A stretch of DNA of 64,000 nt from positions 434,001 through 498,000 of the forward strand of contig BSDZ01000003.1 of NCBI GenBank assembly GCA_030268105.1, given 5' to 3'. Within the stretch, counting starts at the first letter, position 1. Each line of letters starts with the position of its first letter. The notes under the pieces were generated by a model. That model saw only the letters and a program-made list of their open reading frames with translations, did no database searches and had not been told where the DNA came from. The DNA is from Volvox africanus (Eukaryota; Chlorophyta; Chlorophyceae; Chlamydomonadales; Volvocaceae). Positions 1-64,000 of this stretch are shown one piece after another. Position numbers and translations under genes: made by a program.

Positions 1-3000
1 GTAAATATTTGCAATGCTTTCAGGCCTGCCTGGACCTTATTGCATCATTAAATAGTATATGTGCATGGCTCACTCTCAGGAACCTGCCCTAATCATCAGC
101 CAGCTGGAAGCTAACCATCGACTCTCGGCCAGCCCAAACCTATTGAAATTTGCAATGCGCCCAGGCCTGCCCGGACCTTATTGCATCATTCATTGGTATA
201 TGTGCATTGCGCACTCTCAACAACCTTCCCTGGTAATCAGCTAGCAGGAATCTTACCAGGGACTCTCAGCCAGCCCAAAACCTAATGAAATTTGCAATGC
301 GCCCAGGCCTGTCTGGCCCTTATTGCATCATTCATTGGTATATGTGAATTGCGCACTCTCAACAACCTGCCCTGATCATCAGCCAGCGGGAATCTAAGCA
401 GTGACTCTCGGCCAGCCCAAACCTATTGAAAATTGCAATGCGCCCTGGCCTGCCTGGCCCTTATTGCATCATTCATTGGTATATGTGCATTGCGCAGTCT
501 CAACAACCTTCCAGCGGGAATCTAACCGGCGACCCTCGGCTAGCCCAAACCTGTTAAAATTTGCAATGCGCCCAGGCCTGCCTGGCCCTTTTTGCATCAT
601 TTATTGTTATATGTGCATCGCGCACTCTCAACAACCTGCCAGCGGGAATCTAACCGGCGACATTCGGCCAGCCCAAACCAATTGAAAGTTGCAATGCGCC
701 CAGGTCTGCCTGGCCCTTATTGCATCAATCATCGGTACATGATCATTGCGCACTCTCAACAACCTGCCCTGATCATCAGCCAGCGGGAATCAAACCAGCG
801 ACTCTCGGACACCCCAAACCTGTTAAACCTCTTAATATTTGCAATGCGCCCAGGCCTGCCTGGCCCTTGTTGCATCATTAATTGATATATATGCATTGCG
901 CAGTTTTAACAACCTGCCAGAGGGAATCTAACCGGTGACTCTCGGCCAGCCCAAACCTGTTATTATTTGCAATTCTTTTAAGGCTGCCCGGCCCTTATTG
1001 CATCATTCATTGGTATATGTGCATTGCGCACTCTCAACAACCTGCCAGCGGGAATCTAACTGGCGACCCTCGGCTAGCCCAAACCTGTTAAAATTTGCAA
1101 TGCGCCCAGGCCTGCCTGGCCCTTATTGCATCATTCATTGTTATATGTGCATCGCGCACTCTCAACAACCTGCCAGCGGGAATCTAACCGGTGACTCTCG
1201 GCCAGCCCAAACCTGTTATTATTTGCAATTCTTTCAAGGCTGCCCGGCCCTTATTGCATCATTCATTGGTATATGTGCATTGCGCACTCTCAACAACCTG
1301 CCAGCGGGAATCTAATTGGCGACCCTCGGCTAGCCCAAACCTGTTAAAATTTGCAATGCGCCCAGGCCTGCCTGGCCCTTATAGCATCATTCATTGTTAC
1401 ATGTGCATCACGCACTCTCAACAACCTGCCAGCGGGAATCTAACCGGTGACTCTCGGCCAGCCCAAACCTGTTATTATTTGCAATTCTTTTAAGGCTGCC
1501 CGGCCCTTATTGCATCATTCAATTGTATATGTGCATTGCGCACTCTCAACAACCTGCCAGCGGGAATCTAACTGGCGACCCTCGGCTAGCCCAAACCTGT
1601 TAAAATTTGCAATGCGCCCAGGCCTGCCTGGCCCTTATTGCATCATTCATTGTTATATGTGCATCGCGCACTCTCAACAACCTGCCAGCGGGCATCTAAC
1701 CAGCGACTCTTGGCCAGCCCAAAACCTATTGAAATTTGCTATGCGCACAGGCCTGCCTGGACCTTATTGCATCATTAATTGGTATATGTGCATCGCGCAC
1801 TCTCAACAACCTGCCAGCGGGCATTTAACCAGCGACTCTTAGCCAGCCCAAACCTATTGAAAATTGCAATGCGCCCAGGCCTGCCTGGCCCTTATGGCAT
1901 CATTGATTGGTATATGTGCATTGCGCACTCTCAACAACCTGCCAGAGGAAATCTAACCTGCGACCCTCGGCCAGCCCAAACCTATTGAAAATTGCAATGC
2001 GCCCAGGCCTGCCTGGCCCTTATTGCATCATTTATTCTTATATGTGCATGGCTCACTCTCAACAACCTGCCAGCGGAAATCTAACCGGTGACTCTCGGCC
2101 AGCCCAAACCTGTTTATATTTGCAATGCTTTCAAGGCTGCCCAGCCCTTATTGCATCCTTAATTCTTATATTTGCATGGCTCACTCTCCGGAACCTGCCC
2201 TGATCATCAGCCAGCGGGCATCTAACCAGCGACTCTCGGCCAGCCCAAACCTATTGAAAGTTGCAATGCACCCAGGCCTGCCTGGCCCTTATTGCATCAT
2301 TCATTGGTATATGTGCATCGCGCACTCTCAACAACCTGCCAGCGGGCATCTAACCAGCGACTCTTGGCCAGCCCAAACCTGTTTATATTTGCAATGCGCC
2401 CAGGCCTGCCTGGCCCTTATTGCATCATTCATTGTTATATGTGCATTGCAGAGTCTCAACAACCTGCCAGCGGGAATCTAACTGGCGACCCTCAGCCAGC
2501 CCAAACCTATTGAAAATTGCAATGCGCCCAGGCCTGCCTGGCCCTTATTGCATCATTCATTGGTATATGTGCATCGCTCACTCTCAACAACCTGCCAGCG
2601 GGCATCTAACCAGCGACTCTTGGCCAGCCCAAACCTGTTTATATTTGCAATGCGCCCAGGCCTGCCTGGCCCTTTTTGCATCATTCATTGTTATATGTGC
2701 ATTGCAGAGTCTCAACAACCTGCCAGCGGGAATCTAACCAGCGACTCTTGGCCAGCATAAACCTGTTTATATTTGCAATGCCCCCAGGCCTGCCTGGCCC
2801 TTATGGCATCATTCATTGGTATATGTGCATTACAAAGTCTCAACAACCTGCCAGCGGGCATCTAACCAGCGACTCTTGGCTAGCCCACACCTGTTCTTAT
2901 TTGCAATGCGCCCAGGCCTGCCTGGACCTAATTCTATCATTCATTGTTATATGTGCATGGCTCACTCTCAACAACCTTCCCTGATCATCAGCCAGCGGGC

Positions 3001-3679
3001 ATCTAACCATCGACTCTCGGCCAGCCCAAACCTATTGAAATTTGGAATGCGCCCAGGCCTGCCTGGCCCTTATTGCATCATTCATTGGTATATGTGCATT
3101 GCGCACTCTCAACATCCTTCCCTGTTCATGAGCAAGTGGAAATCTAACCGGCAACTCTTGGCCAGCCCAAACCTATTGAAATTTGCTATGCGCACAGGCC
3201 TGCCTGGACCTTATTGCATCATTTATTGGTATATGTGCATCGCGCACTCTCAACAACCTGCCAGCGGGCATTGAACCAGCGACTCTTAGCCAGCCCAAAC
3301 CTATTGAAAATTGCAATGCGCCCAGGCCTGCCTGGCCCTTATTGCATCATTCATTGGTATATGTGCATTACAGAGTCTCAACAACCTGCCAGCGGGAATA
3401 TAACTGCCGACCCTCAGCCAGCCCAAACCATTTAAAACTTGTAATGCGCCCAGGCCTGCCTGGCCCTTATTGCATCATTTATTCATAAAGGGGTATTGCG
3501 CACTCTCAACAACCTGCCAGCGGGAATCTAAACGGCCGACCTCGGCCAGCCCAAACCTGTTAAAATTTGCAATGCGCCCAGGCCTACCTGGCCCTTATTG
3601 CATCATTCATTGTTATATGTGCATTGCGCAGTCTCAACAACCTACCAGCGGAAATCTAACCGGTGACTCTCGGCCAGCC

Positions 3680-5523
3680 CAAACCTGTTTTTATTTGCAA
3701 TTCTTTCAAGGCTGCCCGGCCCTTATTGCATGATTCATTGGTATATAGGCATTGCGCACTCTCAACAACCTGCCAGAGGAAATCTAACCGGTGACTCTCA
3801 GCTAGCCCAAACCTGTTTATATTTGCAATGCGCCCAGGCCTGCCTGGACCTAATTGCATCATTTATTCTTATATGTGCATGGCTCACTCTCAACAACCTT
3901 CCCTGATCATCAGCCAGCGGGCATCTAACCAGCGACTCTCGGCCAGCCCAAACCTATTGAAAGTTCCAATGCGCCCAGGCCTGCCTGGCCCTTATTGCAT
4001 CATTCATTGGTATATGTGCATTGCGCACTCTCAACAACCTGCCCTGATCATCAGCAAGCGGGAATCTAACCAGCGACCCTAAGCCAGCCCGAACCTATTG
4101 AAATTTGCAATGCGCCCAGGCCTGCCTGGCCCTTATTGCATCATTCATTGGTATATGTTCATTGCGCACTCTCAACAACCTGCCAGCTGGAATCTAAACG
4201 GCGACCCTCGGCTAGCCCAAACCTGTTTATATTTGCAGTGCGCCCAGGCCTGCCTGGCCCTTATTGCATCATTCATTGGTATATGTGCATCGTGCACTCT
4301 CAACAACCTGCCAGCGGGCATCTAACCAGCGACTCTCGGCCAGCCCAAACCTATTGAAAATTGCAATGCGCCCAGGCCTGCCTGGCCCTTATTGCATCAT
4401 TTATTCTTATATGTGCATGGCTTACTCTCAACAACCTGCCAGCGGAAATCTAACCAGTGACTCTCAGCCAGCCCAAACCTGTTATTATTTGCAATTCTTT
4501 CAAGGCTGCCCGGCCCTTATTGCATCATTTTTTCATATATGTGCATTGAACACTCTCAACAACCTGCCAGCTGGAATCTAAACGGCGACCCTCGGCTAGC
4601 CCAAACCTGTTTTTATTTGCAATTCTTTCAAGGCTGCCCGGCCCTTATTGCATGATTCATTGGTATATAGGCATTGCGCACTCTCAACAACCTGCCAGAG
4701 GAAATCTAACCGGTGACTCTCAGCTAGCCCAAACCTGTTTATATTTGCAATGCGCCCAGGCCTGCCTGGACCTAATTGCATCATTTATTCTTATATGTGC
4801 ATGGCTCACTCTCAACAACCTTCCCTGATCATCAGCCAGCGGGCATCTAACCAGCGACTCTCGGCCAGCCCAAACCTATTGAAAGTTCCAATGCGCCCAG
4901 GCCTGCCTGGCCCTTATTGCATCATTCATTGGTATATGTGCATTGCGCACTCTCAACAACCTGCCCTGATCATCAGCAAGCGGGAATCTAACCAGCGACC
5001 CTAAGCCAGCCCGAACCTATTGAAATTTGCAATGCGCCCAGGCCTGCCTGGCCCTTATTGCATCATTCATTGGTATATGTTCATTGCGCACTCTCAACAA
5101 CCTGCCAGCTGGAATCTAAACGGCGACCCTCGGCTAGCCCAAACCTGTTTATATTTGCAATGCGCCCAGGCCTGCCTGGCCCTTATTGCATCATTCATTG
5201 GTATATGTGCATCGTGCACTCTCAACAACCTGCCAGCGGGCATCTAACCAGCGACTCTCGGCCAGCCCAAACCTATTGAAAATTGCAATGCGCCCAGGCC
5301 TGCCTGGCCCTTATTGCATCATTTATTCTTATATGTGCATGGCTTACTCTCAACAACCTGCCAGCGGAAATCTAACCAGTGACTCTCAGCCAGCCCAAAC
5401 CTGTTATTATTTGCAATTCTTTCAAGGCTGCCCGGCCCTTATTGCATCATTTTTTCATATATGTGCATTGAACACTCTCAACAACCTGCCAGCTGGAATC
5501 TAAACGGCGACCCTCGGCTAGCC
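3680..5523. repeat. 922-bp higher-order duplication (7 monomers x 2)
   Basis: Bases from about 3680 to 4601 recur nearly unchanged 922 bp downstream (about 4602-5523), including private variants such as AAAGTTCCAATGCG, the reading CCCTAAGCCAGCCCG, and GTGCATTGAACACTC. The period equals 7 x 128 + 2 x 13, that is seven monomers of which two are the long form. The boundaries are approximate because each flank is also satellite. Confidence 0.85.
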
Positions 5524-6839
5524 CAAACCTGTTAAAATTTGCAATGCGCCCAGGCCTGCCTGGCCCTTATTGCATCATTCATTGGTATATGTGCATTGCG
5601 CACTCTCAACAACCTGCCCTGATCATCAGCAAGCGGGAATCTAACCAGCGACCCTAAGCCAGCCCGAACCTATTGAAATTTGCAATGCGCCCAGGCCTGC
5701 CTGGCCCTTATTGCATCATTTTTTCATATATGTGCATTGCGCACTCTCAACAACCTGCCAGCTGGAATCTAAACGGCGACCCTCGGCTAGCCCAAACCTG
5801 TTTATATTTGCAATGCGCCCAGGCCTGCCTGGCCCTTATTGCATCATTCATTGGTATATGTGCATCGTGCACTCTCAACAACCTGCCAGCGGGCATCTAA
5901 CCAGCGACTCTCGGCCAGCCCAAACCTATTGAAAATTGCAATGCGCCCAGGCCTGCCTGGCCCTTATTGCATCATTGATTCTTATATGTGCATGGCTTAC
6001 TCTCAACAACCTGCCAGCGAAAATCTAACCAGTGACTCTCGGCCAGCCCAAACCTGTTTATATTTGCAATTCTTTCAAGGCTGCCCGGCCCTTATTGCAT
6101 CATTCATTGGTATATAGGCAATGCGCACTCTCAACAACCTTCCCTGATCATCAGCCAGCGGGCATCTAACCAGCGTCTCTCGGCCAGCCCAAACCTATTG
6201 AAATTTGCAATGCGCCCAGGCCTGCCTGGCCCTTATTGCATCATTTATTCATATATGTGCATTGCGCACTCTCAACAACCTGCCAGAGGGAATCTAACCG
6301 GTGACTCTCAGCTAGCCCAAACCTGTTTATATTTGCAATGCACCCAGGCCTGCCTGGACCTAATTGCATCATTTATTCTTATATGTGCATGGCTCACTCT
6401 CAACAACCTTCCCTGATCAACAGCCAGCGGGAATCTAACCAGCGACCCTCGGCTAGCCCAAACCTGTTTATATTTGCAATGCCCCCAGGCCTGCCTGGCC
6501 CTTATTGCATCATTCATTGGTATATGTTCATTGCGCACTCTCAACAACCTGCCAGCTGGAATCTAAACGGCGACCCTCGGCTAGCCCAAACCTGTTAAAA
6601 TTTGCAATGTGCCCAGGCCTGCCTGGCCCTTATTGCATCATTCATTGGTATATGTGCATCGTGCACTCTCAACAACCTGCCAGCGGGAATCTAACCAGCG
6701 ACTCTCGGCCAGCCCAAACCTATTGAAAATTGCAATGCGCCCAGGCCTGCCTGGCCCTTATTGCATCATTTATTCTTATATGTGCATGGCTCACTCTCAA
6801 CAACCTGCCAGCGGAAATCTTACCAGTGACTCTCGGCCA

Positions 6840-9800
6840 GCCCAAACCTGTTTATATTTGCAATGCTTTCAAGGCTGCCCGGCCCTTATTGCATCATTCA
6901 TTGGTATATAGGCAATGCGCACTCTCAACAACCTTCCCTGATCATCAGCCAGCGGGCATCTAACCAGCGACTCTCGGCCAGCCCAAACCTATTGAAATTT
7001 GGAATGCGCCCAGGCCTGCCTGGCCCTTATTGCATCATTCATTGGTATATGTGCATTGCGCACTCTCAACATCCTTCCCTGTTCATGAGCAAGTGGAAAT
7101 CTAACCGGCAACTCTTGGCCAGCCCAAACCTATTGAAATTTGCTATGCGCACAGGCCTGCCTGGACCTTATTGCATCATTTATTGGTATATGTGCATCGC
7201 GCACTCTCAACAACCTGCCAGCGGGCATTGAACCAGCGACTCTTAGCCAGCCCAAACCTATTGAAAATTGCAATGCGCCCAGGCCTGCCTGGCCCTTATT
7301 GCATCATTCATTGGTATATGTGCATTACAGAGTCTCAACAACCTGCGAGCGGGAATATAACTGCCGACCCTTAGCCAGCCCAAACCATTTGAAACTTGTA
7401 ATGCGCCCAGGCCTGCCTGGCCCTCATTGCATCATTTATTCATAAAGGGGTATTGCGCACTCTCAACAACCTGCCAGCGGGCATCTAAACGGCCGACCTC
7501 GGCCAGCCCAAACCTGTTAAAATTTGCAATGCGCCCAGGCCTACCTGGCCCTTATTGCATCATTCATTCTTATATGTGCATCGCGCACTCTCAACAACCT
7601 ACCAGCGGGAATCTAACCGGTGACTCTTGGCCAGCCCAAACCTGTTTTTATTTGCAATTCTTTCAAGGCTGCCCGGCCCTTATTGCATCATTCATTGGTA
7701 TATAGGCATTGCGCACTCTCAACAACCTGCCATCGGGAATCTAACTGGCGACCCTCGGCTAGCCCAAACCTGTTAAAATTTGCAATGCGCCCAGGCCTGC
7801 CTGGCCCTTATTGCATCATTCATTGTTATATGTGCATTGCGCAGTCTCAACAACCTGCCAGCGGAAATCTAACTGGTGACTCTCGGCCAGCCCAAACCTA
7901 TTGAAAGTTGCAATGCGCCCAGGCCTGCCTGGCCCTTATTGCATCATTTATTGTTATATGTGCATCGCGCACTCTCAACAACCTGCCAGCGGGAATCTAA
8001 CCGGTGACTCTCGGCCAGCCCAAACCTGTTATTATTTGCAATGCTTTCAAGGCTGCCCGGCCCTTATTGCATCATTCATTGGTATATGTGCATTGCGCAC
8101 TCTCAACAACCTGCCAGCGGGAATCTAACTGGCGACCCTTGGCTAGCCCAAACCTGTTAAAATGTGCAATGCGCCCAGGCCTGCCTGGCCCTTATTGCAT
8201 CATTCATTGGTATATGTGCATCGTGCACTCTCAACAACCTGCCAGCGGGCATCTAACCAGCGACTCTCGGCCAGCCCAAACCTATTGAAAATTGCAATGC
8301 GCCCTGGCCTGCCTGGCCCTTATTGCATCATTCATTGTTATATGTGCATTGCGCAGTCTCAACAACCTACCAGCGGGAATCTAACCGGTGACTCTCGGCC
8401 AGCCCAAACCTGTTATTATTTGCAATTCTTTCAAGGCTGCCCGGCCCTTATTGCATCATTCATTGGTATATAGGCATTGCGCACTCTCAACAACCTGCCA
8501 GCGGGAATCTAACTGGCGACCCTCGGCTAGCCCAAACCTGTTAAAATTTGCAATGCGCCCAGGCCTGCCTGGCCCTTATTGCATCATTCATTGTTATATA
8601 TGCATTGCGCAGTCTCAACAACCTGCCAGCGGAAATCTAACCGGTGACTCTCGGCCAGCCCAAACCTGTTTATATTTGCAATGCTTTCAAGGCTGCCCGG
8701 CCCTTATTGCATCCTTTATTCTTATATTTGCATGGCTCACTCTCCGGAACCTGCCCGGATCATCAGCCAGCGGGAATCTAACCAGCGACTCTTGGCCAGC
8801 CCAAACCTGTTTATATTTGCAATGCGCCCAGGCCTGCCTGGCCCTTTTTGCATCATTCATTGTTATATGTGCATTGCAGAGTCTCAACAACCTGCCAGCG
8901 GGAATCTAACTGGCGACCCTCAGCCAGCCCAAACCTATTATAAATTGCAATGCGCCCAGGCCTGCCTGGCCCTTATTGCATCATTTATTCTTATATGTGC
9001 ATGGCTCACTCTCAACAACCTGCCAGCGGAAATCTAACCAGTGACTCTCGGCCAGCCCAAACCTGTTATTATTTGCAATGCGCACAGGCCTGCCTGGACC
9101 TAATTGCATCATTTATTCTTATATGTGCATGGCTCACTCTCAACAACCTTCCCTGATCATCAGCCAGCGGGCATCTAACTAGCGACTCTCGGCCAGCCCA
9201 AACCTATTGAAAGTTGCAATGCGCCCAGGCCTGCCTGGCCCTTATTGCATCATTCATTGGTATATGTGCATTGCGCACTCTCAACAACCTGCCAGAGGAA
9301 ATCTAACCTGCGAGCCTCGGCCAGCCCAAACCTATTGAAAGTTGCAATGCGCCCAGGCCTGCCTGGCCCTTATTGCATCATTCATTGGTATATGTGCATT
9401 GCGCACTCTCAACAACCTGCCAGAGGAAATCTAACCTGCGAGCCTCGGCCAGCCCAAACCTATTGAAAGTTGCAATGCGCCCAGGCCTGCCTGGCCCTTA
9501 TTGCATCATTTATTCTTATATGTGCATGGCTCACTCTCAACAACCTGCCAGCGGAAATCTAACCGGTGACTCTCGGCCAGCCCAAACCTATTGAAAGTTG
9601 CAATGCTTTCAAGGCTGCCCGGCCCTTATTGCATCCTTTATTCTTATATTTGCATGGCTCACTCTCCGGAACCTGCCCTGATCATCAGCCAGAGGGCATC
9701 TAACCAGCGACTCTCGGCCAGCCCAAACCTATTGAAAGTTGCAATGCGCCCAGGCCTGCCTGGCCCTTATTGCATCATTCATTGGTATATGTGCATTGCG

Positions 9801-12640
9801 CACTCTCAACAACCTGCCAGAGGAAATCTAACCTGCGAGCCTCGGCCAGCCCAAACCTATTGAAAGTTGCAATGCGCCCAGGCCTGCCTGGCCCTTATTG
9901 CATCATTTATTCTTATATGTGCGTGGCTCACTCTCAACAACCTGCCAGCGGAAATCAAACCGGTGACTCTCAGCCAGCCCAAACCTATTGAAAGTTGCAA
10001 TGCTTTCAAGGCTGCCCGGCCCTTTTTGCATCCTTTATTCTTATATTTGCATGGCTCACTCTCAACAACCTACCAGCGGGAATCTAACTGGTGACTCTCG
10101 GCCAGCCCAAACCTGTTATTATTCGCAATTCTTTCAAGGCTGCCCGGCCCTTATTGCATCATTCATTGGTATATAGGCATTGCGCACTCTCAACAACCTG
10201 CCAGCGGGAATCTAACTGGCGACCCTCGGCTAGCCCAAACCTGTTTATATTTGCAATGCGCCCAGGCCTGCCTGGCAATTATTGCATCATTTATTATTAT
10301 ATGTGCATGGCTCACTCTCAACAACCTGCCAGCGGAAATCTAACCAGTGACTCTCGGCCAGCCCAAACCTGTTTATATTTGCAATGCTTTCAAGGCTGCC
10401 CGGCCCTTATTGCATCATTCATTGGTATATAGGCAATGCGCACTCTCAACAACCTTCCCTGATCATCAGCCAGCGGGCATCTAACCAGCGACTCTCGGCC
10501 AGCCCAAACCTATTGAAATTTGGAATGCGCCCAGGCCTGCCTGGCCCTTATTGCATCATTCATTGGTATATGTGCATTGCGCACTCTCAACATCCTTCCC
10601 TGTTCATGAGCAAGTGGAAATCTAACCGGCAACTCTTGGCCAGCCCAAACCTATTGAAATTTGCTATGCGCACAGGCCTGCCTGGACCTTATTGCATCAT
10701 TTATTGGTATATGTGCATCGCGCACTCTCAACAACCTGCCAGCGGGCATTTAACCAGCGACTCTTAGCCAGCCCAAACCTATTGAAAATTGCAATGCGCC
10801 CAGGCCTGCCTGGCCCTTATTGCATCATTCATTGGTATATGTGCATTACAGAGTCTCAACAACCTGCCAGCGGGAATATAACTGCCGACCCTTAGCCAGC
10901 CCAAACCATTTGAAACTTGTAATGCGCCCAGGCCTGCCTTGCCCTTATTGCATCATTTATTCATAAAGGGGTATTGCGCACTCTCAACAACCTGCCAGCG
11001 GGCATCTAAACGGCCGACCTCGGCCAGCCCAAACCTGTTAAAATGTGCAATGCGCCCAGGCCTGCCTGGCCCTTATTGCATCATTCATTGGTATATGTGC
11101 ATCGTGCACTCTCAACAACCTGCCAGCGGGCATCTAACCAGCGACTCTCGGCCAGCCCAAACCTATTGAAAATTGCAATGCGCCCTGGCCTGCCTGGCCC
11201 TTATTGCATCATTCATTGTTATATGTGCATTGTGCAGTCTCAACAACCTACCAGCGGGAATCTAACCGGTGACTCTCGGCAAGCCCAAACCTGTTATTAT
11301 TTGCAATTCTTTCAAGGCTGCCCGGCCCTTATTGCATCATTCATTGGTATATAGGCATTGCGCACTCTCAACAACCTGCCAGCGGGAATCTAACTGGCGA
11401 CCCTCGGCTAGCCCAAACCTGTTAAAATTTGCAATGCGCCCAGGCCTGCCTGGCCCTTATTGCATCATTCATTGTTATATGTGCATTGCGCAGTCTCAAC
11501 AACCTGCCAGCGGAAATCTAACCGGTGACTCTCGGCCAGCCCAAACCTGTTTATATTTGCAATGCTTTCAAGGCTGCCCGGCCCTTATTGCATCCTTTAT
11601 TCTTATATTTGCATGGCTCACTCTCCGGAACCTGCCCGGATCATCAGCCAGCGGGAATCTAACCAGCGACTCTTGGCCAGCACAAACCTGTTTATATTTG
11701 CAATGCGCCCAGGCCTGCCTGGCCCTTTTTGCATCATTCATTGTTATATGTGCATTGCAGAGTCTCAACAACCTGCCAGCGGGAATCTAACTGGCGACCC
11801 TCAGCCAGCCCAAACCTATTATAAATTGCAATGCGCCCAGGCCTGCCTGGCCCTTATTGCATCATTTATTCTTATATGTGCATGGCTCACTCTCAACAAC
11901 CTGCCATCGGAAATCTAACCGGTGACTCATGGCCAGCCCAAACCTGTTATTATTTGCAATGCGCACAGGCCTGCCTGGACCTAATTGCATCATTTATTCT
12001 TATATGTGCATGGCTCACTCTCAACAACCTTCCCTGATCATCAGCCAGCGGGCATCTAACCAGCGACTCTCGGCCAGCCCAAACCTATTGAAAGTTGCAA
12101 TGCGCCCAGGCCTGCCTGGCCCTTATTGCATCATTCATTGGTATATGTGCATTGCGCACTCTCAACAACCTGCCAAAGGAAATCTAACCTGCGAGCCTCG
12201 GCCAGCCCAAACCTATTGAAACTTGCAATGCGCCCAGGCCTGCCTGGCCCTTATTGCATCATTTATTCTTATATGTGCATGGCTCACTCTCAACAACCTG
12301 CCAGCGGAAATCTAACCGGTGACTCTCGGCCAGCCCAAACCTATTGAAAGTTGCAATGCTTTCAAGGCTGCCCGGCCCTTATTGCATCCTTTATTCTTAT
12401 ATTTGCATGGCTCACTCTCCGGAACCTGCCCTGATCATCAGCCAGAGGGCATCTAACCAGCGACTCTCGGCCAGCCCAAACCTATTGAAAGTTGCAATGC
12501 GCCCAGGCCTGCCTGGCCCTTATTGCATCATTCATTGGTATATGTGCATTGCGCACTCTCAACAACCTGCCAAAGGAAATCTAACCTGCGACCCTCGGCC
12601 AGCCCAAACCTATTGAAAATTGCAATGCGCCCAGGCCTGC
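6840..12640. repeat. Large satellite duplication with internal monomer loss
   Basis: The block at about 6840-9890 recurs at about 10361-12640. The offset is 3521 bp for the first part (6840-7520), 2881 bp for the middle (8160-9330) and 2753 bp for the end (9480-9890). The two changes in offset are 640 bp (five 128-bp monomers) and 128 bp (one monomer), so the second copy lacks whole monomers. A related block at about 3000-3640 also matches 6957-7597 (offset 3957). All coordinates are approximate and come from matching variant monomers. Confidence 0.75.
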
Positions 12641-15600
12641 CTGGCCCTTATTGCATCCTTTATTCTTATATGTGCATGGCTCACTCTCCGGAACCTGCCC
12701 TGATCATCAGCCAGAGGGCATCTAACCAGCGACTCTCGGCCAGCCCAAACCTGTTATTATTTGCAATGTGCCCAGGCCTGCCTGGCCCTTATTGCATCAT
12801 TCATTGGTATATGTGCATCGCGCACTCTCAACAACCTGCCAGCGGGCATCTAACCAGCGACTCTTGGCCAGCCCAAACCTGTTATTATTTGCAATGCGCC
12901 CAGGCCTGCCTGGACCTAATTGCATCATTTATTCTTTTATGTGCATGGCTCACTCTCAACAACCTTCTCTGATCATCAGCCAGCGGGCATCTAACCATCG
13001 ACTCTCGGCCAGCCCAAACCTATTGAAATTTGGAATGCGCCCAGGCCTGCCTGGCCCTTATTGCATCATTCATTGGTATATGTGCATTGCGCACTCTCAA
13101 CATCCTTCCCTGTTCATGAAGAAGTGGAAATCTAACCGGCAACTCTTGGCCAGCCCAAAACCTATTGAAATTTGCTATGCGCACAGGCCTGCCTGGATCT
13201 TATTGCATCATTTATTGGTATATGTGCATCGCGCACTCTCAACAACCTGCCAGCGGGCATTTAACCAGCGACTCTTAGCCAGCCCAAACCTATTGAAAAT
13301 TGCAATGCGCCCAGGCCTGCCTGGCCCTTATGGCATCATTCATTGGTATATGTGCATTGCGCACTCTCAACAACCTGCCAGAGGAAATCTAACCTGTGAC
13401 CCTCGGCCAGCCCAAACCTATTGAAAATTGCAATGCGCCCAGGCCTGCCTGGCCCTTATTGCATCATTTATTCTTATATGTGCATGGCTCACTCTCAACA
13501 ACCTGCCAGCGGAAATCTAACCGGTGACTCTCGGCCAGCCCAAACCTGTTTATATTTGCAATGCTTTCAAGGCTGCCCGGCCCTTATTGCATCCTTTATT
13601 CTTATATTTGCATGGCTCAATCTCCGGAACCTGCCCTGATCATCAGCCAGCGGGCATCTAACCAGCGACTCTCAGCCAGCCCAAACCTATTGAAAGTTGC
13701 AATGCACCCAGGCCTGCCTGGCCCTTATTGCATCATTCATTGGTATATGTGCATCGCGCACTCTCAACAACCTACCAGCGGGAATCTAACCGGTGACTCT
13801 CGGCCAGCCCAAACCTGTTATTATTTGCAATTCTTTCAAGGCTGCCCGGCCCTTATTGCATCATTCATTGGTATATAGGCACTCTGCATCGCGCACTCTC
13901 AACAACCTGCCAGCGGGAATCTAACTGGCGACCCTCGGCTAGCCCAAACCTGTTTATATTTGCAATGCGCCCAGGCCTGCCTGGCCCTTATGGCATCATT
14001 CATTGGTATATGTGCATCGCGCACTCTCAACAACCTGCCAGCGGGCATCTAACCAGCGACTCTTGGCCAGCCCAAACCTGTTTATATTTGCAATGCACCC
14101 AGGCCTGCCTGGCCCTTTTTGCATCATTCATTGTTAAATGTGCATTGTAGAGTCTCAACAACCTGCCAGCGGGAATCTAACTGGCGACCCTCAGCCAGCC
14201 CAAACCTATTGAAAATTGCAATGCGCCCAGGCCTGCCTGGCCCTTATTGCATCATTCATTGGTATATGTGCATCGCGCACTCTCAACAACCTGCCAGCGG
14301 GCATCTAACCAGCGACTCTTGGCCAGCCCAAACCTGTTTATATTTGCAATGCGCCCAGGCCTGCCTGGACCTAATTGCATCATTCATTGTTATATGTGCA
14401 TGGCTCACTCTCAACAACCTTCCCTGATCATCAGCCAGCGGGCATCTAACCATCGACTCTCGGCCAGCCCAAACCTATTGAAATTTGGAATGCGCCCAGG
14501 CCTGCCTGGCCCTTATTGCATCATTTATTCTTATATGTGCATTGCGCACTCTCAACATCCTTCCCTGTTCATGACCAAGTGGAAATCTAACCGGCAAGTC
14601 TTGGCCAGCCCAAAACCTATTGAAATTTGCTATGCGCACAGGCCTGCCTGGACCTTATTGCATCATTTATTGGTATATGTGCATCGCGCACTCTCAACAA
14701 CCTGCCAGCGGGCATTTAACCAGCGACTCTTAGCCAGCCCAAACCTATTGAAAATTGCAATGCGCCCAGGCCTGCCTGGCCCTTATGGCATCATTCATTG
14801 GTATATGTGCATCGCGCACTCTCAACAACCTGCCAGCGAAAATCTAACCAGCGACTCTTGGCCAGCCCAAACCTGTTTATATTTGCAATGCGCCCAGGCC
14901 TGCCTGGCCCTTATTGCATCATTGATTGGTATATGTGCATTGCGCACTCTCAACAACCTGCCAGAGGAAATCTAACCGGTGACTCTCAGCTAGCCCAAAT
15001 CCGTTTATATTTGCCATGCACCCAGGCTTGCCTGGACCTAATTGCATCATTTATTCTTATATGTGCATGGCTCACTCTCAACAACCTTCCCTGATCATCA
15101 GCCAGCGGGAATCTAACCAGCGACCCTCGGCTAGCCCAAACCTGTTTATATTTGCAATGCCCCCAGGCCTGCCTGGCCCTTTTTGCATCATTCATTGGTA
15201 TATGTTCATTGCGCACTCTTAACAACCTGCCAGCTGGAATCTAAACGGCGACCCTCGGCTAGCCCAAACCTGTTAAAATTTGCAATGTGCCCAGGCCTGC
15301 CTGGCCCTTATTGCATCATTCATTGGTATATTTGCATTGCGGAGTCTCAACAACCTGCCAGCGGGAATCTAACCGGCGACCCTAAGCCAGCCCGAACCTA
15401 TTGAAATTTGCAATGCGCCCAGGCCTGCCTGGCTCTTATTATATCATTGATTGGTATATGTGCATCGCGCACTCTCAACAACCTGCCAGCGGGAATCTAA
15501 CCAGCGACTCTCGACCAGCCCAAACCTATTGAAAATTGCAATGCGCCCAGGCCTGCCTGGCCCTTACTGCATCATTTATTCTTATATGTGCATGGCTCAC

Positions 15601-16192
15601 TTTAAACAACCTGCCAGCGGAAATCTATCCGGTGACTCTCGGCCAGCCCAAACCTGTTATTATTTGCAATTCTTTCAAGGCTGCCCGGCCCTTATTGCAT
15701 CATTTTTTCATATATGTGCATGGCTCCCTCTCAACAACCTTCCCTGATCATCAGCCAGCGGGCATCTAACCAGCGACTCTCGGCCAGCCCAAACCTATTG
15801 AAAGTTGCAATGCGCCCAGGCCTGCCTGGCCCTTATTGCATCATTCATTGGTATATGTGCATTGCGCACTCTCAACAACCTGCCAGAGGAAATCTAACCC
15901 GCGACTCTCGGCCAGCCCAAACCTATTGAAAATTGCAATGCGCCCAGGCCTGCCTGGCCCTTATTGCATCATTCATTGTTATATGTTCATTGCGCAGTCT
16001 CAACAACCTGCCAGAGGAAATCTAACCGGCGACCCTCGGCTAGCCAAACCTGTTAATATTTGCAATGTGCCCAGGCCTGCCTGGCCCTTATTGCATCATT
16101 TATTCTTATATGTGCATGGCTCACTCTCTACAACCTGCCAGCGGAAATCTAACCGGTGACTCTCGGCCAGCCCAAACCTATTGAAAATTGCA

Positions 16193-19100
16193 ATGCGCCC
16201 AGGCCTGCCTGGCCCTTATTGCATCATTTATTCTTATATGTGCATGGCTCACTCTTAACAACCTGCCAGCGGGAATCTAACCGGTGACTCTCGGCCAGCC
16301 TAAACCTGTTTATATTTGCAATGCTTTCAAGGCTGCCCGGCCCTTATTGCATCATTCATTGGTACATAGGCATTACGCACTCTCAACAACCTGCCAGCGG
16401 GAATCTAACTGGCGCCCCTTGGCTAGCCCAAACCTGTTGTTATTTGCAATGTGCCCAGGCCTGCCTGTCCCTTATTGCATCATTTATTCTTATATGTGCA
16501 TGGCTCACTCTCAACAACCTGCCAGCGGAAATCTAATCGGTGACTCTTGGCCAGCCCAAACCTGTTATTATTTGCAATGCGCCCAGGTCTGCCTGGACCT
16601 AATTGCATTATTTATTTTTTTATGTGCATGGCTCACTCTCAACAACCTTCCCTGATCATCAGCCAGCGGGCATCTAACCATCGACTCTCGGCCAGCCCAA
16701 ACCTTCTGAAATTTGGAATGCGCCCAGGCCTGCCTGGCCCTTATTGCATCATTTATTCTTATATGTGCATTGCGCATTCTCAACATCCTTCCCTGTTCAT
16801 GAGCAAGTGGGAATCTAACCGGCAACTCTTGGCCAGCCCAAAACCTATTGAAATTTGCTATGTGCACAGGCCTGCCTGGACCTTCTTGCATCATTTATTG
16901 GTATATGTGCATCGCGCACTCTCAACAACCTGCCAGCGGGCATTTAACCAGCGACTCTTAGCCAGCCCAAACCTATTGAAAATTGCAATGCGCCCAGGCC
17001 TGCCTGGCCCTTATTGCATCATTCATTGGTATATGTGCATTACAGAGTCTCAACAACCTGCCAGAGGAAATCTAACCGGCGACCCTCGGCCAGCCCAAAC
17101 CTATTGAAAATTGCAATGCGCCCAGGCCTGCCTGGCCCTTATTGCATCATTTATTCTTATATGTGCATGGCTTACTCTCAACAACCTGCCAGCGAAAATC
17201 TAACCAGTGACTCTCGGCCAGCCAAAACCTGTTATTATTTGCAATTCTTTCAAGGCTGCCCGGCCCTTATTGCATCATTTTTTCATATATGTGCATTGCG
17301 CACTCTCAACAACCTGCCAGCGGGAATTCAACTGGCGACCCTCGGCTAGCCCAAACCTGTTAAAATTTGCATTGCGCCCAGGCCTGCCTGGCCCTTATTG
17401 CATCATTCACTGTTAAATGTGCATTGCGCAGTCTCAACAACCTGCCAGCGGGAATCTAACCGGCGACCCTCGGCTAGCCAAACCTGTTTATATTTGCAAT
17501 GTGCCCAGGCCTGCCTGGCCCTTTTTGAATCATTTATTCTTATATGTGCATGGCTCACTCTCAACAACCTGCCAGCGGAAATCTAATCGGTGACTCTCGG
17601 CCAGCCCAAACCTATTGAAAATTGCAATGCGCCCAGGCCTGCCTGGCCCTTATTGCATCATTTATTCTTATATGTGCATGGCTCACTCTCAACAACCTGC
17701 CAGCGGAAATCTAACTGGTGACTCTCGGCCAGCCTAAACCTGTTTATATTTGCAATGCTTTCAAGGCTGCCCGGCCCTTATTGCATCCTTGATTCTTATA
17801 TTTGCATGGCTCACTTTCCGGAACCTGCCCTGATCATCAGCCTGATCCAGCGGAAATCTAATCGGTGACTCTCGGCCAGCCCAAACCTATTGAAAATTGC
17901 AATGCACCCAGGCCTGCCTGGCCCTTATTGCATCATTGATTGGTATATGTGCATTGCGCACTCTCAACAACCTGCCAGTTGGAATGTAACTGGTGACCCT
18001 TGGCTAGCCCAAACCCGTTAAAATTTGCAATGCGCCCAGGCCTGCCTGGCCCTTATTGCATCATTCATTGGTATATGTGCATCGCGCACTCTCAACAACC
18101 TGCCAGCGGGCATCTAACCAGCGACTCTTGGCCAGCCCAAACCTGTTTATATTTGCAATGCGCCCAGGCCTGCCTGGCCCTTTTTGCATCACTCATTGTT
18201 ATATGTGCATTGCAGAGTCTCAACAACCTGCCAGCTGGAATCTAACTTGCGACCCTCAGCCAGCCCAAACCTATTGAAAATTGCAATGCGCCCAGGCCTG
18301 CCTGGCCCTTATTGCATCATTTATTCTTATATGTGCATGGCTCACTCTCAACAACCTGCCAGCGGGCATCTAACCAGCGACTCTTGGTCAGCCCAAACCT
18401 GTTATTATTTGCAATGCGCCCAGGCCTGCCTGGACCTAATTGCATCATTTATTCTTATATGTGCATGGCTCACTCTCAGGAACCTGCCCTGATCATCAGC
18501 CAGCGGGCATCTAACCAGCGACTCTCGGCCAGCCCAAACCTATTGAAATTTGCAATGCGCCCAGGCCTGCCTGGCCCTTATTGCATCATTCATTGGTATA
18601 TGTGCATTGCGCATTCTCAACATCCTTCCCTGTTCATGAGCAAGTGGGAATCTAACCGGCAACTCTTGGCCAGCCCAAAACCTATTGAAATTTGCTATGT
18701 GCACAGGCCTGCCTGGACCTTATTGCATCATTCATTGGTATATGTGCATCGCGCACTCTCAACAACCTGCCAGCGGGCATTTAACCAGCGACTCTCAGCC
18801 AGCCCAAACCTATTGAAAATTGCAATGCGCCCAGGCCTGCCTGGCCCTTATGGCATCATTCATTGGTATATGTGCATCGCGCACTCTCAACAACCTGCCA
18901 GCGGGCATCTAACCATCGACTCTTGGCCAGCCCAAACCTGTTTATATTTGCAATGCGCCCAGGCCTGCCTGGCCCTTATTGCATCATTTATTCTTATATG
19001 TGCATGGCTCACTCTCAACAACCTGCCAGCGGGAATCTAACCGGTGACTCTCGGCCAGCCTAAACCTGTTTATATTTGCAATGCTTTCAAGGCTGCCCGG

Positions 19101-21793
19101 CCCTTATTGCATCATTCATTGGTACATAGGCATTACGCACTCTCAACAACCTGCCAGCGGGAATCTAACTGGCGCCCCTTGGCTAGCCCAAACCTGTTGT
19201 TATTTGCAATGTGCCCAGGCCTGCCTGTCCCTTATTGCATCATTTATTCTTATATGTGCATGGCTCACTCTCAACAACCTGCCAGCGGAAATCTAATCGG
19301 TGACTCTTGGCCAGCCCAAACCTGTTATTATTTGCAATGCGCCCAGGTCTGCCTGGACCTAATTGCATCATTTATTCTTATATGTGCATGGCTCACTCTC
19401 AACAACCTTCCCTGATCATCAGCCAGCGGGCATCTAACCATCGACTCTCGGCCAGCCCAAACCTTCTGAAATTTGGAATGCGCCCAGGCCTGCCTGGCCC
19501 TTATTGCATCATTTATTCTTATATGTGCATTGCGCATTCTCAACATCCTTCCCTGTTCATGAGCAAGTGGGAATCTAACCGGCAACTCTTGGCCAGCCCA
19601 AAACCTATTGAAATTTGCTATGTGCACAGGCCTGCCTGGACCTTCTTGCATCATTTATTGGTATATGTGCATCGCGCACTCTCAACAACCTGCCAGCGGG
19701 CATTTAACCAGCGACTCTTAGCCAGCCCAAACCTATTGAAAATTGCAATGCGCCCAGGCCTGCCTGGCCCTTATTGCATCATTCATTGGTATATGTGCAT
19801 TACAGAGTCTCAACAACCTGCCAGAGGAAATCTAACCGGCGACCCTCGGCCAGCCCAAACCTATTGAAAATTGCAATGCGCCCAGGCCTGCCTGGCCCTT
19901 ATTGCATCATTTATTCTTATATGTGCATGGCTTACTCTCAACAACCTGCCAGCGAAAATCTAACCAGTGACTCTCGGCCAGCCAAAACCTGTTATTATTT
20001 GCAATTCTTTCAAGGCTGCCCGGCCCTTATTGCATCATTTTTTCATATATGTGCATTGCGCACTCTCAACAACCTGCCAGCGGGAATTCAACTGGCGACC
20101 CTCGGCTAGCCCAAACCTGTTAAAATTTGCATTGCGCCCAGGCCTGCCTGGCCCTTATTGCATCATTCACTGTTAAATGTGCATTGCGCAGTCTCAACAA
20201 CCTGCCAGCGGGAATCTAACCGGCGACCCTCGGCTAGCCAAACCTGTTTATATTTGCAATGTGCCCAGGCCTGCCTGGCCCTTTTTGAATCATTTATTCT
20301 TATATGTGCATGGCTCACTCTCAACAACCTGCCAGCGGAAATCTAATCGGTGACTCTCGGCCAGCCCAAACCTATTGAAAATTGCAATGCGCCCAGGCCT
20401 GCCTGGCCCTTATTGCATCATTTATTCTTATATGTGCATGGCTCACTCTCAACAACCTGCCAGCGGAAATCTAACTGGTGACTCTCGGCCAGCCTAAACC
20501 TGTTTATATTTGCAATGCTTTCAAGGCTGCCCGGCCCTTATTGCATCCTTGATTCTTATATTTGCATGGCTCACTTTCCGGAACCTGCCCTGATCATCAG
20601 CCTGATCCAGCGGAAATCTAATCGGTGACTCTCGGCCAGCCCAAACCTATTGAAAATTGCAATGCACCCAGGCCTGCCTGGCCCTTATTGCATCATTGAT
20701 TGGTATATGTGCATTGCGCACTCTCAACAACCTGCCAGTTGGAATGTAACTGGTGACCCTTGGCTAGCCCAAACCCGTTAAAATTTGCAATGCGCCCAGG
20801 CCTGCCTGGCCCTTATTGCATCATTCATTGGTATATGTGCATCGCGCACTCTCAACAACCTGCCAGCGGGCATCTAACCAGCGACTCTTGGCCAGCCCAA
20901 ACCTGTTTATATTTGCAATGCGCCCAGGCCTGCCTGGCCCTTTTTGCATCACTCATTGTTATATGTGCATTGCAGAGTCTCAACAACCTGCCAGCTGGAA
21001 TCTAACTTGCGACCCTCAGCCAGCCCAAACCTATTGAAAATTGCAATGCGCCCAGGCCTGCCTGGCCCTTATTGCATCATTTATTCTTATATGTGCATGG
21101 CTCACTCTCAACAACCTGCCAGCGGGCATCTAACCAGCGACTCTTGGTCAGCCCAAACCTGTTATTATTTGCAATGCGCCCAGGCCTGCCTGGACCTAAT
21201 TGCATCATTTATTCTTATATGTGCATGGCTCACTCTCAGGAACCTGCCCTGATCATCAGCCAGCGGGCATCTAACCAGCGACTCTCGGCCAGCCCAAACC
21301 TATTGAAATTTGCAATGCGCCCAGGCCTGCCTGGCCCTTATTGCATCATTCATTGGTATATGTGCATTGCGCATTCTCAACATCCTTCCCTGTTCATGAG
21401 CAAGTGGGAATCTAACCGGCAACTCTTGGCCAGCCCAAAACCTATTGAAATTTGCTATGTGCACAGGCCTGCCTGGACCTTATTGCATCATTCATTGGTA
21501 TATGTGCATCGCGCACTCTCAACAACCTGCCAGCGGGCATTTAACCAGCGACTCTCAGCCAGCCCAAACCTATTGAAAATTGCAATGCGCCCAGGCCTGC
21601 CTGGCCCTTATGGCATCATTCATTGGTATATGTGCATCGCGCACTCTCAACAACCTGCCAGCGGGCATCTAACCATCGACTCTTGGCCAGCCCAAACCTG
21701 TTTATATTTGCAATGCGCCCAGGCCTGCCTGGCCCTTATTGCATCATTTATTCTTATATGTGCATGGCTCACTCTCAACAACCTGCCAGCGGG
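16193..21793. repeat. 2760-bp higher-order duplication (2 copies)
   Basis: The sequence from about 16193 to 19033 is repeated 2760 bp downstream. I saw very few differences, mainly around 16611-16622 versus 19371-19382. Both copies carry the same irregular features, for example the extra CTGATC in the monomer at about 17843 and 20603, and the variants GGCGCCCCTTGG and CACTGTTAAATG. This is about 21 monomers per unit and looks like a recent duplication. Confidence 0.9.
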
Positions 21794-24690
21794 CATCTAA
21801 CCAGCGACTCTTGGCCAGCCCAAACCTGTTATTATTTGCAATGCGCACAGGCCTGCCTGGACCTAATTGCATCATTAATTCTTATATGTGCATTGCTCAC
21901 TCTCAACAACCTGCCAGCGGAAATCTAACTGGTGACCCTCAGCCAGCCCAAACCTATTGAAAATTGCAATGCGCCCAGGCCTGCCTGGCCCTTATTGCAT
22001 CATTTATTCATAAAGGGGTATTGCGCACTTTCAACAACCTGCCAGCGGGAATCAAAACGGCCACCCTCGGCCAGCCCAAACCTGTTAAAATTTGTAATGC
22101 GCCCAGGCCTACCTGGCCCTTATTGCATCATTCATTGGTATATGTGCATTGCGCAGTCTCAACAACCTGCCAGCGGAAATCTAACCGGCGACCCTCAGCT
22201 AGCCCAAACCTGTTTATATTTGCAATGCGCCCAGGCCTGCCTGGCCCTTATTGCATCATTCATTGGTATATGTGCATTGCAGAGTCTCAACAACCTGCCA
22301 GCGGGAATCTAACTGGCGACTCTCAGCCAGCCCAAACCATTTGGAACTTGCAATGCGCCCAGGCCTGCCTGGCCCTTATTGCATCATTTATTCATAATGG
22401 GGTATTGCGCACTCTCAACAACCTGCCAGCTGGAATCTTAACGGCAACCCTCGGCCAGCCCAAACCGGTTAAAATTTGCAATGCGCCCAGGCCTACCTGG
22501 CCCTTATTGCATCATTCATTGGTATATGTGCATTGCGCATTCTCAACAACCTGCCAGCGGAAATCTAACCGTTGACCCTCAGCTAGCCCAAACCTGTTAA
22601 AATTTGCAATGCGCCCAGGCCTGCCTGGCCCTTATTGCATCATTTATTGGTATATGTTCATTTCGCACTCTTAACAACCTGCCAGCGGGCATCTAACCAG
22701 CGACTCTGGGCCAGCCCAAACCTATTGAAAATTGCAATGCGCCCAGGCCTGCCTGGCCCTTATTGCATCATTCATTGGTATATGTGCATTGCGCACTCTC
22801 AACAACCTGCCAGAGGAAATCTAACCGGTGACTCTCAGCTAGCCCAAACCTGTTTATATTTGCAATGCGCCCAGGCCTGCCTGGACCTAATTGCATCATT
22901 TATTCTTATATGTGCATGGCTCACTCTCAACAACCTTCCCTGATCATCAGCCAGCGGGCATCTAACCAGCGACTCTCGGCCAGCCCAAACCTATTGAAAT
23001 TTGCAATGCGCCCAGGCCTGCCTGGCCCTTATTGCATCATTCATTGGTATATGTGCATTGCGCATTCTCAACATCCTTCCCTGTTCATGAGCAAGTGGGA
23101 ATCTAACCGGCAACTCTTGGCCAGCCCAAAACCTATTGAAATTTGCTATGTGCACAGGCCTGCCTGGACCTTATTGCATCATTCATTGGTATATGTGCAT
23201 CGCGCACTCTCAACAACCTGCCAGCGGGCATTTAACCAGCGACTCTCAGCCAGCCCAAACCTATTGAAAATTGCAATGCGCCCAGGCCTGCCTGGCCCTT
23301 ATGGCATCATTCATTGGTATATGTGCATCGCGCACTCTCAACAACCTGCCAGCGGGCATCTAACCATCGACTCTTGGCCAGCCCAAACCTGTTTATATTT
23401 GCAATGCGCCCAGGCCTGCCTGGCCCTTATTGCATCATTTATTCTTATATGTGCATGGCTCACTCTCAACAACCTGCCAGCGGGCATCTAACCAGCGACT
23501 CTTGGCCAGCCCAAACCTGTTATTATTTGCAATGCGCACAGGCCTGCCTGGACCTAATTGCATCATTAATTCTTATATGTGCATTGCTCACTCTCAACAA
23601 CCTGCCAGCGGAAATCTAACTGGTGACCCTCAGCCAGCCCAAACCTATTGAAAATTGCAATGCGCCCAGGCCTGCCTGGCCCTTATTGCATCATTTATTC
23701 ATAAAGGGGTATTGCGCACTTTCAACAACCTGCCAGCGGGAATCACAACGGCCACCCTCGGCCAGCCCAAACCTGTTAAAATTTGTAATGCGCCCAGGCC
23801 TACCTGGCCCTTATTGCATCATTCATTGGTATATGTGCATTGCGCAGTCTCAACAACCTGCCAGCGGAAATCTAACCGGCGACCCTCAGCTAGCCCAAAC
23901 CTGTTTATATTTGCAATGCGCCCAGGCCTGCCTGGCCCTTATTGCATCATTACTTGGTATATGTGCATTGCAGAGTCTCAACAACCTGCCAGCGGGAATC
24001 TAACTGGCGACTCTCAGCCAGCCCAAACCATTTGAAACTTGCAATGCGCCCAGGCCTGCCTGGCCCTTATTGCATCATTTATTCATAATGGGGTATTGCG
24101 CACTCTCAACAACCTGCCAGCTGGAATCTTAACGGCCACCCTCGGCCAGCCCAAACCGGTTAAAATTTGCAATGCGCCCAGGCCTACCTGGCCCTTATTG
24201 CATCATTCATTGGTATATGTGCATTGCGCATTCTCAACAACCTGCCAGCGGAAATCTAACCGTTGACCCTCAGCTAGCCCAAACCTGTTAAAATTTGCAA
24301 TGCGCCCAGGCCTGCCTGGCCCTTATTGCATCATTTATTGGTATATGTTCATTTCGCACTCTTAACAACCTGCCAGCGGGCATCTAACCAGCGACTCTGG
24401 GCCAGCCCAAACCTATTGAAAATTGCAATGCGCCCAGGCCTGCCTGGCCCTTATTGCATCATTCATTGGTATATGTGCATTGCGCACTCTCAACAACCTG
24501 CCAGAGGAAATCTAACCGGTGACTCTCAGCTAGCCCAAACCTGTTTATATTTGCAATGCGCCCAGGCCTGCCTGGACCTAATTGCATCATTTATTCTTAT
24601 ATGTGCATGGCTCACTCTCAACAACCTTCCCTGATCATCAGCCAGCGGGCATCTAACCAGCGACTCTCGGCCAGCCCAAACCTATTGAAA
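21180..24690. repeat. 1691-bp higher-order duplication (2 copies)
   Basis: Bases from about 21180 recur 1691 bp downstream, up to about 24690. This includes the distinctive monomers with CATAAAGGGGTATTGCG and CATAATGGGGTATTGCG in place of the usual TATATGTGCATTGCG. Only a few substitutions separate the copies (for example ATCAAAACGG at 22052 versus ATCACAACGG at 23743). It lies directly after, and overlaps, the 2760-bp duplication, so the two events are layered. Confidence 0.85.
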
Positions 24691-27600
24691 GTTCCAATGC
24701 GCCCAGGCCTGCCTGGCCCTTATTGCATCATTCATTGGTATATGTGCATTGCGCAGTCTCAACAACCTGCCCTGATCATCAGCAAGCGGGAATCTAACCA
24801 GCGACCCTAAGCCAGCCCGAACCTATTGAAATTTGCAATGCGCCCAGACCTGCCTGGCCCTTATTGCATCATTCATTGGTATATGTTCATTGCGCACTCT
24901 CAACAACCTGCCAGCTGGAATCTAAACGGCGACCCTCGGCTAGCCCAAACCTGTTTATATTTGCAATGCGCCCAGGCCTGCCTGGCCCTTTTTGCATCAC
25001 TCATTGTTATATGTGCATTGCAGAGTCTCATCAACCTGCCAGCGGGAATCTAACTGGTGACCCTCAGCCAGCCCAAACCTATTGAAAATTGCAATGCGCC
25101 CAGGCCTGCCTGGCCCTTATTGCATCATTTATTCATACAGGGGTATTGCGCACTTTCAACAACCTGCCAGTGGGAATCTAAACGGCCACCCTCGGCCAGC
25201 CCAAACCTGTTAAAATTTGCAATGCGCCCAGGCCTACCTGGCCCTTATTGCATCATTCATTGGTATATGTGCATTGCGCAGTCTCAACAACCTGGCAGCG
25301 GAAATCTAACCGGCGACCCTCAGCTAGCCCAAACCTGTTTATATTTGCAATGCGCCCAGGCCTGCCTGGCCCTTATTGCATCATTCATTGGTATATGTGC
25401 ATTGCAGAGTCTCAACAACCTGCCAGCGGGAATCTAACTGGCGACTCTCAGCCAGCCCAAACCATTTGAAACTTGCAATGCGCCCAGGCCTGCCTGGCCC
25501 TTATTGCATCATTTATTCATAAAGGGGTATTGCGCACTCTCAACAACCTGCCAGCGGGAATCTAAACGGCCACCCTCGGCCAGCCCAAACCTGTTAAAAT
25601 TTGCAATGCGCCCAGGCCTACCTGGCCCTTATTGCATCATTCATTGGTATATGTGCATTGCGCAGTCTCAACAACCTGCCAGCGGAAATCTAACCGGCGA
25701 CCCTCAGCTAGCCCAAACCTGTTAAAATTTGCAATGCGCCCAGGCCTGCCTGGCCCTTATTGCATCATTCATTAGTATATGTTCATTGCGCACTCTTAAC
25801 AACCTGCCAGCGGGCATCTAACCAGAGACTCTCGGCCAGCCCAAACCTATTGATAATTGCAATGCGCCCAGGCCTGCCTGGCCCTTATGGCATCATTTAT
25901 TCTTATATGTGCATCGCGCACTCTCAACAACCTGCCAGCGGGAATCTAACCAGTGACTCTCGGCCAGCCCAAACCTGTTATTATTTGCAATTCTTTCAAG
26001 GCTGCCCGGCCCTTATTGCATCATTTATTCATATATGTGCATGGCTCACTCTCAACAACCTTCCCTGATCATCAGCCAGCGGGCATCTAACCAGCGACTC
26101 TCGTCCAGCCCAAACCTATAAAAATTTGCAATGCGCCCAGGCCTGCCTGGCCCTTATTGCATCATTCATTGGTATATGTGCATTGCGCACTCTCAACAAC
26201 CTGCCAGAGGAAATCTAACCGGTGACTCTCGGCCAGCCCAAACCTGTTTTTATTTGCAATTCTTTCAAGGCTGCCTGGCCCTTATTGCATCATTTATTCA
26301 TATATGTGCATGGCTCACTCTCAACAACCTTCCCTGATCATCAGCGAGCGGGCATCTAACCAGCGACTCTGGGCCAGCCCAAACCTATTGAAAATTGCAA
26401 TGCGCCCAGGCCTGCCTGGCCCTTATTGCATCATTCATTGGTATATGTGCATTGCGCACTCTCAACAACCTGCCAGAGGAAATCTAACCGGTGACTCTCA
26501 GCTAGCCCAAACCTGTTTATATTTGCAATGCGCCCAGGCCTGCCTGGACCTAATTGCATCATTTATTCTTATATGTGCATGGCTCACTCTCAACAACCTT
26601 CCCTGATCATCAGCCAGCGGGCATCTAACCAGCGACTCTCGGCCAGCCCAAACCTATTAATAGTTCCAATGCGCCCAGGCCTGCCTGGCCCTTATTGCAT
26701 CATTCATTGGTATATGTGCATTGCGCACTCTCAACAACCTGCCCTGATCATCAGCAAGCGGGAATCTAACCAGCGACCCTAAGCCAGCCCGAACCTATTG
26801 AAATTTGCAATGCGCCCAGGCCTGCCTGGCCCTTATTGCATCATTCATTGGTATATGTTCATTGCGCACTCTCAACAACCTGCCAGCTGGAATCTAAACG
26901 GCGACCCTCGGCTAGCCCAAACCTGTTTATATTTGCAATGCGCCCAGGCCTGCCTGGCCCTTATTGCATCATTCATTGGTATATGTGCATCGTGCACTCT
27001 CAACAACCTGCCAGCGGGCATCTAACCAGCGACTCTCGGCCAGCCCAAACCTATTGAAAATTGCAATGCGCCCAGGCCTGCCTGGCCCTTATGGCATCAT
27101 TCATTGGTATATGTCCATCGCGCACTCTCAATAACCTGCCAGCGGGCATCTAACCAGGGACTCTCGGCCAGCCCAAACCTGTTATTATTTGCAATTCTTT
27201 CAAGGCTGCCCGGCCCTTATTGCATCATTTTTTCATATATGTGCATTGCGCACTCTCAACAACCTGCCAGAGGAAATCTAACCGGTGACTCTCAGCTAGC
27301 CCAAACCTGTTTATATTTGCAATGCGCCCAGGCCTGCCTGGACCTAATTGCATCATTTATTCTTATATGTGCATGGCTCACTCTCAACAACCTTCCCTGA
27401 TCAACAGCCAGCGGGAATCTAACCAGCGACCCTCGGCTAGCCCAAACCTGTTTATATTTGCAATGCCCCCAGGCCTGCCTGGCCCTTATTGCATCATTCA
27501 TTGGTATATGTTCATTGCGCACTCTCAACAACCTGCCAGCTGGAATCTAAACGGCGACCCTCAGCTAGCCCAAACCTGTTAAAATTTGCAATGTGCCCAG

Positions 27601-28138
27601 GCCTGCCTGGCCCTTATTGCATCATTCATTGGTATATGTGCATCGTGCACTCTCAACAACCTGCCAGCGGGAATCTAACCAGCGACTCTCAGCCAGCCCA
27701 AACCTATTGAAAATTGCAATGCGCCCAGGCCTGCCTGGCCCTTATTGCATCATTTATTCTTATATGTGCATGGCTCACTCTCAACAACCTGCCAGCGGAA
27801 ATCTAACCAGTGACTCTCGGCCAGCCCAAACCTGTTTATATTTGCAATGCTTTCAAGGCTGCCCGGCCCTTATTGCATCATTCATTGGTATATAGGCATT
27901 GCGCACTCTCAACAACCTTCCCTGATCATCAGCCAGCGGGCATCTAACCAGCGACCCTAAGCCAGCCCGAACCTATTGAAAGTTGCAATGCGCCCAGGCC
28001 TGCCTGGCCCTTATTGCATCATTCATTGGTATATGTGCATTGCGCACTCTCAACAACCTGCCCTGATCATCAGCCAGCGGGAATCTAACCAGCGACCCTA
28101 AGCCAGCCCGAACCTATTGAAATTTGCAATGCCCCCAG

Positions 28139-28962
28139 TGTTGTACCTCTTGTTCGCGTTTGCTCAGAAGTATCTGCACGTCTGGAGACTATGGACACCG
28201 ATGCGCGAGCACTTGCAAGTACAGCAAGGCAAGCGAGAGCAAACAGAGACAGTGGAAGACTTCAAGACGAAGAGAGATATAACTTACGGTCTTACAGATC
28301 GGAATGATGCAATGGACGAAATCGCCGTCAGCGCCGGAAGCAAGCAATCATCACGCGGCGGTGATTAGCGAAGTTCAGGCTTAGCTCGGGCTAAGTAGAA
28401 TATCGTATAGCAATAGTAATGTAGAACACACAAGTGTTCTCCGGTATCGAATGTCTTGTCTAGCTTAGCCGTCCTCGCATCTGTTATACTCGCAGCATCG
28501 CAGTGCCGTACGATTCACATTAGGAGGCCGATCCTAGATGTGACAACCCTACTGCGTATGGGCGATGTCTACTCGTAACAACGTATAAGCCTTTCCGGCA
28601 TTCGCATGATGCAAGGGTCCGGATAACGATATCCGGTTGCAGGGCATGTATCGCGACGAGGGCGGCGCTCTCAACGTGTGCTTAAATGAAGTAATATTAT
28701 ATCAGATAATATTACTTATCGTTTCGTAGCACAAGCATAATGCGCACTTCAATGATTCGGTCATTCATGCATGCTAGGCGGATTTGCCATGATGCGATGT
28801 CGTGATGGATAATGACAACATGCCAGATGCATATATAAATGTATGCGAATACATTTATATCATGCAGATTCATTCATATGTAATGCGTTCATCACAAAAG
28901 CACTTCGCCTTGTAGGATCGCGTCGACCTACACGTCGGCGGGAAATGAACCGTAGCACAACA
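28139..28962 (-). repeat. 3' LTR of outer element
   Basis: An 824-bp LTR read on the minus strand, with ends TGTTGT and ACAACA. Left of it are the satellite and target duplication CCCAG. Right of it is the purine tract of the minus-strand element. It pairs with 44354-45177. About 14 differences were counted by eye, mostly transitions and about 8 of them at CpG sites. It contains the same series of inverted repeats as the other LTRs, for example the 12-bp-arm palindrome around AAGTAATATTAT. Confidence 0.95.
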
Positions 28963-28977
28963 ATTATCCCCCCTCCC
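28963..28977 (-). other. Polypurine tract of outer element
   Basis: On the minus strand this reads GGGAGGGGGGATAAT and directly abuts the LTR start TGTTGTGC. This is the expected place for the plus-strand priming site of an LTR retrotransposon. The same 15 bases precede the 3' LTR at 36969. Confidence 0.9.
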
Positions 28978-29021
28978 GTATGCAGCGTCCTCGCTGCATC
29001 ATACAGCATCGACTGCAGGGG

Positions 29022-30320
29022 TCATTGGGCTTGCGTGGCACGTTTGCGAGCTTCTTCGAGCAGGGGTTTCATGTCCTGTGAGAAGTTGCGTGCCGGTTCC
29101 CATGAGTTGTGCTCGTCGGTATACCCTGTCCACTTAACCAAGTACTCGTGTACTGTTCGCTTACGTCGGTGTCGGCCCACACGACGCGCGCGATAATCTA
29201 ACACCCGCTCCACATCGTAAAACTTCTGTTTACCAGCGATCCAGGTCTCGGGAACTGGTTCGATCGCTGCGGGGGCGTTAGCAGGCTCAGGGACGGGTTC
29301 CGTACTACGATACGGACGAACAAGAGATACGTGAAACGTGGGGTGAATGGTCATATCAGTGGGCAATGCAAGCTCCACAGCCACATTCCCAACCATGCGC
29401 ATGACAGGATACGGACCAATCCAGCGGGGTAAGAGTTTTCGGGATCCGTCGGCCAAGGAACGCAAGTTCTTGGTGCTTAGCAACACGAGTTGCCCCTCCG
29501 AAAACGTCACATCCTGTTTGGATTTGTTATAGTATTCCGTCGTTCGTTGCTGCGCCGCGTCCAAACACGACTTAGCGTCTGTGATTCGGGACATAAAAGA
29601 CTTGGCAAAAAGTTTAGCAGCAGGCACGTTCACTTCCAACTCACGCCACACGGGTAGCGCGGGATGAAACCCGTAGTTAAGAAAGAACGGACTTTTGCCT
29701 GTAGAGCGGTTAACAGCGTTGTTAAGCGCGAATTCTGCCGCAGTCAAATATGTATCCCAAACAAGTGGTGTGCGACCAGCATAATTGCGCAACATATCAC
29801 CCAACGTGCGGTTTGTGCGTTCGGTTTGACCATCAGTCTGCGGGTGATACGCCGTGCTCAGATTGACGCGCATGCCAACTAGTTTGCAGAGCGCTTCCCA
29901 AAACTTAGACGTGAACTGTCCACCGCGGTCCGAGATCACATTTTTGGGAATCCCGTGTAACCGAACCACATTATCGAAAAACAAACGTGCGGTTTGCTCA
30001 GCCGTGCAGGATGATGTGCATGGTGCTAGGTGAACCATCTTAGTCAGACGATCGACCATTACGAACACCGCATCGTATCCCCCCTCAGTTTTGGGCAGCG
30101 CGACTACGAAGTCCATGGAAACACTTTCCCAAGGCGCATCCGGGACAGGCAACGGTTGCAACAACCCATGGCCCTTACCGGACAAAGCCTTATTGCGCTG
30201 GCACAGACTGCATGTCTGGACGAAGTTCGCCGCATCCTTAGCCAAACGAGGCCACCAAAAGGAACGTTGCACCAAGTCGATCAATCACTTGCTACCAGGG
30301 TGTCCTGCTAACGGGTCCTC
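29022..30320 (-). pseudogene. pol: Outer element pol, 3' part: integrase and chromodomain
   Basis: The C-terminal 433 codons of pol, cut off from the rest by the element inserted at 30321. Read on the minus strand it starts in the integrase zinc-binding region (HPG..., then CSLC), carries the catalytic core ([36 protein letters not shown]), a GPY module (GPYPVMRM) and a chromodomain (residues around [17 protein letters not shown]), and ends with a stop at 29022-29024. It contains a nonsense codon at 30285-30287, where the inner copies have CGA (Arg) and this one has TGA, a CpG-type change. In a live element the integrase inserts the cDNA, and chromodomains of this class target modified histones. 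This piece is dead because it is both separated and stopped. Confidence 0.92.
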
Positions 30321-31145
30321 TGTTGTGCTACGATTCATTTCCCGTCGACGTGTAGGTCGACGCGATCCTATGAGTCGAAGTGCTTTTGTGATGAACGCAT
30401 TACATATGAATGAATCTGCATGATATAAATGTATTCGCATACATTTATATATGCATCTGGCATGTTGTCATTATCCATCGCGACATCGCACCATGGCAAA
30501 TTCGCCTAGCATGTATGAATGACCTAATCATTGAAGTGCGCATTATGCTCGTGCTACGAAACGATAAGTAATATTATCTGATATAATATTACTTCATTAA
30601 AGCACACGTTGAGAGCGCCGCACTCGTCGCGATGCATGCCCTGCAACCGGATATCGTTATCCGGACCCTTGCATCATGCGAATGCCGGAAAGGCTTATAC
30701 GATTGTTATACGTAGACATCGCCTAGACGCAGTAGGGTTGTCACATCTAGGATCGGCCTCCTGATGTGAATCGTACGGCATTGCGATGCTGCGAGTATAA
30801 CAGATGCGAGGACGGCTAAGCTAGACAAGACATTCGATACCGGAGAACACTCGTGTGTTCTATATCACTATTCCTATACACTATTCTACTTAGCCCGAGC
30901 TAAGCCTGAACTTCGCTAATCACCGCCGCGTGATGATTGCTTGCTTCCGGCGCTGACGGCGATTTCGTCCATTGCATCATTCTGACCCGTAAGACTGTAA
31001 GTTATATCTCTCTTCGTCTTGAAGTCTTCCGCTGTCTCTGTTTGCTCTCGCTTGCCTTGCTGTACTTGCAAGTGCTCGCGCATCGGTGTCGATAGTCTCC
31101 AGACGTGCAGATACTCATGAGCAAACGCGAACGAAAGGTACAACA
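30321..31145 (+). repeat. 5' LTR of inner element
   Basis: 825 bp, TGTTGTGCTACG at the left and GGTACAACA at the right, followed by the PBS. It contains at least seven perfect or near-perfect inverted repeats: 30343-30362, 30423-30450 (12-bp arms, includes ATATAAA, a possible TATA box), 30566-30594 (12-bp arms), 30647-30664, 30741-30769, 30844-30861 and 30889-30904. Four of these have four-base loops TCGC, TCGT, TCGT and CCGA. The transcription start and poly(A) site are not identified. Confidence 0.95.
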
Positions 31146-31148
31146 ATT

Positions 31149-31163
31149 TGGTATCGAGACAGG
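31149..31163 (+). other. Primer-binding site
   Basis: TGGTATCGAGACAGG begins three bases after the 5' LTR. The first seven bases, TGGTATC, match the complement of plant initiator tRNA-Met 3' ends (known PBS TGGTATCAGAGCC). The remainder aligns only with small gaps. It is conserved in all copies here except one substitution in the 37793 copy. Confidence 0.75.
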
Positions 31164-31212
31164 TTCGTTGCCTAACTGTCTCTCTTTGTCTAATCGGAAG
31201 TAGGTTCTTTCT

Positions 31213-31308
31213 ATGGCGAGTTCCAACGACGAACCACGAGGACCGCTAGATACTTTTGCCGAAGACTTAGGCCGCGCCGTTTTGGACGCCGCCGCTTCCG
31301 GTTTGTAA
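31213..31308 (+). CDS. Conserved 31-codon upstream ORF in the gag leader
   Basis: ATG GCG AGT TCC ... TTG TAA encodes 31 residues beginning MASSNDEPRGPLDTF and ending LDAAASGL. It is the first ATG after the PBS and lies about 300 bp upstream of gag, in the same frame as gag but closed by TAA. The same ORF is intact in the other three copies (37857-37952, 44191-44286 minus, 60756-60851) with only one or two residue changes. It may be a regulatory uORF, or the first exon of a spliced Gag, since GTAAGT and CAG/GT splice-like motifs follow at about 31348-31373. Nothing in the sequence decides between these. Confidence 0.45.
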   Translation: MASSNDEPRGPLDTFAEDLGRAVLDAAASGL

Positions 31309-31611
31309 TTGTTTAATTGCTTTTGCTTAGATTGCTGCACTTGTTGTGTAAGTGTACGCTCTGAGTCGCAGGTAATCTCAGTGCACCGGCATTGCTTGCC
31401 GCGGCGACTGAGACCGGCGTTCGTCCGGACCAGTTGGCGACTCTCATTGCTCAAACTACGGAGATCAGGACTCAGCTGGGCAATTACTTGCTGAGTTTGC
31501 TGAATCTTCTCAAGAGTACTGTCGGTAGGCTCACCGAGTCGCTTTGTACTCTTGCCTTTGCGATAGAAGTCGGCTTCTATTACGCAAAACTAGGGTATCG
31601 TTTCGTGCTCC
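31309..31611 (+). other. Leader between uORF and gag
   Basis: About 300 bp of untranslated leader. The reading frame from 31365 is open to 31646 and yields an Ala/Leu-rich stretch (LAAATETGVRPDQLATLIA...), overlapping the gag start in another frame. The stretch has non-synonymous changes between copies (V/F, Q/H), so coding status is doubtful. GTAAGT at about 31348 and GTCGCAGG at about 31366-31372 resemble splice sites. Confidence 0.4.
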
Positions 31612-32847
31612 ATGTCCGCGGAACACGACGATACGCCGCACACTAGCCTAGCTAGCCAACCCGATTTCGTTGTAGCTGCTAGAGCGCCGGATAGAGGTCT
31701 TGAGACTGTTGGCGCGCGAGCCACTCAAGAGCCCCTTTTCCTTCAGACCCCTGCTCACTTAATTGTGCCGCATTCAGCAGTGAACACGAATATGGACAAC
31801 ACTGCTGGACCAAGGGTTCTGCCATTACCTCAAGCTCGAGGGCATGATGACATCCCTGAGGTGATGAGATTGTCGATTCCCGTTCCTAGGCTCAATATTT
31901 CGCTGACCGACAAGACACCAGGGCATAGCATAGCCGATGCAACTCGTGCGTACGTGCGTGACGCTAAAAAGTACCTCCAAGCTGTTCATGGTGGCGACAA
32001 TGACGGTATCAGGTGTCTCTTCGTTGGTAACACCCTCGAGGGCGCAGCGAAGGACTGGTATCGCAATTGGACCAACGCCCGGGGCAGCTATACTTTTGAC
32101 GAGTTAGTCGCCGCTTTGCTCGCACGATTCGCTACTGAGGTTCAAGCACGCGATGTGGAAGCTCGTAACGTTTTGGCAGCGGGTAGCTACCACATGCGTC
32201 GGGATGAAAATGTACCTGCGTACCAGTCACGCTTCGAAGCACTTGTGACTCCCATTGCTGACCTCACCGAATCTGAGCGTGTCTTTTGGTTTAGGCGAGG
32301 CCTAACGAAACTTTTGGCTAAATGGTGCGCCACTGACTTGGTTGGAGCGCAGATCAAGTCGTATGACGCGTTGGTCGCTTTTGCTAAGGGCGCGGAGATA
32401 CGACTTCTTGCCGGCGAGGAAGAAGTCAAGTCTGCCCCTCGTGCAAATGCCGTGCAAGTGCAGGATCCGCTTGGGGAAGCTGTAGCTCTCGACCAGGACC
32501 TCGGCGCGACCCGCCCCACGCCTACTGCCGCGACGCGACGCGGCAACGGGCAACGCAAGGCGCGCGGGGGCGCTAGCTCGGGTGTCCGTGGTACAGGAGG
32601 GGCAGGTCCGAGCTCGGACCCAGCTAGGAACAGGAAGCGTGGTGGTGCGCCGTCGTCGGCAGCCGCACAGCGTTCCGACCCCAACGCGAAGCGTACTCGT
32701 ACGGACGACACATTTATGCCAAAATGGAATTGCAATCGTTCCGAATTCGAGCGTCGAAAATTGGCCAACGTTTGTCTACGGTGTGCGGAGAGCCATTCTA
32801 CGAAGGATTGCCCTCTAATGCCGCCGTTTGTACCTCAGCCGAAATAG
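31612..32847 (+). CDS. gag: Gag (capsid and nucleocapsid) of inner element
   Basis: 411 aa from ATG at 31612 to TAG at 32845-32847. This start is the first ATG of the open frame and is shared by all copies. The N-terminal ~100 residues are unrecognised. Residues ~145-265 resemble the Retrotrans_gag capsid domain (AKDWYRNW; FDELVAALLARF; VPAYQSRFEALV; FWFRRGL). A basic, Ala/Gly/Arg-rich linker follows, then one zinc knuckle near the C-terminus (CLRCAESHSTKDC), spaced C-X2-C-X3-H-X4-C, one residue shorter than the usual CCHC box. Gag forms the cytoplasmic virus-like particle that packages element RNA. Pol continues in the same frame after the stop codon, so Gag-Pol would be made by UAG readthrough. 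Confidence 0.93.
   Translation: MSAEHDDTPHTSLASQPDFVVAARAPDRGLETVGARATQEPLFLQTPAHLIVPHSAVNTNMDNTAGPRVLPLPQARGHDDIPEVMRLSIPVPRLNISLTDKTPGHSIADATRAYVRDAKKYLQAVHGGDNDGIRCLFVGNTLEGAAKDWYRNWTNARGSYTFDELVAALLARFATEVQARDVEARNVLAAGSYHMRRDENVPAYQSRFEALVTPIADLTESERVFWFRRGLTKLLAKWCATDLVGAQIKSYDALVAFAKGAEIRLLAGEEEVKSAPRANAVQVQDPLGEAVALDQDLGATRPTPTAATRRGNGQRKARGGASSGVRGTGGAGPSSDPARNRKRGGAPSSAAAQRSDPNAKRTRTDDTFMPKWNCNRSEFERRKLANVCLRCAESHSTKDCPLMPPFVPQPK
32845..32847 (+). promoter_or_regulatory. In-frame UAG between gag and pol (readthrough candidate)
   Basis: Context CCG AAA TAG GGG CTT GCC. Reading continues open in the same frame for 1353 codons. The same UAG and following GGGCTTGCCC (a short self-complementary stretch) are present in the minus-strand copy (42652-42654) and the third copy (62388-62390). 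The first in-frame ATG after it is at 33121, about 90 codons in. Gammaretroviruses use UAG-G readthrough for Gag-Pol. Use of that strategy here is inferred. Confidence 0.7.
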
Positions 32848-35800
32848 GGGCTTGCCCGGGTTCCTGCGGAGGGGGCTCTACCTGGGTTTTCTGAACTAAC
32901 GCGTGGTCGGTGGTCATCCTTACGGCCAGCCGTTAAGGCATTGTTGCCTTGTGTACTTGGACACATCGAGCGAGTCATTGCGCGACGCATCACGCTTGAC
33001 GGACGCACGGGACTTCTCTGCTTCGATCCGTTGTGTAATGTGTTTACACCTCGCCGTCCCCTGTCGTCTATTGATCTGTCCAACCACGTGGTTTTGTTCA
33101 TCCCCTCGTCTCTGCGTGAGATGTCGGAACAGTTGGCCATGTACAGGAGGTGTAGGCGTCAATATCCAGACACTGCCGCATGTGTTTTACTCCCCGCTTT
33201 CTGTCGGCGCAAGGCAGAGGCATCGTTAAGGGGTATGCGGCATGTCCACCGGTTCGAGCCGGGCACCGTTTTGTTTAATGGTGTGGATCGGGAGGGTACG
33301 TTGGCTCCGTGGCCACACCTATCCTACTCGGTTGACGTTTGGTACGAAGCTCCTGATGGGGGTGCCGTTGGTTACGGGCCCGCCTTAAGTGCACTGACGT
33401 TGTCTGCTGGGCAGTCGCTCGTAGATAACCGTGTCCCTGTGGTTCAGATCGGTTTGAATGGCCGTACTCTGAAGGCACTTGTTGACACCGGTGCCAGCGA
33501 CGACTTCATCTCTGTCGCAGAGGTGAATGCGCTGGGGTTGTCCCCAGAGTCGTCTGATTGTCCACAGGTTACCCTTGCTGACGGGGGTAAGCATCCCATC
33601 GTGGGCAGGATTACCCTTAGCCTATCGTTAGGCCCTTTGCGTGTTGTGACCCGGCCGTACGTGCTGCAGGGCTTAGCAGAGACTGCACCGTACATAATGG
33701 GGTCGTCGACATTACGACAGTACCGCGCGCGCATCGACATGGAGACCGCAACCCTGCATATGTGCAAGGATACTCTGTCGATTAAGGTACCTTTCCTGTC
33801 ATTCGAACATGTCACACCAAAGGAGGGCGAAACTGAGGCGGTGCCTATGGTTAATTTCGCTGTGACCGCAATGGCCGCGCGAATCGAACCAGAGCTAGTC
33901 GGGCGTAAGGAGGCCGTCCGTTTGTTACGGAAGGGTGCCCACGGACTGCTTTTAAGGCCGCGGGTGAGCTGTTGTGTCACCACCGCGCAGATTTCTGTGG
34001 ATCCTGAGGTTGAGGCCCTACTGTCGCAGTATGAGGACGTCTTTAAAGATATCCCTGGCCTACCACCTATGCGTCCTGTTGATCACACAATCCCTCTCAT
34101 GCCTGGAGCGCAGCCTACAGCCCGGCCAATGTACAGGTTGAGTCCATTGGAGCTGGATGAGGTGAAGCGCCAGGTGACGGATTTGCTCGCGAAGGGTATG
34201 ATACGCCCCAGCACATCCCCGTATTCTGCACCGATTTTGTTTGTCGGTAAGAAGGATGGGACCTTGCGCATGTGCATCGATTACCGGGGGTTAAATGCGA
34301 ATACGGTGAAAAATCGCTACCCTTTGCCTCGCGTCGACGACCTGTTGGATAAGCTGAAGGGCTCGGCTTATTTTTCCTCAATTGACTTACAACAGGGCTA
34401 CAATCAGATTCGCATCGCTGCCTCTGATATCCCGAAAACCGCTTTTCGGACGCCCTTCGGTCACTTTGAGTATACGGTCCTATCATTTGGTTTGACTAAT
34501 GCCCCTGCGACGTTTCAGGCGGTTATGGACCGAATGTTTAGGCCGTTTATCGACAGGTTCGTTGTTTGCTACCTGGATGACATCTTGGTATATTCTAAGA
34601 CGCGCGAGGAGCACTTGGAGCATCTGCGGCTCGTGCTCGACGTTATGAGGCGGGAGCAATTGTTTGCTAAACGCGCCAAATGCTTTTGGGCGCAGCCTCA
34701 GGTGGAATATTTGGGCCACATTGTGTCGGCCACCGGTGTGAAGATGGACCCGCGGAAGGTCGCCGTGGTTCGCGATTGGCCCGCGCCTCAGAACCTCACG
34801 GAACTGCGTAAGTTCCTTGGCTTGACCAATTATTTCCGAAAGTTCATTGAAAAATATTCCATCATTGCGGCCCCGCTTACTAACTTAACTCGCAAAGGCG
34901 TTTTCGTTTCGCTCGAGTCGTGGACGTCGCAATGCCAGCGGGCATTCGAAGAGCTCAAACGAATCGTTGCCGAAGATGTCACCCTTGCATTCCCTGATTA
35001 CTCGTTGCCATTTCGTGTTGAGGTAGTGTCTGATGCCTCAATATTTGGAAGCGGCGCTGTATTGTTACAGGAAGGGCGACCGATCGCCTTCACGAGTAAG
35101 AAGTTTTCTGGTGCGGAGATTCGCTACACCACCGGGGAACAGGAGCTTCTGGCCGTGCTGCATGCTTTAAAGGAATGGCGCTGTTACCTCGAGGGACGCC
35201 CGTTTACTTTAAAGACTGACCATAAGCCCCTAACGTTTTTGCAAAGCGTTCCGACGTTGAACCGCCGTCAAGCTAGGTGGATGGAATATCTAGCTAGGTT
35301 CAACTGCACCTGGGAGTATATTTCTGGTAAATTGAATATTGCCGATGCTCTCAGTCGACATCCGTCGCTACACGCTGCAATTTTGGCAGCGCCCGTCGTG
35401 CGGCCGCGTAGCGAGGAGGTTCCGATCGCGACGGACCTCGCGGAGCGGTTGAAGGTTGCCTACAGCGCAGACGCTTGGTTCGCGGACCCGGCTAATGTAG
35501 AAAACCTTCGCAAGCAGAATGGCCTTTGGCTACGGACGGAGGGTGCAGCTACGCAAATCGTCGTTCCGAACGACGACGCGCTACGCTACGACATCCTTGC
35601 GCGGTTCCACGAGGACCCGTTAGCAGGACACCCTGGTAGCAAGCGATTGATCGACTTGGTGCAACGTTCCTTTTGGTGGCCTCGTTTGGCTAAGGATGCA
35701 GTGAACTTCGTCCAGACATGCAGTCTGTGCCAGCGCAATAAGGCTTTGTCCGGTAAGGGCCATGGGTTGTTGCAACCGTTGCCTGTCCCGGATGCGCCTT

Positions 35801-36909
35801 GGGAAAGTGTTTCCATGGACTTCGTAGTCGCGCTGCCCAAAACTGAGGGGGGATACGATGCGGTGTTCGTAATGGTCGATCGTCTGACTAAGATGGTTCA
35901 CCTAGCACCATGCACATCATCCTGCACGGCTGAGCAAACCGCACGTTTGTTTTTCGATAATGTGGTTCGGTTACACGGGATTCCCAAAAATGTGATCTCG
36001 GACCGCGGTGGACAGTTCACGTCTAAGTTTTGGGAAGCGCTCTGCAAATTAGTTGGCATGCGCGTCAACCTGAGCACGGCGTATCACCCGCAGACTGATG
36101 GTCAAACCGAACGCACAAACCGCACGTTGGGTGATATGTTGCGCAATTATGCTGGTCGCACACCACTTGTTTGGGATACATATTTGACTGCGGCAGAATT
36201 CGCGCTTAACAACGCTGTTAACCGCTCTACAGGCAAAAGTCCGTTCTTTCTTAACTACGGGTTTCATCCCGCGCTACCCGTGTGGCGTGAGTTGGAAGTG
36301 AACGTGCCTGCTGCTAAACTTTTTGCCAAGTCTTTTATGTCCCGAATCACAGACGCGAAGTCGTGTTTGGACGCGGCGCAGCAACGAACGATGGAATACT
36401 ATAACAAATCTAAGCAGGATGTGACGTTTTCGGAAGGGCAACTCGTGTTGCTAAGCACCAAGAACTTGCGTTCCTTGGCCGACGGATCCCGAAAACTCTT
36501 ACCCCGCTGGATTGGTCCGTATCCTGTCGTACGCATGGTTGGGAATGTGGCTGTGGAGCTTGCATTGCCCGCTAATATGCCCATTCACCCCACGTTTCAC
36601 GTATCGCTTGTTCGTCCGTATCGTGGTACGGAACCCGTCCCTGAGCCTGCTAACGCCCCCGCAGCGATCGAACCAGTTCCCGAGACCTGGATCGCTGGTA
36701 AACAGAAGTTTTACGATGTGGAGCGGGTGTTAGATTATCGCGCGCGTCGTGTGGGCCGACACCGACGTAAGCGAACAGTACACGAGTACTTGGTTAAGTG
36801 GACAGGGTATACCGACGAGCACAACTCATGGGAACCGGCACGCAACTTCTCACAGGACATGAAACCCCTGCTCGAAGAAGCCCGCAAACGTGCCACACAA
36901 GCCCAATGA
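32848..36909 (+). CDS. pol: Pol polyprotein: protease, RT, RNase H, integrase, chromodomain
   Basis: 1353 codons, in frame with gag and open from just after its UAG to TGA at 36907-36909. In Gag-Pol numbering from 31612, an unassigned ~200-residue module comes first. Protease DTGA follows at residue 625 ([11 protein letters not shown], 33484-33495). RT contains [24 protein letters not shown] and the active site YLDD at 987-990 (34570-34581). RNase H has SDAS (Asp at 35032-35034), [14 protein letters not shown] and ADALSR. Integrase has an HHCC region ending CSLC and a core D1403-X60-D1464-X35-E1500 (codons 35818, 36001, 36109), then GPYPVVRM. A chromodomain lies at about 1700-1752 ([17 protein letters not shown]). 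All catalytic residues are present. The protein copies element RNA into cDNA in the particle and integrates it. It is the only copy in the window with complete pol. Confidence 0.95.
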
Positions 36910-36931
36910 CCCCTGCAGTCGATGCTGTATG

Positions 36932-36951
36932 ATGCAGCGAGGACGCTGCAT
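36932..36951 (+). other. Perfect hairpin just upstream of the PPT
   Basis: ATGCAGCG-AGGA-CGCTGCAT: 8-bp arms and a four-base loop, ending two bases before the purine tract. It lies between the pol stop and the 3' LTR. The loop size matches several LTR hairpins of the same element. Confidence 0.7.
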
Positions 36952-36953
36952 AC

Positions 36954-36968
36954 GGGAGGGGGGATAAT
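36954..36968 (+). other. Polypurine tract of inner element
   Basis: GGGAGGGGGGATAAT immediately before the 3' LTR start TGTTGTGCTACG. This is the standard plus-strand primer position. Identical bases are found at the outer element's 3' LTR (28963-28977, minus). Confidence 0.92.
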
Positions 36969-37789
36969 TGTTGTGCTACGATTCATTTCCCGTCGACGTG
37001 TAGGTCGACGCGATCCTATGAGTCGAAGTGCTTTTGTGATGAACGCATTACATATGAATGAATCTGCATGATATAAATGTATTCGCATACATTTATATAT
37101 GCATCTGGCATGTTGTCATTCATCGCGACATCGCACCATGGCAAATTCGCCTAGCATGCATGAATGACCTAATCATTGAAGTGCGCATTATGCTCGTGCT
37201 ACGAAACGATAAGTAATATTATCTGATATAATATTACTTCATTAAAGCACACGTTGAGAGCGCCGCACTCGTCGCGATGCATGCCCTGCAACCGGATATC
37301 GTTATCCGGACCCTTGCATCATGCGAATGCCGGAAAGGCTTATACGTTGTTATGCGTAGACATCGCCTAGACGCAGTAGGGTTGTCACATCTAGGATCGG
37401 CCTCCTAATGTGAATCGTACGGCATTGCGATGCTGCGAGTATAACAGATGCGAGGACGGCTAAGCTAAAAAAGATATCCGATACCGGAGAACACTCGTGT
37501 GTTCTAAATTACTATTTCTATACACTAATCTACTTAGCCCGAGCTAAGCCTTAACTTCGCTAATCACCGCCGCGTGATGATTGCTTGCTTCCGGCGCTGA
37601 CGGCGATTTCGTCCATTGCATCATTCCGACCTGTAAGACCGTAAGTTATATCTCTCTTCGTCTTGAAGTCTTCCGCTGTCTTTGTTTGCTCTCGCTTGCC
37701 TTGCTGTACTTGCAAGTGCTCGCGCATCGGTGTCGATAGTCTCCAGACGTGCAGATACTCATGAGCAAACGCGAACGAGAGGTACAACA
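36969..37789 (+). repeat. LTR shared by the inner element and the following truncated element
   Basis: 821 bp, TGTTGTGCTACG to GGTACAACA. It serves as 3' LTR of the element at 30321 and, because a PBS and leader follow at once, also as 5' LTR of the partial element at 37790. It differs from the 30321 LTR by several indels (four bases missing at about 37120; ATACGTTG) and many substitutions (AGCTAAAAAAGATATCCG). It therefore has a separate history from the LTR at 30321. Confidence 0.93.
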
Positions 37790-39008
37790 ATTTGGTATCG
37801 AGACCGGTTCGTTGCCTAACTGTCTCTCTTTGTCTAATCGGAAGTAGGTTCTTTCTATGGCGAGTTCCAGCGACGAACCACGAGGACCGCTAGATACTTT
37901 TGCCGAAGACTTAGGCCGCGCCGTTTTGGACGCCGCCGCTTCCGGTTTGTAATTGTTTAATTGCTTTTACTTAGATTGCTGCACTTGTTGTGTAAGTGTA
38001 CGCTCTGAGTCGCAGGTAATCTCAGTGCACCGGCATTGCTTGCCGCGGCGACTGAGACCGGCGTTCGTCCGGACCAGTTGGCGACTCTCATTGCTCAAAC
38101 TACGGAGATCAGGACTCAGCTGGGCAATTACTTGCTGAGTTTGCTGAATCTTCTCAAGAGTACTGTCGGTAGGCTCACCGAATCGCTTTGTACTCTTGCC
38201 TTTGCGATAGAAGTCGGCTTCTATTACGCAAAACTAGGGTATCGTTTCGTGCTCCATGTCCGCGGAACACGACGATACGCCGCACACTAGCCTAGCTAGC
38301 CAACCCGATTTCGTTGTAGCTGCTAGAGCGCCGGATAGAGGTCTTGAGACTGTTGGCGCGCGAGCCACTCAAGAGCCCCTTTTCCTTCAGACCCCTGCTC
38401 ACTTAATTGTGCCGCATTCAGCAGTGAACACGAATATGGACAACACTGCTGGACCAAGGGTTCTGCCATTACCTCAAGCTCGAGGGCATGATGACATCCC
38501 TGAGGTGATGAGATTGTCGATTCCCGTTCCTAGGCTCAATATTTCGCTGACCGACAAGACACCAGGGCATAGCATAGCCGATGCAACTCGTGCGTACGTG
38601 CGTGACGCTAAAAAGTACCTCCAAGCTGTTCATGGTGGCGACAATGACGGTATCAGGTGTCTCTTCGTTGGTAACACCCTCGAGGGCGCAGCGAAGGACT
38701 GGTATCGCAATTGGACCAACGCCCGGGGCAGCTATACTTTTGACGAGATAGTCGCCGCTTTGCTCGCACGATTCGCTACTGAGGTTCAAGCACGCGATGT
38801 GGAAGCTCGTAACGTTTTGGCAGCGGGTAGCTACCACATGCGTCGGGATGAAAATGTACCTGCGTACCAGTCACGCTTCGAAGCACTTGTGACTCCCATT
38901 GCTGACCTCACCGAATCTGAGCGTGTCTTTTGGTTTAGGCGAGGCCTAACGAAACTTTTGGCTAAATGGTGCGCCACTGACTTGGTTGGAGCGCAGATCA
39001 AGTCGTAC
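37790..39008 (+). mobile_element. Truncated second inner element (leader and partial gag)
   Basis: This 1219-bp stretch corresponds collinearly to 31146-32364 of the inner element with only about half a dozen differences seen: PBS from 37793 (TGGTATCGAGACCGG, one change), uORF at 37857-37952, and gag from 38256. Homology stops within gag after AAGTCGTA (39001-39008). Nine filler bases follow, then an inverted LTR end at 39018. The LTR-internal-LTR-internal layout is what unequal or intra-element recombination between LTRs produces. Confidence 0.9.
38256..39008 (+). pseudogene. gag: Gag, 3'-truncated
   Basis: Starts with the same ATG and residues as the intact gag (MSAEHDDTPHTSL) and stays open for 251 native codons through the capsid-like region, ending after GAQIKSY. 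The frame then runs 12 codons into filler and inverted-LTR sequence to a stop at 39045-39047. It lacks the basic linker and the zinc knuckle, so it could not package RNA normally. One visible change is L to I in the FDELVAALL region. Confidence 0.9.
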
Positions 39009-39017
39009 GGTTGTATT

Positions 39018-39500
39018 GTTGTACCTTTCGTTCGCGTTTGCTCATGAGTATCTGCACGTCTGGAGACTATCGACACCGATGCGCGAGCACTTGCAAGTAC
39101 AGCAAGGCAAGCGAGAGCAAACAGAGACAGCGGAAGACTTCAAGACGAAGAGAGATATAACTTACAGTCTTACGGGTCAGAATGATGCAATGGACGAAAT
39201 CGCCGTCAGCGCCGGAAGCAAGCAATCATCACGCGGCAGTGATTAGCGAAGTTCAGGCTTAGCTCGGGCTAAGTAGAATAGTGTATAGGAATAGTGATAT
39301 AGAACACACGAGTGTTCTCCGGTATCGAATGTCTTGTCTAGCTTAGCCGTCCTCGCATCTGTTATACTCGCAGCATCGCAATGCCGTACGATTCACATCA
39401 GGAGGCCGATCCTAGATGTGACAACCCTACTGCGTCTAGGCGATGTCTACGTATAACAATCGTATAAGCCTTTCCGGCATTCGCATGATGCAAGGGTCCG
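39018..39500 (-). repeat. Inverted LTR fragment (3' portion of an LTR)
   Basis: The reverse complement of about the last 483 bp of an LTR, starting exactly at the LTR terminus TGTTGTACC. It matches the 5' LTR at 30321-31145 with one difference I can find (a CpG-type change at about 39238), including private variants ATAGGAATAGTGATAT and ATAACAATCG. It is much less similar to the LTRs at 36969 or 28139. The fragment ends in GGTCCG (39495-39500), which is shared with the integrase sequence that follows. This is a deletion junction with 6 bp of microhomology. Confidence 0.93.
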
Positions 39501-42500
39501 AGATCACATTTTTGGGAATCCCGTGTAACCGAACCACATTATCGAAAAACAAACGTGCGGTTTGCTCAGCCGTGCAGGATGATGTGCATGGTGCTAGGTG
39601 AACCATCTTAGTCAGACGATCGACCATTACGAACACCGCATCGTATCCCCCCTCAGTTTTGGGCAGCGCGACTACGAAGTCCATGGAAACACTTTCCCAA
39701 GGCGCATCCGGGACAGGCAACGGTTGCAACAACCCATGGCCCTTACCGGACAAAGCCTTATTGCGCTGGCACAGACTGCATGTCTGGACGAAGTTCGCCG
39801 CATCCTTAGCCAAACGAGGCCACCAAAAGGAACGTTGCACCAAGTCGATCAATCGCTTGCTACCAGGGTGTCCTGCTAACGGGTCCTCGTGGAACCGCGC
39901 AAGGATGTCGTAGCGTAGCGTGTCGTCGTTTGGAACGATGATTTGCGTAGCTGCACCCTCCGTCCGTAGCCAAAGGCCATTCTGCTTGCGAAGGTTTTCT
40001 ACATTAGCCGGGTCCGCGAACCAGGCGTCTGCGTTGTAGGCAACCTTCAACCGCTCCGCGAGGTCCGTCGCGATCGGTACCTCCTCACTACGCGGCCGCA
40101 CGACGGGCGCTGCCAAAATTGCAGCGTGTAGCGACGGATGTCGACTGAGAGCATCGGCAATAGTCAATTTACCAGAAATATACTCCCAGGTGCAGTCGAA
40201 CCTAGCTAGGTATTCCATCCACCTAGCCTGACGGCGGTTCAACGTCGGAACGCTTTGCAAAAACGTTAGGGGCTTATGGTCAGTCTTTAAAGTAAACGGG
40301 CGTCCCTCGAGGTAACAGCGCCATTCCTTTAAAGCATGCAGCACGGCCAGAAGCTCCTGTTCCCCGGTGGTGTAGCGAATCTCCGCACCAGAAAACTTCT
40401 TACTCGTGAAGGCGATCGGTCGCCCTTCCTGTAACAATACAGCGCCGCTTCCAAATATTGAGGCATCAGACACTACCTCAACACGAAACGGCAACGAGTA
40501 ATCAGGGAATGCAAGGGTGACATCTTCGGCAATGATTCGTTTGAGCTCTTCGAATGCCCGCTGGCATTGCGACGTCCACGACTCGAGCGAAACGAAAACG
40601 CCTTTGCGAGTTAAGTTAGTAAGCGGGGCCGCAATGATGGAATATTTTTCAATGAACTTTCGGAAATAATTGGTCAAGCCAAGGAACTTACGCAGCTCCG
40701 TGAGGTTCTGAGGCGCGGGCCAATCGCGAACCACGGCGACCTTCCGCGGGTCCATCTTCACACCGGTGGTCGACACAATGTGACCCAAATATTCCACCTG
40801 AGGCTGCGCCCAAAAGCATTTGGCGCGTTTAGCAAACAATTGCTCCCGCCTCATAACGTCGAGCACGAGCCGCAGATGCTCCAAGTGCTCCTCGCGCGTC
40901 TTAGAATATACCAAGATGTCATCCAGGTAGCAAACAACGAACCTGTCAATAAACGGCCTAAACATTCGGTCCATAACCGCCTGAAACGTCGCAGGGGCAT
41001 TAGTCAAACCAAACGATAGGACCGTATACTCAAAGTGACCGAAGGGCGTCCGAAAAGCGGTTTTCGGGATATCAGAGGCAGCGATGCGAATCTGATTGTA
41101 GCCCTGTTGTAAGTCAATTGAGGAAAAATAAGCCGAGCCCTTCAGCTTATCCAACAGGTCGTCAACGCGTGGCAAAGGGTAGCGATTTTTCATCGTATTC
41201 GCATTTAACCCCCGGTAATCGATGCACATGCGCAAGGTCCCATCCTTCTTACCGACAAACAAAATCGGTGCAGAATACGGGGATGTGCTGGGGCGTATCA
41301 TACCCTTCGCGAGCAAATCCGTCACCTGGCGCTTCACTTCGTCCAGCTCCAATGGACTCAACCTGTACATTGGCCGGGCCGTAGGCTGCGCTCCAGGCAT
41401 GAGAGGGATTGTGTGATCAACAGGACGCATAGGTGGTAGGCCAGGGATATCTTTAAAGACGTCCTCATACTGCGACAGTAGGGCCTCAACCTCAGGATCG
41501 GCAGAAATCTGCGCGGTGGTGACACAACAGCTCACCCGCGGCCTTAAAAGCAGTCCGTGGGCACCCTTCCGTAACAAACGGACGGCCTCCTTACGCCCGA
41601 CTAGCTCTGGTTCGATTCGCGCGGCCATTGCGGTCACAGCGAAATTAACCATAGGCACCGCCTCAGTTTCGCCCTCCTTTGGTGTGACATGTTCGAACGA
41701 CAGGAAAGGTACCTTAATCGACAGAGTACCCTTGCACATATGCAGGGTTGCGGTCTCCATGTCGATGCGCGCGCGGTACTGTCGTAATGTCGACGACCCC
41801 ATTATGTACGGTGCAGTCTCTGCTAAGCCCTGCAGCACGTACGGCCGGGTCACAACACGCAAAGGGCCTATCGATAGGCTAAGGGTAATCCTGCCCACGA
41901 TGGGATGCTTACCCCCGTCAGCAAGGGTAACCTGTGGACAATCAGACGACTCTGGGGACAACCCCAGCGCGTTCACCTCTGCGACAGAGATGAAGTCGTC
42001 GCTGGCACAAGTGTCAACAAGTGCCTTCAGAGTACGGCCATTCAAACTGATCTGAACCACAGGGACACGGTTATCTACGAGCGACTGCCCAGCAGACAAC
42101 GTCAGTGCACTTAAGGCGGGTCCGTAACCAACGGCACCCCCATCAGGAGCTTCGTACCAAACGTCAACCGAGTAGGATAGGCGTGGCCACGGAGCCAGCG
42201 TACCCTCCCAATCCACACCATTAAACAAAACGGTGCCCGGCTCGAACCGGTGGACATGCCGCATACCCCTTAACGAAGCCTCTGCCTTGCGCCGACAGAA
42301 AGCAGGGAGTAATACACATGCGGCAGTGCCTGGATATTGACGCCTACATCTCCTGTATATGGCCAACTGTTCCGACATCTCACGCAGAGACGAGGGGATG
42401 AACAAAACCACGTGGTTAGACAGATCGATAGACGACAGGGGACGGCGAGGTGTAAACAAATTACACAACGGGTCGAAGCAGAGAAGTCCCGTGCGTCCGT

Positions 42501-42651
42501 CAAGCGTGATGCATCGCGCAATGACTCGCTCGATATGTCCAAGTACACAAGGCAACAATGCCTTAACGGCTGGCCGTAAGGATGACCACCGACCACGCGT
42601 TAGTTCAGAAATCCCAGGTGGTGCCCCCTCCACAGGAACCCGGGCAAGCCC
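39436..42651 (-). pseudogene. pol: Pol of the minus-strand element, truncated in integrase
   Basis: The minus-strand frame opens directly after the gag UAG (42652-42654), in frame with gag. It carries the N-terminal unassigned module, protease, RT (YLDD present), RNase H, and integrase up to the second catalytic Asp (NVISD). Native sequence ends at about 39501. The frame then reads through LTR-derived bases to a stop at 39436. The protease motif is DTCA instead of DTGA (42004-42015), a Gly-to-Cys change in the active-site triad that should disable it. Most of the integrase core's third acidic region, the GPY module and the chromodomain are absent on this side; equivalents lie at 29022-30320. 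The piece 39495-39888 repeats 29930-30320 with one difference, so this side of the break is probably chimeric. Confidence 0.92.
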
Positions 42652-43887
42652 CTATTTCGGCTGAGGTACAAACGGCGGCATTAGAGGGCAATCCTTCGTG
42701 GAATGATTCTCCGCACACCGTAGACAAACATTGGCCAATTTCCGACGCTCGAATTCGGAACGATTGCAATTCCATTTTGGCATAAATGTGTCGTCCGTAC
42801 GAGTACGCTTCGCATTGGGGTCGGAACGCTGTGCGGCTGCCGTCGACGGCACACCACCACGCTTCCTGTTTTTAGCTGGGTCCGAGCTCGGACCTGCTCC
42901 TCCTGTGCCACGGACACCCGAGCTAGCGCCCCCGCGCGCCTTGCGTTGCCCGTTGCTGCGTCGCGTCGCGGCAGTAGGCGTGGGGCGGGTCGCGCCGAGG
43001 TCCTGGTCGAGAGCTACAGCTTCCCCAAGCGGATCCTGCACTTGCACGGCATTTGCACGAGGGGCAGACTTGACTTCTTCCTCGCCGGCAAGGAGTCGTA
43101 TCTCCGCGCCCTTAGCAAAAGCGACCAACGCGTCATACGACTTGATCTGCGCTCCAACCAAGTCAGTGGCGCACCATTTAGCCAAAAGTTTCGTTAGGCC
43201 TCGCCTAAACCAAAAGACACGCTCGGATTCGGTGAGGTCAGCAATGGGAGTCACAAGTGCTTCGAAGCGTGACTGGTACGCAGGTACATTTTCATCCCGA
43301 CGCATGTGGTAGCTACCGGCTGCCAAAACGTTACGAGCTTCCACATTGCGTGCTTGAACCTCAGTAGCGAATCGTGCGAGCAAAGCGGCGACCAACTCGT
43401 CAAAAGTATAGCTGCCCCGGGCGTTGGTCCAATTGCGATACCAGTCCTTCGCTGCGCCCTCGAGGGTGTTACCAACGAAGAGACACCTGATACCGTCATT
43501 ATCGCCACCATGAACAGCCTGGAGATACTTTTTAGCGTCACGCACGTACGCACGAGTTGCATCGGCTATGCTATGCCCTGGTGTCTTGTCGGTCAGCGAA
43601 ATATTGAGCCTAGGAACGGGAATCGACAATCTCATCACCTCAGGGATGTCATCATGCCCTCGAGCTTGAGGTAATGGCAGAACCCTTGGTCCAGCAGTGT
43701 TGTCCATATTCGTGTTCACTGCTGAATGCGGCACAATTAAGTGAGCAGGGGTCTGAAGGAAAAGGGGCTCTTGAGTGGCTCGCGCGCCAACAGTCTCAAG
43801 ACCTCTATCCGGTGCTCTAGCAGCCACAACAAAATCGGGTTGGCTAGCTAGGCTAGTGTGCGGCGTATCGTCGTGTTCCGCGGACAT
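42652..43887 (-). CDS. gag: Gag of the outer minus-strand element
   Basis: 411 aa, the same length as the plus-strand gag, from ATG at 43887 to TAG at 42654-42652. It has the capsid-like region (AKDWYRNW; FWFRRGL) and zinc knuckle CLRCAENHSTKDC, again C-X2-C-X3-H-X4-C. There is no break. It differs from the inner gag by a few residues (for example ARNVEARN for ARDVEARN; PAKNRKRGGVP). Pol follows in frame after the UAG. With the element interrupted downstream and its protease motif changed, the copy as a whole is not autonomous. Confidence 0.93.
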   Translation of the reverse strand: MSAEHDDTPHTSLASQPDFVVAARAPDRGLETVGARATQEPLFLQTPAHLIVPHSAVNTNMDNTAGPRVLPLPQARGHDDIPEVMRLSIPVPRLNISLTDKTPGHSIADATRAYVRDAKKYLQAVHGGDNDGIRCLFVGNTLEGAAKDWYRNWTNARGSYTFDELVAALLARFATEVQARNVEARNVLAAGSYHMRRDENVPAYQSRFEALVTPIADLTESERVFWFRRGLTKLLAKWCATDLVGAQIKSYDALVAFAKGAEIRLLAGEEEVKSAPRANAVQVQDPLGEAVALDQDLGATRPTPTAATRRSNGQRKARGGASSGVRGTGGAGPSSDPAKNRKRGGVPSTAAAQRSDPNAKRTRTDDTFMPKWNCNRSEFERRKLANVCLRCAENHSTKDCPLMPPFVPQPK

Positions 43888-44190
43888 GAAGCACGAAACG
43901 ATACCCTAGGTTTGCGTAATAGAAGCCGACTTCTATCGCAAAGGCAAGAGTACAAAGCGATTCGGTGAGCCTACCGACAGTACTCTTGAGAAGATTCAGC
44001 AAATTCAGCAAGTAATTGCCCAGCTGAGTCCTGATCTCCGTAGTTTGGGCAATGAGAGTCGCCAAATGGTCCGGACGAAAGCCGGTCTCAGTCGCCGCGG
44101 CAAGCAATGCCGGTGCACTGAGATTACCTGCGACTCAGAGCGTACACTTACACAACAAGTGCAGCAATCTAAGCAAAAGCAATTAAACAA

Positions 44191-44286
44191 TTACAAACCG
44201 GAAGCGGCGGCGTCCAAAACGGCGCGGCCTAAGTCTTCGGAAAAAGTATCTAGCGGTCCTCGTGGTTCGTCGCTGGAACTCGCCAT
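44191..44286 (-). CDS. Upstream ORF (31 codons), outer element
   Basis: The same small ORF as at 31213-31308, read on the minus strand, beginning MASSSDEPRG and ending LDAAASGL with TAA. It has two residue differences from the inner copy. It lies between the PBS (44336-44350) and gag (43887). Confidence 0.45.
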   Translation of the reverse strand: MASSSDEPRGPLDTFSEDLGRAVLDAAASGL

Positions 44287-44335
44287 AGAAAGAACCTACT
44301 TCCGATTAGACAGAGAGAGACACTTAGGCAACGAA

Positions 44336-44350
44336 CCTGTCTCGATACCA
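44336..44350 (-). other. Primer-binding site, outer element
   Basis: The minus strand reads TGGTATCGAGACAGG three bases inside the 5' LTR (44354-45177). It is identical to the PBS at 31149. Confidence 0.75.
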
Positions 44351-44353
44351 AAT

Positions 44354-45177
44354 TGTTGTACCTCTCGTTCGCGTTTGCTCATAAGTATCTGCACGTCTGG
44401 AGACTATCGACACCGATGCGCGAGCACTTGCAAGTACAGCAAGGCAAGCGAGAGCAAACAGAGACAGCGGAAGACTTCAAGACGAAGAGAGATATAACTT
44501 ACGGTCTTACAGATCGGAATGATGCAATGGACGAAATCGCCGTCAGCGCCGGAAGCAAGCAATCATCACGCGGCGGTGATTAGCGAAGTTCAGGCTTAGC
44601 TCGGGCTAAGTAGAATATCGTATAGCAATAGTAATATAGAACACACGAGTGTTCTCCGGTATCGAATGTCTTGTCTAGCTTAGCCGTCCTCGCATCTGTT
44701 ATACTCGCAGCATCGCAGTGCCGTACGATTCACATTAGGAGGCCGATCCTAAATGTGACAACCCTACTGCGTATGGGCGATGTCTACTCGTAACAACATA
44801 TAAGCCTTTCCGGCATTCGCATGATGCAAGGGTCCGGATAACGATATCCGGTTGCAGGGCATGTATCACGACGAGGGCGGCGCTCTCAACGTGTGCTTAA
44901 ATGAAGTAATATTATATCAGATAATATTACTTATCGTTTCGTAGCACAAGCATAATGCGCACTTCAATGATTCGGTCATTCATGCATGCTAGGCGGATTT
45001 GCCATAATGCAATGTCGCGATGGATAATGACAACATGCCAGATGCATATATAAATGTATGCGGATACATTTATATCATGCAGATTCATTCATATGTAATG
45101 CGTTCATCACAAAAGCACTTCGCCTTGTAGGATCGCGTCGACCTACGCGTCGGCGGGAAATGAACCGTAGCACAACA
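44354..45177 (-). repeat. 5' LTR of outer element
   Basis: 824 bp, a partner of 28139-28962. It is followed on the right by the duplicated target CCCAG (45178-45182) and the satellite. It carries the same hairpin series as the other LTRs, with small changes. Confidence 0.95.
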
Positions 45178-46849
45178 CCCAGGCCTGCCTGGCCCTTATT
45201 GCATCATTCATTGGTATATGTGCATCGCGCACTCTCAACAACCTGCCAGCGGAAATCTAACCAGCGACTCTCGGCCAGCCCAAACCTATTGAAAGTTGCA
45301 ATGCGCCCAGGCCTCCCTGGACCTAATTGCATCATTCATTGGTATATGTGCATTGCGCACTCTCAACAACCTGCCCTGATCATCAGCCAGCGGGAATCTA
45401 ACCAGCGACCCTAAGCCAGCCCGAACCTATTGAAAGTTGCAATGCGCCCAGGCCTGCCTGGCCCTTATTGCATCATTCATTGGTATATGTGCATCGCGCA
45501 CTCTCAACAACCTGCCAGCGGGCATCTAACCAGCGACTCTCGGCCAGCCCAAACCTATTGAAAGTTGCAATGCGCCCAGGCCTGCCTGGCCCTTTTGGCA
45601 TCATTTATTGGTATATGTGCATCTCGCACTCTCAACAACCTGCCAGCGGGCATTTAACCAGCGACTCTCAGCCAGCCCAAACCTATTGAAAATTGCAATG
45701 CGCCCAGGCCTGCCTGGCCCTTATGGCATCATTCATTGGTATATGTCCATCGCGCACTCTCAATAACCTGCCAGCGGGCATCTAACCAGGGACTCTCGGC
45801 CAGCCCAAACCTATTGAAAATTGCAATGCGCCCAGGCCTGCCTGGACCTAATTGCATCATTTATTCTTATATGTGCATGGCTCACTCTCAACAACCTTCC
45901 CTGATCATCAGCCAGCGGGCATCTAACCAGCGACTCTCGGCCAGCCCAAACCTATTGAAAGTTGCAATGCGCCCAGGCCTGCCTGGCCCTTATGGCATCA
46001 TTCATTGGTATATGTGCATTGCGCACTCTCAACAACCTGCCAGCTGGAATCTAAACGGCGACCCTCGGCTAGCCCAAACCTGTTAAAATTTGCAATGCGC
46101 CCAGGCCTGCCTGGCCCTTATTGCATCATTCATTGGTATATGTGCATTGCGCACTCTCAACAACCTGCAAGCGGGAATCTAACCAGCGACTCTCGGCCAG
46201 CCCAAACCTATTGAAAGTTGCAATGCGCCCAGGCCTCCCTGGACCTAATTGCATCATTCATTGGTATATGTGCATTGCGCACTCTCAACAACCTGCCCTG
46301 ATCATCAGCCAGCGGGCATCTAACCAGCGACCCTAAGCCAGCCCGAACCTATTGAAAGTTGCAATGCGCCCAGGCCTGCCTGGCCCTTATTGCATCATTC
46401 ATTGGTATATGTGCATCGCGCACTCTCAACAACCTGCCAGCGGGCATCTAACCAGCGACTCTCGGCCAGCCCAAACCTATTGAAAGTTGCAATGCGCCCA
46501 GGCCTGCCTGGCCCTTTTGGCATCATTTATTGGTATATGTGCATCTCGCACTCTCAACAACCTGCCAGCGGGCATTTAACCAGCGACTCTCAGCCAGCCC
46601 AAACCTATTGAAAATTGCAATGCGCCCAGGCCTGCCTGGCCCTTATGGCATCATTCATTGGTATATGTCCATCGCGCACTCTCAATAACCTGCCAGCGGG
46701 CATCTAACCAGGGACTCTCGGCCAGCCCAAACCTGTTATTATTTGCAATTCTTTCAAGGCTGCCCGGCCCTTATTGCATCCTTTATTATTAAACGTGCAT
46801 GGCTCACTCTCAGGATCCTGCCCTGATCATCAGCCAGCGGGCATCTAAC

Positions 46850-49800
46850 CAGTGACTCTCGGCCAGCCCAAACCTGTTTATATTTGCAATGCGCCCAGGC
46901 CTGCCTGGCCCTAATTGCATCATTTATTCTTATATGTGCATGGCTCACTCTCAACAACCTTCCCTGATCATCAGCCAGCGGGCATCTAACCAGCGACTCT
47001 CGGCCAGCCCAAACCTATTGAAATTTGCAATGCGCCCAGGCCTGCCTGGCCCTTATTGCATCATTCATTGGTATATGTGCATCGCACACTCTCAACAACC
47101 TGCCAGCGGGCATGTAACCAGCGACTCTCGGCCAGCCCAAACCTATTGAAAGTTGCAATGCGCCCAGATCTGCCTGGCCCTTATTGCATCATTTATTGGT
47201 ATATGTGCATTGCGCACTCTCAACAACCTGCCCTGATCATCAGCCAGCGGGAATCTAACCAGCGACCCTAAGCCAGCCCGAACCTATTGAAAGTTGCAAT
47301 GCGCCCAGGCCTGCCTGGCCCTTATTGCATCATTCATTGGTATATGTGCATCGCGCACTCTCAACAACCTGCCAGCGGGCATCTAACCAGCGACTCTCGG
47401 CCAGCCCAAACCTATTGAAAGTTGCAATGCGCCCAGGCCTGCCTGGCCCTTTTGGCATCATTTATTGGTATATGTGCATCTCGCACTCTCAACAACCTGC
47501 CAGCGGGCATTTAACCAGCGACTCTCAGCCAGCCCAAACCTATTGAAAATTGCAATGCGCCCAGGCCTGCCTGGCCCTTATGGCATCATTCATTGGTATA
47601 TGTCCATCACGCACTCTCAATAACCTGCCAGCGGGCATCTAACCAGGGACTCTCGGCCAGCCCAAACCTATTGAAAATTGCAATGCGCCCAGGCCTGCCT
47701 GGCCCTTATTGCATCATTTATTCTTATATGTGCATGGCTCACTCTAAACAACCTGCCAGCGGAAACCTAACCGGTGACTCTCGGCCAGCCCAAACCTGTT
47801 ATTATTTGCAATGCGCCCAGGCCTGCCTGGACCTAATTGCATCATTTATTCTTATATGTGCATGGCTCACTCTCAACAACCTTCCCTGATCATCAGCCAG
47901 CGGGCATCTAACCAGCGACTCTCGGCCAGCCCAAACCTATTGAAAGTTGCAATGCGCCCAGGCCTGCCTGGCCCTTATTGCATCATTCATTGGTATATGT
48001 GCATCGTGCACTCTCAACAACCTGCCAGCGGGAATCTAACCAGCGACTCTCGGCCAGCCCAAACCTATTGAAAATTGCAATGCGCCCAGGCCTGCCTGGC
48101 CCTTATTGCATCATTTATTCTTATATGTGCATGGCTCACTCTAAACAACCTGCCAGCGGAAATCTAACCAGTGACTCTCGGCCAGCCCAAACCTGTTTAT
48201 ATTTGCAATGCGCCCAGGCCTGCCTGGCCCTAATTGCATCATTTATTCTTATATGTGCATGGCTCACTCTCAACAACCTTCCCTGATCATCAGCCAGCGG
48301 GCATCTAACCAGCGACTCTCGGCCAGCCCAAACCTATTGAAATTTGCAATGCGCCCAGGCCTGCCTGGCCCTTATTGCATCATTCATTGGTATATGTGCA
48401 TCGCACACTCTCAACAACCTGCCAGCGGGCATGTAACCAGCGACTCTCGGCCAGCCCAAACCTATTGAAAGTTGCAATGCGCCCAGATCTGCCTGGCCCT
48501 TATTGCATCATTTATTGGTATATGTGCATTGCGCACTCTCAACAACCTGCCCTGATCATCAGCCAGCGGGAATCTAACCAGCGACCCTAAGCCAGCCCGA
48601 ACCTATTGAAAGTTGCAATGCGCCCAGGCCTGCCTGGCCCTTATTGCATCATTCATTGGTATATGTGCATCGCGCACTCTCAACAACCTGCCAGCGGGCA
48701 TCTAACCAGCGACTCTCGGCCAGCCCAAACCTATTGAAAGTTGCAATGCGCCCAGGCCTGCCTGGCCCTTTTGGCATCATTTATTGGTATATGTGCATCT
48801 CGCACTCTCAACAACCTGCCAGCGGGCATTTAACCAGCGACTCTCAGCCAGCCCAAACCTATTGAAAATTGCAATGCGCCCAGGCCTGCCTGGCCCTTAT
48901 GGCATCATTCATTGGTATATGTCCATCACGCACTCTCAATAACCTGCCAGCGGGCATCTAACCAGGGACTCTCGGCCAGCCCAAACCTATTGAAAATTGC
49001 AATGCGCCCAGGCCTGCCTGGCCCTTATTGCATCATTTATTCTTATATGTGCATGGCTCACTCTAAACAACCTGCCAGCGGAAACCTAACCGGTGACTCT
49101 CGGCCAGCCCAAACCTGTTATTATTTGCAATGCGCCCAGGCCTGCCTGGACCTAATTGCATCATTTATTCTTATATGTGCATGGCTCACTCTCAACAACC
49201 TTCCCTGATCATCAGCCAGCGGGCATCTAACCAGCGACTCTCGGCCAGCCCAAACCTATTGAAAGTTGCAATGCGCCCAGGCCTGCCTGGCCCTTATTGC
49301 ATCATTCATTGGTATATGTGCATCGTGCACTCTCAACAACCTGCCAGCGGGAATCTAACCAGCGACTCTCGGCCAGCCCAAACCTATTGAAAATTGCAAT
49401 GCGCCCAGGCCTGCCTGGCCCTTATTGCATCATTTATTCTTATATGTGCATGGCTCACTCTAAACAACCTGCCAGCGGAAATCTAACCAGTGACTCTCGG
49501 CCAGCCCAAACCTGTTTATATTTGCAATGCGCCCAGGCCTGCCTGGCCCTAATTGCATCATTTATTCTTATATGTGCATGGCTCACTTTCAACAACCTTC
49601 CCTGATCATCAGCCAGCGGGCATCTAACCAGCGACTCTCGGCCAGCCCAAACCTATTGAAATTTGCAATGCGCCCAGGCCTGCCTGGCCCTTATTGCATC
49701 ATTCATTGGTATATGTGCATCGCACACTCTCAACAACCTGCCAGCGGGCATCTAACCAGCGACTCTCGGCCAGCCCAAACCTATTGAAAGTTGCAATGCG

Positions 49801-50590
49801 CCCAGGCCTGCCTGGCCCTTATTGCATCATTTATTGGTATATGTGCATTGCGCACTCTCAACAACCTGCCCTGATCATCAGCCAGCGGGAATCTAACCAG
49901 CGACCCTAAGCCAGCCCGAACCTATTGAAAGTTGCAATGCGCCCAGGCCTGCCTGGCCCTTATTGCATCATTCATTGGTATATGTGCATCGTGCACTCTC
50001 AACAACCTGCCAGCGGGCATCTAACCAGCGACTCTCGGCCAGCCCAAACCTATTGAAAGTTGCAATGCGCCCAGGCCTGCCTGGCCCTTTTGGCATCATT
50101 TATTGGTATATGTGCATCTCGCACTCTCAACAACCTGCCAGCTGGCATTTAACCAGCGACTCTCAGCCAGCCCAAACCTATTGAAAATTGCAATGTGCCC
50201 AGGCCTGCCTGGCCCTTATGGCATCATTCATTGGTATATGTCCATCGCGCACTCTCAATAACCTGCCAGCGGGCATCTAACCAGGGACTCTCGGCCAGCC
50301 CAAACCTATTGAAAATTGCAATGCGCCCAGGCCTGCCTGGCCCTTATTGCATCATTTATTCTTATATGTGCATGGCTCACTCTAAACAACCTGCCAGCGG
50401 AAACCTAACCGGTGACTCTCGGCCAGCCCAAACCTGTTATTATTTGCAATGCGCCCAGGCCTGCCTGGACCTAATTGCATCATATATTCTTATATGTGCA
50501 TGGCTCACTCTCAACAACCTTCCCTGATCATCATCCAGCGGGCATCTAACCAGCGACTCTCGGCCAGCCCAAACCTATTGAAAGTTGCAA
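46850..50590. repeat. 1319-bp higher-order repeat, about 2.8 copies
   Basis: Matching monomer series begin near 46850, 48169 and 49488, each 1319 bp apart, and fade out near 50590. 1319 = 10 x 128 + 3 x 13, so each unit is ten monomers with three of the long form. The first two copies appear almost identical, including the private variants CAGATCTGCC and CATCACGCAC. Confidence 0.9.
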
Positions 50591-52129
50591 TGCGCCCAGG
50601 CCTGCCTGGCCCTTTTGGCATCATTTATTGGTATATGTGCATCGCGCACTCTCAACAACCTGCCAGCGGGCATTTAACCAGCGACTCTCAGCCAGCCCAA
50701 ACCTATTGAAAATTGCAATGCGCCCAGGCCTGCCTGGCCCTTATTGCATCATTCATTGGTATATGTGCATCGCGCACTCTCAACAAACTGCCAGCGGGCA
50801 TCTAACCAGCGACTCTTGGCCAGCCCCAACCTATTAAAAATTGCAATGCGCCCAGGCCTGCCTGGCCCTTATTGCATCATTTATTCTTATATGTGCATGG
50901 CTCACTCTCTGGAACCTGCCCTGATCATCAGCCAGCGGGCATCTAACCAGCGACTCTCAGCCAGCCCAAACCTATTGAAAGTTGCAATGCGCGCAGGCCT
51001 GCCTGGCCCTTATTGCATCATTCATTGGTATATGTGCATTGTGCACTCTCAACAACCTGCCAGCGGGAATATAAATGGGGACCATCGGCTAGCCCAAACC
51101 TGTTTATATTTGCAATGCGCCCAGGCCTGCCTGGCCCTTATTGCATCATTCATTGGTATATGTGCATCGCGCACTCTCAACAACCTGCCAGCGGGAATCT
51201 AACCGGCGACTCTCAGCCAGCCCAAACCTATTGAAAGTTGCAATGCGCCCAAGCCTGCCTGGACCTTATTGCATCATTCATTGGTATATGTGCATCGCGC
51301 ACTCTCAACAACCTGCCAGCGGGAATCTAACCGGCGACTCTCAGCCAGCCCAAACCTATTCAAAGTTGCAATGCGCCCAAGCCTGCCTGGACCTTATTGC
51401 ATCATTCATTGGTATATGTGCATCGTGCACTCTCAACAACCTGCCAGCGGGAATCTAACCAGCGACTCTCGGCCAGCCCAAACCTATTGAAAATTGCAAT
51501 GCGCCCAGGCCTGCCTGGCCCTTATTGCATCATTTATTCTTATATGTGCATGGCTCACTCTAAACAACCTGCCAGCGGAAATCTAACCAGTGACTCTCGG
51601 CCAGCCCAAACCTGTTTATATTTGCAATGCGCCCAGGCCTGCCTGGCCCTAATTGCATCATTTATTCTTATATGTGCATGGCTCACTTTCAACAACCTTC
51701 CCTGATCATCAGCCAGCGGGCATCTAACCAGCGACTCTCGGCCAGCCCAAACCTATTGAAATTTGCAATGCGCCCAGGCCTGCCTGGCCCTTATTGCATC
51801 ATTCATTGGTATATGTGCATCGCACACTCTCAACAACCTGCCAGCGGGCATCTAACCAGCGACTCTCGGCAAGCCCAAACCTATTGAAAGTTGCAATGCG
51901 CCCAGGCCTGCCTGGCCCTTATTGCATCATTTATTGGTATATGTGCATTGCGCACTCTCAACAACCTGCCCTGATCATCAGCCAGCGGGAATCTAACCAG
52001 CGACCCTAAGCCAGCCCGAACCTATTGAAAGTTGCAATGCGCCCAGGCCTGCCTGGCCCTTATTGCATCATTCATTGGTATATGTGCATCGTGCACTCTC
52101 AACAACCTGCCAGCGGGCATCTAACCAGC

Positions 52130-55100
52130 GACTCTCGGCCAGCCCAAACCTATTGAAAGTTGCAATGCGCCCAGGCCTGCCTGGCCCTTTTGGCATCATT
52201 TATTGGTATATGTGCATCTCGCACTCTCAACAACCTGCCAGCTGGCATTTAACCAGCGACTCTCAGCCAGCCCAAACCTATTGAAAATTGCAATGTGCCC
52301 AGGCCTGCCTGGCCCTTATGGCATCATTCATTGGTATATGTCCATCGCGCACTCTCAATAACCTGCCAGCGGGCATCTAACCAGGGACTCTCGGCCAGCC
52401 CAAACCTATTGAAAATTGCAATGCGCCCAGGCCTGCCTGGCCCTTATTGCATCATTTATTCTTATATGTGCATGGCTCACTCTAAACAACCTGCCAGCGG
52501 AAACCTAACCGGTGACTCTCGGCCAGCCCAAACCTGTTATTATTTGCAATGCGCCCAGGCCTGCCTGGACCTAATTGCATCATTTATTCTTATATGTGCA
52601 TGGCTCACTCTCAACAACCTTCCCTGATCATCATCCAGCGGGCATCTAACCAGCGACTCTCGGCCAGCCCAAACCTATTGAAAGTTGCAATGCGCCCAGG
52701 CCTGCCTGGCCCTTATTGCATCATTCATTGGTATATGTGCATTGCGCACTCTCAACAACCTGCCAGCTGGAATCTAAACGGCGACCCTCGGCTAGCCCAA
52801 ACCTGTTAAAATTTGCAATGCGCCCAGGCCTGCCTGGCCCTTATTGCATCATTCATTGGTATATGTGCATCGTGCACTCTCAACAACCTGCCAGCGGGAA
52901 TCTAACCAGCGACTCTCGGCCAGCCCAAACCTATTGAAAATTGCAATGCGCCCAGGCCTGCCTGGCCCTTATTGCATCATTTATTCTTATATGTGCATGG
53001 CTCACTCTAAACAACCTGCCAGCGGAAATCTAACCAGTGACTCTCGGCCAGCCCAAACCTGTTTATATTTGCAATGCGCCCAGGCCTGCCTGGCCCTAAT
53101 TGCATCATTTATTCTTATATGTGCATGGCTCACTCTCAACAACCTTCCCTGATCATCAGCCAGCGGGCATCTAACCAGCGACTCTCGGCCAGCACAAACT
53201 TATTGAAATTTGCAATGCGCCCAGGCCTGCCTGGCCCTTATTGCATCATTCATTGGTATATGTGCATCGCACACTCTCAACAACCTGCCAGCTGGCATCT
53301 AACCAGCGACTCTCGGCCAGCCCAAACCTATTGAAAGTTGCAATGCGCCCAGGCCTGCCTGGCCCTTTTGGCATCATTTATTGGTATATGTGCATCGCGC
53401 ACTCTCAACAACCTGCCAGCGGGCATTTAACCAGCGACTCTCAGCCAGCCCAAACCTATTGAAAATTGCAATGCGCCCAGGCCTGCCTGGCCCTTATTGC
53501 ATCATTCATTGGTATATGTGCATCGCGCACTCTCAACAAACTGCCAGCGGGCATCTAACCAGCGACTCTTGGCCAGCCCCAACCTATTAAAAATTGCAAT
53601 GCGCCCAGGCCTGCCTGGCCCTTATTGCATCATTTATTCTTATATGTGCATGGCTCACTCTCTGGAACCTGCCCTGATCATCAGCCAGCGGGCATCTAAC
53701 CAGCGACTCTCAGCCAGCCCAAACCTATTGAAAATTGCAATGCGCCCAGGCCTGCCTGGCCCTTATTGCATCATTCATTGGTATATGTGCATTGTGCACT
53801 CTCAACAACCTGCCAGCGGGAATATAAATGGGGACCATCGGCTAGCCCAAACCTGTTTATATTTGCAATGCGCCCAGGCCTGCCTGGCCCTTATTGCATC
53901 ATTCATTGGTATATGTGCATCGCGCACTCTCAACAACCTGCCAGCGGGAATCTAACCGGCGACTCTCAGCCAGCCCAAACCTATTGAAAGTTGCAATGCG
54001 CCCAAGCCTGCCTGGACCTTATTGCATCATTCATTGGTATATGTGCATCGCGCACTCTCAACAACCTGCCAGCGGGAATCTAACCGGCGACTCTCAGCCA
54101 GCCCAAACCTATTGAAAGTTGCAATGCGCCCAAGCCTGCCTGGACCTTATTGCATCATTCATTGGTATATGTGCATTGCGCACTCTCAACAACCTGCCCT
54201 GATCATCAGCCAGTGGGAATCTAACAGGCGACTCTCGGCCAGCCCAAACCTATTGAAAGTTGCAATGCGCCCAGGCCTGCCTGGCCCTTTTGGCATCATT
54301 TATTGGTATATGTGCATCTCGCACTCTCAACAACCTGCCAGCGGGCATTTAACCAGCGACTCTCAGCCAGCCCAAACCTATTGAAAATTGCAATGTGCCC
54401 AGGCCTGCCTGGCCCTTATGGCATCATTCATTGGTATATGTCCATCGCGCACTCTCAATAACCTGCCAGCGGGCATCTAACCAGGGACTCTCGGCCAGCC
54501 CAAACCTATTGAAAATTGCAATGCGCCCAGGCCTGCCTGGCCCTTATTGCATCATTTATTCTTATATGTGCATGGCTCACTCTAAACAACCTGCCAGCGG
54601 AAACCTAACCGGTGACTCTCGGCCAGCCCAAACCTGTTATTATTTGCAATGCGCCCAGGCCTGCCTGGACCTAATTGCATCATTTATTCTTATATGTGCA
54701 TGGCTCACTCTCAACAACCTTCCCTGATCATCAGCCAGCGGGCATCTAACCAGCGACTCTCGGCCAGCCCAAACCTATTGAAAATTGCAATGCGCCCAGG
54801 CCTGCCTGGCCCTTATTGCATCATTCATTGGTATATGTGCATTGCGCACTCTCAACAACCTGCCAGCTGGAATCTAAACGGCGACCCTCGGCTAGCCCAA
54901 ACCTGTTAAAATTTGCAATGCGCCCAGGCCTGCCTGGCCCTTATTGCATCATTCATTGGTATATGTGCATCGTGCACTCTCAACAACCTGCCAGCGGGAA
55001 TCTAACCAGCGACTCTCGGCCAGCCCAAACCTATTGAAAATTGCAATGCGCCCAGGCCTGCCTGGCCCTTATTGCATCATTTATTCTTATATGTGCATGG

Positions 55101-56340
55101 CTCACTCTAAACAACCTGCCAGCGGAAATCTAACCAGTGACTCTCGGCCAGCCCAAACCTGTTTATATTTGCAATGCGCCCAGGCCTGCCTGGCCCTAAT
55201 TGCATCATTTATTCTTATATGTGCATGGCTCACTCTCAACAACCTTCCCTGATCATCAGCCAGCGGGCATCTAACCAGCGACTCTCGGCCAGCACAAACC
55301 TATTGAAATTTGCAATGCGCCCAGGCCTGCCTGGCCCTTATTGCATCATTCATTGGTATATGTGCATCGCACACTCTCAACAACCTGCCAGCGGGCATCT
55401 AACCAGCGACTCTCGGCCAGCCCAAACCTATTGAAAGTTGCAATGCGCCCAGGCCTGCCTGGCCCTTTTGGCATCATTTATTGGTATATGTGCATCGCGC
55501 ACTCTCAACAACCTGCCAGCGGGCATTTAACCAGCGACTCTCAGCCAGCCCAAACCTATTGAAATTTGCAATGCGCCCAGGCCTGCCTGGCCCTTATTGC
55601 ATCATTCATTGGTATATGTGCATCGCGCACTCTCAACAAACTGCCAGCGGGCATCTAACCAGTGACTCTTGGCCAGCCCCAACCTATTAAAAATTGCAAT
55701 GCGCCCAGGCCTGCCTGGCCCTTATTGCATCATTTATTCTTATATGTGCATGGCTCACTCTCTGGAACCTGCCCTGATCATCAGCCAGCGGGCATCTAAC
55801 CAGCGACTCTCAGCCAGCCCAAACCTATTGAAAGTTGCAATGCGCCCAGGCCTGCCTGGCCCTTATTGCATCATTCATTGGTATATGTGCATTGTGCACT
55901 CTCAACAACCTGCCAGCGGGAATATAAATGGGGACCATCGGCTAGCCCAAACCTGTTTATATTTGCAATGCGCCCAGGCCTGCCTGGCCCTTATTGCATC
56001 ATTCATTGGTATATGTGCATCGCGCACTCTCAACAACCTGCCAGCGGGAATCTAACCGGCGACTCTCAGCCAGCCCAAACCTATTGAAAGTTGCAATGCG
56101 CCCAAGCCTGCCTGGCCCTTATTGCATCATTCATTGGTATATGTGCATCGCGCACTCTCAACAACCTGCCAGCGGGAATCTAACCGGCGACTCTCAGCCA
56201 GCCCAAACCTATTGAAAGTTGCAATGCGCCCAAGCCTGCCTGGACCTTATTGCATCATTCATTGGTATATGTGCATTGCGCACTCTCAACAACCTGCCCT
56301 GATCATCAGCCAGTGGGAATCTAACAGGCGACTCTTGGCC
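52130..56340. repeat. 2100-bp higher-order repeat, 2 copies
   Basis: Bases from 52130 to 54229 recur at 54230-56340 with an offset of exactly 2100 bp. 2100 = 16 x 128 + 4 x 13, giving a 16-monomer unit. Shared private variants include CAACAAACTGCCAGCG, GAATATAAATGGGGACC and CGCCCAAGCCTGCC. Part of the unit (about 49300-50600) also matches 51400-52700 at the same 2100-bp offset, so the unit has been re-used more than once. Confidence 0.9.
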
Positions 56341-57247
56341 AGCCCAAACCTATTGAAAATTGCAATGCGCCCTGGCCTGCCTGGCCCTTATTGCATCATT
56401 CATTGGTATATGTGCATTGCGCAGTCTCAACAACCTTCCAGCGGGAATCTAACCGGCGACCCTCGGCTAGCCCAAACCTGTTAAAATTTGCAATGCGCCC
56501 AGGCCTGCCTGGCCCTTTTTGCATCATTTATTGTTATATGTGCATCGCGCACTCTCAACAACCTGCCAGCGGGAATCTAACCGGCGACATTCGGCCAGCC
56601 CAAACCAATTGAAAGTTGCAATGCGCCCAGGTCTGCCTGGCCCTTATTGCATCATTCATTGGTATATGTGCATTGCGCACTCTCAACAACCTGCCCTGAT
56701 CATCAGTCAGCGGGAATCTAACCAGCGACCCTCGGCTAGCCCAAACCTGTTAAAATTTGCAATGCGCCCAGGCCTGCCTTGACCTTATTGCATCATTCAT
56801 TGGTATATGTGCCCACTCTCAACAACCTGCCAGCGGGAATCTAACCGGCGACTCTTGGCCAGCCCAAAGCTATTGAAATTTGCAAAACACCCAGGCCTGC
56901 CTGGCCCTTATTGCATCATTCATTGGTATATGTGCATTGCGCACTCTCAACAACCTGCCCTGATCATCAGCCAGCGGGAATCTAACAGGCGACTCTTGGC
57001 CAGCCCAAAGCTATTGAAATTTGCAAAACACCCAGGCCTGCCTGGCCCTTATTGCATCATTAATTGGTTTATGTGCATTGCGCACTCTCAACAACCTGCC
57101 CTGATCATCAGCCAGCGGGAATCTAACCGGCGACTCTTGGCCAGCCCAAAGCTATTGAAATTTGCAAAACACCCAGGCCTGCCTGGCCCTTATTGCATCA
57201 TTCATTGGTATATGTGCCCACTATCAACAACCTGCCAGAGGGAATTT

Positions 57248-58380
57248 ATTGAGACGTAGACTATCAGACATTAGGAAGCCTGACGTAATAACGAGAAAGT
57301 GTACGTTACATATTATCTGATAGTATAGAAGTCCGAATAGTCCGTGCTGGAGTCGGCACATATACTCGCCCCCTCGAGACATGCCTTGCAATAGGTGAAA
57401 GAAGGTAATTCCAACCAGGGCGGTTCTTGAAACCAAAAACTTAAGCCAAACAAGTTCGCCCCAAACATACTTATAATGCTTACTCGGCCAACCCCATCGC
57501 CGTAATGCACTTCTTAAATTTTAACTCTCCAAGTGCCTTCATCAGTGAAAATGCTGCCTTATCTTACACCAAACACCATGAAAAACGCAGCCTCACACCT
57601 AGAGGCCCGCTCTTGCAGTAGGGGTTCTGCACATTGATCTGCTTGGAATTACTCCTAAACATGACGCACTCATCAGATAATTGCACGTTGAGATTCAGGG
57701 CCAATGGAATGACTCCACCGCCCCCTGGTGTCAAAATCACGCCATTACTTGACCAAGTGCCTACATTGCTGTTCTGCAACGGTCCGCACTGCCCAAAATT
57801 GACATACCATGAACGCACTCAAGCGGTTTACCACTGGTATGAAATAGGGCTCGAAACACATCTGATTCGGTCTTCACCTCGATGGGCCAATGGCACCCTT
57901 ACGATGCCCAGACACAAGATGTGATAAAAGATTGTGTACAACCTCGTGACACTTCTCGTGGCATTACTCAACCGCCATACCCCACAGGAGCATTTAGATA
58001 AAAATAACTCAGCAACCAACCTCCAACTAAGGGGTGCTAGGGATCGCAGAACTCAGCCGCCCTTCCTCACAGGAACCGAGGCATTTTGGCACGCTTCAGG
58101 TGTTGCCTCAAACTGCTGTACTGTTGTGGCCTTCACTAGCAAAACACCCAATGGTGTTGCATTGGTTACCACAAGCTGCCGTACTATCACGGTCTGCACT
58201 AGCACATCACTCTTCAGTGCTCTAGTGAACAACAGAAACCGCTGTACTGCCACATCCTTTGGAGGACTTGACCATCCAAAAATCAGACATACTGCGCCCA
58301 GTGCGCAACCAAGTATGTTGGGAAGAAACTGTCTTTCCCACACATTTGAAAATGTGCTGATCATATCCCCGTGAGCAATA
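57248..58380. other. Non-satellite spacer, no gene recognised
   Basis: A low-copy-looking sequence starting where the satellite breaks off. It opens with a 9-bp inverted repeat (ACTATCAGA 57260-57268, TCTGATAGT 57316-57324). Around 58111-58250 there are loosely similar segments 60-66 bp apart (GCTGTACTG..., GCACTAGCA), perhaps a decayed tandem repeat. Open frames of up to about 146 codons occur on both strands, but none shows a recognisable domain, so I call no gene. Confidence 0.6.
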
Positions 58381-58409
58381 CCAGCTCGACGGTGTTGCCG
58401 TGTACATGA

Positions 58410-58600
58410 GGACTCAAACCTCAACGGCCCTTGGAGGACCCCAAACCTGGGCTTCCCGACCCTAGGCTACTGCCAGTGGGAAATCTATCCCAATACAACA
58501 TGGGAATCGAACCTTCAACCCCAGACCATGCTGTGCCCAGCACAGAATCATCAGCCTGAATATCTTGGCTTGTCGCCAACTGACCATGGATACCACATAA
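58410..58600 (-). other. tRNA-like / possible SINE-derived segment
   Basis: On the minus strand, TGGTCAGTTGG (58576-58586) resembles a pol III box A, and GGTTCGATTCC (58503-58513) fits the box B consensus GGTTCGANTCC. They are about 73 bases apart, longer than in an ordinary tRNA. TATCC before box A can pair with GGATA after box B, but the T-stem does not pair well. A second box-B-like GGTTTGAGTCC lies at 58410-58420. This could be a decayed tRNA pseudogene or a tRNA-derived SINE head. It is not a convincing functional tRNA. Confidence 0.3.
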
Positions 58601-58640
58601 GTGTATCCCGTTAACATAAGTGTAAACCCGTTAACATAAA
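58591..58640. repeat. Short direct repeat
   Basis: CATAAGTGTATCCCGTTAA is followed by CATAAGTGTAAACCCGTTAA and then CATAAACA. These are two near-identical ~20-base units and part of a third, with no coding context. Confidence 0.7.
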
Positions 58641-58862
58641 CAGCCACTGACAATGACTTGACGTTACCCCCAATGAGGTAACTACGTGCAAATCAAGCAA
58701 AGCAATCATAAAGACGTGCAAAACACTTGCAGCCTTCCATCCCTCATTACATCAGGGGATAACCAGGATAGCTACCCAAGCATAATTGAGAGCAGTCCAC
58801 AGGACTCTGCCATCGACTCCCAAACACATGTCATACATACTCATTGGGCAGCCCTCTTCAAG

Positions 58863-59113
58863 CCAGGCTCAGTCCTGCTGGGAACGCATCAGCCGACCTC
58901 TCATCAGGTCCCTCGTCCAGCCAGGCTCTATCCTGCTGGGAACGCATCAGCCGACCTCTCATCAGGTCCCTCTTCCAGCCAGGCTCTATCCTGCTGGGAA
59001 CGCATCAGCCGACCTCTCATCAGGTCCCTCTTCCAGCCAGGCTCTATCCTGCTGGGAACGCATCAGCCGACCTCTTATCAGGTCCCTCTTCCAGCCAGGC
59101 TCTATCCTGCTGG
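58863..59113. repeat. 58-bp minisatellite, about 4.3 copies
   Basis: Units start at 58863, 58921, 58979, 59037 and 59095 (partial). Each begins CCAGGCTCTATCCTGCTGGG and contains ACGCATCAGCCGACCTC. The first unit has CTCAGTCC and TCGTCC as variants, and the fourth has TTATCAGG. Copies are otherwise nearly identical. All three forward frames are open across the array because the repeat itself lacks stops. I do not regard this as a gene. Confidence 0.95.
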
Positions 59114-59864
59114 TTATACCTGTAGAATAAACACTTTGTGCACACCCCTTGTATGGTGTCGCCTCGTAAACATGAACATTAGCCACCAACAGTCCATCCC
59201 AGGGTCATTCATACTGCTGCTCCGTCTGCCCTACACAAGGGCACTCAGACCAGACCTCTGACTCTCTAAGCCTCAAAACAAAAGTCAATAGCTCCAGCAT
59301 CTAGCCACAAACATCCAGGTGAACAAGGCCAAGCAACTGATCTGCCTCATGTCCGATTGAGGGAATTAGCTACGTTCCCTTAATATGACACAAACACTCA
59401 CAACTGGCTGCAACCTAGATGGCTTCACATATCCCTCGAGTTCAAGGTACTGACCTTCCAGTTGACATAACCTGAGCATCATAGTAAACAAAGGTCCGTC
59501 GGGCTCTCATGGCCCTCACGTCGTACCACCAAGGCAGACGCTGTCGTTTCACTGCGCTGCATGAGGTCTGAGTTACGGGCAGGCAAACATCCACAAATTG
59601 GGGATTAGGCAGGGCACCACTGACATAACCAAAACAAATCAAGAGTTAATTCAGGTCGCCAATCACTACCACAAGCAAATGCCATACCGCCCAATGGCAG
59701 TACTCGAACATACTCAGAAACATACGGCCCAATGGCAGTACGCGAACATAGCTGTACGTAGTGGTGTGATCAAAACTTCTGCCCCTTTTTCCTCAAGGCA
59801 ATTAGAAGCTGTAATTATGCAGTACTCTGAACTGCACGAAACAAAGTTGTTCTCACCAAGAGAA
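59114..59864. other. Spacer between minisatellite and the last LTR
   Basis: No gene or RNA recognised. It contains a direct repeat, CCCAATGGCAGTAC followed by T/G then CGAACATA, at about 59690-59712 and 59730-59752. It ends in GAGAA directly before the LTR at 59865. That pentamer is the probable target-site duplication, but its partner is outside the window. Confidence 0.6.
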
Positions 59865-60688
59865 TGTTGTGCTACGGTTCATTTACCGCCGACGCGTAGG
59901 TCGACGCGATTCTATGAGGCGAAGTGCTATTGTGATGAACGCATTGCATATGAATGAATCTGCATGATATAAATGTATTCGTGTACATTTATATATGCAT
60001 TTGGCATGTTGTCATTATCCATCGCGACATCGCATCATGGCAAATCCGCCTAGCATGCATGAAAGCCCGAAGCATTGAAGTGCGCATTATGCTCGTGCTA
60101 CGAAACGATAAGTAATATTATCTGATATAATATTACTTCATTAAAGCACATGTTGAGAGCGCCGCACTCGTCGCGATACATGCCCTGCAACCGGATATCG
60201 TTATCCGGACCCTTGCATCATGTGAATGCCGGAAAGGCTTATACGTTGTTATGCGTAGACATCGCCTATACGCAGTAGGGTTGTCACATCTAGGATCGGC
60301 CTCCTGATGTGAATCGTACGGCATTGCGATGCTGCGAGTATAACAGATGCGAGGACGGCTAAGCTAGACAAGACATTCGATACCGGAGAACACTCGTGTG
60401 TTCTATATTACTATTGCTATACGCTATTCTACTTAGCCCGAGCTAAGCCTGAACTTCGCTAATCACCGCCGCGTGATGATTGCTTGCTTCCGGCGCTGAC
60501 GGCGATTTCGTCCATTGCATCGTTCCGATCTGTAAGACTGTAAGTTATATCTCTCTTCGTCTTGAAGTCTTCCGCTGTCTCTGTTTGCTCTCGCTTGCCT
60601 TGCTGTACTTGCAAGTGCTCGCGCATCGGTGTCAAAAGTCTCCAGACGTGCAGATACTTATGAGCAAACGCAAACGAGAGGTACAACA
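59865..60688 (+). repeat. 5' LTR of the last copy
   Basis: 824 bp, TGTTGTGCTACGG to GGTACAACA, followed by the PBS TGGTATCGAGACAGG. It has the same inverted-repeat series as the inner LTR, with some arms imperfect (for example GCCGACGCGTAGGTCGACG near the start). Confidence 0.95.
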
Positions 60689-60755
60689 AATTGGTATCGA
60701 GACAGGTTCGTTGCCTAACTGTCTCTCTTTGTCTAATCGGAAGTAGGTTCTTTCT

Positions 60756-60851
60756 ATGGCGAGTTCCAGCGACGAACCACGAGGACCGCTAGATACTTTT
60801 GCCGAAGACCTAGGCCGCGCCGTTTTGGACGCCGCCGCTTCCGGTTTGTAA
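60756..60851 (+). CDS. Upstream ORF (31 codons), last copy
   Basis: An intact copy of the leader ORF, beginning MASSSDEPRG and ending LDAAASGL with TAA. It is kept open here even though gag and pol of this element are broken, so its persistence may simply reflect its short length. Confidence 0.4.
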   Translation: MASSSDEPRGPLDTFAEDLGRAVLDAAASGL

Positions 60852-61154
60852 TTGTTTAATTGCTTTTGCTTAGATTGCTGCACTTGTTGTGTAAGTGTAT
60901 GCTCTGAGTCGCAGGTAATCTCAGTGCACCGGCATTGCTTGCCGCGGCGACTGAGACCGGCTTTCGTCAGGACCATTTGGCGACTCTCATCGCCCAAACT
61001 ACGGAGATCAGGACTCAGCTGGGCAAGTACTTGCTGAGTTTACTGAATCTTCTCAAGAGTACTGTCGGTAGGCTCACCGAATCGTTTTGTACTCTTGCCT
61101 TTGCGATAGAAGTCGGCTTCTATTACGCAAACCTAGGGTATCGTTTCGTGCTCC

Positions 61155-62390
61155 ATGTCCGCGGAACACGACGATACGCCGCACACTAGCCTAGCTAGCC
61201 AACCCGATTTTGTTGTGGCTGCTAGAGCACCGGATAGAGGTCTTGAGACTGTTGGCGCGCGAGCCACTCAAGAGCCCCTTTTCCTTCAGACCCCTGCTCA
61301 CTTAATTGTGCCGCATTCAGCAGTGAACACGAATATGGACAACACTGCTGGACCAAGGGTTCTGCCATTACCTCAAGCTCGAGGGCGTGATGACATCCCT
61401 GAGGTGATGAGATTGTCAATTCCCGTTCCTAGGCTCAATATTTCGCTGACCGACAAGATACCAGGGCATAGCATAGCCGATGCAACTCGTGCGTACGTGC
61501 GTGACGCTAAAAAGTATCTCCAGGCTGTTCATGGTGGCAATAATGACGGTATCAGGTGTCTCTTCGTTGGTAACACCCTCGAGGGCTCAGTGAAGGACTG
61601 GTATCGAAATTGGACCAACGCCCGGGGCAACTATACTTTTGACGAGTTGGTCGCCGCTTTGCTCGCACGATTCGCTACTGAGGTTCAAGCACGCGATGTG
61701 GAAGCTCGTAAGGTTTTGGCAGCCGGTAGCTACCACATGCGTCGGGATGAAAATGTACCTGCGTACCAGTCACGCTTCGAAGCACTTGTGACTCCCATTG
61801 CTGACCTCACTGAATCCGAGCGTGTCTTTTGGTTTAGGCGAGGCCTGACGAAACTTTTGGCTAAATGGTGCGCTACTGACTTGGTTGGAGCGCAGATCAA
61901 GTCGTATGATGCTTTGGTCGCTTTTGCTAAGGGCACGGAGATACGACTCCTTGCCGGTGAGGAAGAAGTCAAGTCTGCCCCTCGTGCAAATGCCGTGCAA
62001 GTGCAGGATCCGCTTGGGGAAGCCGTAGCTCTTGACCAGGACTTCGGAGCGACCCGCCCCACGCCTACTGCCGCAACGCGACGCAGCAACCGGCAACGCC
62101 AGGCGCGCGGGGGCGCTAGCTCGGGTGTCCGTGGGTCATGAGGAGGAGGTCCGAGCTTGGACCCGGCTAAAAACAGGAAGCGTGGTGGCGCGCCGTCGAC
62201 GGCAGCCGCACAGCGTTCCGACCCCAATGCGAAGCGGACTCGCACGGACGAGACGTATATGCCAAAGTGGAATTGCAATCGTTCCGAATTCGAGCGTCGG
62301 AAATTGGCCAACGTTTGTCTACGGTGTGCGGAGAGTCATTCCACGAAGGATTGGCCGCTAATGCCGCCGTTTGTCCCTCAGCCGAAATAG
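61155..62390 (+). pseudogene. gag: Gag with internal nonsense codon
   Basis: Aligned without gaps to the 411-codon intact gag. It is open from ATG 61155 to a TGA at 62139-62141 (Gly codon GGA in the intact copy), giving 328 codons. After it the same frame continues to the usual UAG at 62388-62390. The last zinc-knuckle cysteine is replaced by Trp (STKDW, at about 62349-62356), so nucleic-acid binding would be lost even without the stop. Confidence 0.92.
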
Positions 62391-64000
62391 GGGCTTGCCC
62401 GGGTTCCTGCGGAGGGGGCACCACCTGGGATTTCTGAACTAACGCGTGGTCGGTGGTCATCCTTACGGCCAGCCGTTAAGGCATTGTTGCCTTGTGTACT
62501 TGGACACATCGAGCGAGTCATTGTGTGACGCATCACGCTTGACGGACGCACGGGACTTCTCTGCTTCGACCCGTTGTGTAATTTGTTTACACCTCGCCGT
62601 CCCCTGTCGTCTATCGATCTGTCTAACCACGTGGTTTTGTTCATCCCCTCGTCTCTGCGTGAGATGTCGGAACAGTTGGCCATATACAGGAGGTGTAGGC
62701 GTCAATATCCAGGCACCGCCGCATGTGTTTTACTCCCCGCTTTCTGTCGGCGCAAGGCAGAGGCATCGTTAAGGGGTATGCGGCATGTCCACCGGTTCGA
62801 GCCGGGCACCGTTTTGTTTAATGGTGTGGATCGGGAGGGTACGCTGGCTCCGTGGCCACACCTATCCTACTCGGTTGACGTTTGGTACGAAGCTCCTGAT
62901 GGGGGTGCCGTTGGTTACGGACCCGCCTTAAGTGCACTGACGTTGTCTGCTGGGCAGTCGCTCGTAGATAACCGTGTCCCTGTGGTTCAGATCGGTTTGA
63001 ATGGCCGTACTCTGAAGGCACTTGTTGACACCGGTGCCAGCGACGACTTCATCTCTGTCGCAGAGGTGAATGCGCTGGGGTTGTCCCCAGAGTCGTCTGA
63101 TTGTCCACAGGTTACCCTTGCTGACGGGGGTAAGCATCCCATCATGGGCAGGATTACCCTTAGCCTATCGATAGGCCCTTTGTGTGTTGTGACCCGGCCG
63201 TACGTGCTGCAGGGCTTAGCAGAGACTGCACCGTACATAATGGGGTCGTCGACATTACGACAGTACCGCGCGCGCATCGACATGGAGACCGCAACCCTGC
63301 ATATGTGCAAGGGTACTCTGTCGATTAAGGTACCTTTCCTGTCGTTCGAACATGTCACACCAAAGGAGGGCGAAACTGAGGCGGTGCCTATGGTTAATTT
63401 CGCTGTGACCGCAATGGCCGCGCGAATCGAACCAGAGCTAGTCGGGCGTAAGGAGGCCGTCCGTTTGTTACGGAAGGGTGCCCACGGACTGCTTTTAAGG
63501 CCGCGGGTGAGCTGTTGTGTCACCACCGCGCAGATTTCTGCGCATCGTGAGGTTGAGGCCCTACTGTCGCAGTATGAGGACGTCTTTAAAGATATCCCTG
63601 GCCTACCACCTATGCGTCCTGTTGATCACACAATCCCTCTCGTGCCTGGAGCGCAGCCTACGGCCCGGCCAATGTACAGGTTGAGTCCATTGGAGCTGGA
63701 CAAGGTGAAGCGCCAGGTGACGGATTTGCTCGCGAAGGGTATGATACGCCCCAGCACATCCCCGTATTCTGCACCGATTTTGTTTGTCGGTAAGAAGGAT
63801 GGGACCTTGCGCATGTGCATTGATTACCGGGGGTTAAATGCGAATACGGTGAAAAATCGCTACCCTTGCCACGCGTTGACGACCTGTTGGATAAGCTGAA
63901 GGGCTCGGCTTATTTTTCCTCAATTGACTTACAACAGGGCTACAATCAGATTCGCATCGCTGCCTCTGATATCCCGAAAACCGCTTTTCGGACGCCCTTC
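62391..64000 (+). pseudogene. pol: Pol with nonsense and frameshift, partial
   Basis: The same frame as gag. A TGA at 62526-62528 replaces CGA (a CpG-type change) 45 codons after the gag UAG. After that the frame is open through the protease (DTGAS at about 63027-63041) and into RT, ending at 63897-63899 after a one-base deletion near 63865 (CTACCCTTGCC versus CTACCCTTTGCC in the intact copy). RT homology continues in the shifted frame to the window edge. Confidence 0.93.

Follow-up and report, generated by a model that had tools for sequence, protein, structure and literature searches.

The window analysed here, a 64,000-nucleotide stretch of a Volvox africanus genome that corresponds to strain 1101-NZ-11, raises the question of how an LTR retrotransposon expresses a pol gene that follows gag in the same reading frame behind a UAG stop codon. 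A sequence-only reading of the window had claimed that this codon lies at the gag-pol junction of all three copies spanning it, that it is the only stop between gag and same-frame pol in the two copies with intact gag, and that pol lacks an ATG for about 90 codons. All of this is borne out by the sequences. TAG is found at 32845-32847 (+) in window copy A, 42654-42652 (-) in window copy B and 62388-62390 (+) in window copy C, with GGGCTTGCCCGGG directly after each.

Structure of the element

Window copy A consists of a gag ORF of 417 aa (31594..32847, +, stop to stop, ending in UAG) and a pol ORF of 1353 aa (32848..36909, +, ending in TGA), which adjoin in a single frame. Its UAG (32845..32847, +), followed by G, is the proposed readthrough codon and recurs in four families of the element. 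The first ATG of gag is at 31612, and the protein has a capsid-like domain and a CCHC-like C-terminus; its matches to Retrotrans_gag (E=4.8e-05) and Ty3_capsid (E=9.1e-05) are both under the Pfam curated cut-off. Within the first 200 codons of pol, the in-frame ATGs are codons 92, 98 and 130. Self-BLAST placed a 5' LTR at 30321..31145 (+), with ends read as TG...CA, and a 3' LTR at 36969..37789 (+). The two differ by 17 mismatches and 4 gap columns over 827 (97.9% identity), and a possible primer-binding site starts at 31146, right after the 5' LTR. Window copy B has a gag ORF (42652..43905, -) ending in UAG at 42654-42652 and a pol piece of 1071 aa (39436..42651, -) that is truncated within the integrase. 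Window copy C (UAG at 62388..62390, +) is considered dead, because two further in-frame stops accompany its UAG, one in the 300 nt preceding it and the other in the 330 nt that run from it.

The pol of window copy A encodes methyltransferase-like, protease, RT, RNase H and integrase domains and a C-terminal chromodomain (residues 1289-1337; 36712..36858, +; PF00385, E=3.2e-11). With the order protease-RT-RNaseH-integrase, the C-terminal chromodomain and the flanking LTRs, it has the features of a chromovirus, and we conclude that these Volvox africanus elements are Ty3/gypsy retrotransposons with a chromodomain. The element with the UAG border is very abundant in this species, with hundreds of copies in one genome. 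Pol opens with a domain (about residues 25-175; 32920..33372, +) of adenine-methyltransferase-like fold. NPPF is a methyltransferase motif, and P0021 was read by eye. Pfam gave no match for the first 201 pol residues at E up to 1, and an initial model of the N-terminal structure of pol (3 sequences, pLDDT 48) gave weak matches alone, acetyltransferases included. Seven public pol proteins, including the query P0016, are ORFs of 1320-1423 aa in which no gag domain is listed, and no relative with a fused gag domain occurred among the pol matches listed. A gag from V. reticuliferus, which is 55% identical, terminates at the same place, a likeness in end position. No relatives were found in the viral contigs searched.

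Conservation of the UAG codon

The sequence-only reading had suggested testing whether the genomic copies conserve the UAG, and most of them do in all four families. It is present in 1007 of 1009 exact-flank copies of family A, 93 of 100 copies of family B, 6 of 7 copies of family C and both copies of family D. The family B copies were fetched without any condition on the stop, and in each of the 93 the UAG lies exactly 78 nt upstream of the search pattern; of the other seven, 2 have a sense codon, 4 are rearranged or shifted and 1 is masked. The same 78-nt spacing from UAG to the pol pattern was found in family D and in 18 of another 20 places from families A, B and D, hand-picked for diversity among 100 listed of 245 found. 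Within family A, the AAA codon preceding the UAG is kept in 1007 of 1014 copies, hardly different from the UAG itself, so that the count in this family mainly shows that its copies are young. The occurrence of UAG in four families, together with a synonymous divergence between A and B that is close to saturation, indicates that the shared codon is not explained by copying alone, although the four families share ancestry and hence do not represent four independent events.

The UAG is followed by GGG in families A and D and most of family C, by GAA in family B (90/90 in-register rows) and by U in one family C copy; a purine-rich or G context of this kind is characteristic of type III readthrough. 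In window copies A and B and in family B, a single frame is coding on both sides and the UAG is the only stop between them, and in L059 the frame stays open downstream of the stop and across the protease region. In the decayed family C, both sides are readable in one frame only in L060 and L161 (TAG) and in L165 (TAC). Two other forms of recoding were rejected. Frameshifting between gag and pol is excluded because pol shares the gag frame. Regarding reassignment of UAG, TAG is not in excess in 62 host HSP70 exon matches, 12 of which contain stops: 5 TAG, 7 TAA and 3 TGA.

Selection on both sides of the stop codon

Family B is depleted in synonymous changes over the 13 codons that follow the UAG (32848..32886, + in window copy A), with 12 events in 10.7 sites compared with 676 in about 144 sites elsewhere. 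The binomial p is 6.6e-10, or 1e-5 when internal branches alone are counted, and random draws of 13 codon columns give 8e-5. Of 185 windows, this stretch scores lowest for both synonymous variation and synonymous events, and its amino-acid events are not reduced (p 0.25). Synonymous variation in this family is lowest just downstream of the stop, whereas at -13 to -1 it amounts to 0.31 per site, the second highest of 16 listed blocks. For this analysis, 10 of 100 rows were dropped as out of register, the remaining 90 giving 84 distinct sequences for the tree, and the synonymous analyses masked codons wherever local identity was low. Between families A and B, codons 1-13 have a median dS of 0.65, compared with 2.46 for codons 14-90, where synonymous sites are near saturation and dS was computable in 42 of 52 pairs. 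Family A by itself had no post-stop depletion (0.057 per site, compared with 0.092 upstream and 0.044 downstream), in a test that is uninformative for these young copies, many of which were fetched by a pattern inside the post-stop stretch.

The sequence-only reading had also suggested testing the codons flanking the UAG for purifying selection. In family B, dN/dS for pol codons 22-90, ahead of any common ATG, is 0.29 over all branches and 0.19 over internal branches, and the median ratio between families A and B for codons 14-90 is 0.10 (42/52 pairs computable). From these substitution patterns we conclude that purifying selection acts on pol ahead of its first ATG.

A predicted hairpin after the stop codon

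The 13 constrained codons of family B coincide with a predicted 7-bp hairpin, whose 5' arm at +8 to +14 (32855..32861, +) and 3' arm at +33 to +39 (32880..32886, +) leave a 7-nt spacer after the UAG and an 18-nt loop. In a scan over 108 nt, this stem was the longest conserved helix, and its pairs covary between families. RNAalifold assigned -11.1 kcal/mol to +1 to +60 of 24 thinned sequences, a value as low as which was obtained in 0 of 300 column shuffles. In a 25-row alignment of rows hand-chosen as intact and diverse, with family C represented by L161 alone, 97.7% of the cells of this helix and the long-range helix described below are paired and 22 cells have two-sided changes; each of these values was reached by 0 of 500 shuffles, and slid controls had at most 67% of cells paired. 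Two of five whole-structure measures were matched by shuffles, namely pairs with two-sided change (134/500) and further pair types (463/500). Within the stem, two-sided change is absent in 5 of 7 pairs, 3 of which are invariant in this set. With families A and B alone, the stem score was matched by 5 to 7 of 1000 permutations. The scan set of 172 rows was not wholly indel-free (L011 has one); the family C rows L039, L163 and L164 were excluded from it, and L177, which is degraded and stopless at the site, was excluded from the helix scan and from the acceptor-context, long-range and permutation tests.

Single-sequence folding was no stronger than for shuffles (z +0.65 to -0.55, 7 stretches), and in window copy A a rival fold competes with the stem, giving a mean pair probability of 0.13 for +1 to +60. 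Shorter helices (4-5 bp) in which both sides had changed, such as -21 with +14, also came out of the scan and were taken for chance. The covarying stem and the synonymous constraint are consistent with the 3' RNA structure near the stop that is typical of type III readthrough, and the hairpin is probably kept for RNA shape more than for the encoded protein. The suggestion that RNA structure downstream of the stop assists readthrough gained support: a predicted hairpin with compensatory changes begins at +8, but a compact pseudoknot of the gammaretrovirus type was not found at the thresholds used, as no helix of at least 4 bp between the loop and +40 to +75 occurred in at least 85% of 111 rows.

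A candidate partner for the loop segment GAGGGGG (+22 to +28; 32869..32875, +) is TCCCCTC at +254 to +260 (33101..33107, +), 226 nt downstream in pol codons 85-87. Of 120 distinct in-register rows, 95.8% can form all 7 pairs, with one switch between G-C and A-U, and the pairing score was equalled by 35 of 1000 codon permutations; 21 of 168 rows had been dropped as out of register to +300. Family B has zero synonymous events at codons 85-86, which are among 17 pol codons with enough synonymous sites and zero events. A plain conserved 7-bp helix between loop and pol was obtained in 147 of 300 permutations at 85% and 103 of 300 at 90%, and the reversed loop also gave a 7-bp helix at 85%, but only 5 bp at 90%. 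Because such a helix is common by chance, the case for long-range pairing is left to the covarying pair and codons 85-86, which are suggestive only, and we tentatively propose that the hairpin loop pairs with this part of pol.

Proposed readthrough and its alternatives

In our assessment, type III readthrough of the UAG is very probably the best explanation of the gag-pol border. Normal termination at the UAG would yield Gag, and ribosomes decoding it as an amino acid would yield a smaller amount of Gag-Pol. The predicted signal would comprise the UAG, a purine-rich triplet (GGG or GAA), the 7-nt spacer and the conserved 7-bp stem, with the loop perhaps also paired to the 7-nt stretch of pol 226 nt on. 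The stem would lie near the ribosome entry channel and stimulate readthrough, and a few ribosomes would pass the UAG. The programmed readthrough put forward by the sequence-only reading is thus supported, at the level of DNA, by the UAG in four families, the post-stop constraint in family B, the covarying hairpin and the selected pol codons ahead of an ATG.

Splicing of a subset of transcripts could also remove the UAG and join pol in frame, with unspliced RNA giving Gag and spliced RNA giving Gag-Pol or Pol, but we consider this unlikely. The available part of PMC6317226 provides a precedent in Ogre, between gag-prot and RT. A deposited gene model of this family implies GT...AG introns at window positions 31301-31371 and 31525-31777, in the leader of gag, the deposited model P0008 links gag to the protease while skipping the border, and the TAG could itself be an intron end. 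Such models are, however, weak evidence because gene predictors avoid stops, and the selection on pol codons 22-90 means that an acceptor would need to lie no later than about codon 21. Pyrimidines make up just 41-53% of the 17 nt preceding the stop, 73 of 76 rows have a nearer AG at -6, and synonymous variation is high upstream, where a branch point and pyrimidine tract would lie. Although Ogre likewise has an interrupted polyprotein in a green-lineage Ty3 element, its intervening region averages 274 bp according to the same source, whereas the Volvox elements have one stop codon between the coding sides; their DNA is coding up to the stop on both sides and has no pyrimidine-rich tract ahead.

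Separate translation of pol, by reinitiation or internal entry past the stop at an AUG or non-AUG codon, appears less probable still. Termination-reinitiation between Gag and Pol is known in victoriviruses (PMC3542737, in the part available), and the constrained post-stop stretch could be an initiation signal. Window copy A, however, has no in-frame ATG before codon 92, and the first common ATG of family B is codon 130 (70/90 rows), yet codons 22-90 are selected, which argues against reinitiation. Moreover, the exact 78-nt spacing in the 93 family B copies and the 18 further places implies that the frame across the stop is maintained, which separate initiation would not require. That the UAG is a functionless defect inherited from a master copy and amplified is highly improbable. 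The near-identity of family A copies, in which the UAG is no better kept than the adjacent codon, and the many dead copies would fit such a defect, but the codon is found in four families, of which A and B are near-saturated at synonymous sites, with purifying selection on both sides and synonymous constraint adjoining it.

Comparison with known systems

The sequence-only reading had contrasted the arrangement with Ty3/gypsy elements, usually described with a fused ORF or a frameshift. This needs qualification, since in-frame UGA stops have been described in the Ty3/gypsy chromoviruses Tj1 (Schizosaccharomyces japonicus), Tosmo1-3 and Tcry1, according to the available parts of PMC4600332 and PMC10085805. 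As in the Volvox elements, their gag and pol share one frame with a single stop between; the integration activity of Tj1 needs this stop, and its pol has no starting AUG. They differ in that their stop is UGA and forms part of a conserved 8-nt context, where the Volvox elements, in a green algal host, have UAG-G and a conserved hairpin; those parts of the two papers mention no downstream hairpin. Murine leukemia virus shares UAG-G, the single frame and the output of Gag and Gag-Pol, with a 3' RNA structure after a spacer of 8 nt instead of 7 nt, but requires a compact pseudoknot, whereas only a hairpin is supported locally in Volvox (PMC3542737, in the part available). We infer that the gammaretrovirus and Volvox signals are of separate origin. 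Table 5 of PMC3542737, a source available in part, lists type III readthrough of UAG-GGR in Tombusviridae, with a 3'-proximal structure and long-distance pairing. The Volvox elements resemble these in UAG-GGG (UAG-GAA in family B), a stop-proximal structure and a candidate distant pairing; the Volvox partner, 226 nt off inside pol, has weaker evidence, and the tombusvirus case concerns an RNA-virus replicase gene. Chlamyvir, whose chromodomains were counted in Volvox carteri, is also a green-algal chromodomain Ty3/gypsy element, a likeness by description and not by tree placement; the available parts of PMC3350952 and PMC6317226 do not mention a gag-pol stop in it, where the Volvox africanus elements have the UAG.

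No report of readthrough in algal retrotransposons was recognised among the matches listed from the open-licence literature searched. Control of the ratio of Gag to Gag-Pol by a stop codon was previously known from gammaretroviruses and a few fungal Ty3 elements, and UAG-G with a hairpin in algal chromoviruses is a new variant beside the known in-frame stops. A type III signal with a covarying hairpin in this group suggests that the readthrough solution arose repeatedly. It is conceivable, though somewhat doubtful, that a green-algal LTR lineage independently evolved a two-part switch, with a hairpin 7 nt after UAG-G and a loop pairing 226 nt downstream. If so, a tombusvirus-like design would operate inside a Ty3/gypsy element, and the methyltransferase-like domain would perhaps be retained partly for long-range RNA pairing. 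The hundreds of copies in the same genome amount to a natural mutagenesis experiment, in which constraint on the protein at a recoding site can be told apart from constraint on the RNA. The tractability of Volvox and Chlamydomonas makes the readthrough claim directly testable.

The gag–pol border in the window

Three copies (A, B and C) of a chromodomain Ty3/gypsy retrotransposon span the gag–pol border, and each carries TAG there (32845–32847; 42652–42654, minus strand; 62388–62390) followed by GGGCTTGCCCGGG, as had been read from the sequence alone. In copy A, gag (31594–32847, plus strand, 417 aa) ends at this TAG and abuts pol (32848–36909, plus strand, 1353 aa, final codon TGA). Copy B has the same gag-TAG-pol layout with pol cut short, and in both copies gag and pol share one frame around the UAG; copy C has additional stops. 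Pfam searches of copy A detected protease, RT, RNase H, integrase and chromodomain in pol, and sub-threshold gag/capsid matches in gag. Its LTRs (30321–31145 and 36969–37789) are 97.9% identical to each other.

Conservation of the UAG among genomic copies

Volvox africanus (locus tags VaNZ11) supplies the closest gag proteins, and the genome assembly searched comprised 141.0 Mb in 126 contigs; the genome of strain 1101-NZ-11 is described as 129 contigs (PMC10291315). Searched with up to three mismatches and any codon allowed at the stop, a 34-nt pattern across the border matched the genome 1215 times; the reversed pattern, as a control, gave no match. The copies form four sequence families, A to D. 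With 19 exact flanking bases and any codon allowed at the site, TAG was found in 1007 of 1009 family A places; in a control in which the codon before the stop was left free, AAA was found in 1007 of 1014. Since the stop of this young family is kept about equally to the neighbouring codon, its retention says little about selection. To get past young copies, family B was sought by a degenerate pattern placed in pol, 26 codons beyond the stop, that excludes family A and leaves the stop unconditioned. It matched exactly 100 places, all of which were fetched, and in 93 of them an in-frame TAG stood upstream at a distance of exactly 26 codons (78 nt); the remainder were two sense codons (AAG, TTG), four shifted or rearranged copies and one masked copy. 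Family C, seven old and decayed copies, had TAG in six and TAC in one, both sides being readable in one frame in two TAG copies (L060 and L161) and in the TAC copy. Twenty further places, chosen for diversity out of 245 found (16 family A, one B, two D and one degraded copy), gave 18 TAG, including 15 in family A and both in family D, and one TTG; the degraded copy (L177) had no stop at the site, its gag end being shifted and ACG standing at the position counted.

All four families use UAG, neither UAA nor UGA. Window copy A and one family B copy share 45 of the last 80 gag residues and 52 of the 77 residues at pol codons 14–90, where synonymous sites are near saturation. A gag protein of V. 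reticuliferus (55% identical) has the same end point.

Constraint and predicted RNA structure downstream of the stop

For family B, a tree built from 84 distinct sequences was used to count codon changes by parsimony, with codons numbered from the UAG (negative in gag, positive in pol). Synonymous and amino-acid events per site were 5.5 and 1.1 at codons −80 to −1, 4.2 and 1.25 at codons 14–130, and 1.1 (12 in 10.7 sites) and 1.45 at codons 1–13, which rank lowest of 185 windows for synonymous events. With events treated as independent, this synonymous deficit has a binomial p of 6.6e-10 (1e-5 on internal branches alone) and 8e-5 from random draws of 13 codon columns; for amino-acid events in the same codons p is 0.25. 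Codons 14–21 were also low (7 synonymous events in 4.3 sites), and variation was high directly upstream of the stop. Median dS between families A and B was 0.65 at codons 1–13 and 2.46 at codons 14–90. The synonymous deficit and the low A–B dS indicate that the stretch immediately 3′ of the UAG is constrained more as RNA than as protein. Family A alone showed no synonymous depletion after the stop.

The RNA structure suspected in this region is supported by a covarying stem. Among 111 distinct rows from families A–D, scanned over 108 nt, the longest conserved helix has 7 bp and pairs +8..14 with +33..39; its 3′ arm and the most constrained window both end at codon 13. Pair +11/+36 is G-C, G-U or A-U, varying by family or copy, and at +14/+33 most rows of family A have U-A and most of family B have A-U. 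The scan also found a 6-bp helix at +56..70 and several of 4–5 bp, some with two-sided changes. RNAalifold recovered the 7-bp stem from 24 thinned rows with pair probabilities of 0.83–1.0, and its energy was matched by 0/300 column shuffles over +1..45, 0/300 over +1..60 and 0/200 over +1..75. With families A and B only, the stem score was attained in 7/1000 codon and 5/1000 column permutations. Single-sequence folding showed no unusual stability, and the stem has a competing fold in copy A of the window.

Bases +22..28 of the hairpin loop are able to pair with +254..260 (codons 85–87), as GAGGGGG/TCCCCTC in family A, GAGGGGA/TCCCCTC in family D and the aligned C copy, and GAAGGGA/TCCCTTC in family B. 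Of 120 distinct in-register rows (A, B, D), 95.8% allow all seven pairs; at +24/+258, G-C is replaced by A-U through two synonymous changes, and codons 85 and 86 have zero synonymous events in family B. Chance often yields a conserved 7-bp helix in a region like this, the reversed loop also yields one at a looser threshold, and 35/1000 permutations equal the loop–partner score including covariation; this long-range pairing is suggestive. When 25 chosen rows were aligned without gaps, stem and long-range helix together were paired in 97.7% of cells, with 22 two-sided cells and a covariation score of 0.192, none of which was attained in 500 shuffles; the number of pairs with two-sided change (three) was attained by 134/500 and the count of further pair types by 463/500. 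Sliding the partner by 1–3 columns lowered pairing to 38–67%.

Translation of pol

The first in-frame ATG of pol is codon 92 in copy A, in agreement with the roughly 90 ATG-free codons noted earlier, and the first common one in family B is codon 130 (70/90 rows). Purifying selection, which the sequence-only reading had suggested examining, is evident at pol codons 22–90 of family B (dN/dS 0.29; 0.19 on internal branches). Because these codons precede the first ATG, they are translated from something upstream. Separate initiation of pol is disfavoured, as there is no AUG and frame and spacing are kept across the stop. Removal of the UAG by splicing, as in Ogre, is likewise disfavoured on sequence grounds: the stop is preceded by 17 nt that show no richness in pyrimidines, with a closer AG at −6, and synonymous variation runs high in this stretch. 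The third rival, that the UAG is an inert inherited defect, is considered very unlikely.

By its sequence features, the UAG signal fits the type III readthrough class, which a review describes as UAG combined with 3′ RNA structure and with G or a run of purines on its 3′ side (PMC3542737). In the most likely mode of action, most ribosomes would terminate at the UAG and release Gag; the stem, lying close to the entry channel, would slow or alter a minority, which would decode the UAG to give Gag-Pol. The host code is ordinary, so far as HSP70 exons show. The fission-yeast chromoviruses Tj1, Tosmo1-3 and Tcry1 are described with an in-frame UGA between gag and pol, in contrast to the UAG of the Volvox africanus elements, and Tj1 without the stop as inactive (PMC4600332, PMC10085805). 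A single ORF is given as usual for chromoviruses of the 'Plants cluster' (PMC10085805), and algal chromoviruses are described as the Chlamyvir clade (PMC6317226, PMC3350952). Our searches of open-licence literature recognised no report on a gag–pol stop in algal elements; with its UAG, its covarying hairpin and a green alga as host, the present case is a novel form of this known arrangement.

Other features of the elements and their surroundings

An adenine-methyltransferase-like domain (32920–33372), probably without its catalytic motif, opens pol ahead of the protease. It is clearly common to five public pol proteins (P0016–P0020, 35–52% identical over that stretch), with weaker matches in P0021 and P0022. 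The gag leader (31213–31777) seems, from its sequence, to be spliced: exons 31213–31300 and 31372–31524, with GT-AG introns 31301–31371 and 31525–31777, give a near-exact match to the start of P0004, a deposited V. africanus protein. Because an in-frame gag start also lies open within intron 2 (31525–31777), Gag may have two alternative N-termini. The deposited gene models P0009, P0013 and P0015 skip the gag core and keep the leader and CCHC end; they may reflect genuine alternative transcripts or be artefacts of gene prediction.

Copy A and a second element stand in tandem with one LTR in common (36969–39007): beyond this 3′ LTR of copy A the sequence runs on into the second element's internal region, which breaks off where an inverted copy starts. 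A fourth, truncated copy (28139–30320, minus strand) retains its LTR and the end of pol, and 420 codons stay open at 29022–30284. Elsewhere in the genome, copies stand in runs with regular spacing of about 10.8 and 11.0 kb (contigs C25:1192230–1235503 and C3:1582751–1604741), which suggests that segmental duplication, not separate insertion, produced them. Two large satellite arrays (99–28062 and 45178–57242), with GC skew near −0.23, flank the elements; they show 128- and 141-base spacings, with TRF periods of 128, 256, 269, 384 and 397, and are possibly centromeric.
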